Below are positions 1 to 64,000 of a stretch of DNA of 64,000 nucleotides, piece after piece (positions within the stretch are counted from its first letter, which is position 1; every line of letters begins with the position of its first letter). Both the position numbers and the translations under genes were made by a program. This DNA is from Owenia fusiformis (taxonomy: Eukaryota > Annelida > Polychaeta > Sabellida > Oweniidae). The DNA is taken from the NCBI GenBank assembly GCA_903813345.2, contig CAIIXF020000006.1, forward strand, positions 11,102,348-11,166,347, written 5' to 3'. The notes below the pieces were generated by a model that saw nothing but the letters and a program-made list of their open reading frames with translations, ran no database searches and was not told where the DNA came from.

Positions 1-3000
1 GTAACTATTTTCTATCGATCAGCCAGTACACAAGAGAGGTAAGCTATGTAAATACATTCCATTAACAGGAACTATTAATTACCTCAAACGTTATTGCTTT
101 TTGAAGTCTTTAAATTTACCTGCCGGATTTAACATGCCAGACCCAATAATTTACAGGTTCTGAAATGATTTGCAATGTACTCGAAGAACAAAGCAAAACC
201 TAAATGGGCTGTTGCTGTGACATTCTCGAATTAAATAAATGAAAAACAACTTTGGGCAATGAAGTATGATATTGTTGCTGCTTTAATAAATGTTTTTGCA
301 TAGTAACAACAATAAAATAAAACACTTCGACCATAAAACACTGTAGCTCAATACATATGTCAAGTTGAAGACATGATTATTTACAGTGTATGTGTGTCTT
401 TATTCGTTCAAATAGATCTGACATGTTTAATCTTGTCTAGATTCGCTCAAACCTGTCCAGACATGACTTAACCTGTCTTTACCCACCAACGCTATTCTAA
501 ACTTGGTTCTATTAGCACAATATGGCTAAATCGATAGAAATAAGTATAAACACACAGTTAGAAAATAGAAACAATTTGTCTCAACCATGAAGATAATGAT
601 ATATCTTTACTCAGATGCCAAACCATGCTCATGCTCATTATGTTATATACTACGTTGATGATTCCCATTTCTCGACAACAGACTGGCCCACACCTGAAAA
701 CACCTGACAATAAAGTTGCTATAAAAACAACACAATTTCTCTTGTTGGATCAGTATCCCAATCTGAAGCATGATGTATCGGCCTATATATCATGTAAATT
801 TGTCGATCTGGAAGATTAAAGCACAATTCTGTTCGCCAGTGTCGACAACCTACTTTTGTAGAATAAATACAATGATATATGAACTATCTTGAGATCAATA
901 GACTCTACGGTCATATCCAACCCGCGTATGCAAAATGGCTGAGTACTTCATGACAAAATGAATAAGAGTTACATCGTTCAAATTTCACGGTTGGGCGACA
1001 TTGAAGAAACATTGGGCGCATTTCTAGAAAAAATCATTAACATTCTGTTCAACATACTTTCCCATAGCAAGTGCTACTTTTGACAATTCATTGTTCGAAT
1101 TTGTTCCGCCAGATTTTTCAGAGTGCTGGAATACCTATAGCTATTTTAAGTGCTATTTTCACTATCACTTTAATGAGCACAACCATCTTGTAAGTGCATG
1201 TTGTTTTCAGTACAAAAGCAGCAAAGAAAAAAACAAATACACCAATATACTGTTTTTCAAGTTTCCTAATTTTTATTTATAATTGTCTATATCACATGTA
1301 AAGTACTAGAAAGACTGACGCCATCATATCTGTGGAAGAACTTGTATAAAAAGACAAGATTTGACTTATATCATGAATCTGACAGACTTTCTAATCTCCA
1401 ATCTCAATTAAGCTTTTTTTCTATCCAAGATAACCTTTTGGATAAGTGATATATTTTGAAATGTTATCACTTAGTGTCTTGTTATCTTGATGAACTCCTC
1501 TACCCAAGATGTTAATCGTTATATCATAAGGTAATCTATCACATTTTTCTACTCCCCTTGCAAAAGATCACAGAGCATCTATGCTCTTCTTATGTAATTA
1601 TATGTAATTTGATATATTGGTGCAGTGAATGAGGTACAATTTTATACACTGGTAGACATTCATAACTTTCACTTAAGTTTCTCAGGGTCTCTTTACATGT
1701 AATTGTACACTAGTTGTACGGAAAATCTTCAGTGCTTTGCAGGAAGAAGCAAAGCTGTCATTATGTTTCTAAAGGTCACCGATCAACTCGGAAATTAAAA
1801 GCTATCCCTATCACTACCCTGGAATGGCCTGGATCCATTCGATCATGACCCATCTCTAAAGATAGTCTATTAAACATGTTATTCTCTTTAATGCAGTGAC
1901 TAATTTGTACGGACACTTTTCAGGGAGCGCTAAAGAAGTCCTATGGGGGATGGTAATTGACTTAATTATCAAGTCACATTTAATTTGATTTATTTATCGT
2001 TTCGTTAACTACTACGAGCCTTACATCTGAATTCGTCTCACTCAATAATATAATATAATATATAAATTGTTTAAGACTATTTTAGTAGTTTTCTGAACTA
2101 TAATAGTTATCTTGGCATCACATAATTAACCTCAAAGATTGCATTTTTAAAATGTAACGTGGGAGGTTAAACATTTAGTGCCATTTGTCGATCCGCGAGT
2201 TCGGGTAATTTTCCATTTTGAAGAACACACAGTGTAACAAATTATGTTGTGGTTTTCCATTGAGGTATCGGAAATGGTTTTTAGCCCCGTTGGAATAACC
2301 TCTCTTTGTTATCAATTGTGACAATGACAAATTAATTTATATATATAAAAAATACATGGTCACATAAAAATAATGTATGTTTATTCAAATTTATCCGGAA
2401 GACGACCTTCTGATTACCAAACAGATAATATGTCACACTCCAAAAAGAGATAAGTCATTTTTCAATTATAATTTACAGGTCCCACAGTATCAAAAAATCT
2501 GGGTGAAAGGGGTTTATATGGATTCTAAATAATTGGTTCATAAACCATTGACACATTTTCCAAAATGACATTGACCAGTCTTGATTTGCAAGTGGTTATT
2601 TTTGATTTGATTTGGTACTCCACCAGATGGATCGAGTTGATGTGATAGGTCAAATATGAAAAATACCAAGTCTAAAAACTTCTCTTAACTTCAAGGACTG
2701 GCAAAACAAATTGGCAATTATCTCTAGCTATAAAAAGAACCATTTTCAAGCCAATGATGTATTGGATTTGTAACCATTTCTTCTCAATAAATTCCGGTTT
2801 ACATCTAGGCAGGACCGATTACTAGAAATGAAAATCAGGCTTTAATGGCTTCGTCCCATAATATGGCTGATAAATAACTTTTCGCGATTGATAACCATTT
2901 TATGGAAGCTGTTAAGTCCGAGATGCAATTTTGTACTTAAAGTTATCCAACAAAACGAGCCAGTCTGACAGTTTCCATCGTAAATTATAAAAAGATCGAC

Positions 3001-4730
3001 GTAACCCGGCGAAAAAGATCTTAGTATGCAAATCATTAGCGTTTTATTTGCATGGTAGCGTTTGGTGACACAGTGGTTTCCACCCTAGTTTATCAAACTG
3101 AATCAAAAATGTCTTCAATCCAATCAAGAGGGTTACATAATCCGCTTATCCCAAATATCAACTCTGAAACAGAATCAATCTTAAAACATATCAAGGAAGT
3201 CATGCATAGGGTTATCTGGGATTTAATGCCTGGATGAATTGAACTTTACCCTATCAGGGTATGTTATCGAAGGCGAGACGTTCACTATCACGCACCGTAT
3301 TTTATGATAGTACACATCAAAAACCAACCTGAACTTCGATGTTTCAATTCATATCATTATCTTCAATTTCATTTGAGATGAATGACCATTTTTCATCTTA
3401 CATAAAGGCACATTTATCAGATTTTGTGAGGGTTTAACTCAACTGAACAGATTGTCTTCAATACTTTAAGATCACTGGGTAAATTGCTTTTCACTTGATT
3501 TGTTTTTCCTGATTCCTCTGAAATGATGGCTTTGTGGTATTATGGTACTAATAATATTGGTCAATCTCACTGGCCACTATATCTGAGTTTGTCAATAAGC
3601 CGAATAATTATATATAAAGGCCTCTGTCTGATCTTGATAGATTTATTGCTTGATATAGTCAAGACAAAATCATGACTCACTGGAAAATGAATGTTGACAA
3701 TTTTGCTGCCATTTTCAGGAGTGAGTTCATTATGGTAATGGAGACGTTACTTGACATACTGAAATGAATATAATTGAGGTAATAATTGATAATAATCAAT
3801 ACAATTGGAGGAAGAAATAGTAAATGAAATTTAATAGATTGTTTTGGGGCACCTTATTCACAGCCTAAGTGAAAGTGAAAAAAGAAAATAACGACTTGAA
3901 AGTACACCATGAGTCAATTCTACAAGATCTGACGTTAAAATGTACAACCATAGTCTTGATATCTATCCTTCATGCATTCAATAGATCTAGATTAACTCTG
4001 TTTCTGTTTCTTGACATTTGGGAATTTGTAACCTCCTTGATTGAACTGAAGACACTTTTGATTTAGTTTGATAAACTATAGGCTGAAAACCACTGTACCA
4101 TCAAACGCTACTAAGTAGTTAATTCATGGAAGAAAGTTACCGAGATGATCTGGGATCTATGCAAAATAGTGGCTAGTAACCTCTAAATATGCATAACATA
4201 AGAATGGGGGAGTGTAAAATATTGTTTCTGCGTTGAATCATAGTTGGGATATTGGGGTTTGTTTGTTCATATTTATTCATTTAATTACATACAAGTAACA
4301 TCAACATAACTGTTGCTATGCAGCCCACGTATGTACATACCAAAACTAAGCAGCAACATTTTCTAAATCTATCAATGTCACCGAAGTGCCTTTTCGTCAG
4401 ACGCTAATTCATGACAAAGATATTACCGATGATATCTAATTACCCATGTCATCATTGACCGATCCCAAAAGTACTATACAAATTGACTGGCGCCATGTCC
4501 ACTCTAAATCATAAAGGCCCATAAGCGACTCCATAAAATATCTAAAGATTTGCAACTGATCTCCTCTAAATTATAGAGCGTTTATGTACTATAACTAATT
4601 ACATCCAGACTTAAAACAACAGATCTGCTCTAAGCCATACAGTTTTGTGTACACTATCTCATTATATCTAGTGCTAAAATAACATATTCGATTTCCTCTT
4701 GTTCATATCAATACCCCAGGTAGATAAACT
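1..4730. other. gene-free stretch, left edge
   Basis: No exon or ORF with recognisable homology was found on either strand. The DNA is AT-rich with many stops. Short AT runs occur, for example alternating ATAAT near 2045-2065. The open frames here (up to about 65 codons, such as 625-819, 3052-3237 and 3869-4066) are of the length expected by chance at this base composition, and none shows a domain motif. It may be intergenic or intronic to a gene that starts outside the window. Confidence 0.6.
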
Positions 4731-4735
4731 TCCTC

Positions 4736-6221
4736 ATGTCTGTTAAATCAAAGGAGATGCTCAGTAGAAGAATCGACGAAGATATTTACTCATCAGCTTA
4801 GCATGTCAAAAATAGTTTCACAGCTTCTTCACATTTTGGGGTTATTCAACGATAGTTTGATATATCACAAAATGTACAGTATCTAGGGTCTTCGCGTGAT
4901 TGGGTTTATGTCTATTGACCAAATTTGTGAGCCATTTTGTGATCCTTGACCTTCAATTACTCCCTGTTTACCCCGCACTCTTCATTGATCATCGGTTTTG
5001 TCCAGTGGGGATAATATTAAGTAACATGTTCTTTAAAGTAACACGAACTGAATAAAATATATACCCCAAGATCGACTCAATATATTCAATATAGCCTATG
5101 TGATATTACAACAAAATTGGGCTTAGTATATTCCTGGGGTCCTGTCCAAAATGGGCCTCCTTTCCATTGATTTATATTAGTAACCTAATTACAACACTCC
5201 TTTATTAGTTTAAACTCAATCCAGTAAGAGACATATATAGGAAGAAGAGCACCATATCCCTGGGAATTCAATAATTTATTTTAGATGGATCAGCGGCAGT
5301 GTTTTATGGGTGCATTTTGTGTATATTTGATTAGAATGTTACATCGCAATGGAACCCTCACAGACACATACAACAAAATACTTCATGAAATTCGAAAAGA
5401 AAAAGATCCAGAAACCAAATATCAGAAAGGACTACTTTTGATCAGTGGTTTAGACCAATTGGAAAGAGATGATGCGATCTGACGTGATTAGCCTTATTTT
5501 GGTGATAGCTAAGTCGTTAGGTATCCCATTACAATTGAATTAATTCTACAATTTGTTGCATCCGCATGGTGATTGCATTTTCTGTCCTAAGAATTTGTCC
5601 ATTACTGATGGTGCGTAAAAATCAATTTGTTATTCTAGACTATGTTGGTCAATATATATCCCGGGGATCATTGACTTTTTCAGACAGACATGCTCTTGAT
5701 CATGGAAATTTACGTGCCGAACATTACTTCCCATTAAATTCAGTAAACTGTAAAATGACATCATAGTCAATAGGTGGCAAGATTTCCTGGAGTGGTATAT
5801 TGTACCAAGCTTTTTTAAAAAGCACAAACCATTTACTCGACCATTTACTGTACCTGATATAAATATGGACTTCATTGCACATGACCTTCATGGAAAAGTT
5901 AACTCGTTCATGTCCTTATACACGACAATTGTTAACAAGTCTAGGCACGCCATTGTTGCTTGATTCTGCCCATGCATGTCGTAACACGCCCAAGCGTGCC
6001 TTAATTAATCCCAATATATTATATACATGTTCTACCTCTCAAAGTCGTTGCGACTTTCTCGTATTTTATAGTCAAAATCTAGTATCCCATTTAACGCAAA
6101 TTGGATCGGAAATTAGGGTGTCTTCGAATAGTTTATTTTACCATAATCGATTTCAAGCAAGAAAAGTATGAGTGAGAAAATTATTATAGGAAAGACAACG
6201 TCTGGGAAAACTACTGAATAA
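4736..6221 (+). pseudogene. cluster of short ORFs, possible decayed coding sequence, unidentified
   Basis: Several open stretches follow one another on the plus strand in changing frames: 4736-4801, 4804-4890, 5285-5482, then a run continuing through 5475-5618, 5614-5766, 5754-5963 and 5875-6171. At 6168 a 17-codon frame starts inside the previous stop (ATGA overlap) and contains a Walker A-like motif, GKTTSGKT. The changes of frame at neighbouring positions look like frameshift decay of one or more genes. I do not recognise the protein, and each stretch is short enough to arise by chance, so this could be nothing. If real, an old mobile or viral relic would fit the dense same-strand packing. 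No family is assigned. Confidence 0.17.
5140..5235 (+). repeat. partial copy of the GGGGACCATAAT repeat family
   Basis: The stretch around 5165-5200, with CCATTGATTTATATTAGTAA followed by CCTAATTACAA, matches the middle of the elements at 9843-10013 and 29153-29330. The flanking words (a GTCCT block before, a CCTTTATTA block after) also fall in the same order. The ends of the element are not preserved, so this is a diverged or truncated copy. Confidence 0.4.
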
Positions 6222-9200
6222 AACATGTTTTATCACATGTTACATTTAATCATGTTATCATGTAAGTATGTGCTAAAACAATGAATAGTAAAGACTGCAT
6301 AGTTTAGAATGTCAAATTGAGTTTGAAATCAGTATTGATGAAAAGGGAAACGCCTAAATGGACCGATCAATAAATATATGTTCTTTCAAATGCCAGGTAC
6401 GGTTTGTGCCTTTCGGAATTGATGCAATTCCAACATTTGCATTGACTGTCCCTTCTCGGAAAAAATCTCGTGTGCTTCGTCAAAGAATCAGACAGATCAT
6501 TTGATTTATTCTTCCCAGTGATTCATCATTCGGCAATATCTTGATTAGCATGCATCTCTCCGATACTTTGACAAATTGCGTACCCACCCAGCTTCCCTCT
6601 TCTGAATTTTGCGACCATTATTAGGCAAATGCACAAAGCTCGCTAAACCCCTAACTGAATGATTGCTTCGCACCGATTTCAGAATCTAAGCTCTATTCTA
6701 AATGCTTCAACGACGTTTTCTCTCTGGTTTATCAATCATTGTGCATAAATCTTAGAACTGTCTTCTAAAACACCCTTATCCAAATCGTACAGTTATGAAT
6801 GAGACATATAGAGTTGATAGATCTGAAACAAGGGGTTAGAAATGGCAGAGTCAATGGGATAATCTATTTGATTGCTCTCTGGGCTCTCACAAATCCACTC
6901 CTATCCTTGGCCGTTATTGAGACAGATGTGATAGCGTAAGGTCTACCAGCAAGAGGAACGATTTATTTCAAATCCTTCCAGAAAACAACATGGTGGAATG
7001 GATATAATAGTATAGCCTTCCATTTCACCGATAAGCAAACTCTGTTGTTGTTTTGTTCCTGAGGCATGCAATGTCTTTATAGACATCACACTATATTGTC
7101 TTCCAAATAAAATGGTATACTATATTAGCTATGTACTGTTTTTAGTGTTTTAGATGGGTATCAGTATTTTGACTTGCGAATGTGCAGATCATAACTGACG
7201 ATCGAAAAGTTTAACCGAGTGTATGAGCAAGTTTAAAGAGGTGGATACCTACAGAGGTAATGTGGATAGCATGTCAATAAATTCAATAGAATAAGAATGG
7301 TACATGATAGCAAGAAAAAAGACATTTGAAAAAATAACTGAAAACAAACTATATTCTTGTTAAAGACATGTCGTCCCTTATTGTCCTCACTTTGTCTCTT
7401 GTTCCCCTTTGTACGGTTTCGCGGAAATGAATCAAGTAATAGTTTCCTTTTTGAAAAGATTGAATCCGATAAAATGGATTTGGAACAAAAATACTCACTT
7501 ACAGGTATATATAAAATTCTAGAAGTAAATTTCTCAATCCAAAATAAAGAAAATATGTAACATATTTAGTGACATAACCAGTCACTTCTTGACTGATTCA
7601 ATACATTTGTTATATAAAAAGTATATCACTAATTGAAAGAAGAAATATAGTCTGTGGATGCGTGTCTATGTCTATCATATTGTAAGTCCCAGACAGAACT
7701 CTCTAAAATTGATGAGAAGCTAGACTCCCCGTGTAAGGCTCCAGAAAGATCACCTTCACCTGATGGTATAGGAAAAGATGATTATGAAATGATAAGATGG
7801 AAAAATAACCTGTTCGAATGTCATAGTTTGTAGATATCTACATCATAAGGGTGATTTCGAAACCACTGACTAACCCCACGAGAGGAATTTACAACAACAT
7901 TCCTGCGTAAGGGAGGCATCTGACCTACAATCATTCCTAGGGAATTAATCAAATACTAATGAAGCCTGTCAAAGCACCTAAATATGAACATTTATCATCT
8001 GAGAAAATATTGCAATATTTATATCTTTCTGCCTTCTTACAAGCCTATATCGTATTTAAGGGGTTGCCGTGACACTCAAATAGATGAGATGAGTTGACGG
8101 GAATCACTCACCCAATGGTGTTTAAACATGTCGGGCATGTTAGGATACGTTGTACTTGTCATGATGTAGCAATCGCATGTTGCCCAACAATTAAGTTACA
8201 TTCAACACTTACATTATCGTAAATAAACCTAATATATTATTCAAAGTATGATGGATGAAGTGCGAGCTAGTTATTCATTACGACTTCACTTTATTACCCG
8301 TATGCTCACGATGTTGCTTTCAAGTTCAATGTCTCTTCGACCTTCCTCCGAAAATCCTATAGTTCTGCCTTTTTCCTAAGGTCTTATACTTCTATGAAAA
8401 CTGATAAATGGCATCCAGTTGCCCTAAATTAAAAGTTTTATCCAAAGCAAAATGGAAAAGTGGTCAAACGGTTTAATTTATACACTAACAGAGTGCTGAG
8501 GAAAGAAAGGGAAAAGTACCAAAGTTTACCTAGTGTTCATTATAATGATATTTGGTACGACGAAAAAGTTATCGTGAGACCTATACGATTCGATATGGAA
8601 GGTGGGGGGTAAACACAGTTCCTGATTCAGTTATCAAAACAGGTATATAAATAAGTATCGTAAAATTTACCATTACGTTCTCAAAGAGGGATTTGAATTA
8701 AATAAGAGTGTCTCTGTCAAAACGTATTGGTAAATTACTAAATTCTATAATGCAAGATTTATGTTACAAGTAATCGCGTTTTTATACAGGATACTACAGT
8801 ACTAAGTTCTAAGTTGTAAGTTCTAATAACTTAAAAGTGACAGATAGATATTTGCTGAAGAAAAGAATTATGTACTGTTCATGTAATAAAATATGTTTCA
8901 CTCCTTTGATGGCCTCAATTATTCCACAATGCAATTGAAGACATTTGTCTTCGATAGGATGTAAACATTTTGGTTTAATTGACAACTTACTTTAGATTTA
9001 TGTTTCTTATTATTTATCCAAGTTTACCAAAGTAGATAAGATGGCCATTTAACATCACTTTGATTTATCGATCTTCTTTTCTTTTGAAAAAAATAATTTA
9101 GAGTTGGGATGAATCTGGTTTATGTGATAGACAACCAACAAACCAACAACAAGGTTAAAACGATTTTCCACATGAATGGTGCCAAGTGTGCCTAGCATGA

Positions 9201-9842
9201 CCCGAATGAAGCTGCGAGAAAGATACCAGATAGCTAAGAAATGTTGTTAATCGAGATTCTCAAAGCTTAAAATACCAAGATATCAGTCAAATGCTATGTT
9301 TATCTGTAGAAGTAAGTAAGAGAATCACCAGTATTGTTCATCATTTACCTCAATCTGACGCAATTGATGATATGGTGATTGATCTAAAAATTGTATTTAT
9401 GAAAGTTATCAAAGCGTCTATGTTTTAGAGAGCGTCATCTTGTCAAAAAAGAAGATAAATGTCTCGCATGGTCAAGAGCGCGTAAACTTAGGTTTACACA
9501 ATATAATTGGGTTAATATTCAGTTGATGTCTAACAGACAAGCCACAGACCTTAACGATGTTCAATTTAAGGATGGTTCCTGGTAATAGATATTCAAGCTC
9601 TATTTCTTATTGAACAGTTCATACTTTAGTGCAGAAGATGTAATAAAATTAAATGTCGGCATTTTCCGGTTAATTTTAGTAGCATTTAGAAATGAGTCAG
9701 ATGGTCCTCAGTACATCAGTTCAACACGGAGACGAGGTCTAAAAACCAGGGCGCTAAAACATAATGGGCATCAAAAATGGTGCACATCAAAAATAGTTCA
9801 CACAAAAAAAGGTGAATGTTGCGCCATTTTGTTACGACGACG
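6222..9842. other. no gene established; a few short coding-like frames
   Basis: Plus-strand open stretches occur at 7357-7560, 7651-7833 (no initiating ATG), 7959-8072 and about 8266-8612. The last is one frame with a single internal stop at about 8429. They have mixed composition and charged residues, but no motif I recognise, and windows with one stop of this length are expected by chance in 64 kb. They could continue the possible decayed cluster at 4.7-6.2 kb. Nothing else was seen in the stretch. Confidence 0.4.
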
Positions 9843-10013
9843 CCGGTGTAAAATGGTAGGTGTCCTATCAAATGTTGGTCCTACTCTCTATTGATTTATA
9901 TGGTGACCTAATTACAATTGTTTTCCTTATTATTTATACACTGTCAGGGCCAGTAAGGGCCGTAAGGAAAGGGGACCATAATCCCCAGGGGACCATAATT
10001 TCTTTTACACCGG
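9843..10013 (+). mobile_element. short TIR element (about 170 bp), copy A
   Basis: The element starts CCGGTGTAAAA and ends TTTTACACCGG, perfect 11-bp terminal inverted repeats. A near-complete second copy lies in opposite orientation at 29153-29330, alignable almost end to end, including the internal words TTGATTTATATGGTGACCTA, CAGGGCCAG and two tandem AGGGGACCATAAT blocks. It has no coding capacity. Size, inverted ends and dispersion fit a MITE-like non-autonomous DNA transposon. No clear target duplication was seen, so the superfamily is open. Confidence 0.7.
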
Positions 10014-13000
10014 ATCCACTTGTCGCATTCCTCCTCGGTATAAATAAATCATGGAATGCTAACCATCATTCTGATACTCATCACATCTTCAACCATAGAC
10101 TAGTATGAAGCTAATTGAAGGCCATGATTTCTCATGATGGCTAACCATAGCCACACACAATAACTAATAACATTAAACGTATAACTTTCAATTAGAACAG
10201 TGCTTTCTATTCGATTTAATTGAACATAATAATTGTGTTCACCAAGAACATCTTTTTGAAGAGAATGTCAAAAGTAATGATCAATACTGAACAGTGAAAT
10301 TACAGATGGCGGCTGAAGATGAAAGGCAGTATAGAACTAAATCAAGTATAGAAATAATATTCTTGATTTAATTTAGGTAGAGAACGCGGAATTCGTTTCA
10401 TATTTAGGACATTAGTTCGATCTTATTTGATCTATTACCAGGTACCATTTTCCAATAACGCCCACGAACGAGGAAGGATGATGGTCGATAGATGACAACA
10501 TTGAAACGGGTTAATTTGTATTGAATAACAATACCGAAGAATTCAAAAATATCTTTTCAGGTGATAATCGGCCCATTACATCTGTACATGGACACGTGAC
10601 TTTACGTTGCTTTGTTTCTAGATTTATCGTTATAAAGTAAGTTGTATATGGGCAACAAAGACGGTCAACATGATTCGTGTTTGTTCATAAGATGCTAAAA
10701 AATGTTAAGTAGGGTTTTTGTATGTAATTTTCAAAGGTGCTCATGGGTCCCCAGTAACAGGTCAACCGCTGTCCAGAGCTGTTGCGTAATGTTGTTTTGT
10801 CGCGTGAAACCTACTAATTTTAAAAGAGGTTCCGAGTGAGGTGCCTTGAGATTATTTGGAATCTCTTTGATTTCATGAATTCAAACAGTAATAATATAAT
10901 TGCTTTTGGAAAAGGTCAAAATAACAAAGAGCGCTCGGGGATGAACATTTCCGCGTTTTATATCCATTAAACATCATTAGACACTATCTTGGGCATCATT
11001 AACAGAAACTTTCATAAAGTCAAGAATTCCTAATATAAGTCCACTGTTCCTTTACTATGACGCAGCTATATCTATGGTTATAACAATTGATTTAAGAATT
11101 CCAAACTTTATGAAATTTTCTGTTAATGAACCCTTGATTCATCCAGTAATGAATAGAGACACACCTCATTCATGAAAATATCACTTTTGTTACGGAACCT
11201 TGGGACTACTTGATAGTACAGTCCCGGAAGCAGATTGAATATCCGAAGCAGTTATCGTAGTAAAAGTCACTTTTGTTTTGAAATCATTTTGTTTTATATC
11301 CTCCAGAATAGCTTATAACCTTTCAAAGTATTTAATATCATAATTTTGAGTGCTTTATGAGATGCTTTGATATTGAGATTGTTGGCCCTTGTAAAAAATT
11401 GCACATAATTTCACAAACTACAGCACAAACTACAACAAAAATTGAGTTTACTTTATTGGAAAAGCACGGCAATACAATAAAACTGGGAATATCAATTAAT
11501 ACATAGAACTCCTTTTCGTCCGACATCCCATCTCACAAGTAAATACTCAAGGAAAACGTTGGTCCCGCAATTGAACAGTTTGTTAGATAGATTGCACCTT
11601 AAAAATACACGTTCCCTCGACGTTATGTATTGAAATAACAGAGGTTTCCTGATTGCAACAGACTCGTGGGACCCATAGTCGAGAATTTGTGAGTACACCC
11701 GTCAAAGGGTTAATTAAATTTCAAGTTCAGGATCGGAAACAGTTTCGATCATTAATTTTTCATATATGACCCATAGATGGTGTTACGCGGAATGTGACAT
11801 ATATTTGTCACGTGTTTACCGGATTACAGATGGGTGGCGATCTCAATCTGAAAATGTGCGCGCGCACAAGAGACAACATTTGAAAAAAAATAAACAGGGT
11901 GCGATTGAGGCAAAACCAAATTAATCTGGGCTAATTGCTTTATCGTAATAACCTTTCAGCATAAACCATTAGCATTAATGATGAAAAAGCACGAGAGGAA
12001 ACATTTAAAAATATATCAACGTAAACTTCTATAAATCACAAGAACTAAATTGAAAGCCACAATTTTTGCTAATTGGAAGAGTAACTAATATACCCGAAGG
12101 ATAATAATCACAAGTTAATCTTATAACGAATGTATTTTGTTCAAAGCCAGATATACAAACACGATTTGAGTTGTTATAAATCACTTAATATTTATTTAAA
12201 CCTCAAGCCACGTTAACCTCTTTGTAACGCCCTATCAATCATGAATTAAAAGGAAAGCCTATGACACATTGTCCATTTGACAACCATTTCGTTTTAATGT
12301 AATTGCGTTGAAAGACACTAAGTTTGATTGGAATTTGTGACACTGTTTAAATAAATTGATAACGTTTTAACTCCTTTTTTGAAATTTCGTTTCCACAGCA
12401 GAGCTTACCTTACCAATCGGGAGGGATGGACGTATGTGGAGCAGCAAATTAAGGTCACAGGGCATTTCTTAGGAACAATTTTTTTAAATTCTTATTTTGC
12501 CGCTTTTATATGGACGTTTTTTGACCCATTTTTCAACCCATGCTTTCGTCCATAACGACAAGCTAGGGGACTCTGTAATGTTTGTTCTAGTGTTACAATG
12601 GGTACTTTTGTGGCAATGAATTCTAGAAACCGAGTTTGTTATTGAAGGCTCAACATATTCCGCACCTCTCCATTGAATTAGCGGAAAATAAAATATAATG
12701 ATTTGCTCATTTAATAGATAAGTGTGTGAAATTATGTTGATCTTGGGATGTCAGTATGTTTGGAATATTGAGTTTGTCTCCTGTCTTGCTCTTCTGGAAT
12801 CGATGTTTGCACTAAGCTAGTAGTAGGCTACACTCCTTACCCATCAATACGTTTGGCAACGCTGACTCTGCATGTCTGTTTATGTTCGGATTTAATTCCA
12901 AGGCTGCAATTAATTTGAATGGTAATGTAGCTAGATTCTCCGAACACAGGGCTCTATATCCTCCACTCTTAAGGGGGAAGCAGCCTTCGAGTGGGTGATG

Positions 13001-14433
13001 TGTGAGTTATTTAGATTATATTTGCTTGTGTTTTTCAACAATTCCCCAGCGCTTTCTCTGCGCACCAATGAGATATACATTAATATTTCATTTGTGTAAA
13101 TTGTGTCACATTCGATTCCTAGATTAATTGTATGCATGATCAGTCAATACAAACCATTAGTGGATGGAAGGTACAATATAGAAGTATCATAAATACATAC
13201 CGTGTGGTACGACATTTAGGAAGCCCCTTTAAGTTCGCTTTTGGGTTCGAAATGTTGGTTCTGAATAGATGCGAATTGCACAGAGCTTGTCAGTTATCAT
13301 CGTGAGAGATTACAATCTTTTATCAGTTCCTTTTTCTTTTTTCTTTTTTAATCTTTTTTTATTTCAAAGAATAAGCATGTTAAAGCATGTCAAGTTTTCT
13401 TCTTGTCACCAATGGTTAGTTTGGAAACAAAAAGATGTGAAGAGTGTCAGAATGGTCAGATTATAAGTGTTATCACAATTCTGTAACAATTTACTGCAGG
13501 TCTGTAGGTCTGAGGTCCGAAATGAGGTTTTTATTAAAATTCCTTATTGAAAAAATAACAAAGAAAAATGTCCAATACTTCATCAGTGATTATGATCTTC
13601 AGATATTGCCTTTTGTGCTGATTGAGTATCGCGATACACGCTCATTCCTAAAACAGTTGATCAGTTAATTGATTTGTCCGTTGATAGTATTGAAAGGGGT
13701 CCGTGTTAAATAACCCGAATGGCCTTGAAATTACCTTATTTCCCCAATTCTCTCGTGGTCATTATCATTTCGTATATACAACATATCACGCATCACACCT
13801 CATCAGACAGATAACACAGCTTTCATCTCTTTTCATTCATCTATTACTTAATTTCACACCAGGTCTGTATAACGTACATTTCTACCCCAAGGTTTCTACC
13901 CAATCATTACGCCGACAGTGTAATGATATTCTTCAATCGGAAAACGCGTTATAATGATAGTGGAGTCAATCTTGATTGGTGTCAGTATTACAAACTCACT
14001 GGCACCCCATCAGCATATCGATGGAAATGTGTTATGTAACACTACATTTAACAATTTAATCTACTCCCGCTGTTGTGCTTTGAGTTTTTCTGTATAATAA
14101 CTCTCTACACTGTGTCTACCAGGGGTTGGTGCAATTTTCCATTTGGGTCGTATACATTGCATCTAGCTGGAAAGTAGCGAAAGCATTTGGCCTGACGAAT
14201 CGGTGACAACGCGACCTGTTATATTTCCAACAGATCAAATTGATATTTTCGTATATTTGGTCAGGTCGGTCAGTTTGACGCTGTTCACGTCTTCGTGTAT
14301 GTGACTTAGCCACGCACTTTGTCCACCTTAAAGATGACACAACTAACACCTGCATGTTACTTTTAGGTGCTGCTACAATAAATGTGTATACAGTGTACCT
14401 TGTGTGACTGAAGGAATACACTGGTTTAACAAT
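10014..14433. other. gene-free stretch
   Basis: No recognisable exon, RNA gene or long repeat was found. Short ORFs on both strands (for example 11492-11698 minus, 13444-13668 plus, 14116-14421 minus) carry no domain signature and are of chance length. A run of pyrimidines with T tracts lies near 13325-13365. Confidence 0.55.
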
Positions 14434-14499
14434 TTGCAGTCTTGCTATAAACTAGACGAAGCTCTCTTTAAGAAGGGAAGTCGAACGAATGCAAAGGTA
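14434..14499 (+). mobile_element. 75-79-bp miniature element, diverged copy 1
   Basis: It shares the block GAAGCTCTCTTTAAGAAG, then AAGTCGAACGAATGCAAAGG and a final GTA with the copies at 35162, 37908 and 55889. The left end, with GCAGTCTTGCTATAAACTAG, aligns only loosely. There is no obvious flanking duplication, so this is an older or truncated insertion. Confidence 0.6.
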
Positions 14500-16425
14500 A
14501 GCCCTGTAAAATAATGTGGTGAATTGAATCTTTCTATCTAAGTTTGCAAACTGATTACATGCGCAAATATTCAAAAGTGATCACAACTAGATCCAGGTTA
14601 AAAACGTTACTCTCATAACATACGTAAAAGAAAAGAAAAAGCATGTGGGAAGTAACCCGGATTAAATGCTTAATTTAAGAATTGATGGCAAGAGAAATAA
14701 GCTCCTTATATCAAGGATTTACGCAAGAATCACCGTGCGTCTCAAAGGAATACGCGTCTCATAGAAAACATCAATCCTGGCCTGCGCGTATTTATCAAAT
14801 ACAAAAAGTTATCAAATTCTGGCACAAGAATTACAACTAGGCCTCAAAACATCCTTAACAAATCGAAATGTTCTGTTTCAATATTCGCTGCTTTCAATGA
14901 TTGCTTCAGTAGTATCATCGACATTATATCCTTCTTGAACCGACAATGAAGATCCATCTAGAGCATCAATAAATGAGGAAAATATCAAATATAGCACGAA
15001 TGATTGATGTTAAACTTGTTTTGAGTTGAATTTATCCTTTAAGTACAACCCAATTAATTACAATAATCAAGCTATGAAAGTATCTCGATCGCGGAGACCA
15101 TGTACCCTCTATTCGCCGTGGAGATCAATTTTATCAGTGTGTAGGAGCAGAGAGACCTCGATGCATGTAGGCCGCGATGACATCAATTCGAGATGTCAGC
15201 TCTGAATAATGACACTGACAGTCACACCGTTATATCTTCCAATGCAGCTTCTGTTATGGAGTTACCAAAATAAACTAATTATGTTGTTATACCAAACATT
15301 GCAGATGCTACTAAGAACGCTCTACTTTTCTTTGTCAAAATATTTTGGTTCAACATCGTTGGGGTTCATCAAGGCGAGATCATTGAGGGCAGTGGGTTAT
15401 TGGCGTTATTGATGCTGTTCGTACCTGAAAAGGCTCGCCTGGAGGAGGCGGATTTATCAAACATATCTTTCACACAAACAGAAATAACATCCGTCATGAT
15501 TTCCTAATATGATTCCTTTGATAAATCACGTCGTTCGTTTGCATAATCTTAAAACCCATTTGAATCCGAGATTAAGGTGTTTTTTCAGAAAAGAGAAACG
15601 GAATCTTGGCTACAAGACATCGATAAATGTGTATTTGATTCCTTTATAAATGTGAAAAACAACGTGGACTCGACTTCAATTCAAGTCACGAATTCTAAAT
15701 TCATATTTAGAGTTGGTGATATTGGAGAACTCACTAAATAGGACGTAAACGCTCGATTTAGGGCATGCTGATTTTTTGTCTAGCTCTAAATTGAGAAGAT
15801 GATATCGAGATACTCACTAAGTTATTAGGGACGTTTGCCTGAGCATTCTTAAGTGGGTTTAAAAATTCAGATTCCTTCATTACAAGGTTTTTCAGCACTT
15901 AAAGTAGATTAATTTCCAAGCAAAATGAGGGACTTGTCAAATACCCTTGTAGTCGTCCCATCGCAGACCGTATTGTGATTCAGCTATTATACTTAATTCA
16001 TCTGATTGACGTTCGTTATTTTGCAGAATAGAAGTCGCAAATCAAAAATGCTGAACTGGTGACCTCATCATCGTTGATATTGAAAATTTGATTGGGTTTG
16101 CAGAACTGCACAATTTGTAATCATTTTTACATATCATTTGACTTGCTTTTGGTCTTATCTCCATCCCCATGTATAAAGACAATGCAAAGGACAATCGATC
16201 TGTAAATTGCTTTCCTATATGACTTTGAACATGGCCTGAAATTCAAAATAAAAACAGTCCTTATACATGACAAAATGATCACGCGCGACTGATTATGAAA
16301 TATTTGCTTCGATTGATTTACAATCCTTGATTAAACAAGACATGACTCGAGTCTTTGTGGGAATTGTATCATGATTCCTGAACATTAAGCAGAGGGGAAA
16401 CTCCTGTAAACCCCATTCATGGGTC
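14500..16425. other. gene-free stretch
   Basis: No exon, RNA gene or repeat structure was recognised on either strand. The one listed-length open frame (15209-15412 plus) has no recognisable motif. Confidence 0.55.
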
Positions 16426-16708
16426 CTATCCAGGCCCCGCTGACATCGCAAGCAATGAGCTCGTGTTAGAAGTGGGGCCTTGAGAGATATGATAAAATTG
16501 AAATATTAAATTTCCTATGAAACTTTAGTAAGTGAAACTCAGTACAACTTTATTTCATAGTACAATGTCTATTCCATTTGCAGGGCAACGACGTTCTTCA
16601 ACTATAACTATATTTTATCATATCTCTCAAGGCCCCGCTTCTAACATCAGCTCATTGCTCGCGATGTCAGCGGGAACTTACTCTCGCGCGATATACGGGG
16701 CCTGGATA
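16426..16708. mobile_element. foldback element with GC-richer arms
   Basis: The left arm (about 16426-16500) and right arm (about 16611-16708) are inverted copies: TATCCAGGCCCCG and GGGGCCTTGAGAGATATGAT on the left recur reversed on the right. The right arm has a roughly 24-bp insertion containing TCGCGCGA relative to the left. The stem continues inward through CTATGAAACTTTA and its complement near 16550. The arms are richer in G+C than the flanks. A 70-codon open frame covering it is a by-product. Confidence 0.7.
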
Positions 16709-19700
16709 ATCACCGTGCCATTGCTCTCTGTGCTTTTCGCATAACCCTTTTTGATTATCTCCTACTAAGAACGGTAGGCCTACACCTGAGGTTCAAAGCA
16801 TTTAAGTACTCGACACAGGTGGTCTCCGCTGATGGAACCAACATTTTATTTCCCTTGTGACATTTACCATCCACCTATCAAATTAATCTACACCCATAGT
16901 ATGGATGATAGAGGCCCCGCATGTTTTGCAATACGAATGTATTCAAATTTGAAATTGTATTGCGATGGGGCATTTTGATGTGGTCCACATCTAAGGATCT
17001 ACTAGTGCAGGATTTCCTACATGCAGCTGAGGCATAATATATTCATTTACTAGTTATTTACTCTTGGCAGATTTCAAACTGATGAATCTTTTCCTTAATG
17101 AAGAATGACTATATACCATTATACCCATTTTCCTAAAACGACAAGGTAGAAACTGAAAGTCTCTTAATTCTTTGGTGTGAAAAATGGCCCATTAAATTCT
17201 CCACTGGGATTATGAAGTTATTACTTCTCGACGTAAACCAAATTTATATACTTACTTTCAGAGATAACTAAAACTAAAAACTATCTGTCTAATCAGTGAC
17301 GCTTAATTTTTTCTCTTCCCGAACATAAGTCGGAAAAGTACTTTAGTGAATTTTAAACACATATTGAAACGCTGATTAAAACCATGGGCTTTCAAAATTG
17401 AAAGCCCATGTTAAAACCAATGGGAGGAGGATTTTCATCAACTTCTCTCAGCTTATACTAGATAAGGACGGAGTGTTAGTTTGAAAACATTCGACTACGA
17501 AAAAATTGATGAATTTGATATTCGAACCAACCGTGCGACCTGGTATTCAATTACCAATTCCCTACAAACATACTCATAAAACATCAAATATGAAACATCC
17601 AATTCCTCTTTACACTCAACCATGACATTGGTAGATTGGAAATGATTTGGCCACACACATAACTCATAACTTACAGTGGCAATGATCAAAATGTGGCAGC
17701 AGAATGGCTCAATGAATCAAATTTAGAATTAAAACAGAGACAAGAGGACACTTTCCCTGATTAATGTCATCAATTTCGAAAAATCTGATCTTTTGGATGA
17801 GTAGTTTTCTAATTTATGGCAACATTCATAACACGAGAATGAAGAAAATATGTTTTTTCTTGCATTAGCGCGTCATGTTAATTCCCTTGGATAAGTCATA
17901 AAGTTAATTTAAGAAGCTATAGGGAACATAACTTCTTGAATAAGTTGTTAAGTGGTTGAGAAAATGTCAGGTCTAGCACAAAGGAATCAATAAAGGAGCG
18001 ATGGTGGCTCGAAACTGGAAGAAGAAGTTGAAATTTTTTTAATTGTTCAATAATGCGCCGTGTCAAAAGGCACCTTAGCAGGTTGACCAACACTACAGTT
18101 AGTCTTATCAAAAATGGCGGATAAAGTTCTTTTGATATCCGCCAACCTTCGATTACATATAAATCAAGTATAATCTGAATGTCAAATGTTTAATCATGCA
18201 AAGAAATAAATTCATGATTGCAACACATACCCCAGTCTCAAAAGTTTGGTCGATAACGTCTTGGCAGCCCCTGCCCATACGAATGGCTAAGAGACAAATT
18301 CTATACAAAAAGGGGGCTGAGTGGGATGTAAGACACTGTTTCTATACTCAATAGGTTATTGTTTGGGATACAGGATACAGGTTTCTTTATTCGAACGGCT
18401 GTACGTTTTTACTCCTTTTCCATTTGTTATATTTTTTTAATGATTTACTCCAATGGCAGCTGTTTGACTTATTTATGATAAAATAACTGCAACAAAGTAC
18501 AATATACATGTATACTCGATTAACTGGGATCCAGAGCCTCTACTATCCTTCATCGTTAGATGAAGAGAGACTATGAGAAATCAGAAGGCATACTACTAAT
18601 AAAAGAATGTAACCTTAGACAAGTAACTTATCATTTATCAATTAGTTTGATATTCGAATCAGAATCAACTTCTTCTGTGTTCTTATACTTAGTGAACCTT
18701 TAGTACTTTTGTCGTCCATTGTTGAAATGATAAATTATTTTATCACTGTCACCATTCAAGAATATAGAATATATCCAATGATCAATCATAAAACAACAAT
18801 CATGTTCATCCAGCGCTGCACTAGTTTTATTGTTTGACTCTTTAAAGAATGTGAATTACATAAACACAATCAAAACAACCCATTTATAGCCGATTTTGCC
18901 TCAATTCATGGCCAGAGATGGTCTTGGAAAAGGGGCCAGAATCCAGACTGAACAAACACCCATTTATGAAACCTTCCTCAGATTGTAGAGAGGTACATTT
19001 AGATTTAACCTTTGTATTCGTTTGACTAAGGTAGCATTCGCTAATTCAACTGACGGCTGACGGTTAAAATTCAAACTTCGTAACGCTGTTGCATGTCTAT
19101 GAGATAATTTAGTCTACCACTGAAACAGATACCTTATAGCAGTGTACCATAGACGCCGATTCCAGTTTTCTTATCATACCTCAAGTTACGTTGTGAACAC
19201 CCATTGCCCTGTATAGTTGCGCATTGACTATTTCAATGTCCAACTGCGTTAAACTATCAACCGAGACATGTTTATCTTTCCCAGATCACCTGATGTTAAA
19301 GAAACATCCAATTAAAACCGAATTTTGTGCTCGTTCTGGGCGCTAATACTCTTCTTTGAAGTTTTGAAATAAAAAGTATAATTTGCAATAAAAACAGAAG
19401 TTTATTGGGTGTTTTTGTAAATGTCACTTTGGCTTCTAGTGGCAAAGAGGCTCGGAAATTGTTTTATCAGACAGTAGGCCTATACACAGACATTCAATGT
19501 GTATATCCATTGATTGATGCCTTAAAACAATAATAGAATTGCTCGAATCCTAATTAATTGATGATATAATATTACTTTTGCCTAATGAAAAAGGATGAAC
19601 CTAATTAATCGAGCCCTATTCTAGAAGCGGCGGAAACCTGCGAGGGAAATAAAGAACAACAAAACAAGACATCATACACCATCAAGCAATCATGAATAAC

Positions 19701-21688
19701 AGAGTGGGGAATTCGTGATTACTTGATTATACAATGGTACTTTGATAAAGGATGAACCGAATCGCACCCAATATATTTTTTATGGAGGGGAAACTTGATA
19801 GGAAAATAACGATTGTCGCGACTTACTGTTTCGTAGTGACCTACGCACCGTCGCCAGTCTGGAGCACGAATCCGACGTTACAAAAGCAAAAACTATTTAA
19901 TATTTTGGCATACTAAGAACGAATACGTTCGCAATCCCTTAGATTTCATGCTGACGCAAGTTTGTGCCAAAAATTAAACGAAAGTTCTTTCATCAGTGTT
20001 GAAATCTTCACACGGATGTTTCGCCATTTTGTTACCGATAACTCGTTAATCGTTCGCCTAATTCTCCCACATAGGAAGGGGGATATATGCGTACCCCGGG
20101 TCTGGGCATGCAATGTGGTAATGTGAGAAAGAACTAGAGCACCCACTATGACCCATGCAATCCCTTTGCGTTGAGCATGAATCCGATCACTATCGGATTC
20201 ATTATCCGATCACTATCACTAGAGCAGGGTATAGCAGGGGTCGGTATATGTGTCTGATGTGGCCAGCTGGAGATGACGGGCTATCACTTACTAATAATTA
20301 ATATCAATATTATACCTTTGATATGATCATAATGCCGTACCGAATGTACTTTAATAAATGATGAAGATACTACGGTTGCCATATGAATGAATAATGCCAA
20401 ATCGTTAACAGTTATCATCTCTGTTAATCCTTTTAATACTATAAGGTCAAATTAGTCAAATAAAATGAAAAGCTGGTTATAGAAATACTAATAACATGTA
20501 CCTCAGTTTTATTCATTAATGATAACAATGCAACTGGGAAATAAATTCCATTGACGGGAACAAAATAGATACACGCGCCACTTTGGCAAATAGAAACACA
20601 ATTCTCTTGTTTGCTAACAAATACCACTGGCTAGCAAATAAAAGGTAGAATGATAGAAGCAGTTAATTGTGTTGGTAACATTCCTGACAGCTATTGTCCT
20701 TTACATGGTTCTGCAAATTACACTATACGACAAAACAAGGCTCTTATCTTTGTTAAAATGTCAAGCCTTCAAACGTTTGAACTGGATGAACTATTGGTTT
20801 TAGGCATGAACATGTTAAAAATACTGTTAATGTTTTGAGGTAATGTCCAGATAAATAAAGGAGCACGTACACTTCGTCTTGGGTTATCGCAAACAATTTC
20901 AGAAGGTTATATCTTACTATTTTCTGACAATGAAGACAGATTTATCTTTTAGATCAATTCATCATCTCAAAGAAATTGACCCCATTTTTACCAAAAATGC
21001 AATCATTTTTTCAAACGTTTAATGCATTACTATTCTTTATTTTGATGTATCAAATAGTTCTTGAAAGAAAAACTTAATTGCTTTAGGATAAGTGTTCCCC
21101 ATGTTATTTCTCCATTGAAAAATCTCATGCTATCCATTGGTTTCAGTTCATTTTGGTCATCCAAATTCAGTATCTTTAAAGCCCATGGAGCAATCAACTT
21201 TTCCTTTTAGGAAATCGAACATGTCACAAAGCACATTCTAATTATGCATTCAACAGTATAATAAAAGGTTGCATTTTTGGTGAAAATTAGGTCAACATTT
21301 TGAAATAGTATGTTGATTGGTCCATTGCCCCTTCAATATCACTTAGGTCTGATTAACTAAATTATCATTATAAATACTTTCCTTGAAGATAATGAATGAA
21401 TCTAAAAGATACACCCATGTTCATGATCAGAAAATATTCATAATTCAAGTTAGAATCGTTTGAAATTGTTTGCGATAACCCGCGTGCTCCTTTCAATGAA
21501 TAAGCTCGTGCAATTTTGATACTCAATTTTATGTTTTCTATCTCGAGGATGCATTCTTGTGATTAATCAGCAAGATATTTGAGCAACAATGGTCTTTGGT
21601 CTATCGTATGGATGACAGCTCACATTTTGTTTTTTCTAACTTCCGGTTATAACTTCTTATTTCGTGTTTTTCAAACTAAAAACGTTCG
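16709..21688. other. gene-free stretch with small hairpins
   Basis: No gene was recognised. It includes a 28-bp near-perfect palindrome at 17383-17410 (listed separately) and a hairpin at about 20176-20197, where GAATCCGATCACTATCGGAT is followed by a second copy of ATCCGATCACTATC. Otherwise it is AT-rich sequence with chance-length ORFs. Confidence 0.5.
17383..17410. repeat. 28-bp palindrome with flanking direct repeat
   Basis: Arms of 13 bp, CATGGGCTTTCAA and its reverse complement, are separated by two bases. The unit is bordered on both sides by the direct repeat TAAAACC, which looks like a duplicated site around a tiny hairpin insertion. Confidence 0.6.
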
Positions 21689-22003
21689 ATGTCAATCCTC
21701 GTAGGGAGATTTAATTATATTATCAATGCAATATATTTTTTAGATTTTGCCATTGGTAATTCAAAACGAATATCATATTACATTATCCTTATTCTAGCTA
21801 GGATTTCGCTACCATTAACAACTTCTGCGTACATAATGACTTTCCGCGATCAATGGAAGAACTATTTCAGCTCTAAAATAAATGGACTACATCATGATGG
21901 GAGGTTTCCCCTCTTGGAAGTACTTCACAGAGGAAGTGAATATCTAGGCACTGATCTTGAACAAAAAGAATGCAGAAAAATTATAAAAACTGATGTAAAC
22001 TAG
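21689..22003 (+). other. 104-codon ORF, uncertain
   Basis: This ATG-initiated frame has an in-frame stop 12 bp upstream. Residues about 25-55 are hydrophobic and are followed by a charged segment with FRDQW near residue 53. The overall look (membrane segment, then a basic/aromatic helix) faintly resembles the seventh helix and tail of a rhodopsin-like GPCR, but the NPxxY motif is absent. The length is compatible with chance, so I do not assign a function. Confidence 0.15.
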
Positions 22004-23309
22004 AGTAAACAGTTCGTGGGAGGGATGCATATTAAAAACTTCAACCCATTCATCCTTTGAAAAACACTATAAATACAGCATATTTTGTTATTAGTGGCCG
22101 AATCGACCATTTCAATAGCTTACTCTTATGGGAAGGAAATGAAAATAAGGAATATATTTTTACTCACCATAAATAATGATGGTAAAAATGAATGATATCC
22201 ACACAAAGAAATAAATGTGTTAGACTGGAGACCGACAAGTAAATATAGGCTATCACTGACAGTGTCTTAGAGTATGGTACAGGAGCATCGAAAGATAATT
22301 GATATGATTTCTTATGTACCCAATATCGGGAATCTCGGAAACAAGGGCATTTGCATGTTTCGCGTAAATCTACATATTTCTTCACCAGTAAACTCACTGT
22401 AAGACAAGATGTATTTTATCGACTTGGAATCCTGTCATGGTATCAACTTAAACAGCCCTTCTAATCCTCGAATAAGCCATTTTAATTCAGATGAATATAC
22501 ATAGGGCAAGGTGACCTTGGCTTTAACTTTTACTTGGGATTAATTTCTCGAAAATGTTTCCAATTCAACATTATTGGATGACCCTAATTTTGCATCAACC
22601 CGTTGAACCACCCCATCCCTGTCTTCTCTCTATAATACATGCAAAACAGGTTATTGTAAGGCTACATCGTACGGCCGCACTGGTGCCCCCGGAAGTTTTG
22701 ATAAAATGTATGTCAATATGGCATAGGATTAAAAAATTACAGAAACGTTTATAAGTTAACATGACTATGAACACGAAATTCATTGAGACCGGAAGTGAGA
22801 ACACCCGTGTGATCCGCCATCTATACAATTACTATCTATATTAGTCGTCATTGCCCGGCGAAAATTAAAGCTTGTAACAATGTAATTAACAAACAGGATG
22901 AATTACTTTAATAGATACCTATGTAAAAGTTGAATACACTCATACCACGCATTATAATGACATGTAATTCAATATAAATGATTATTGTAGATACAAGCAT
23001 TGTGAATAATATGCCTCTGACATCTGATCAAATGACTTTACATGATGAATGGTTATCAGTGATATTTATATCATCAAATTCTTGCAATACAACAAAGCCC
23101 AGTATCTAGTATCTACAACATAGAAATCGCGCCATGTCATTGAATAGTAATTGCTAAGGACAGTTTAGCAACGTGTGTATGTAGGAATATCTAAGCACAA
23201 GTCGGCCAAAGGGGAAAAGGGTAAGGTGCTTCCTCTGGTGTGTCTGAGCGTTAACATCAGCTGCCTCTTTAGTCTAATTAGATCGACTAACAAAACAATT
23301 TTTCCTGGG
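22004..23309. other. gene-free stretch
   Basis: No exon or repeat was recognised. Overlapping short ORFs on the two strands at 22554-22828 have no motif. Confidence 0.5.
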
Positions 23310-23402
23310 GTTGTCGAGTTGGCCGAGAGGGGTTGAGCGCCAGCACGTTCAGGTTAGGCGATTGGGCACCGTAACCGAGGTTGCGAGTTCGAGACGCGTG
23401 TG
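23310..23402 (+). repeat. tRNA-Leu-derived SINE head or tRNA pseudogene
   Basis: The sequence has an A box (GTTGGCCGAGAGG), an anticodon-arm region with GTTCAGGTTAGGCG resembling tRNA-Leu(CAG), a long variable arm and a B box-like GCGAGTTCGAGAC. The acceptor ends do not pair, so it is not a functional tRNA. It is followed by a pyrimidine-rich tail of TTTAT/CATTTATT repeats. This arrangement is typical of a tRNA-derived SINE. No tRNA function is claimed. Confidence 0.65.
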
Positions 23403-24423
23403 CTCCTTGTGTTCATTTATTTATTTTCATTTATTTCATTTATACATAACCAAGTCCTCAAATGGTTTCTTCATGAATATTGTCACATTGGCTTGATCAA
23501 GATCATTGTCATTGTCAAGATCGTCAACGAGCTTATCACAACGACTGTGGTGGACACAGTATTGTGTATTTCATTTCAAAAATTGTCATTTTAAAAATAC
23601 GAGGGTTATCCAAAAAGTTACAAATTTTGCTCTAATTTAACGTTTCAGCAAGAATAAACAAACTCTTTAGATTAGAGAAAACATTTCAAGTAAAACCTCG
23701 GACTTCAAGTGACTAAATAAAAAACATACTAGTGTTTCATGAAAGCGTTCGTAAATAGGATGTAAATTAATTTGATACGAGGTGAACAGTGCCGTGTGGT
23801 TTACAATTCAAATCCTTTAATCTTTGTCCTGAAGTGGGCATAGGTATTTCATTGAATTGCATACAGCAATTATAAATGCCAGATCCAGATGCCCATGTAG
23901 AGATACACTAATGAGTAAAAATGTTTTTAATTGAACAGGAACAATATATATTTGTAACAAAAGCTTGTATTTTCACCTGCCATAAGCGTAGTCAGGTAGG
24001 AGTAACGCGAGGCAATACCTTACCAACATTTTAAAGAGATACACTTTTCAGATTTTTTTCAACTAAAATTATATAGCCTATTGATTTCATCCTCGCCTAT
24101 TTCTCAACATCTAATCTATCGGACAACTAATAACGGTTGTTAATAATGCAATTTTGAAAATGCCATACATGTGCCATCATTTTCCGACATGTTGAATTTT
24201 AGAAAAAAAGAAATTCAAACATAGACAGATTGACACGCTTACCAATGATTCGGCAATGAAGATGTATAAGGCGTTACTAGGAATGTATATAGATATTTCT
24301 ATGTCCCAATATACTTAATGCAAGGCAAGTAGACACCATAAGTTATAAAAGTATTCATACTAATTGCTTACTTTCGTTATAGCTCCCCCTTGCACACCCC
24401 ATTCTCTTTAATATACGTTCTAG
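23403..24423. other. SINE tail and gene-free flank
   Basis: A TTTATT-rich tail follows the tRNA-like head to about 23445. The remainder holds no recognisable gene. Confidence 0.45.
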
Positions 24424-25248
24424 CACCGGAAGTTTACGACGTTATACCCAGTATTTTCCGCAGGAGATTTGTAAGTACTCATCTATTTGGACGTTTTAAC
24501 AGAATATGGTCCTTTCTCTTTCGTAGAAACATTGACCATAACATGCAGATATACCTCTAGTATCATTACGTCTCGACATTTCGTCTCGACACCGTCTTGA
24601 ACTTCTTAAACCTTCCGAGAAATTATTTTTTCTTTGAAAGTATACGACATAAAGGAGGTATACGACATTTCACATAGATATTTAACGTCTTAAGCCTCCT
24701 TTACGTCGTATACTTTCAAAGGAAACTTAATTTCTCGGAATTCTTTCATTGCTTTGGGAAACTGAAGTATCTGGATGGTGAATACACATTTTATTGTTAA
24801 TCTAATCAATATTTCAAGATGATAGGGTTAGGATTATAGAGATGTATTTGCATGGAATGGTCAATGTTTCTACGAAACTTCTTAAACCTTCTAGAGAACC
24901 TTTCGAGAAATTATTTTTTCTTTGAAAGTATACGACATAAAGGAGGTATACGACATTTCACATAGATATTTAACTTCTGGATGTCGTAAACCTCGTTTAC
25001 GTCGTATACTTTCAAAAGAAACTTAATTTCTCGGAATCCTTTCATTGCTTTAGGAAACTGAAGTATCTGGATGGTGTATACACATTTTATTGTTAATCTA
25101 ATCAATATTTCAAGATGATAGGGTTAGAGTTATAGAGATATATCTGCATGGAATGGTCAATGTTTCTACGAAAAGGAAAGAACCATATTCTGTCAAAACG
25201 TTGAAATAAACCTCCCGCCGAAAATAAATACGTCGTAAACGTCCGGTG
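24424..25248. mobile_element. foldback/TIR element with internal tandem duplication
   Basis: The outer ends are inverted repeats: CACCGGAAGTTTACGACG on the left against CGTCGTAAACGTCCGGTG on the right, followed inward by inverted copies of the stretch containing ACAGAATATGGTCCTTTC. Inside are two direct copies of a 276-298-bp unit (24601-24876 and 24877-25174). Each contains its own hairpin built on GAAAGTATACGAC and GTCGTATACTTTC. The second unit has a 12-bp insertion near its start. It has no coding capacity. It is likely a non-autonomous DNA transposon. Confidence 0.75.
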
Positions 25249-27174
25249 ATACGACGTATAAGAGAATGGGATCTGCTTGACACACCTCAATGTAATGAGC
25301 AAACTTAGAAAAATAAGTGTCCGTTTAGTGGTGCCTATTCTAGACCTACATGGGGAAAATCTTTACTAATATCTTAAAGATGTTTTCTTTCATCTTGATT
25401 ATATTATATATGCCTTTTGTAATTTTAGAGCTAGATATATGAAAATTAGTCATATGGTCCATAATCAAGAATACTTTAGGACAGCGAAAAGCAAGCATAA
25501 TGCTGTCAAGTAACAACAAATTTCAGGAAATTGAAATTTTTTATGAAAAAGAAACTGATTCAATTGCAAGTTAGACATTACTAAATGTTTCCAGAAATAC
25601 CTCAACCAAAAATTTGTTAACGTTGTTGTAAAAGTAATTTTCGAAACGTTGCCATTTATGTTAAGCTACCAGATGACATTATTAGAATATAGTCCGGAGT
25701 AGGGATACTAGCGGTTATTTGGTTTTCTGTATAAAAAAGCGTTTTCTCCTTTTCTGTCCCGTCGCAGCGCCATCTAGTGTTTGATAAATGAATCAAGGTT
25801 TATTCTCGATAGGGTAAGTACTAATCTATCAGGAAACATTTACAAGTTTGGTTAGAAACAGAATTTTTAGAGATGGCGGAGTGATTTTTGAGACTATGTG
25901 GAGCAGAATAATTTTCTGAAACAGGTAGCTTTACGGTGGTAGCTCTCTCCAGATTCAGTTATCTCAAAAACGGTGTGGTCACCGTATGCTTATTTTGTAA
26001 CGGCAAGCTAGACAAGACTCCAATGAACACTGGGCACTGTTTCGCTGAGCTAGATCTGTGCCCATGAATATATTATGAAATGAAACGTTATAATGGTCGT
26101 CAATGGGATTTTTTACTGCAATCTTGACCCTGAAAAACTATGCAGACGTTTACATCAAGACAGCGTTGATCGTTCCTGATTTATTAGTTCTAAAGTGCTC
26201 TGACATGAAACTATTCCACACCATCGTAAGTGTTGGATGTTTTGTCAATATTTTGGTATCACTTTCTTTCTGGTGTATAGCTAACAATATTATCAATATA
26301 ATGGCTCAATAGCATAACCAATTCTGAAGGGGTTTTATATCCTGGTTTTCTGTTCCAAAGTTAATAATGCTGCTTTAACGGATTATTTGATGAGTGTTTC
26401 TTACAAGTATCTGGAGTTGTAAAGTTGCACACGATCTGTTTTACTATTTGGTCACGGTGGAACTGATGAATCGTTGTTTTATTAGCAATTTTCTCCTCTT
26501 TTAATAACTTTTTAAAGTGGCGTTCTTTGGCACGCTGTGTCTCATTGGTGTTAACATAATCGTGACTTGCAACATAGAAACTGTACATTTCACTTTGTTA
26601 ACATAAAGCAATAACTCAGCTAGCTTTGTAGTTAAATTTGTAAAAGTCAATTAATTATAGTCAATTAGCTAACAGGCTGGCGTTACCTGTCGACATTTAA
26701 GCGTTTGCTTTTGACAGTAAAACAAACGTTAAGCAACTGATTGTTATTCCTTTCACATAAGAGTCTAATGGAGCAGGGACGGAACACCATTTGCTTGTTA
26801 GCTTAACAAATTCAGACAAATCGTATTATAGACGGACATGTTACCAGTTCAGTGTTTCTCTTTACTAATTAGTTTAACGATATCGAATACCCCTTCACAG
26901 CATACCAATGGTCTAATTAACATGAGGCATCCTGCTGGCCAATGTCCATATAAAAACAAGTCATGACAAATGGATTGCTGTCACGATGAATTTTTTATAA
27001 AAATCTTCACCTGAGTACACCTGGAAAAGATGAAATGCAAGATAATGACTTGGAATTAATAAATAACAAGGCAGGTGAATACATCTTTAACCTTAGTAGA
27101 TTTCCTGTTATCCAACAGCTTGTATGGCAGCCTTGTACCAGATAGACTTGTATGTCTCGGAAAAAATTTCGCGC
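25249..27174. other. gene-free stretch
   Basis: No exon or RNA gene was recognised. Short ORFs at 26103-26312 (plus) and 26361-26588 (minus) have no motif. Confidence 0.5.
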
Positions 27175-27320
27175 TTGCGTGGACCCAAGTTCTGAAAATT
27201 TGAGGACCATTTTCTTCAAAATTTGGCCTGAAATTAAAAAATAAGGCCTTAAAAGGCCCAGTAGATAAGGCTTTTTTGGCCCAAGGGCCCCTAGCCCCCC
27301 CCCCCCCAGATCCGCCAGTG
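27175..27320 (-). mobile_element. poly-C/G repeat ending CACTGGCGGATCTGGGGG (partial)
   Basis: The right end reads a long C run, then AGATCCGCCAGTG. The interior has GGCCTTAAAAGGCCC and TTTTTGGCCCAAGGGCCCC. The same terminal motif and GGCC-rich interior occur at 29359-29554, and a related copy lies at about 27762-27910. The left end is unclear. The 107- and 93-codon minus-strand frames across it are repeat-derived. Confidence 0.55.
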
Positions 27321-29152
27321 CCTTTGACAAAGTTCAATGTATAAGTGTAATCATTGCAGAAATGTACTTTAAATTACCGTCGATTGGTGGTGGGTGGAGC
27401 ACCTGTTGGTCGCATTCTGGTTTTGGCGTTTATTTAGTCGAATAAGATAATTATGGAAAATTAAATAAAATAACTGAATAGAAGATGAAAGTAGACGTTT
27501 TGTTCACTGAACTGCCTCCAGGAATATGTTTCTCATCAATGGGGAATTCAGAAAACATAAATAGCAGTATGATGTCGCATTTGACGGAAACGCTTACTGC
27601 TGATCTGATGCATTGCTCTTTAGTCAAAACAAAAGTCGAATACTAAGAGTAAAGTAAATCATGACGAAGATATTGCTATCTACTCTTGCAGCTGAAAAAT
27701 TCGGCTCGTAGTCCTTCAATGTAAATCGAACAAAATTTTGCCAATGCATCTGGTTTATTAGGGCCCCCCTTTATCTAATGCTTGAGTGGGAGTTTACTAC
27801 TCAGAGATATTTTTCAAAATGTGGGTCCAATTTTTGGCAAGCGCGGACATTTTTTTCTGATTGGAAATTTACCCCCCACTCGCTTGCTTACTTCTGGATC
27901 CGTCAGTGCGGGGGACCGTGCCTCCTAGGAACCCAGCTCCTTCGGACCATAAGTATATATACTGAATACTGATGGACAACAGATACGTTTACAACGGGCT
28001 ATATTCATGTTGACACCGTTGTAAAAACACTTTAGTGTTAAATTGTTCTTGTTCCCATACATTTATATAATGACCTTTTAGGATTATTAGTTCTCTGCAG
28101 TTTGGGCCATGTCTTAACTCAAGATTTTGACTGGGGAGGGGGTGTACTAATCTCTTTACACCCGGCTGACCCTATTGATCGTGCTAGATTCGAATTGAGA
28201 ACTTAGAAGTAAGCGTTTTACAATCAACCAAGCTAAAACATCTGGAACAACTGGATTTCGACCTTTTCTCACATATAGAATATCAAAGCTCCAAATAGTT
28301 TTTCTAACAAAAAGTGAGTATCTAAATACAGTACCATACATTGGATTTCACAACTGCTTAACAAGAATGTATCACTAAATTGCACCACAAAAGACCATGC
28401 GGTAACTGGATTAGATATGTCAGATTCACATGGTGATCTAATTCGGGTTACACGGCTGTACAGTCAGTGCCAGATAGAAATCAATACAAACGTAACGAGT
28501 GCTGCCCGGGGGGCAATAATTTCAACTGATTTAAAATACATGCGCATATCTGTACCTTGTGGGTTGAATATAATCAGTAACCTAACAAGTAACAAATTAA
28601 CTAATTCTTCTCTTGTAAACTGCACTAGCCTACCTTAAATAAAACACCGAGAAGTTAGAAAAGCCACTATAGTTGTTTAACTGGCTATTTTTGATATGAT
28701 ATGTTTCCTAACAGACTTACACTCCCTCCATAAGTTTGATAATCGGAAGTCCAAATTGGACAGCATGTGAAAGTCCGTTCATGTTTACGGTATCCAAAGG
28801 GGGGGGGGCAGTTGCCAAACCTTTTGTAGGGAGTGTAGGTTATCCACCTATCTGTCATAACAGCAGATGACTCCTTCAAAGGAATGTTCAAGGTTATTGC
28901 AAACACAGATGTTGCATGCATGATCAAACAAGTTCAAAGACACAGTCTATTATATTATTTCCAAGGACATAAGGGATGAACCACTAGAAGTACTAGTCTA
29001 TTCACACAATATTATTATGATACGTAAGGAGAAAAGGCTATGTTAACTCAAGTGAGTCAGAAAAAATTATAAGCGCCATGTATTTCTTTTTGAATTGCTT
29101 TGACAATGTTAAGGAGAAACGTATTCTGATGGAAATGCAAAACACAGACACC
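27321..29152. other. gene-free stretch with a related repeat
   Basis: At about 27762-27910 lies another member of the GGATCYRTCAGTG family: GGGCCCCCCTTTATCTAATG near the left, ACCCCCCACTCG then CTGGATCCGTCAGTGCGGGG on the right. A G10 run sits at 28800. No gene was recognised. Confidence 0.45.
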
Positions 29153-29330
29153 CCAGTGTGAAAGAAATGATGGTCCCCTAGGGATTATGGTCCCCTTTCT
29201 TAACGGCCTTTTCTGGCCCTGATTGCGTATAAGATAATGAGGGAAAGGGTAGTTGTATTTAGGTCACCATATAAATCAATGGAGAGTAGGACCATAATTT
29301 GAGAGGACCTCCTACCCTTTTACACCTGGC
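29153..29330 (-). mobile_element. short TIR element, copy B
   Basis: This is an inverted counterpart of the element at 9843-10013: it carries TGGTCCCCTAGGGATTATGG, GGCCCTGATTG and ATAGGTCACCATATAAATCA-like words in reverse order. The ends are imperfect (CCAGTGTGAAA against TTTTACACCTGG). Finding two full-length copies in one 64-kb window suggests a reasonably abundant family. Confidence 0.65.
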
Positions 29331-29358
29331 CCAATATGGAATGTTTCTTCCCCAGCCT

Positions 29359-29554
29359 CACTGGCGTATCTGGGGGGGGGGGGTATGGGCAGGGGGCCAG
29401 AAAAAATTGGGCCCTAATTTTTTGGGAAAATAGGCCTTAAGGCCCCAAAAAGTTGGCCTTTTTGGTCATTACTGGGCCTTTTAAGGGGCCCAAAAGTTTT
29501 TTCTCAGATCTGAAATTTGCCCCCCCCCCTTGTTGGTTCCCAGATCCGCCCTTG
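29359..29554. mobile_element. complete CACTGGCG...poly-G/poly-C TIR element (about 196 bp)
   Basis: It begins CACTGGCGTATCTGGGGGGG and ends with a C run, then CCCAGATCCGCCCTTG, giving inverted ends. The interior is rich in GGCC words (GGCCTTAAGGCCCC, GGGGCCC). Ends beginning CACTGGCGGATC plus a G run are widespread in marine invertebrate genomes as non-autonomous DNA transposons (general knowledge). No coding capacity. Confidence 0.65.
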
Positions 29555-30569
29555 AGCCTAAGATGAACTTAAAGGGTATATAAATTAGAACACAAGGACA
29601 TTGAACAGTGCTTGAGATACAGCTGATCCACAAATTATAAGCTTATTTGATTGAAATTGATTAGTACGGAAAGAAAGCGTATCAGAACCAAAATACTACC
29701 ATCACTAGCTTTAAGGTGGCTCGACTTGAAGGTGCTCTTTGCGTGTTTTGTCAAAAGATCAGAGTCCATACTCTATCGACCTTAACACCTTTTGTTTATA
29801 TAAATGTACCATGCCAGCAATGGATTAATTAGAATTGTCATTTACAAATGGGTCATCTATTGGATAATGGGGATACTGCAATCATAAATTATTTAATACG
29901 CTAATTAGATTATTTCCAAAAAACAGAATATTATGACTCGTGTATAGCCTAATATTCTATTGCAATATCCATGGTATACTACACTCGAGTCCATAATTAG
30001 TACGTTTACATACAAATTTACCTTTAACTTTTTTCTGATGACTGATCACTTGTTATTGATCATTTACATTTGTGTTCGTTCGTTCATCTATACAATACCA
30101 CCTACATCATTTTGCACTGAGCCTATTGTCATTTTGCCATGAGGATGATGTACCTCAACAATCCCCATGCACTCACTTGAAAGGCCCGTATTGTTTATTT
30201 GAGTCAGAAACGTCGATTTCTTAACTACGTACACACTCAATGAAAACAGAGACATATAAAACAGGCTTCTGTTTTTATGTATTAAACTGATATTTATTAT
30301 AATCTGGACTCATGATCTACTTTGTTACTTTGTCTAGCTAGGAACCTATTTTTTATCTTTGAAACATATAGAGAATGATGCATGTAATTATAAACTCTCG
30401 CCGTGCAAACCTGCACCACCCGTCACTTTCAGTAGTATTAATTCATGTCAAAACATTAAAGGAACCCGTATCGTTAAAGAAAGACGAGTATAAGTTCTAC
30501 TTAGATTAACAATTGTAATGATAACATTTACAAAGAAGTTTGCCATCTGATGCACAAACACGGGCCATC
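29555..30569. other. gene-free stretch
   Basis: No exon, RNA gene or repeat was recognised between the TIR element and the minisatellite. Confidence 0.5.
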
Positions 30570-30875
30570 TTAAGTCGTCTAACAACTCCACCTTAACTCT
30601 TCTCATAAGTCCATTGTCATTTCACTACGCCCATCCGGCTTAAGGCAGCTAATAGGTCCATCTTAGGTGCTAACAATTGCACCTAAAATTGTCGTTTCAC
30701 CAGGCCCACCTGACATAAGTCGTACCAAAACATAACTCCACCTTAAATTGCAGTTTCACCACCCGGGTTGCGCTTTTTTCTTTTTTCATTTAAAGTCATT
30801 TCACAAGATCACATAATCATTTTCCCCAGGCTCACCCGGCTTTCGTTTCACAAGTTCACCTAAGCTGTCGTTCAC
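30570..30875. repeat. degenerate edge of the minisatellite
   Basis: Recurrent but diverged words (CCACCTTAA, TAAGTCGT, CGTTTCACCAGGC, CATTTCAC) appear at irregular spacing and match parts of the 34-bp unit of the adjoining array. This looks like an older, decayed part of the same array with intervening unrelated bases. Confidence 0.6.
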
Positions 30876-32104
30876 CAGGCGTACCCAAGTCCAACTTCAG
30901 TCGTTTCACCAGGCTTACCCAAGTCCACCTTAAGTCGTTTCACCAGGCTTACCCAAGTCCAACTTCAGTCGTTTCACCAGGCTTTCCCAAGTCCATGCCA
31001 CCTTAAGTCGTTTCACCAGGCTTACCCAAGTCCACCTTAAGTCGTTTCACCAGGCTTACCCAAGTCCACCTTAAGTCGTTTCACCAGGCTTACCCAAGTC
31101 CACCTTAAGTCGTTTCACCAGGCTTACCCAAGTCCACCTTAAGTCGTTTCACCAGGCTTACCCAAGTCCACCTTAAGTCGTTTCACCAGGCTTACCCAAG
31201 TCCACCTTAAGTCGTTTCACCAGGCTTACCCAAGTCCACCTTAAGTCGTTTCACCAGGCTTACCCAAGTCCACCTTAAGTCGTTTCACCAGGCTTACCCA
31301 AGTCCACCTTAAGTCGTTTCACCAGGCTTACCCAAGTCCACCTTAAGTCGTTTCACCAGGTTTACCCAAGTCCACCTTAAGTCGTTTCACCAGGCTTAAC
31401 CAAGTCCAACTTCAGTCGTTTCACGAGGCTTACCCAAGTCCACCTTAAGTCGTTTCACCAGGCTTACCCAAGTCCACCTTTAATCGTTTCATCAGGCTTA
31501 CCCAAGTCCACCTTTAGTCGTTTCACCAGGCTTACCCAAGTCCACCTTAAGTCGTTTCACCAGGCTTACCCTAGTCCACCTTAAGTCGTTTCACCAGGCT
31601 TACCCAAGTCCACCTTAAGTCGTTTCACCAGGCTTACCCAAGTCCACCTTTAGTCGTTTCACCAAGCTTACCCAAGTCCACCTTTAGTCGTTTCGCCAAG
31701 CTTACCCAAGTCCACCTTAAGTCGTTTCACCAAGCTTACCCAAGTCCACCTTTAGTCGTTTCGCCAAGCTTACCCAAGTCCACCTTAAGTCGTTTCACCA
31801 AGCTTACCCAAGTCCACCTTAAGTCGTTTCACCAAGCTTACCCAAGTCCACCTTTAGTCGTTTCGCCAAGCTTACCCAAGTCCACCTTAAGTCGTTTCAC
31901 CAAGCTTACCCAAGTCCACCTTAAGTCGTTTCACCAGGCTTACCCAAGTCCACCTTAAGTCGTTTCACCAGGCTTACCCTAGTCCACCTTAAGTCGTTTC
32001 ACCAGGCTTACCCAAGTCCACCTTAAGTCGTTTCACCAGGCTTACCCAAGTCCGCCTTAAGTCGTTTCACCAGGCTTACCCAAGTCCGCCTTAAGTCGTT
32101 TCAC
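30876..32104. repeat. 34-bp minisatellite, about 36 copies
   Basis: The head-to-tail unit has 34 bp beginning CAGGCTTACCCAAGTCCACC and ending TTAAGTCGTTTCAC. Most units are identical or differ at one or two bases; one unit near 30980 carries a 5-bp insertion. Variants with CAAGCTTACCC and CTTTAGTCGTTTCGC are confined to about 31650-31920, where they alternate in a higher-order pattern. On the minus strand every unit contains GGGTAAGCC, which resembles a splice donor. There are no spacers, so it is not a CRISPR array, and 34 is not a multiple of 3, so it is not a coding repeat. Confidence 0.95.
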
Positions 32105-35100
32105 AAGTTCACCCAAGATGTAGTTTCGCCAGCCATTTCTTAAGTTGCAATGGAAAACAGAGAATGACAATAAATGCTACATTCGTCTTTCCCAGATACA
32201 TTTACAAACAACCCCGGCAGCAAAATTGAGATGTTTAAATGTTGGAAATGGCATTTGAACTGGTTTAATACCCTTAATTACTTCATGTTCTGTTTTATAG
32301 TGTTTCTGTCTACCAATGGTACCCTGCTTGCTTTCCATCATCAAGACATAATATGCCCGAAGTAGATTTTGCAATACTTCCGATAATGGCTCGCATTTAA
32401 GTTGACCTATGGCGTCTCTGGTTTATCTACCCCTCGCATTTGTTCGACGTAGGTCTTTAATTTCTTCCCTTTTATAACCAACCTCAGCGGTCGGGGTGTG
32501 CAGGTTTATCATAATCTATAGTATATTGCAGCATGTGGTCACAGAAGTTTTTGTCGCAGATTTTACAAATTGTGTAAAATTTCTTATTTGAGTTTTTCTT
32601 GAAGACAAGTGCTTGAGGAGGGGGCAAATTTTGATGTTTCCTCAAAACTATCATTCTAAAAAGAGCGCTTCATCCACGCACACTCAAACTCCATGTTGGA
32701 TTACAAAAGAATAATGTTTTCAAAATCAAACTGGTTTGCGATGCACTTGCTCAGAGTATAGATACTTCTACTAGGCTCTGGGTCTCAGGGTAAACTGTTA
32801 GTATCATTTACAAGCTGCTGGTTGTTTCCACAATTGGTGTTGATTTCTCTCTCGCCGCTTGATGTTTCACAATATATACTCAATACTTCTATGTCCATTA
32901 AAAAGATTTAGATAACATACTCGGTCTGCACATTTATGTCTTAAACAGTTAAAGAACCAGAGCATTGCTTGAAAGATGTTTCCCGTTACTGATGATTGAT
33001 TTCTTTTCGTCTCACTAAACTACACGATCTATTTGGTTCCATGAGTCAGTAGCATATATGGCAAATTAATTCAAATGGTCTTTGAGCCCTGCATGTCAAT
33101 TTCCAGTTAAGCTGGAATTTTTGAAGCACCAATTGCCTAAAATTGCAAATGACAAAATAAAATGGTAAAATCCTAAAAGGCAAAAAATGACCTGGGAGAT
33201 TTACTGATGACCTGGCAAGCTCCGCTTAACAGAGGTTTAATTTGTAAGGGTATTATGTAGATTTGAAAGATTGGCTAATATATAAGGACAAGGTTCACGG
33301 ACACACAATGCTGAGCCCCCTGCATCTTATACATTCTTTTGTAAACACTCTTCCATTTGAATAAACAAAGAAAATATTTTTGAACCAATACTAAAACTAT
33401 CCAAATACTAATTATCTCAGAAGAATAATTGCAGAAAATCGGCTGAAAAATTAGCTTGCATAATCATGATCGATCCCAATGGGCAAGGCGTCTGTTATTG
33501 AGTATTAACTGCGAAGTTGTCAATAGTGTTTGTGAAACGAGTCAATATCTAAGATCAGGGAAAGTCTGCTTACTGCATTGGAACGAGATAACATCAATAA
33601 TGATATCTTCGAATGTAATTCCAGAGATGAGATAGCGATGATAAGTCTATATGTGCATTTGCATGTAAATGCAGTCAGAAAATACAAGTTTTTTTATAAA
33701 TCAAAGTTAAACGGATTGGTTTAATTTGTTAAGTTACTATAGTAACACTTCATTTGTCTACCTTTGATTGGCTACAGTTCCACGTTCCACGTGGACAGAT
33801 ATGTTATTTATTGGACCATGCAATTGAATTGTAGAATGAATATTAGGTCATGTTTTATCTCATCGAAGCCATCGAATTTTATGACTGCAAACTAAACAAG
33901 AGGTGACATGACACAATGTCACTGCCTGTTTTCTCAAAGTATTAGAATAAGAGTTTCAACACCTGAGTACTTCTCGGATTATAAAGTTATTGCTATGTTA
34001 CCGTGGTAACAGATATTGGGGAGTTTAAGCTTGCAATGTTTTTCACAACCTAAACGCGTGAACGTGAATATTAAACATGCATTTGTATCATGTGCGATTA
34101 GTCATATTACATGTCTAAGTTAGTTCTAGTCTAGTTTGTTAGTCTATTTTCAAGTTCAAACTAAATTACAATTACACATATGATATGTTGCCACTGTTTG
34201 AAACTAGACTAATTTCGACAGATCGTTCCATTAAATAGGTGTTCCCTGTATAACTCAAGTCTAATTTCTGAATACTTCAATTATATAGGTGTTCATTGTG
34301 AATCTAGCCTAATTTCGGAAGGCTTCAATTAAATACATGTAGTTCTTCCCTGTATAAGTCAAACCTAATTTCTGAAGATTTTCATTATATAGGTATAATA
34401 TATGAGCCAAGTCAATTTGAGAATTATTTATCTATAACCACCAGTTTTGCAAGGTATCACCATTCCTTGACAGGGTAACGCCAACGCCAAACGTGCGTCA
34501 TAAAAATGGTGACAAAACAAAAAACCTAAAAAACGCATTTAGAATGTAACTTACGCTGTGAACTAAACAGTGATAAATCAAATATCTGTAGGAAATTAGG
34601 AATGCCTGAAGGCAAACGTTAAAGATTTTTTATTTGGCATTAAAGATGAAAGATTGTAGGGCCTCATGTGGCTTGAATTGATGCAAAGATTCTAACTAAT
34701 TATAGTCGGGTTTATTGGTATGTTCACAACCAATTAGCGTTTATTGGTCATGTCTACCATGCAAGCATAAATATTTGCCCAACTGGTAATAGTTGTTCTC
34801 AAAATATCGAATTTTCATCTGAAGTGATCTTGCTTTAAGATTATACAAGAGTACGGTAACTCAGTGAACTCCCTTTTTACATGCAAAATGTTACCACCTG
34901 TCATTTGTTACGGGACGCCGATCGCCGAATGCTATTTTTTGCAGACGCCGATCGGCGAACACCATCGGCCGAACAATGGCCACAAAATGTTGGAGACAAT
35001 ATGTCGCCACTTTTTAGATAACGCAAAATACATTTTAGTATAATGAATTAATTATATATGAAGAATAATGTTGTTCCACCAAGGAATCTACGGAGAAAAA

Positions 35101-35161
35101 TATATGCATTTACGTATACGAGGGGTTAGTGATCAATAATTGTCTATCTCTCAAGATTTGA
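32105..35161. other. gene-free stretch, possible intron of the GABA-B-like gene
   Basis: No exon was recognised. Near 34913-34965 the words GACGCCGATCGCCGAA and GACGCCGATCGGCGAA form a small GC-richer direct repeat with an internal CGCCGATCGGCG palindrome. Because the GABA-B-like gene runs leftwards from 40 kb, this may be intron. Confidence 0.45.
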
Positions 35162-35236
35162 TACCCTGTGTGCAGAGTCTAGTTAAACTAACCAAGCTCT
35201 CTTTTAAGAAGTGAAGTCAAACGAATGCAAAGGGTA
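35162..35236 (+). mobile_element. 75-bp miniature element, copy 2, with 9-bp target duplication
   Basis: The element runs from TACCCTGTGTGCAGAG to AATGCAAAGGGTA. It is bounded by perfect 9-bp direct repeats AAGATTTGA (35153-35161 and 35237-35245). Inverted ends are minimal (TACCCT/AGGGTA). It has no ORF and no poly-A. A 9-bp duplication is typical of Mutator-like elements, but the class is uncertain. Confidence 0.85.
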
Positions 35237-35245
35237 AAGATTTGA

Positions 35246-37898
35246 AGACAAAATATGTAATACATGTTAATGGGACCGACATTTATATTTTGAATTTATA
35301 TGCTAATTTGTAGAATGAATGTGGCATGAATGTCACATAGTGATGACAACATATTCAAAATCAATGATGGTGTATCGAAAAAGTATAATTCATGACCTTC
35401 ATGGTTTGTTTTGTTCAACCTGCAGTCATCTGCATTGCATGTTAATTAATAACTAATTAGCTTCAGAATGTGTGACATTGACGTTATGTCGGTCCCGGCC
35501 GGTACCTGTACCTAGTTCCTTCACAGAAATTGTCTTCTTTTCAGAGTTGATTTAATTGAATGATGTATCACTGGCAAAAAAGAGATTGGTGTATAAAAGG
35601 CATCTGTGTAAAAAGCGTCCATTACTTATTGATCACCCCTCCTACTGTTCCAAAATAAATAATCGTTGAAATCGGGGAGTAATCTTTGGGATAAATAAAT
35701 GAAGTAATATCACTGAGATCATAGAGTGACAAACTTTTTGAAAGTACATCAACTATATAATTATACTAATTAGCCGAAACTATATTGTCAATAGTTTCCA
35801 GTCCAATTTTATAAGTCCATGGTCAAACAAAAGCTGAGTTACAGTTAATCAAAGGTCTTCACAATGAAATAACCAAAACGGACAAATATTCAGGTCAAGA
35901 TGGAATAAATACGAACCGGGTTCAATAGAAATATATTGGTTCATGAATTTTATATCAAATTAATTACAACTAGTTATTAAGTTTTTCGGAACTCTGCCAA
36001 TCTTATCTACTATGAAACGGCCGACAATCGATCCGATGTCGACAACCTCAGGTCCTCCTCAACCACTCTGACAAGTTGTAAGGAGACGCTGAACTTGAAG
36101 AGTCCTAGACCCGATAAGAGGGATTTATTTTTTCATCTCAAATGCATCTTTTTGGAGAGATCGATCGCGATACCAATTGAGGGAGGGAGAGAGGGAGGGG
36201 TGATTATCACCAAATTCTGTATTCACCTGGTCGACCTATAATACAACCAACTAAAATTGATTTCTGATCGGATCATTAATGCCTGGGATAATTAGACCAA
36301 TGAATAGTTCAAGTAATCACTCTAAAAATTATCAATAGCTTAACAATAAGATTCTTGATTACTTGAAAGTAATCCTTGTCCTCAGCTAAGATGAAGAAAC
36401 TTCATATTTTTCCACAGCAATTATAAACTAAAAGACCTGAAAAGACTGATATGAGGACATGTTCATTCGGCAAGTGGAACAACTTACATGTCATTTGTTA
36501 ATTGTTTTGAAAGTAGTGGATACCATCCATAAAATATAAGTATGAAAGAAATTAATATGTCGAATTTGCAATATCAATCTGGAAATATTTTTGATCAATA
36601 TACAAGATGCGAGTAGAAATAAACTTGATTTACTTCATTAAATATTCAAAATATGGTTAAGGGATGACATATTTGAAGTCTACATGTAAAATGCATCGAG
36701 AAATGTGGTTTAAAAAAGTATTTACCAACTTTGAAAATTCAATCTTCTTTGAAAATGTGACTTCGAGGTCGAGGGGATTCCCCATAGACCCCATGTTACA
36801 AAATCACAAAAAGTGAAATATCTCTTTAGATGATATTTTCTTTTACTGGGCATATTTTCGTTTGTACAGTACCAGACACATAGGATTATATGGAAATTGA
36901 TCCACTTAAACTGATAATATTCAAGTTTAAGGGAACTTTCTCATATCTGCTATGACTCATGTCAAGGGACTCATGTTAATTAACCTGAATCAGCAACCTG
37001 GTGGCGAAACTGGTAACAACCTAGTCGCATCTGAGTAATTAAAGTTGTAAGGGGAACATTGGCGTAGATATCAAAAGATTGCTTCTATCCCATCTACATG
37101 TACTTCCTAGAAAATGGGTTTTGTTGAATTCGAATATCTTCCCCCGGGAACGTAGTCATATCTCAGCACCTCCCAGTATTATTTAAGTACAATATAGGCT
37201 ACACAAATCAATTAAACTGATATGAATGAAACATTTATGAAAGGTAACGAGAGAATATTACTGATACAGTATTACTGTCAGCTTCTGTGATTGTTTTGGG
37301 AACGCCGTAAATGCATCTTGTCACTAAATGAATGATGAGGAGATTATTCCACTTAACACTTTATGTGGAGCGTTTTTAATATGCATTTCATTGCGAGAAT
37401 TTCTGTTTCTATTCATACAATAGGCGTAGGATATATGGGATTAACAATGTGAGAATCAACCTCTCTTTTTCTGAATTCTGTAATTAGTTTGATCATAAAT
37501 GTGACCGCCCGTGGCAAAGGTGCCTCTATTTTCAATATGACTTGTTGGACTTTTCATCCTATCGTGGAATAGTATTTCCAGATTATGTGTGAAGTCATGA
37601 TTCTGTTCTTAACTACATATATTTCAATTACAAAGATAGCTGGGACCTGAGGCCCAGGAATACGTCAAAAATGTTTAAAATCTCCCCTTGTGTACAGATA
37701 ATGCGTGGTGTATACATGCATATTATACTGAGAGATTACTTACATGTATAAGAATAAGACTGATTTTTTTTATAAGCTTAATGGATAAGAATAAGACTGT
37801 TTTTGTTTTTTATTAATGACAGTATACCCGGGCCTCAGGCTGGGACAGAGGTGTTAAACCATACGTGACTTTGTTCGACGACATCTTGGCAAAGGCAA
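35246..37898. other. gene-free stretch
   Basis: No exon was recognised. There is a purine tract of GGGAGG/GAGA near 36180-36200. The stretch 37760-37800 contains two near copies of AAGAATAAGACTG separated by T runs. Confidence 0.45.
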
Positions 37899-37907
37899 GG
37901 GGTTATG

Positions 37908-37986
37908 TACCCTGCGTGCAGAGTCTAGTTAAACTACAAGACGAAGCTCTCTTTTAAGAAGTGAAGTCAAACGAATGCAAAGGGTA
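37908..37986 (+). mobile_element. 79-bp miniature element, copy 3, with 9-bp target duplication
   Basis: Same family as 35162-35236, starting TACCCTGCGTGCAGAG and ending TGCAAAGGGTA. It is flanked by perfect 9-bp duplications GGGGTTATG (37899-37907 and 37987-37995). It differs from copy 2 mainly by four extra bases in the middle (ACAAGACG region). Confidence 0.88.
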
Positions 37987-37995
37987 GGGGTTATG

Positions 37996-40038
37996 TGTAA
38001 TATCAGCGAATCGACGAATGTTTTTAATGTTTTTTTTTGTTAATACTAACACACAATATCAATCGCAAAGAGAAAATGAAATATTCTTTTAAAATAGTTT
38101 TTCACCGACAAGTATGCGTTTCTTTTAGCAAACAATAATATAAAAGTGTCTCTTCATGACATCACAAATAACTTCAAAATACAAAAAACAACAAACAAAC
38201 GTATAGACGTACAATAAAAATTTATCGTATGTTTAACATTCCATGCAGATTTACGAAGCTATTATATAACCGCAGTATCTACGTAAGTAGACAAAGGTGA
38301 TAAAATTCACTGTATAGTTGATAATTGCCTTTCACAACTTGCGATAGATGTTGGTGGGAAACCCCATTCAAAGAAACGCTTATAAATGCAAATGAAAAGT
38401 CAAGGTGATCCAAAATACGTTTGTATTAATCAATAAGTCTTTCTAGATTCTCGTATAAGAAGTACAATCGGAGGGCTTGACACGTTTTGAGAGGTATTTA
38501 GTTGCCCTATGTGGAAAAAGCAGACACGGGGCAGAAACGCAGTGATTCTTGATAAAGGTTTACTCCTGGTAAGAATACATGTTTGAAGATTTGCTCGTCG
38601 TGTTTACAAAATATTCTCTTATTAATTAAGCAGGTGTAAACGGTAATCACCCTAAAGGTGTTTGCCAAAAATATTGCTAAAATACTTAAGTTGCATATTT
38701 TGCTGTACTCGAGAATTGCTTCCCCATCTACATAACGTTGCTTTATAACTGAGATCGAACAGGATCGGTCTGCGTCTTTAATTAAATTATTGTTTGCAGT
38801 ATATGTTCTACTAGAGTCAGTGGGAACTGGAGAAGGTAGTGCCAAATGATCAAACCCAATAAGTTGTTGATTCTGATTAATAATCACAATAAATGGCCGG
38901 ACTTTTATTGTATATTACAAACTGTTATGGGGCGCGAGTATTTACTTATGATTAGCCTTAATTATTACCGGCTCTTATGACAATTTACATTATCTCCTAT
39001 ACGAGTATTGAATTCCTGTTAGTATAGACCGACCGATGTCACATACTATAAGTACACATAAATCAAAATATCAATATAATTCTCAACTATAGGAATCCAG
39101 ACCCCTAAGTGATCAAATTATCCCGTTCGGTATTGAACCAACACCTCGCAGTGAGTACGACAAAATGATAGCCTCTAGTGAGAATTGCTTGACATCCTAT
39201 GGATCCGCCGTTAACTTTTTATTCCAAGGGAATTCGATTATTGAAAGCTGGCGCATTTTTCCATCGCCTTATATTCCATTTAATTTTCATTTGTGTTCCG
39301 AGTGCTAATATCACGGCGAATATCCCACGTATACCCAGTCATTTCTCAGATTTTTCAAATCGAATTGCGCCAAATCCATTGGACGACCTACACTCCCAAC
39401 AATATCGTAACTTTGTTATTGACTCTAAGTAGGTTATACCCGACATTAACATACACATGTTATACCAGCCATGACGATAACAACGTTTGCACGACATGAT
39501 ATGCATATGTATATAAAATATAACCACATCCTAACTATAAATTATATTTTATTGCTTTATTAATACGTTGACGTAAAAGCACAATGAGATAATCAAACCT
39601 CTGTATTGAATAGTCACACTGAGAAAAATGTGGATGTCATGTGGATCCGAAGCGGCGTCATGTCATGTGGATCCGAAGCGGCGTCATGTCATGTCGAGCC
39701 AAAGCACCACTCGTATAAAGACGCGTGCAGCAACGCATAATTGTTGATATGAGAAATGACACACCTCGTGTTCATACCATAAACAAAAACACAAATTATA
39801 TCATTGTTGATGTGGGCAAGATGTTTATAAATCCGTTGCATAACACAAACAGTTTTGTTACAAAAACAGATTTTCAATTTGAAAACATGCAGGCCGAATG
39901 TAAATATACAACTTAAACGTCTCTCAAAGCAAAATCACGATATCTAATTTACATTATAAAAAGCATAATTGGATAAAAAATATAACAAAGGCTTGTTTGC
40001 TCAACTTTGAGAATTTCCAAGTTTAACTGTTCACTCAC
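37996..40038. other. probable intron 1 of the GABA-B-like gene
   Basis: The stretch lies directly downstream (minus strand) of a splice donor. No second exon was recognised. A 126-codon minus-strand frame at 38507-38887 has no recognisable domain. At 39639-39690 the motif ATGTCATGTGGATCCGAAGC with GGCGTC is repeated in tandem about every 27 bp. Confidence 0.4.
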
Positions 40039-40269
40039 CTGGGTGTCCTCGACAATCACCTCCAACTCGTAACCAGGAAGTAATGTCCGATTTGCATTGA
40101 CTTGTTCGATAGCCATTTGTACAGCTGGGAGGACTCCGAGTCCTATGTCACCTGCCTCCTTGGATAGGGGGAATAGTCCAGCCAGGTACAACTTTTGAAC
40201 ATCGTCCCCTTTGCTTAATCCCAGGAATAAAACTCCAAGGAAAGTCAAAATATAGTAAATTGACATCAT
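40039..40269 (-). CDS. GABA-B receptor-like class C GPCR, first coding exon (partial gene)
   Basis: This exon encodes the N-terminus of a metabotropic receptor that would sit in the plasma membrane and bind its ligand in a Venus-flytrap domain. It opens with two Met codons and a hydrophobic signal peptide (residues 1-20). LYLAGLFPLS follows, then GLGVLPAVQMAIEQVNAN and LLPGYELEVIVEDTQ, matching the start of the ANF-receptor/periplasmic-binding lobe of GABA-B receptors. The 77 codons end in phase 0 at CAG with donor GTGAGT at 40038. I did not find the following exons; they would lie at lower coordinates or outside the window. The first ATG was chosen because it precedes the signal peptide. A related family member (receptor guanylate cyclase or another class C GPCR) is a less likely alternative. 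Confidence 0.85.
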
Positions 40270-42639
40270 AATTGAAAGTTACTAAGCTTTTTTATGTTGC
40301 AGTTGAAACTCAGTTTCTCGAATCTATAGCGTTTCATATAGTGTCTTATCCTGTAACTGATTCTGCGGACTCGATTTCTTTTTTGTATTTCTGTTTTTTA
40401 AATGACCCAGAGTAGCCATCATGCCTTAGATGAAACAAGACTTCTTTTACAAGTCTATCGTGTTTCCATGTCGTTAAGAATCAATTGCAATTCTTCCATC
40501 AACAAGCCTTAGCTCTCGGTAGTGGCCGATTGGCAACTCAAACTGATTTAATTTCAAGTTAGCTTTTTCTGCGCTAAATAATCCACACGATTTGCCAATA
40601 TCACATCCTAGATGTTAAACACATATGTTAGGACTTGGAGTTGGTTTGTGTTCTATAAGTGTATTTATCCAAATTATCTGCGAATACTTAATCCTTGGGA
40701 TCTTAAGCTTTTTTCAAACAAAGCAAAACTTGTGAAATCAGACATAGCGCATTTGATTCCTAGTATTGCTTTCGCTGCTGTAGAAACAGATCTGCTAGGG
40801 ATCCGCTCTTCTCTGTGATCTGCTGAGCCAATACCCGCATTTTTCCAACTACTAACTCAGAACAGTGATATAGACACGTGATACGGGACCTAAATCATCC
40901 TTTTATAATCAGAGAAAGATTTAAGACCGAGCGTCGGTATCTGTTCCGGATCATTTCAGCATCCTCACACCTTTTATCAAAGATGTTTTACTTTATCTAA
41001 GGTCGTGTTTTCTTGTATTCTCTTTCCTTCACCACTCGTGAATTCATCCGGCCCCGGGCTAGTAAGGTTTATCGGAACGCAGAAATAACATGTGTTTTTA
41101 CCTTGTTAATGCCCTGTGTAATAAAGAACTATTCATCTTTCAAACAGTGGTAATCTATAGCTGGATTTCTCTATATCCATTTTCGCTGGAAATGAACTAT
41201 AAATCGAAATGTTCTACTTTATGTGAAATGAGGTCCGTCGCCTATATATCAGATAGAATTATTGACTTAGAACAGAGGAAATATAGCCTGGTTTCTTGTT
41301 TTCAATGCCTTTCCGATACTATTAGCAAGCTACCAAAACTCAATAGCTAAATTAAAAGGAAATTTTCCATTTTCATTAATATTTTGAGAAACTCAGTGAT
41401 TCATAGTTGAAATGAAAGTAAGCTTTGCCAGAACTCTTCTGGCAATCTAACACCGTCATCTGATCATTGGTCAGTGCTTCAAATAAAGACGTATATCAGC
41501 AACATATCACAGTGATGAGAGGTTTATATCTCCTTTCTTGCTATTTACAATATCATTATCGGCAAATTACCCTGCGCTGTAATTAATAAAAATATATTCA
41601 TTTGGTAAAATGCAACTACTTAAACCGTCAACAATATGTTCTATTATTTTTGCTAAACTACAACATTAAGATAAGATCACAAATACAGGTCATTATTAAA
41701 TGAGAGTAAAACTATCAACAATGTTTATTTCCCCATTTCCAATCGTGTCATATTCAGGATGAAGAAAAAATGCGTCGTATTGAAATGTTCACAAACCCCA
41801 CCCCCGCAATTGATATTATAAAACGATCAAGCAATAATCAAAAGAAATTGACAGTTATATCACTTTTATCTATTTATTAAACATTTCTTTTAAGTGGAGT
41901 TCAAAGTAATTCTCACGTTGTAATAATCGCTCAGTAAAAACATTTATTAAAGCACGAATTGTTTTTTTCTATTTCTTAATCTTGCTGTTGCTTGAAATCC
42001 AGAATATTGTTTAAAAGGAAAATCACTGGGCCCACATTCAGTACCCACAGTATCTTTCAACCCTCTGCACTGGTTAATGATATCCGAAAGATGAGAGAAA
42101 AACTGAATCTGAAACTTGAACATAAAGAAGGTAAAGCTAACTCCGCTAGCTACTGATTAAATGATATCTGAGAGTGGAAATGAAATAAAACAGTTCATAT
42201 CCATCTCCTACTATTTAAATTAGTAGCCCGAACTAGTACTGAACTTTATAAGAATTTACAAATTTAAAGCACCAAAATTCGGTTTTGGTCTATGAGGCTT
42301 TGCTAAAGATTTAGGTATGGGATTCAAAGAATTGTTGGCGGACTTACAAAACAAATGAGCATTTTGCCGAGACCTACGGATCAATGATACATGTACTCAA
42401 GATGTCATATTAGGAAGTGGGGATTAGGCAACACTTTTTAAGGTAACGTACGAGCTCGTACGGGAACGCGTAATATTAATACCCCGGGGTTTAATGTTCC
42501 CATTTCAATTGTTTTTGCCAGACGAAGGGGATATCTTATCTCGAGGGGACCATAATTCTAGACAAATGCCCATCTGTAATTCTATTTATCTGACATGATG
42601 AAACACATAATGTGGCCATCCCAATTAATGCTTCCAAAG
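40270..42639. other. upstream region of the GABA-B-like gene, intergenic
   Basis: The stretch should hold the 5' UTR and promoter of the minus-strand receptor gene, but no unambiguous TATA box or upstream exon was seen. An 86-codon plus-strand ORF (41090-41350) has no recognisable motif. Near 42483-42560 there are weak matches to the GGGGACCATAAT repeat family. Confidence 0.4.
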
Positions 42640-43685
42640 CACCCTATGCAGACAGAGCCTGTGGGAAATATTGGGTGCGGAGCAAATGAGCGGAGGGTGC
42701 GGAGCTAACGGTTATTTTTGAATTTAAATTTGGGATATTTCTGAAACTAAGCCGTTTTGGGACTTCAAATATACCAAGATATGTGTATTTGACACCAAAT
42801 ATCAATAATATTGTGAAAATAGTAGCGCAATTCATTCTATAGCGACGCAGTGTGCCTTAAACCTTTCCCAGACCTATATATTTTGAAATTATCCTTTTAA
42901 TACTGAGTCCCCAGCATTCATAAAAAATGGTGTTCAAGGTGCACTATCTATACAAATTATTTTTGCATCTTGGAAGCCAGGCAGTATCTGTGTGATTTTA
43001 TAAAAATTCGGAATTTTTTTCAGATATGAGCCCCCTCTAAATATTGGGTGCGGAGCAGCTCCATAAACGTAGCTCCGCACCAAGGAGGATTGGCTCCCAG
43101 AATGCAACACCGATATTCTGCAAAACAATCACCTAGCGATAGCTTTGTTGGAGAGTATCGGGTCATTCTCCATGCAGTCGTACAAATTATACAGACACGA
43201 ATAGCAAATGACGCATGCGTGGAGATTAAAGAATATCGAGTTGGAACCCTGGCTTCCAATCCTCCTTGGCTCCGCACCCAATATTTAGAGGGGCTCATAT
43301 CTGAAGAACATTTCCGAATTTTTATAAAATCACACAGATACTGCCTGGCTTCCAAGATGCAAAAATAATTTGCATGGGTAGTGTATCTTGAACACCATTT
43401 TTTATGAATGCTGGGGACGCAGTATTAAAAGGATAGTCTCAAAATATATAGGCCTGGGAAATGTTTAAGGCATACTGCGTCGCTATAAAATGAATTGCAC
43501 TACTATTTTCACAATATTATTGATATTTGGTGTCAAATACACATATCTTGGTATATTTGAAGTCCCAAAACGGCTTAGTTTCAGAAATATCCCAATTTTA
43601 AATTCAAAAATGACCGTTAGCTCCGCACCCTCCGCTCATTTGCGCCGCACCCAATATTTCCCACAGGCTCTGTCTGCATAGGGTG
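42640..43685. mobile_element. 1,046-bp palindromic transposon with mirrored ORFs
   Basis: The ends are CACCCTATGCAGACAGAGCC and its inverse, with a 5-bp direct repeat CAAAG on both sides (42635-42639 and 43686-43690). Each arm is about 400 bp and the two are highly similar; the central 190-230 bp is unique apart from a short inner GGTGCGGAGC hairpin. The word ATTGGGTGCGGAGC recurs several times. Each arm encodes almost the same 63-codon frame (42644-42835 minus, 43490-43681 plus), beginning MNC and ending FPQALSA, with six differences. These may be merely a consequence of the palindrome. No transposase was recognised, so it is probably non-autonomous. Confidence 0.85.
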
Positions 43686-43690
43686 CAAAG

Positions 43691-46111
43691 CATCCTTTCG
43701 AATTGTTATTAAAATGGACAAATAATACACCAGTTTGAAACTTTACAATGGCATTCAAAAATAAAATGCATTTGAAATCAAGAGTCCGGTAGAAACATCT
43801 CGGTGTATTACTGGTTTATCCCCAACATGCCATCTTTTAATGCCTTTGCTATTTACTTGTTTATAAAGAATTGAATACGGCCTTATGATGAAATATGCCA
43901 TCTTTCACACTTATTGCAATCTACAGAAAAAGACAACCAATCTTAAATTATTGTTCTCGAAAAAATTGCAATATTCCAAAAGCAATAGAGTCCAAGCCAA
44001 AGAGAGTCTACTCATTCTGCTTTGGTGCCTCTATATGGTTAAAACCATTCAAGGTATTATCTACAATAGGAATAAATGAAATAGTGTTTTTACAAATCTC
44101 TATAAAATCTGATGAACATTTGCAATCATAAAGACATAATAGAAAGGACACTATTTTGAAGAATGTAAAACTTGAAGAAAGATTATTCTCTTGCTTTGCT
44201 CAATGGTAAACAGTATAAGGTGTGTGTCCCCTGAATAAAGAGATTTAAAGGGAAAGACACTCATATTCTCCCAAAAAACGTGTAACTGCATCCCTCTATT
44301 GTATAGTAATGCATCGTAGGTGAATTTGATGAAAATAAGAGAAATTCCTTTGCTAGAACATGAGTCCCAAATGTGATGAACATGACTTGAACTTTCTGCA
44401 ATTTTAAGGATGTGTATTGACACAACACTACCACAAATTAACTTCTTTAAAATATTTACATTAATTTACATTACATGTACATTTTACATTACATCCATTA
44501 CTTTTAACACAACAGTTTATATTTGATCTTAATAATTTTATGTACACCTTTTATTTACTCACAATTATATGCATATTGTACAACTTGATACAGTATTTAA
44601 CTATTCATGATCACAATAATTAGTTATCTCTCAAGATTTTTTAAACCACCAGTGTGCTTAATCCTAGTTTTACCTGCTTTCGTAAAAATATCACATTATT
44701 TCATTATTTTAGGGTGTGAACAGATTTTCAACAGGGTGGTATGTTATTTCCCAATTTTCAACAGGATAAACCACCTGGTTGCTTATTAATACTGGGGAGA
44801 CCTGTGATAATAGACTTTGATGACTGTAGAGGACGTATGTTCAGAATAATTACATAATTATGTCTAAAATACATTTTAAGTTTCACATTAATGTAATATG
44901 TTCAACTCATCAAATTATATAGCACTATTCGAAAGCATGAACTAACTGGACAGTTTTCAGAATCTTAAAAAATCATAAAGGATGTTTGCTTAAAGTTTTG
45001 TATTCAAATGTTTTGTATTTGAGTGAAACTGATTATACATGAGAATTGTATCATGTATATGCCAACTTCATGGTCAGATCAAAACAAATCTTCTGCTGGA
45101 AAATGTAAATGTATTTCATTAGGAAGAAGATAAACTCTTATTTTGTTTAATTTTGACATTTTGTGTTCCCATGGTCATATCCAGTGAAGCAAAGATTTGT
45201 GAAAGTATGTCTGAGACCATAGGACCATTACATGTCAAAAACTAAAAGAGATTTAAATTGCCCATCTGGCTCAATTTGGAAAATAATCAAATTAAAGCAA
45301 TTTACTCTTACCAAGTAAAATGTTGTAATCTACATTTGTTTGAAAACTGGTATTTTTACAACATATTTGCTTAATAATTGTACAACTTCCTAAATGCTAT
45401 TTATTCATTTATCGTAAGTATTTACACATGATACTATATAACAAATTATTGCACATTTTAAAGTTTATCTACACATATATCTCAGGCTAAATTGTCACTT
45501 GGTGGCCATGATAATGACCACATTGCAACTCATAAAGAAATACTACAATCTCGGACTCTTATTTTCTAGGGTAGCTTTCTCCACTTTCTAGCCATGAATG
45601 TACTTTCTATTTGCTTGTATATGTATAATTGATATAAATATATTTGCAGTCTAACTCCATTGTCTAGTTTTATCTACACTAGGTGAACTATCATTTTCAG
45701 CCAACACATGTATTAGTACATATAATGTATGTTACATGTAAATCAATATTTACAATTTGGGGAATCAATTATAAAGTAATATTGTAGATCTGGACCAAAA
45801 AACTTAATGTTTTTTTTATATTATGATCAGCTGATTATGATGAAACTGGAATGTAGCATGATAGTCATTAGAGTATCACAAAGTGAGAGTATCATGTTCC
45901 TATGGATATCATCTGACCATCCAACTAGATGATAAGCCTGTTTTGTTAATTTTCCTTTACTAGTTTATTTTCTTGATAACCTGAATGGATTCTGATTACT
46001 ACATATCATGTCAATTTTTTTGAAAATATTTCTTGGTTTAAGTTGTAGATGTTGAAGTCTTGGTAATGTAAAGAGCTGCATGATGCGGTTGTTCATTGTC
46101 AAAGTGTTGAT
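43691..46111. other. RNASEK 3' flank and intergenic stretch
   Basis: On the minus strand the RNASEK 3' UTR should begin at 46111. An AATAAA signal (plus-strand TTTATT at 45964-45969) lies about 145 bp past the stop codon and is a reasonable poly-A site; others exist further left. No exon was recognised, and the short ORFs at 43885-44131 and 44151-44423 have no motif. Confidence 0.4.
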
Positions 46112-46333
46112 TTATGACTGAATGTAGCTAGCCCTCTCATTTAATCTATACTGAATGAAGGCAAACACAAGTACAGCAACGTAGGCTCCTGCTGCTACAA
46201 AACAATTGTTGGAAGTCTGTCTATATTGCGCAGTAATATAAGAGTAGCCTTCCTTTTGAAACTGCCCCTCATCAAATGGGATGTCTTCACTCAGGGCTGG
46301 GGCATTAATTCGTGCAAAAAGTCCAAGGAAGCC
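46112..46333 (-). CDS. RNASEK: RNASEK exon 2 (terminal coding exon)
   Basis: It holds 73 codons plus TAA, entered in phase 0 after TTTTCAG. It encodes the extracytoplasmic loop, the second helix and the basic tail. It corresponds in full to the remainder of animal RNASEK, so no exon is missing. Confidence 0.95.
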   Translation of the reverse strand, partial: GFLGLFARINAPALSEDIPFDEGQFQKEGYSYITAQYRQTSNNCFVAAGAYVAVLVFAFIQYRLNERASYIQS

Positions 46334-49300
46334 CTGAAAATACAATAAAAATGTAATGAACACTGAACAAGTACATGTATTTATCATGTTTTCATGGATA
46401 CAGAACATGGGATAGTCGGTCATTTTTCAACTTTCAGTTTCGAAACGATAATTTCATGCATCTTTTTTTTGCATATAGCAGTCGTTATAGGCTGTCCTTC
46501 GTTAAAAATAATATACGGGAATGAACCTACGGAAACAAAGAACTCTAGGAACTACCAATTTTTAACAGTGGACGTAGCTTGAGGAAGAAATCGACTCTGG
46601 AGCTAAAAATTTTGAGGTGAAAAATGTCGTTTTTTCATTTTAATCACTTCTTTACATATTCTTCAGATTTCTCAGCAACTAGTAGATGGATTTCTACCAT
46701 TTTGGGTAACTTTACTCTGTAGTGTTGTTTGAATCAGCATGTCGATTATTGAAAGGATTCCATATATTTTTACTGGATATATCTAACAATCATTTTCTAC
46801 AAATTTCAGGAAGCATCAACATCGGCCACCCTTTGTATACTCTTAATAACCAGAAAAAAAAGAATTATTTTTAACTCATCGGAGGGCTTGCCCGACCCTC
46901 CAGACAAGCCCCTGTGGAGATTACAGAGTAAATATTGATCACTCAATGCATGAGTGATGGAGGTCCATACGAGGGTCATATTTTAGGGTCATATTTTATT
47001 GAGTCTACCACCTATTGGGACTTGATCTGGCTCGCGAACCGTGGCTGGAGAGGCCTATTTTCAATTTCAATATTTTCTTTATCGTAAAGGCTAGAGTACC
47101 GACAATTGTCGGTACTCTAGACTCTGATGTGGTGGCACGCTAGAGGACCGACAAATAAATTGTCGGTACGGGAGATATGCTGTGTTTACACGCTAGAGGA
47201 CCGACAAATATTGATTTTCGAATTTTCTGGCGCATGCGCAATGCGCGGGGGAATATTCCAGACATCATACGGATATTTTGGGAACAAGTGCAAAACCCGG
47301 GGAGGGCATAAGCCCCGGTTAGCCGGGGATTACCAAACCCAGGTCAAAAAATGGTAGCCCGGGAACAGGGAATGGTAGTAAACGTTGAAAGGCCCAATAA
47401 AAAACATGAACAAGTAAGACGTTAGAGAGCTATTAATGTAGAGTAAACGGCTATATATATTCTAAACAGACAGGATATTTCTCCTGAGCCGATCAGGCGT
47501 AGAAAGGGGCGTTTGCTATCCATTAGATAGAAGAAAATAGCTAGAATGTTTTTTATTTGAAGCTTATGGTATGAGGTTCCATATCCATCCGCCAAAAGGT
47601 ATGACTATATAGTCCATTTAAAAACCTGTGGTATCGTTCTAAATAACCCATAGTTGGCTTCTAGGGTACCTAGTATGCCACTTTTTGGTGTCAAAATAAA
47701 GAGGAGTTCAACTTTCATTTGAATTACGAAAATAGTGATGTAGGTCAAAATAGTTCCGAACGTGAGCATGTTTACTACGCGTTTGCCCGTCATATCAGAA
47801 TTGAGGAAGTGGTAGCAAACGGGAGTTACAATAAACGGACGCTGATATCTCAAAAAGTAACCTGACTCCCTATAATTTGATGTAGGTCAATCGAACCGCT
47901 ATATGGACAGGTGCATTTTGATATATAACACTATGGGGGGTAAGCGTTTCATAGTTGGTCACGAACGCCATATGTGCAAAGTATTGTTATGAATTTTCGA
48001 ATTTGGTGTTGGATTACGGTACTCATACCTTATAGCACAATTTTTGATGGAAGTTGCATTTGGCTCCCTTAGTTATGGCCACGAGTCCATCTCGCATGAG
48101 AGAGCTACCAAACGCAAAGTAAACAGTGATATATTCCAAATGAGATATTTCTCCTGTGCCATGGCGTAGTAAGGGTAGAGAGCGACGGGGGCGAAAGCAT
48201 CCCCTCCCCTAACTGTATTTATCGACCCATTAGATAGAACAAGAAAAGAGCTTTAAAATGTTTTTTAATTGAAGCTTGTAGGACAATTTTGATGGAAGTT
48301 GAATCAATTTTTGTCGAAATAAATTATGGCTCACTACAAGTTAATGCCTGTACGATTCCATACTGCAAAAGAAGCACTATGCCCCCCCCCCAAAAAAGAA
48401 AAAAAAAAGTCGGGCCGGGATTCGAACTCGGGACCGGGTGTGTTAGAGTCGTGCTCGCTAACCATTCGGCTACCAGTGATGATGTTATTTCAAGAAGTAC
48501 AGTTGGGGACATAAATAAATGACAGGTGGATTTGCTGAAGTGAGGATTTCCCATGTTAAAAATAAGAGAATTTACAAGAGGCCATAAATCAGTGGATGAG
48601 ATTATACAAAATGTAAGATAAACAAATTTTAAGGTGCCATGGAAGTTAACAGGAAATGACGAAACAGGAAGTGAAATTTTTTTTTGCATTTTTGGACATT
48701 TTTTGAACAAAGATAACAGAGTTTTGGTTTGACCTCCAGTCAATTTAACTATTTCCACATATCATTTACATGACCAGGATCACAATGCGCATGGTCAGAA
48801 TGACCCTAAACATGATGAAATAAACTTTTTAGCCCTTTAAAAGTGTGACTGAAAAAAAGCTAAAAGTAGGAGCGTAGGGAAGGTCACTGAACAGAATCTT
48901 TTGAATTTTTCAGAAAATGTGCCCAATATAATGCTCTAACTGATACAATCTTTGAAATTTTAGAAAATTGTCTTAAACAAAAATGGCGATCATAAAAAGG
49001 ATAATAGATCGCTTTTCAAATCATTTTTTTCATTTTTTTTCTTTTCCTATGAATGATATCAAATTTTCAAAGATTGTATCATTTACAGCAATATATTGGG
49101 CACATTTTCTGAAAAATTTAAAAGATTCTGTTCAGTGACCTTCCCTACGCTCATACTTTTAGCTATTTTTCAGTCACATTTTCAAAGGGCTAAAAGGTTA
49201 TTTCATCATGTTTAGGGTCATTCTGACCATGAACATTGTGATGCTGGTCCTGTAAATGGTATTTGGAACTAGTTAAATTGACTGGAGGTCAAACCAGAAC

Positions 49301-50368
49301 TCTGTTATCTTTGTTCAAAAAATGTCCAAAAATGCAAAAAAAATTGTCACTTCCTGTTTTGTCATTTCCTGTTAACTTCCATAGCACCTTAAGGGATATG
49401 TATCTAGACAATATTTGAAATTATGGGCTTTCAGACCACCATAATTACACTGGTGATCCACTCGATTACGCTGGTTACCAAAACGAATCGTTTTGGTAAC
49501 AAAATGTCGGAACGTCGAAGGTACGATTTTTCTTTTTTCCTTATATCATGCGTTTTAGGCAGAATTCCCACGATGTTTTTATCACAAACGTGTATCAGCA
49601 TCATATGCTTAAGAAAATGTACATATTTGCGAACAAATAGTTCAGAAGACAACAGCATCGTCGATTTAATTACTCACTTAAGTTACATAAACGGTTTTTC
49701 GAAAAACGGTTAGATCTGCACTTTTAACCCAAACCGTTTATGTAACTTAAGTGACGAATTAAATCGACGATTCTGTTGTCTTCTGAGCCATTTTTTCGCA
49801 AACATGTACATTTTCTATAACATATGATACTGATATACGTTTGTGAGAAAAAAAGTCGTGGGGATTCTGCCTACAACGCGTGATATAAGGAAAAAAGAAA
49901 AATCGTACCTTCGACGTTCCGACATTTTGTTACCAAAACGATTCGTTTTGGTAACCAGCGTAATCGAGTGGATCACCAGTGAATTAGGAAATGGTGATCG
50001 AAAATCGACCTGTCATTTATTTTTGTCCCCAACTGTAAAAGTATTGGATTTATTTATGAAATTGTCGGCTCTCTAGCAAAAACACGTAGCAGCCACTTGC
50101 GTGGTTCTCTATCTGGCACTACTAGTTGACAATAGAGTGCCGACAATTGTCGGTACCCCAGCAAATACCCCTGGACTGTCTCCAGTACCGACAACTGTCG
50201 GTCCTGGAGCCACTCCGTTTTTTTATTTCTTCAGTATTTTTGATCACAAATTATTTTGCTTATAATCAGTTGTTTACGTCAATAAGAAGCCAAACTTACC
50301 AGCATTATGATACCCCATACACTGAGAATGATCCAGCATATCGAACACTTTGGTCCACAGATAGGCAT
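46112..50368 (-). CDS. RNASEK: ribonuclease kappa, complete two-exon CDS
   Basis: The CDS joins 50368-50300 and 46333-46112 (minus) into 96 codons, against 98 in the human canonical protein. RNASEK was described as an endoribonuclease and later found bound to the V-ATPase proton pump; it is needed for endosomal uptake. Visible features: CGPKCS and WGIIML in the first membrane helix (about residues 9-30), a luminal stretch with EDIPF, then NCFVAAGAY opening the second helix (about 66-84), and a basic QYRLNER tail. Alignment from the end of helix 1 to EDIPF has the same length as human. The intron is phase 0 with GTAAGT donor and TTTTCAG acceptor. The start codon lies 271 bp from the PLEKHF start in head-to-head order. 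The 3,966-bp intron is full of foldback elements. Confidence 0.95.
47091..47120. repeat. perfect 30-bp palindrome with CCGACAATTGTCGG core
   Basis: The sequence reads CTAGAGTACCGACAA followed by its exact reverse complement. Related half-sites follow at 47153-47167 and 47198-47205 (CTAGAGGACCGACAAAT). Similar palindromes lie 3 kb away at 50139-50207, so these may mark the borders of a larger old element. Confidence 0.8.
47408..48286. repeat. two direct copies of an approximately 170-bp segment
   Basis: The segments at about 47408-47572 and 48108-48286 share, in order, AGAGAGCTA, AGTAAAC, GATATTTCTCCTG, a GGCGTAG block, CCATTAGATAGAA, AATGTTTTTTA and TTGAAGCTT. The second copy has about 20 extra bases around CGACGGGGGCGAAAGC. 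No gene is involved. They lie about 700 bp apart in RNASEK intron 1. Confidence 0.6.
48379..48478 (-). repeat. tRNA-derived SINE head, minus strand
   Basis: On the minus strand there is an A box (TAGCCGAATGGTTAGCG) and a B box (GAGTTCGAATCCCG) at tRNA spacing, followed by a T-rich run and then G10. The 5' acceptor does not pair with the 3' end, so it is not a working tRNA. It is the source of the 144-codon minus-strand frame here. Confidence 0.75.
48500..50035. mobile_element. composite Tc1/mariner-type element carrying two long hairpins
   Basis: The outer inverted ends CAGTTGGGGACATAAATAAA and its complement (about 55 bp with mismatches) are flanked by TA on each side, as expected for Tc1/mariner-type insertion. 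Inside are two independent foldbacks. Hairpin 1 has arms 48629-48962 and 49050-49394; hairpin 2 has arms 49446-49697 and 49731-49983. Hairpin 2 carries in each arm a 27-bp palindrome (GTTACCAAAACGA, one base, complement). No transposase was seen. The whole sits in the RNASEK intron, so the pre-mRNA would contain long double-stranded RNA. Confidence 0.85.
50139..50207. repeat. pair of CCGACAATTGTCGG-type palindromes
   Basis: GCCGACAATTGTCGGTACC and then CCAGTACCGACAACTGTCGG with CTGG closing the stem occur within 70 bp, about 100 bp inside RNASEK exon 1. They match the motif cluster at 47.09-47.21 kb. Confidence 0.7.
50300..50368 (-). CDS. RNASEK: RNASEK exon 1
   Basis: It holds 23 codons, from ATG to CTG, encoding MPICGPKCS and most of the first transmembrane helix, with donor GTAAGT. 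It is too short for ORF scans and was found by reading back from the donor. The Cys-Gly-Pro-Lys-Cys start is characteristic of the family. Confidence 0.93.
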
Positions 50369-50446
50369 GTCGAGAATTTAGAAGAAATTGGTCAGAAATT
50401 TTGTAAAAATAAGTCCTCCTTCTTTTTTCAATGACAGTCTCGGAGA

Positions 50447-50454
50447 TCATGTGA
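50447..50454. promoter_or_regulatory. M-box TCATGTGA
   Basis: This is an exact match to the MITF/TFE M-box. It lies 79 bp upstream of the RNASEK start and directly beside an ETS-like TTCCGG. Confidence 0.5.
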
Positions 50455-50610
50455 TTTCCGGTTTAGAATAATGATTCATATCTCTGATTTAAACAACAAA
50501 GAGTTTCATCTGTGAATTATTAGGATAATTGAGAATTTATAACATATTGTAATTCATATATTTAGGATGAAAAACTGAACATAAGAACAAAAATTACCAA
50601 GCAAACTGAG

Positions 50611-50620
50611 GTCACGTGAT
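50611..50620. promoter_or_regulatory. CLEAR-like E-box GTCACGTGAT
   Basis: It matches the TFEB CLEAR consensus GTCACGTGAC at nine of ten bases and contains the palindromic TCACGTGA. It lies 20 bp before the PLEKHF ATG. Confidence 0.55.
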
Positions 50621-50639
50621 TTGTTCAGTAAAAAACAAA

Positions 50640-50655
50640 ATGGTGGACCGACTTG
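50640..50655 (+). CDS. PLEKHF2: PLEKHF exon 1 (micro-exon, 16 coding bases)
   Basis: It encodes MVDRL plus one base of the next codon, with donor GTAGGT. The sequence MVDRL matches the start of vertebrate phafin-2, and the split codon completes as Val on exon 2, restoring NSEAN. Confidence 0.88.
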
Positions 50656-53600
50656 GTAGGTGTAACACTTTTATTTTAGCCTTTTATAAGTGTGTTTTGT
50701 GGATTTATGATAGCTCATTTCAAGTCGCAAAGATTGAAAACAATGTACAGGGTGGTCCAAAAAAAAGTGAACCCCTGCAACAGGCTACAATTTTCTTAAT
50801 ACATGCATGAATTGGCTCATGTTATCACATGTTGTAGAGAAAGGTCTAAAATTTTGGTTGATACCATAATTTATTCTCAGTCTTAAATTTTGAAGAAATT
50901 ACAAGCGTTTAACAAACATGCCTGGAAATTAGATATTGTACAAAAGTTTACAAATGTGATTCACGGAAATTGTTGAAACACATTGGATGATCTTAAACAG
51001 CTTTCAGTTATAGATACAAGTTTAAAATCCTACCATATGACAAAAGGGACACTATTCAAGTAGAAAACACATTTCACACTTTCATTGATCATTTTGAAGC
51101 ATTTTTAACTGTTCAACAGTTCAGGGGTATGTTACCTTCACCAACAGTTAGAGGGGGGTCTCTTATGGAAGGAAGTTGCCCCCCGTGACCAGGAATCAGA
51201 TAACCCCTTCATCAAATATCTTTAAAAAATCAAAAGAAAATCCAATTATCAATGTTTTGAGCCATATATCATTAGAATTGGTCCATGATTTATGAAGATA
51301 TTGACATTTCAAGATCATATAGGGGTATGTTCATGATTTCAATGGAAAATGTTTTCGTCTGTGGAAGCTTAGCACATCTCTTTGGATCACAATAACTTTG
51401 CAACTAACAAATGTAGGATGCTAGTTTTAAGCCATAATGTGCAAGATTTAAGATTGAACAAAGTCAGAAAATATTAGTTCTTTAAGACTGCAGCTTAAAA
51501 AATTCTCGGGGGAAAGGTGTTAAAGGGTTGAAGAATCACGGATGTTGAAAATCACAATTTGTCCATTTTCAGTAATGTTTGGTTAGGGCTTATAATTTCT
51601 GCAAATTTCAAGACTAAGAAAAATGTATGATACCAACATAAATTTTAGACCTTCCTCTACAACATGTGAAAATAAAAAATAATTCCTGCAAGTAATAAGG
51701 GAAATATGGCCAGTTGCAGGGGTTCACTTTTTTTTGGACCACCCTGTATATTCGTAGAATACAAAGTCGCCTGTTAAAGATAATCGCAGGCGTTGAGAAA
51801 ATCTAGGTTTTGTTTATATTTTCGATTTTTTAAAATTTTTTATTTGAAACAAAAAATTCAGGAAGTGTAAAGATTTATGGCTGTAATGCCCATAGATGAC
51901 GAAACTTCAGAAAATTATGAGACAAATTATACCTCATTTTAATTGTCTTGTTATACTCTACCATTCTGACCATAGACTGTATCCTTCGTCTGAATAAATA
52001 TTCAGACTGTAAGTCACCTATTGTAAAATGTGGTGTTGTATAAATGTTACAAATAAGTTTGTTTAATGATAAAATGATTACCTTATGAAGAACTCACAAT
52101 ATTATTTTTTCGTATATTGTCCTCTTACTGAAGATATTCATAAAATGTACAGACGCTTCTTGTAGCGAAGCCATTGATTAGGTCAAGCCATTTTGGCAAT
52201 GCCAATTCTCACGATAAACGAGATTTAGCCAGTGACGTCAGTCTATTTGTAAACAAATAACACGTGGAGCGGGAGCAACATTACGGAAGCGTATTGATAA
52301 ATTCCATTTGTGCGGGAATTTATTAGATCTAGTCATTTATTATCATTATCCCGATTAATTTTCTTCATTTATAGTAAATAGAGCGGAAATATTCATGAAG
52401 AAGGCCGAGGTAATCAAGTGGTCATGTGTTGTCAAAGTTCAAAATTTGCATATCTCGTTTGGATCTCGTGAACTCAAACGTACTTGACATTGATTTCGCG
52501 ATCTACTTATGAACACATCCTGAAGTTTCGGTGAGTCTGAACATTTCATTATTTTATATCAACTTGTACCCGCCTTATACAAATATTTTTGCTTCTAGTT
52601 TAAGATGAACATCTCTTCAACATATTCACCAATTTTCAAGGTGAACATTCTTATAATAAACGAGAAATTAAGGCGACGCTATATTAAATAAAAAGTACAA
52701 AAAATGACTGCAATATTTTTTTGATAAAGACACATGTTTTTAAAATCTGTTTACCTTGTATATGAATTGTGTATCTTGACTAATGAAACATGTCAAAGTT
52801 AACATCACACATAAACGCATTTTTCCAAACTATGAATTGGAGGTGCATGGATCCCCAAAGCTAGCATGAAGAGTGCGAAGTGAGGCTATTTTTTGAAAGT
52901 TTCAAGGAGTAGCCTTGCAACAGTCACACATTTGCAAGAATTCAAAATTTCTAGATATAGTCTTACCTTACCAAGGAACAACGAAGGAGCACGAAAATGT
53001 GTACTTCTTGCATTGTTAGAGTATAATAAAGCTCAAACCATTGTGAATTCTAAATATTTCATGTCCACCATTTTGTTTCCTGGAACTATTTTTTAGTCCA
53101 GAGTTATCTTCATTCATGTTTCCATTGTTTATCATTCATAAAGCCTCTATCATGTATCTATCATGATAATTACACTGTAATAGATAAAACATACAAGTGA
53201 TAATCCATGCCACTTGGTGTAGTCACAAAACTTGCATGAGGATTAATCAGGAAGTCTAGAAGTAGTTCCGGCAAACAAAATGTGGACATGAAATATTTAG
53301 AATTTACAATGGTTTGAGCTTTATTATACTCTAACAATGCAAGAAGTGCACATTTTCATGCTCCTTTGTTGTTCCTGGGAAAGGTAAGATGATTTGTGGA
53401 AATTTTAGACTCTTGCAAATGTGTGACTGTTGCAAGGCTACTCCTTGAAACTTTCAAAAATTAGCCTCACTTCGCACTCTTCATGCTAGCTTTGGGGATC
53501 CATGCACCTCCAATTCATAGTTTGGAAAAATGCGTTTATTTGTGATGTTAACTTTGACATGTTTCATTAGTCAAGATACACAATTCATATACAAGGTAAA

Positions 53601-56600
53601 CAGATTTTAAAAACATGTGTCTTTATCAAAAAAATATGGCAGTCATTTTTTGTACTTTTTATTTAATATAGCGTCGCCTTAATGTGCAAAAAATATCACC
53701 GCGATTTCCATAGAAAATATATCAATCATAACAGACCGAATATTATATTCGGTCTGTTGGATACATACTAATTCTGACCACTAAGCGGTTTTCACAATAT
53801 TGATATTTCATCAGCGGGAGCTTCCACAGGATCTTGTAGCACCTTATATGGTATTGTTTATGATGACTGATATGGGGCTTTATATAGATAGAGAAGGATT
53901 ATAACGCGGACAAATTTCGAAAACTGGAAGTAAAAAAAATATATGAATTATTGGTCAGAATTTTATAATTAGGGTCTCATTTTGAAAAAAAATCTTTCTT
54001 CTGTAAGATAAATGTCACTGCCTAACATTTAGATAAATTTAAATAAAAGAGTTTCTTTACTTTCTGATACACATGCTAGGGACCGTTAGGTGCTGTACAA
54101 CAAAAACTCACCTTTATAGCGATTTCTCCCCAAATCTTTCGCCAATCAACTTGTCCTTTACTCGTAGAATCATTGACCCACTAGAGATTTGTAGGGATGC
54201 TGCGCTTATGCTGTTCAGCCTGTAAAAATATGTTATTTTGCCGTTTTAAAAATGAAATGTGATTTCGTAGATATTTTGGCAAATTCTAGCGGCCATCTTT
54301 GTGAATAATTATGACGTAAATTTTGAACCAATCAAATTGCAGAACCCCGGAGAAGAGCGAAATTCATAATATCTATTTATGATTTAAAATAGATTTGGGC
54401 AGTAAAACATTAAAAAAAACAAAAGATAAATATATATTTTTGTTTATTAACTATTTACATAATTTTTAATAGCCCCTTTCTATATAGAATTATGAAAGGT
54501 CAGACGGGTCAAGTTTACTACGTCATTATTTCAAGATGGTGGCAGAGATTCGTATCAAACAGTCGTATTTTTAAAATTAGTATGCTTTTACACATTTTTG
54601 AACAATAATAGTACAATTGGAACAGCGTATACCATTGCGTATGTGTGTATTACAACTGGATCAAACCAGAGATCAATCGACGAAACATTGAGGGAGAAAT
54701 CGATCGATAAGGTAAACTATGAAAAATATGTCTGTACAGGACTTCATGGTCTGATGCTAAGGTAACAGATAAGACGAAAAAATCATATTTGCAGCGTGTC
54801 TACAAGTAATATAATGACATGTATGTTGCCGCTAAATAATTTTTCTTAAAAATGAGACCCTTATTGTGGAATTCTGAACAATAGTTTTTTTTATTTTTTC
54901 ATTTACAGAACCCGGAAGTAGTGAAGTGTTATTACCCTTATTACTTATACTATAGGGCCTATCATAGTGCTCATCTCATATCATAGTGCTACATGTCTCT
55001 GTGTCCAAATCTGAAGGATGGCTTCAATGATTCAAAAAATGTGACCGCGCATAACAATGATATTTGGACACATGGCTCGTGGAAAAAGATTGGGTGTCCC
55101 ATCTTGAATGTTTACTGAGCTTCTGATCCTAATCTACAAAAGAATTTTGCTATCATCCATGGTAATGCCCACTGTTAAAGTTGCGATGCATTAGAAATAG
55201 CTTTTCCCAGAATCGTAGATATTTCAATAGTTTAGCCTACAGATTCCAACCATATCGTTTGTTATAATCTTTGTCTCGTATCTAGATCTATCTGTAGCTC
55301 AAAAAATCATTTGAATGTTATGGTAACCCTGCAATTCATGAGATCAGACTGGTGTCTTCACTTCGAGAACATACATGTCCATGATTTGGGAGGCCTGGTT
55401 AGTTGTTTTGGTGCATGACATTTGTCCTCGTCACTTATAGACAGTATTTTATTATACTGAGCATGCAACATTTAACCAAGTTTCTGGGTACCACAGAGAG
55501 TATACACAAATATAACAACACATACATTATAGATTCCATAGCCTCTATTACATCTGGAAAAGAATAGTCGGGGATACTCTCACTATCGTTTGATAAAGAA
55601 AGACTCAGAATGCCTGTATTACTGTACTCTGTGCGCATCTAGTTGCTACGAGTCTAGTTATAAACTACCCTCTGCCTAGTATAGATAATATTACAGTTTA
55701 GCAACCCTGCCCCCACGATCGGTACCTGTGACAGCCGAGGTTATAAATCTTTTCAAATCTACCATGCTGACCTTTTCTCAATCAATTAGCGAACTGGAAG
55801 GAACACATACTAAATGCGCGGTCACATATAGAAAGTCATCCATATTTTGACGACGAGCTCTGATTGGCTCGGTGAGATCAGAGACTTATTGTAAACGGAA
55901 AGAGTGAAGATGAAGCTCTCTTTTAAGATATGAAGCTAATGAATACAAAGGGTAATATTACTGGTACTTTTCTAATCTTTATTTCACGAGTTGTAGGCAG
56001 AATTTTCTCAATATTTTTATCACAAATATATGTCAGTATCATATGTATCAGGAAATCTCCACATGACCAACCAGAAGTACCATACTAATATTTATTTGTT
56101 GCATTCAGAATTTGGTCAGACTTTTCCCGATGTGCATCGATGTTTACTATTGAAAATTGTGATGCATCGATGTACCATTATGGCACATCGCAACACTACT
56201 ATTGTTACATAAATTGAATGGTGATAGAAGCGTTATTTAATTTTTGAATTATTTCAATTGTCTTTGTAAAACTTTATTAAGCCACAGTGTTGGAGGATAC
56301 AAAATGACTTTAAAATGATGTGAAATATAAACGTTCAATCAAAAGTTAGTTGTATTCGCATGTTTATATTTAAATTACAGCAAAGTATGAGTCATTGCCA
56401 ATCAAGGAAACAATATATTTCAGTTTCACATTATGATCATGCTATAACTTTGTGTGAATAGCGATGCAAGTAACCTTTACATTCCTATTCCACATGCTAT
56501 GCTTTTCTTTTTATTTCAATGACCGACACATAATCATACAACTTACTTTGAATGATGTTTCTCATTGCCCACGCTCTGTGTTTTTCATGATATTATATTA

Positions 56601-59600
56601 TGAATGCCGTTTGTCATTCCCTATGATGAATGTTTGGCCTTTACCCGAAATAATAAATGTTGCTTGCACATCTTAGTCATTGTAAATGCCAGAATAATTT
56701 TATATGGATTCCAATGAAAATGACTGCATCCATTGCAGTCTTTAATATTTCACATGCAATATGAGCAACATGCCTGTAGCCAGCTTTTTGTAAAGGGGGA
56801 GGGCTTGAACCCTTCCCCCTGCCCATAATAAAAAATTCCATGCTAAACCAACAACTTGGGCGACCCTGAAAATTCAGAGGGTGGAACAACAAATTCTTTT
56901 AAATAATGCTCAAAATTCAAAACAATGCCCAATAATTCCAGTTTTCTATCTAAATTGTCATATTTTTGTGGAGAGGAGCAGATTTTAGGCCCCAAAATTA
57001 GAAAAAGAAAGAAATATGTTCAAGATTGCACGAGCCCCCAACCCTCCTCCCTCCAGTCACCCTGGATATGGGCCTGAGTAATACAAAGACAGACGTCAGA
57101 CAAAAATGTGCGTGCACGTTATTTGAAAAAAGAAATAACTTCAGTAAGCATGATGGTCTTCGAAAAGGCTCTGTTAGATTAGATGAATCAAAGCTACAAA
57201 AACCAAATTAAGTCTCCTGTTTAAAACGCCCTATTCTTCACTAAATTGGTTAGATTCTAGGTTTGCTCAGTAACATATTTCTCCTTATATCGAGAATGAC
57301 CAGAATAGTGAAACCAATTGTTAAAAATTCTTAATACTTCTGGTAGAATGCGCATCAGTTTCTTTATGAAAACTAAGACTTGACTTCATTATCTAGCTGG
57401 TAATGAAATATATTTTGAAAAAGATATACTGTCTGTTTGTGCAACAGTGGTTGATATTCTTCCATATTACAGAATTTACAGTGTATGCTTAGGCAAATTA
57501 GACAGGTGTACTGAATTTTATGTATTTTTGTTGTTGTAGTAAACAGTGAGGCCAATGCTAGGCGAATAAACCTGGTAGAACAGGCATTTGGGACCTCAGG
57601 ACAGGTAAGCAACTTTATTCACTTCATCTTCACATTTTTTACTATTATAAGTGAATGATATTCACTTTTGCGAAAATTCAAAATAGTAGATTGCAACAGT
57701 CAGAGGGTCGTTTGTTTCACTGGTGAGTTTTCACTGTGCTTGAAACAAAAGTGATCTCAGTGAAAGGAATTAAGGGCTAAAGGGAGCAATTCAAGAGTCT
57801 TAAGTCAGATTGCCATATAAACTACAGTTATTCAGTAAGTGGAAGTCTGAATAACATTTTAGATCAATGGATTGCCCCATACAGTACTGTTCCCTGGAGA
57901 ATATTGTTAATATTTCAACTCATATATAGCAAAATTACTCCAACCAGCCAAATTATTTAGAATTATGATTTTAACATGGAAATACCTTCCTGCTCATAAA
58001 ACCCCTTGTAATTGGAGCAAATGTAATTTGTAAGTATATAATTATGTATATGTTTCAGTCATTGGTTCAGACAGGACGTGTGCTCGTTGGGGAAGGGGTT
58101 CTTACTAAAATGTGCAGGAAGGGAACTAAACCAAGGCAATTCTTCTTATTTAATGATGTTTTAGTCTATGGCAATATTGTGATAGCCAAAAAGAAGGTAA
58201 GCTATTAAAGCAGTAGTATTCATACACTTCATGTATTTATTAACTTGGTTTGTTATGTCACCACCAGAAGTGGTTATGTATTGTCTCCTAACTTTTTTAT
58301 GGACAGTGTTTGGCATTCAATGGTTGGTTTTCAGTGGTTAGTGCTTGGTGTCTGTGACAAATGGCAGGTGATGCATTTCACATGTCAATGCCTTCTTATG
58401 TATTACATTATGCTGTTCAATCTTCAAAACTGTAAACATCCAGTGAACATGTTACATGATTTACAAATGTACCTGTCGAATTGAACCCGTCCCAATATTA
58501 TTTTTCATAGAATTTTAGAATTAAATCTGTGTAAAAAATGTAAGTTTGATCATAATTTTAACATCTCAGAATGAACCCAACTATCTGTAAGCAAACTTAC
58601 AGCTATGCATTTAAGCCAGGAGATTCAATATTTTTCTGTATATTACAGTATAACAAGCAGCACATAATTCCCCTAGAAGATGTAACCCTCACCCCAGTGG
58701 ATGATGAAGGCAGTAAGTGAACAGCATACACTTTCTAATTTCATATTGTCTAATTATTTGTGACTGAGAAAAACTGTGTCTAAGGTCGATTGAACTAATT
58801 ATTTGAAAAATCAAAATACATGTAGGAATATTCATGCTTATGAAATCTAGTGCAATTAACTCACTCGAAATGTTGAGACATGCGCAGAGCTCTATTTAGT
58901 GATATTTTCATTTCAAATATGGCGGCCAATCCGATATCTGACGACCCTTACAAAGAATCTAGGCAGTGTGCATTTTTACCGCCTGTGAGATAACAAGTGG
59001 AATTTAGTAGTTGTTTTGTGTTTTATTATCATTCTGCATCGTAATTCTATGTGATGTGGTGTTGAAATGTCAGCAGAAATACATATCCATACGATAATTG
59101 AGTGAATCAGATAACAGATTTTTCGAAAACCCGTCTCGTGCTAAGAGTGTAAAAACTTGTATTAACATGCTCATAAGTGCCAATGTGCACATCAATGTCA
59201 AGCTAAATCAATGTTGTGTCTAAAACAGGTACCTGATCTACTCAAAACAGCTTGTCATTCACGTATACACGCTTAGCAAACACGGCGAAATGATCTGAAT
59301 CTTAGAATTTCGTTCGAGAGCTAGTAATGTTTGCTCCTGTCTTCGTCATAAGTGTTCATCAGACTTCACGCATGCTCATGAGAAAAACCATCAACCAATA
59401 ACGTTTATAAATCAATTTTGCGCATGCGCCTTACAACGGTAAACAAATTCGTATTTATAAACGAACCAATTTGAGATAACCCGATGTCAGTCGGAGAAAT
59501 CTGACGAACTACGAAAGTCACTTCAAAAAATCAAATGCGGACTGACGGCGCATTCTACTATGTTTGGATCTAAGATTTTCAGTATAGATAAAGTCTTTTA

Positions 59601-61759
59601 TGATCTTTCGAATGAGGTTAGTCTCTAGTTCGAAAGACAATCGTATCAACTTGAACAAAAGTTGAGTTTTGACGAAAAATTTTAACATGCGCAGAAGTCC
59701 CATTTTCGTTGTACCATATTGACTGAACTGATTTCTCATTTCCTCTTCTACTTGGTAACGACCAGACTTAGGAAATAGACTAAATATTGGGCAACAAAAT
59801 ACAGTTACTTAATTCACTAGTAATCATTTACACATGCAGAATGGAAGGTTAAGACTAAATTGATCATTGTGTTATTACTTGCCTTTTTAATTGAGAATGT
59901 GCTGATATATTTCAGATTTACGTAATGGTTGGCAGATCAAGAGTCCGTTCAAGTCATTCACAGTCTATGCTGCTACAGCCACTGAGAAAACTGAATGGAT
60001 GGCCCACATAAACAAATGTGTGCAAGACCTTCTCACTAAAAGTAGGGAAATCTGCTATTAAATTGAGAAATGTCACAAAAAACATTTATTCACTTTTTGA
60101 GATCAGATCACTAAGAGGGAAGGAACACCTATCAGTATTCTAATTGTAAAATAACAAATATGGTCTCAGTACAATATTAGGTAATTTCATGTTTTTTTAT
60201 GAGGAGGCAGGAATGTATCTGCAAACCATCCCTTTCCAATTCAAATGCAAGAATTTAAGAAAATTCATCGAAACTGTTTTTGTCTGAAAAACATTTCTTG
60301 GCTAACTGGTCCAAATATTGACCAACAATGGAAACCCAAATTTTTCCCTGGCCTTACAGTTTCCTGTTGTATTGTAGGAGGCAAGGCCAAGTCAGATATG
60401 GAGGATTCTCCAGTGTGGGTACCTGACAAACAAGCCACACACTGTATGCACTGCAAGAAATCTGAGTTCACTGTGCTCAATAGGAGGGTGAGTGAAATCT
60501 ACTGAAAAACATTAACACATTCCTTGGAGGTTGAATAAGTTGGAAGTGATTTGAATAGACAAATTTTGCTTATTCCGAGAAACGAAGCGACACACAATTT
60601 TGTTACATTTTAGTATTTCTGTTACTGATTGATCTGATTAGTAAAGCAATAAAAAATTCAATTATTATGAGCTTTGTGAAATCATCTTGATAATGCCTTT
60701 ATGCAAGCCTCATTCCTGTTTCAGCATCACTGTAGGAAGTGTGGAATGGTTGCATGTAGCAACTGTACTAGTAAAAAATGGCTGTTTCCCCAACAGTCAT
60801 CCAAGCCTCTACGTATTTGCCTCACCTGCTATGACCAACTTGCTAATGCTCCCAATGCTGAGCAAGGTAAGTTTTATGTCATCACAAAGATGTGATGACA
60901 TATTGTTATAGTCACCATTTTTGAGACCTGTTTGTTGTCACCATTTGGTATTTGTGACATAATTCATTGTCTCTGAAGGAGAAACCTTGGTATTTGCGAT
61001 TATTTTGGCAATAGACTTTAAAATGCTTATACAAATTAATGCATTATTAGACCAAACATCTTTTTTGATCTGGGATCATAAAACTGCACCAGATGATCAA
61101 TTAAAGTTGCCGCTAATGATTTTTATAAAACTTTTGCAATCGATTGCATGTCTATTATTGTTAACTGAAGGAATAAATATATGTATATTAAAAAAATCAA
61201 CTCAAAGTAAAACTATATAAAACTTTATTCACAACTGCTTAATTTCATACTATAATATATTCCAGAAAAAGCTGCCCAAGCCCCTGCTGGCCAGAATTAT
61301 GATTCTGATTCCTCTGATGACGAAGATGATGACGTACCTAATGATGCAGAAAATAGTGATCAGGTAGAATCTGTTATTTATTGTTATAAGAAATAAGCTT
61401 AGGGGGTCATCTCATATATTTTGCAGTTATAACCTTAATCATGTTTGTTTATTGGTAAGAGGCTTTTTGTAAATTAAATTTTATAAGGGAGAGCATTTTC
61501 AACTTCAAAAAAGTTGATTCACAAGGTTGGGTGGATGGATTGTTCAGCACTGTTCATAAATGTGATTGAATTATGTCATCTTACCAAAGGGTGAAAGTTG
61601 AATGAATTTAATAAGGATTTTATTACAGATTTTACAGTTATATTGTGTTACACCATTTTAAATCTAACTCTTGTGATAAATAATGAATATATTGTATGAC
61701 ATATCCTTTTTCAGCCAACCTTTTATGAAAACAAAAATCACGGAGCTACAAAAACGTGA
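50640..61759 (+). CDS. PLEKHF2: phafin (PH and FYVE domain protein), complete nine-exon CDS
   Basis: The CDS joins 50640-50655, 57540-57604, 58059-58196, 58649-58712, 59916-60041, 60378-60487, 60725-60866, 61266-61363 and 61715-61759 into 267 codons (human PLEKHF2 has 249). Phafins bind PI3P on endosomes and lysosomes and act in endosome fusion and autophagy. MVDRL and NSEANARR open the protein. A PH domain spans about 35-131 (GEGVLTKMCRK, RQFFLFNDVLVYGNI, YAATATEKTEWM). A FYVE finger spans about 149-215 with WVPD, RRHHCRKCG, RIC and four CxxC pairs (159/162, 176/179, 184/187, 205/208). An acidic tail follows (DSDSSDDEDDD), like the polyD tail known to restrain the PH domain in human phafin-2. 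All borders are GT..AG and frames join exactly. It is closer to PLEKHF2 than PLEKHF1 and may represent the pre-duplication gene. Confidence 0.95.
50748..51746. mobile_element. 999-bp Tc1/mariner-type non-autonomous element
   Basis: The ends CAGGGTGGTCCAAAAAAAAG and complement are flanked by TA. The inverted similarity continues for about 170 bp on each side (for example CACATGTTGTAGAG with GGTCTAAAATTT). The interior has no ORF. It starts only 92 bp after PLEKHF exon 1. Confidence 0.88.
52668..53682. mobile_element. 1,015-bp palindromic element with about 430-bp arms
   Basis: The left arm 52668-53105 and right arm 53240-53682 are inverted near-identical copies, with ends TTAAGGCGACGCTATATTAA and complement. 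The loop is about 135 bp. TTAA at both tips could be a TTAA target or part of the arm. No ORF of note. In PLEKHF intron 1. Confidence 0.88.
53731..53758. repeat. short hairpin CAGACCGAATA / TATTCGGTCTG
   Basis: The 11-12-bp arms around a few AT bases could form a stem. It lies just outside the 1-kb palindrome. Confidence 0.6.
53899..54930. mobile_element. TIR element of about 1 kb
   Basis: The left end (53905-53990) and the reverse complement of the right end (54845-54930) share ATTGKTCAGAATT, AGGGTCTCATTTT and an A-rich block with some gaps. The interior is unique AT-rich DNA. The exact ends are uncertain. Confidence 0.6.
55889..55954 (+). mobile_element. 75-79-bp miniature element, diverged copy 4
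   Basis: It retains GATGAAGCTCTCTTTTAAGA, ATGAAT-like words and the end ACAAAGGGTA. The left end is degraded and no target duplication was seen. It lies in PLEKHF intron 1. Confidence 0.55.
56771..57077. repeat. repeat with GCCTGTAGCCAG...CCTGGATATGGGC ends
   Basis: The stretch begins TGCCTGTAGCCAGC, has G- and C-rich blocks near both ends (GGGGGAGGGC, CCCCCAACCCTCC) and ends CACCCTGGATATGGGC. The pattern resembles the G/C-run element class seen at 27-29 kb, but I cannot align it to those copies. Confidence 0.35.
57540..57604 (+). CDS. PLEKHF2: PLEKHF exon 2
   Basis: It encodes residues up to 27 (NSEANARRINLVEQAFGTSG then Q), matching the conserved N-terminal helix before the PH domain. The acceptor is TTGTTGTAG and the donor GTAAGC. 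Confidence 0.92.
58059..58196 (+). CDS. PLEKHF2: PLEKHF exon 3, first half of PH domain
   Basis: It holds 46 codons in phase 0, residues 28-73, with GRVLVGEGVLTKMCRK and RQFFLFNDVLVYGNIVI. These are the beta strands and basic loop that contact phosphoinositide. The donor is GTAAGC. Confidence 0.96.
58649..58712 (+). CDS. PLEKHF2: PLEKHF exon 4
   Basis: It encodes residues 74-94 (YNKQHIIPLEDVTL...) and one base of codon 95. The acceptor is TATTACAG and the donor GTAAGT. Confidence 0.93.
59916..60041 (+). CDS. PLEKHF2: PLEKHF exon 5, second half of PH domain
   Basis: It encodes residues 95-136 with NGWQIKSP, VYAATATEKTEWM and HINKCV, the conserved C-terminal helix of the PH fold. The donor GTAGGG is weak. 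Reading on gives TKSREICY then a stop at 60059, so the splice is needed to reach the FYVE exons. Confidence 0.92.
60378..60487 (+). CDS. PLEKHF2: PLEKHF exon 6, start of FYVE finger
   Basis: It encodes residues 137-173, including WVPD (the WxxD FYVE motif) and CMHC, and ends RR just before HHC. The acceptor is ATTGTAG and the donor GTGAGT. The surrounding 86-codon frame starts inside the intron and is not the true start. Confidence 0.94.
60725..60866 (+). CDS. PLEKHF2: PLEKHF exon 7, core of FYVE finger
   Basis: It encodes residues 174-220: HHCRKCG, ACSNC, RICLTCYDQ. With exon 6 it completes eight zinc-binding Cys and the R(R)HHCRxCG signature for PI3P. The acceptor is CTGTTTCAG and the donor GTAAGT. 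Confidence 0.96.
61266..61363 (+). CDS. PLEKHF2: PLEKHF exon 8, acidic tail
   Basis: It encodes residues 221-253 with DSDSSDDEDDDVP, equivalent to the polyacidic C-terminus of phafin-2. Without splicing at CAG|GTAGAA the frame would end about ten codons later at TAA, which gives a possible alternative C-terminus. Confidence 0.9.
61715..61759 (+). CDS. PLEKHF2: PLEKHF exon 9, last coding exon
   Basis: Fourteen codons and TGA (PTFYENKNHGATKT) follow a strong polypyrimidine acceptor CTTTTTCAG. The choice over intron retention rests on the splice signal; no conserved motif confirms it. Confidence 0.65.
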   Translation, partial: PTFYENKNHGATKT

Positions 61760-63605
61760 TTGGACAGGAACAAGCATTTATAGGCAAGATGAAATCATAT
61801 TTTAATACAAGGCCATCATGTATAAATGAAGAACATATTTTGTTAAACAGTTGTACATAAAATAGTTAATAACATGGCCACTATTAACATAAGAGGTTGG
61901 GCAGTAATATATTTAAGGAAGCATAAACATAAATGCCTGCTAGAAAATTGACATTTACGTTAGAGGTGGATAATGCTGATTCAATGAATAAATGTTTAGA
62001 ATTTAATGTAAAATAAGGACAGATGTACCAATGTTAAATATTACAAACAGTTTATTGAATTGTTGCTGAAATATACAATCTTTATCGCTTATTTATGCAA
62101 TTATTTTATTGATATTGTTACATAGAGATTTGATATGTGTAATGCAAAATCGGTGCTTGTTTTAAAGGTATTGTGTTTAAAAAACTTAATGGATAGGAAA
62201 CAAGAAGTAATGAAATATCTTTGTTCTGTACCTAACAAGAAGGTCTCAATACTACTAGTAATTTTCAAAACTCAGCAATGAGTTTACAGTAAAACCTTTC
62301 AAGTGGAACACATCCATAAATGAAACATTTCACTGCCTCATGAAACTTTGACTTAGGGAAGCTCTGCACATTCACAAAAAAAGTTGAAAACAAAAAGTTG
62401 GGAAATGGAATTTCAACATTTTTTGAATATTATTTAAAATTTTGATCATGCAGAACTGCCTTAATTTTCAGTTTAATTGCTCTTCTATAAGAGAACACCT
62501 ACTATGTGAATAAATTTAGCAGAAAGGTTGTTCCACTTATTCAGGTTTCAACATACGGTAGTTGTTCAGATGTGTTTGTCAAGTCATTACATTTGTGGCC
62601 TGTGGGTTAACCCTGTATGTGAAACAAATATGTTTAATGTTTTCATCAGAACACCCTTAAATTCCGATCCGATATAAATGTATATCATGTAACACTTGGA
62701 AAACATCTCCAGAACTAGGACTTCTATTGATTATTATAAAAGGAAAGAGAATGCATGGCCTTTCCACAATGTATTTAATATGTATATACTGTAAAAGAAT
62801 ATACTGTATGATAACATTAAGGACCAAGAAGATATTGTTTAAAAGATTGGCTTTACATTTATTTACCATAAGTATAATCATACTATAAATATATCAGGTA
62901 TTTAAGGATAATTAAGTACATTATGTTTGGGTATGACATAAGGAAAGTTCTCACATACATGACATATTGCAAAATGAGTTTTGATAGAGAATTGGTGATT
63001 TTGTACAAGTTTGGCCATTGATAAGTGTGATAAACTAAAGTAAGTTACAGTTTTGATCTTGTCTGTTGTGAACTCATGGAGAAGAGCTTATGCCACACCC
63101 TTTCTCTGGGTTTCATATTAGGCTGAAAATTGAGATTTGAGATGCAAAAGATGTATTATTATAAATATGGTGTTTTGTTCTACTTCAGTATTTCATTTAT
63201 TTATTTTTTCTTTTAGTTGAAACTGAAAAAGTGATTATACCATATGTGAAATATTCAGTGTCCGGGCTCAAGGGTTAAGAAAAATTGCATGGAACATTTT
63301 GTGAATCAACTTTAGCTACATTTTCTCCTCCATCAGAATCAACTTTATTTTAGATGCAAAATGACTTTGTAACACAAATAAAAACTTATATTTTTGTATA
63401 ACAGTTGTCATTGTCACCATGTCATTTTGTATCGTAAGTTTAGGATGTAATTTTATTTAAGTAATTTATGGTCTAATAAATTTGCAAAGTTAATTTTATT
63501 TTTTGCAACTGTATGTTTAGTGAGTTAGTATGTAACCCATCAGAGTTGTATATACTGCATTTTGAACCTTGTAATAATGAAAATGTTTTGATTAAAATTA
63601 ATAAA
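61760..63605 (+). other. putative PLEKHF 3' UTR
   Basis: The stretch is AT-rich without exon signals. Poly-A signals AATAAA occur at about 63475-63480 and 63600-63605, and an earlier one near 63377. Which is used cannot be told from sequence. Confidence 0.4.
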
Positions 63606-64000
63606 TGAATTCTGTACAAAGAACTCTTATCGGAATGTGATGAATGCATTCAGTTGAAAATACACTGGAATGACACTGATGCAAGAGAAGAGTTCTTTTA
63701 TCAACAATAGACCTTCCCAGTAAACCCTGCCACCCTTTGGTACATCAAAGAAGCTACAAGATGTATTGCATGTATTGGTTAGAGTGATGATGTCATTGTT
63801 TAGAGTGATGATGTCATTGGTTGTACTTTTTAAAATTAGCCATAAGTTAATGCGGTATGGTTTATCCTAGTTTTGATTGGACAAATTGCAACCTACAACA
63901 TGTACAACCAATAAAAATCTAACCGTTATATTAACAGATTAAAGCTACTTTGATATATCAAAACGTGGAGGATTAATTGGAAAGGGTTATTATGTTCTGT
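63606..64000. other. right edge, intergenic
   Basis: No gene was seen. A 22-bp unit, TTAGAGTGATGATGTCATTG plus two bases, is repeated twice in tandem at about 63779-63822. Confidence 0.5.

Follow-up and report, generated by a model that had tools for sequence, protein, structure and literature searches.

The 64,000-nucleotide stretch of DNA analysed here (the window) contains two protein-coding genes, RNASEK and PLEKHF, that are transcribed away from each other across a short spacer. The gene models and the spacer are as follows.

46112 to 46333, minus strand: RNASEK coding exon 2 to the stop codon, AG acceptor (gene model, PDB and Pfam matches)
50300 to 50368, minus strand: RNASEK coding exon 1 (MPICGPKCSICWIILSVWGIIML), GT donor (gene model, PDB and Pfam matches)
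50369 to 50639, no strand: intergenic spacer, putative bidirectional promoter, 271 bp between the RNASEK and PLEKHF start codons
50640 to 50655, plus strand: PLEKHF coding exon 1 (MVDRL, phase-1 donor; gene model)
57540 to 57604, plus strand: PLEKHF coding exon 2 (VNSEANARRINLVEQAFGTSGQ; gene model), after an intron 1 of 6884 bp
58059 to 58196, plus strand: PLEKHF coding exon 3, where the PH domain begins (gene model, Pfam)
58649 to 58712, plus strand: PLEKHF coding exon 4 (gene model)
59916 to 60041, plus strand: PLEKHF coding exon 5, where the PH domain ends (gene model, Pfam)
60378 to 60487, plus strand: PLEKHF coding exon 6, where FYVE begins (gene model, Pfam)
60725 to 60866, plus strand: PLEKHF coding exon 7, FYVE (gene model, Pfam)
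61266 to 61396, plus strand: PLEKHF coding exon 8, acidic C-terminus (limits set by hand from the frame, end tentative)

RNASEK is encoded on the minus strand by two coding exons, which are separated by a GT-AG intron of 3966 bp, and its ATG is the codon at 50368-50366. The 96-aa product has hits to 'Ribonuclease kappa' chains in the PDB (best E=1.6e-23) as well as to the Pfam family V-ATPase_su_f (PF23489; 29.8 bits, cut-off 27). By sequence, RNASEK is classed as a member of the V-ATPase subunit f family, and because of this Pfam match it can be named as a V-ATPase subunit, beyond a mere associated factor.

PLEKHF (phafin) has eight coding exons on the plus strand, joined across GT-AG introns, and extends from the ATG at 50640-50642 to 61396. 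Inside exon 8, GTAGAA follows GATCAG and is a possible donor, hence the tentative end. Exon 1 contributes no more than 16 coding bases, the five codons of MVDRL and one further base, and its phase matches exon 2 exactly to give MVDRLVNSEANARR. The 263-aa model contains PH (PF00169) and then FYVE (PF01363), both above the Pfam cut-offs. It matched 17 PDB sequences, which belong to other proteins with a PH or FYVE domain (FGD5 scoring best, E=1e-15), and no phafin chain is among these 17. A short protein with an N-terminal PH domain followed by FYVE has, as far as sequence can tell, the architecture of PLEKHF/phafin, and the name phafin was chosen because of the domain order, the length, and the N-terminus, in which MVDRL is joined by splicing to VNSEANARRI. 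This start (MVDRL..NSEAN) presumably resembles the phafin N-terminus. Vertebrate PLEKHF genes have one coding exon, and the multi-exon structure of the present gene therefore suggests that the animal is an invertebrate. The identities that the earlier note had assigned are borne out by these data, via PDB and Pfam for RNASEK and via PH and FYVE, their order, the length, and the N-terminus for PLEKHF.

The start codons diverge and enclose exactly 271 bp, in agreement with the distance first reported. Each gene has an in-frame stop before its ATG, at a distance of 12 nt for RNASEK and 33 nt for PLEKHF, and therefore neither gene has an upstream coding extension in the unspliced frame. Further ATG triplets are present in the spacer, the closest being 73 nt upstream of the PLEKHF start codon and 82 nt upstream of that of RNASEK, so long leaders would contain upstream ATGs. 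Divergent protein genes with starts less than 1 kb apart are regarded as head-to-head, and the present pair belongs to this class by the ATG-to-ATG distance, the starts being known here from the start codons. Because of this layout, RNASEK and PLEKHF probably use a shared promoter.

The spacer is AT-rich (28.8% G+C, compared to 35.4% in the window) and contains no CpG island, with a CpG observed/expected ratio of 0.72 that equals the window value. One TATAAA and one CCAAT are present in the spacer, both near expectation, and no other clear core element was found there. A fly-type initiator at each start was considered and rejected, as TCAKTY occurs 259 times in the window and 1.1 matches are expected in the spacer. 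The motifs considered below are the following.

50387 to 50391, minus strand: CCAAT pentamer close to the RNASEK ATG (weak; 0.68 expected by density)
50441 to 50460, no strand: 20-bp near-palindrome CGGAGATCATGTGATTTCCG centred on the M-box, 8 of 10 position pairs complementary
50447 to 50454, plus strand: TCATGTGA, M-box or dCLEAR 8-mer, from the motif scan, 78 bp from the RNASEK ATG
50455 to 50462, minus strand: ETS-type site ACCGGAAA adjoining the M-box (ACCGGAAR has 5 sites in the window; 0.021 expected in the spacer by density)
50611 to 50620, plus strand: GTCACGTGAT, CLEAR-type E-box, 19 bp from the PLEKHF ATG

The motif scan confirmed the positions of exact TCATGTGA and TCACGTGA sites, one close to each start, as the earlier note had described them. 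The TCACGTGA 8-mer at 50612-50619 lies within GTCACGTGAT, 20 bp from the PLEKHF ATG, and is the only copy in the window. The pattern TCAYGTGA, which near a start is the criterion for a CLEAR element or M-box, has two distinct sites in the whole 64 kb, both inside the spacer and one for each gene. In the available passages of PMC6355916 the CLEAR element is given as TCACGTGA, which is present in the spacer, and in those of PMC13392030 it is the full 10-bp palindrome GTCACGTGAC, of which GTCACGTGAT carries 9 of 10 letters. Because this palindrome is incomplete, the site is labelled CLEAR-type, short of a proven CLEAR element.

Across the window there is no excess of TCAYGTGA (3 strand-counted matches, 4.94 expected) or of CACGTG (6, 5.90 expected). 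An order-3 model predicts 0.020 TCAYGTGA sites in the spacer and P(>=2) of ~2e-4, a value that presumes a motif and an interval fixed in advance, which neither was; the corresponding values from the spacer's own base and dinucleotide composition are ~5e-5 and ~5e-4. A motif-blind control was based on all 8-mers with one R/Y letter that are present exactly twice in the window, and on 2000 random 271-bp intervals. The spacer holds two such window-exclusive pairs, and 16% of the random intervals hold at least two. Co-location alone proves little, because this share of random intervals equals or exceeds the spacer, and the clustering of both E-boxes taken by itself is only suggestive. The sites gain weight since TCAYGTGA is the motif that prior knowledge would lead one to expect for both genes, and the spacer E-boxes are somewhat more likely than not to be functional.

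The second exclusive pair of the control brought up the near-palindrome CGGAGATCATGTGATTTCCG, in which a CGGA (ETS-type) half-site stands on each side of the M-box. Outside the 6-bp core, 6 of 7 pairs are complementary, the highest value among the 36 CAYGTG sites in the window and one reached by 0.26% of all positions. Of the 36 sites, 7 have a CGGA/TCCG tetramer no more than 14 bp away, so a single ETS-type neighbour is ordinary in this window; by eye, only the M-box has one on both sides. The near-palindrome was noticed after the fact and is therefore a lead and no test, a new feature that goes beyond the claims of the earlier note. Combined literature searches found no publication on TFE3/ETS composite sites, on an RNASEK promoter, or on GABPA and TFEB together.

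Two core promoters could also be independent and merely close, with E-boxes placed by chance and no co-regulation of the genes. The result of the random intervals and the lack of any other clear core element beside near-expected TATAAA and CCAAT agree with such an arrangement, and pairing is common, as head-to-head genes make up ~10% of genes in eukaryotic genomes according to the available text of PMC4089025. It is nonetheless improbable in view of the order-3 P of ~2e-4 for both sites in the spacer, the match of both sites to the family expected for both genes, and the M-box being the most symmetric of the 36 CAYGTG sites. The paired starts and lysosome-type sites suggest, short of proof, that the genes are switched on together.

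A different question is which factor would read the sites. GTCACGTGAT also fits USF-type and SREBP-type E-boxes and so does not discriminate MiT/TFE from these factors. It contains GTCACGTG (3 sites in the window, one in the spacer), and its other strand, ATCACGTGAC, fits ATCACGTGAY. GABP is an ETS factor, and the ETS site ACCGGAAA adjoins the M-box. For human head-to-head pairs, GABP is described as essential and c-MYC is named as well in the available passages of PMC4089025. These features are in line with a generic housekeeping promoter, bidirectional and constitutive, in which an ETS (GABP-like) factor and a broad E-box factor such as USF or SREBP act without lysosome-specific control. Such a promoter seems rather unlikely here, though a serious contender, as the M-box TCATGTGA is more characteristic of MiT/TFE than of USF/MYC. 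It is also the precise fly V-ATPase motif (PMC10452791, available passages). The spacer resembles animal bidirectional promoters, which are often ETS/GABP-driven, in its divergent ATGs well below 1 kb apart and its ETS-type site, and differs from them in being AT-rich and without a CpG island.

Precedents for a lysosomal role of such sites come from insects and mammals. For dCLEAR and Mitf control of V-ATPase genes in flies, PMC10452791 cites Zhang 2015 and Bouche 2016 as primary papers. In the available passages of PMC10452791, the motif ranked first for 17 fly genes related to the V-ATPase is TCACATGA/TCATGTGA. Enrichment of dCLEAR is found between -50 and +150 relative to the start and beyond that up to 1200 bp downstream, and is significant in first introns. 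The same passages state that the dCLEAR region is in most cases conserved among insects, that only 385 of 779 drosophilid V-ATPase genes have dCLEAR in the homologous region, and that 1000 random fly sequences contain 161 occurrences (PMC10452791). Neither RNASEK nor TCACGTGA appears as a term in the main text of PMC10452791, and CG40127 is not mentioned among the matches listed in the literature search; in Drosophila, CG40127 is the RNASEK gene and rush is PLEKHF. The RNASEK side of the spacer is similar to insect dCLEAR/Mitf V-ATPase genes, in that the same 8-mer lies close to the start of a V-ATPase subunit gene, and unlike them in that the present site has ETS-type half-sites around it and stands in a spacer that a second gene shares.

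In mouse neurons, Plekhf1 has a predicted CLEAR motif, and its promoter accessibility and mRNA rise while TFEB/TFE3 enter the nucleus (PMC13392030, available passages). In mouse macrophages, Plekhf1 also ranks with the genes under the strongest regulation by IL-4 and Stat6 (PMC3880092, available passages). Dissociation constants of MITF are given as 2.6 nM for the M-box, 1.5 nM for the E-box, and 0.9 nM for the CLEAR-box in the part of PMC6355916 that was available. RNASEK is not named as a TFEB target in the literature passages available on RNASEK with TFEB. As in the vertebrate TFEB/TFE3 CLEAR network, a TCACGTGA core stands beside a lysosome-related gene; the incomplete match to GTCACGTGAC sets the present site, known from sequence alone, apart from the network consensus, and the animal is probably not a vertebrate.

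RNASEK and PLEKHF were not found in print as neighbours, and two publications with both names do not deal with such a pair, judging by titles and the beginnings of abstracts. Searches with RNASEK (viral contigs) and PLEKHF (viral and genome contigs) gave no relative, with 10, 21, and 127 pattern matches, none of which was confirmed, in collections of viruses and prokaryotes that are uninformative on animals.

The earlier note had listed a non-coding first exon among the outcomes that would count against its view, and candidate acceptors are indeed present before the PLEKHF ATG.

50418 to 50437, plus strand: CCTTCTTTTTTCAATGACAG, the stronger of the candidate 3' splice sites oriented towards PLEKHF (score 7.08; 202 nt before the PLEKHF ATG)
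50620 to 50628, plus strand: TTTGTTCAG, possible 3' splice site (score 4.75; 11 nt before the PLEKHF ATG)

A third possible acceptor in this direction scores 3.83 at 116 nt before the ATG, and the RNASEK direction has two, one 206 nt (score 3.4) and one 141 nt (score 3.16) before the ATG. If the acceptor at 202 nt were used, both E-boxes would lie inside transcribed PLEKHF sequence. The exon with the PLEKHF ATG might not be the first, or might start further left, with a non-coding exon or spliced leader joined 11 or 202 nt upstream, and the CLEAR-type box would be in an intron, an outron, or the 5' untranslated region and not before the start. The scores of 4.75 and 7.08 fall within the leave-one-out range of the coding acceptors (3.2-9.0), and the further acceptors on both sides point the same way. 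The matrix was built from only 8 coding acceptors, and 5.8% of all AG dinucleotides score above 4 and 1.7% above 7. Moreover, RNASEK fills the other side, so that a more distant PLEKHF start would sit in the spacer or overlap RNASEK, and upstream splicing of PLEKHF seems quite doubtful on balance. Even such a structure would leave control by the sites possible, as dCLEAR is enriched in first introns as well (PMC10452791, available passages).

Most likely, the spacer is an ordinary bidirectional promoter with CLEAR-type sites, both of already known kinds. The best explanation of the locus as a whole is a bidirectional promoter with E-boxes that are read by MiT/TFE and raise both genes, a proposal we hold at about even odds. 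It is supported by the layout, the exclusive TCAYGTGA pair, the fly and mouse precedents, the MITF dissociation constants, and the ETS site. Against it count the 16% of random intervals, the ordinary occurrence of a single ETS-type neighbour, the fit of the sites to other bHLH-zipper factors, and the possible acceptor 202 nt before the PLEKHF ATG. From the insect study, the limited share of drosophilid V-ATPase genes with dCLEAR, its occurrences in random sequences, its significant enrichment in first introns, and the absence of RNASEK and TCACGTGA from the main text count against it as well. The 271 bp would act as a compact bidirectional promoter, with RNASEK transcribed leftward and PLEKHF rightward, and each start would have its own bHLH-zipper site, namely the M-box in the ETS-flanked near-palindrome for RNASEK and the CLEAR-type E-box for PLEKHF. 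The most likely reader would be the MiT/TFE (Mitf/TFEB) orthologue of the animal, although the chances that this family reads the spacer sites are evenly balanced. Nutrients or lysosome stress may cause nuclear entry of the orthologue, which would induce a V-ATPase subunit jointly with a PI3P-binding endosome/lysosome adaptor. Basal levels may come from ETS-driven expression, with MiT/TFE acting on top.

The earlier note had interpreted the spacer as a compact promoter that co-regulates an acidification factor and a lysosome-positioning or autophagy factor through MiT/TFE-type sites. This interpretation is supported in part, and the motif also fits USF/SREBP. The layout, the compact spacer, and the exact sites stand, and a MiT/TFE lysosomal link is plausible from the dCLEAR and mouse Plekhf1 precedents in the available passages of PMC10452791 and PMC13392030, neither of which the earlier note had cited.

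A bolder proposal, and a long shot, is that the ETS-M-box-ETS dyad and the CLEAR-type box form a conserved invertebrate unit, through which MiT/TFE would couple the synthesis of V-ATPase subunit f with a PI3P-reading lysosome/endosome adaptor. RNASEK would thereby join the Mitf V-ATPase regulon, with PLEKHF as its linked partner. If so, ancient Mitf/TFEB control of the proton pump would reach the late-recognised subunit f, gene order itself would serve the co-expression of the pump and the endosome-lysosome adaptor, and the spacer would provide a compact natural dual reporter with which to follow TFEB activity in an invertebrate. Otherwise, the locus is still an ordinary, well-defined pair of head-to-head genes. 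The significance is modest unless the RNASEK-PLEKHF pairing proves conserved.

Several other features were observed in the window, which contains 89 ORFs of at least 70 aa. A Pfam scan of ten further ORFs gave no match at E 0.01 for nine, and four sub-cut-off matches only for one repetitive ORF. An ORF at 39952-40278 (minus strand) encodes a hydrophobic stretch, after which a ligand-binding region begins (Pfam ANF_receptor, 29.5 bits, cut-off 25.4), and by resemblance we take it to be perhaps the first exon of a GABA-B-type receptor; the window motif scan found no TCAYGTGA near it. No Rfam match reached the gathering threshold in the window. ARAGORN called no tRNA, including at 48400-48480, where an A and a B box look tRNA-like by eye and possibly belong to a tRNA-derived SINE. 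A minisatellite at 31575-31955 contains an open frame of 127 aa in which a SRFTKLTQVHLKSFHQAYPSPP-like unit is repeated.

In the RNASEK intron, at 47092-50209, nested long inverted repeats (48616-49405, 48823-49199, 49448-49981) are bracketed by a CCGACAATTGTCGG-like palindrome, which occurs at 47092, 50133, and 50181 and, in part, at 47194. In PLEKHF intron 1, 86 bp past the first coding exon, 188-nt inverted repeats at 50742-51752 are 80% complementary, end in GGGTGGTCCAAAAAAAAGTGAACCCC, and are flanked by TA; we take this element to be like a Tc1/mariner-type MITE. Among the repeats listed, the one closest to RNASEK exon 1 ends at 50209, and the one closest to PLEKHF exon 1 begins at 50742. 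The inverted repeats at 52667-53683 and 42639-43686, with arms of 414 and 380 nt that are each 95% complementary, are perhaps young foldback-like elements.
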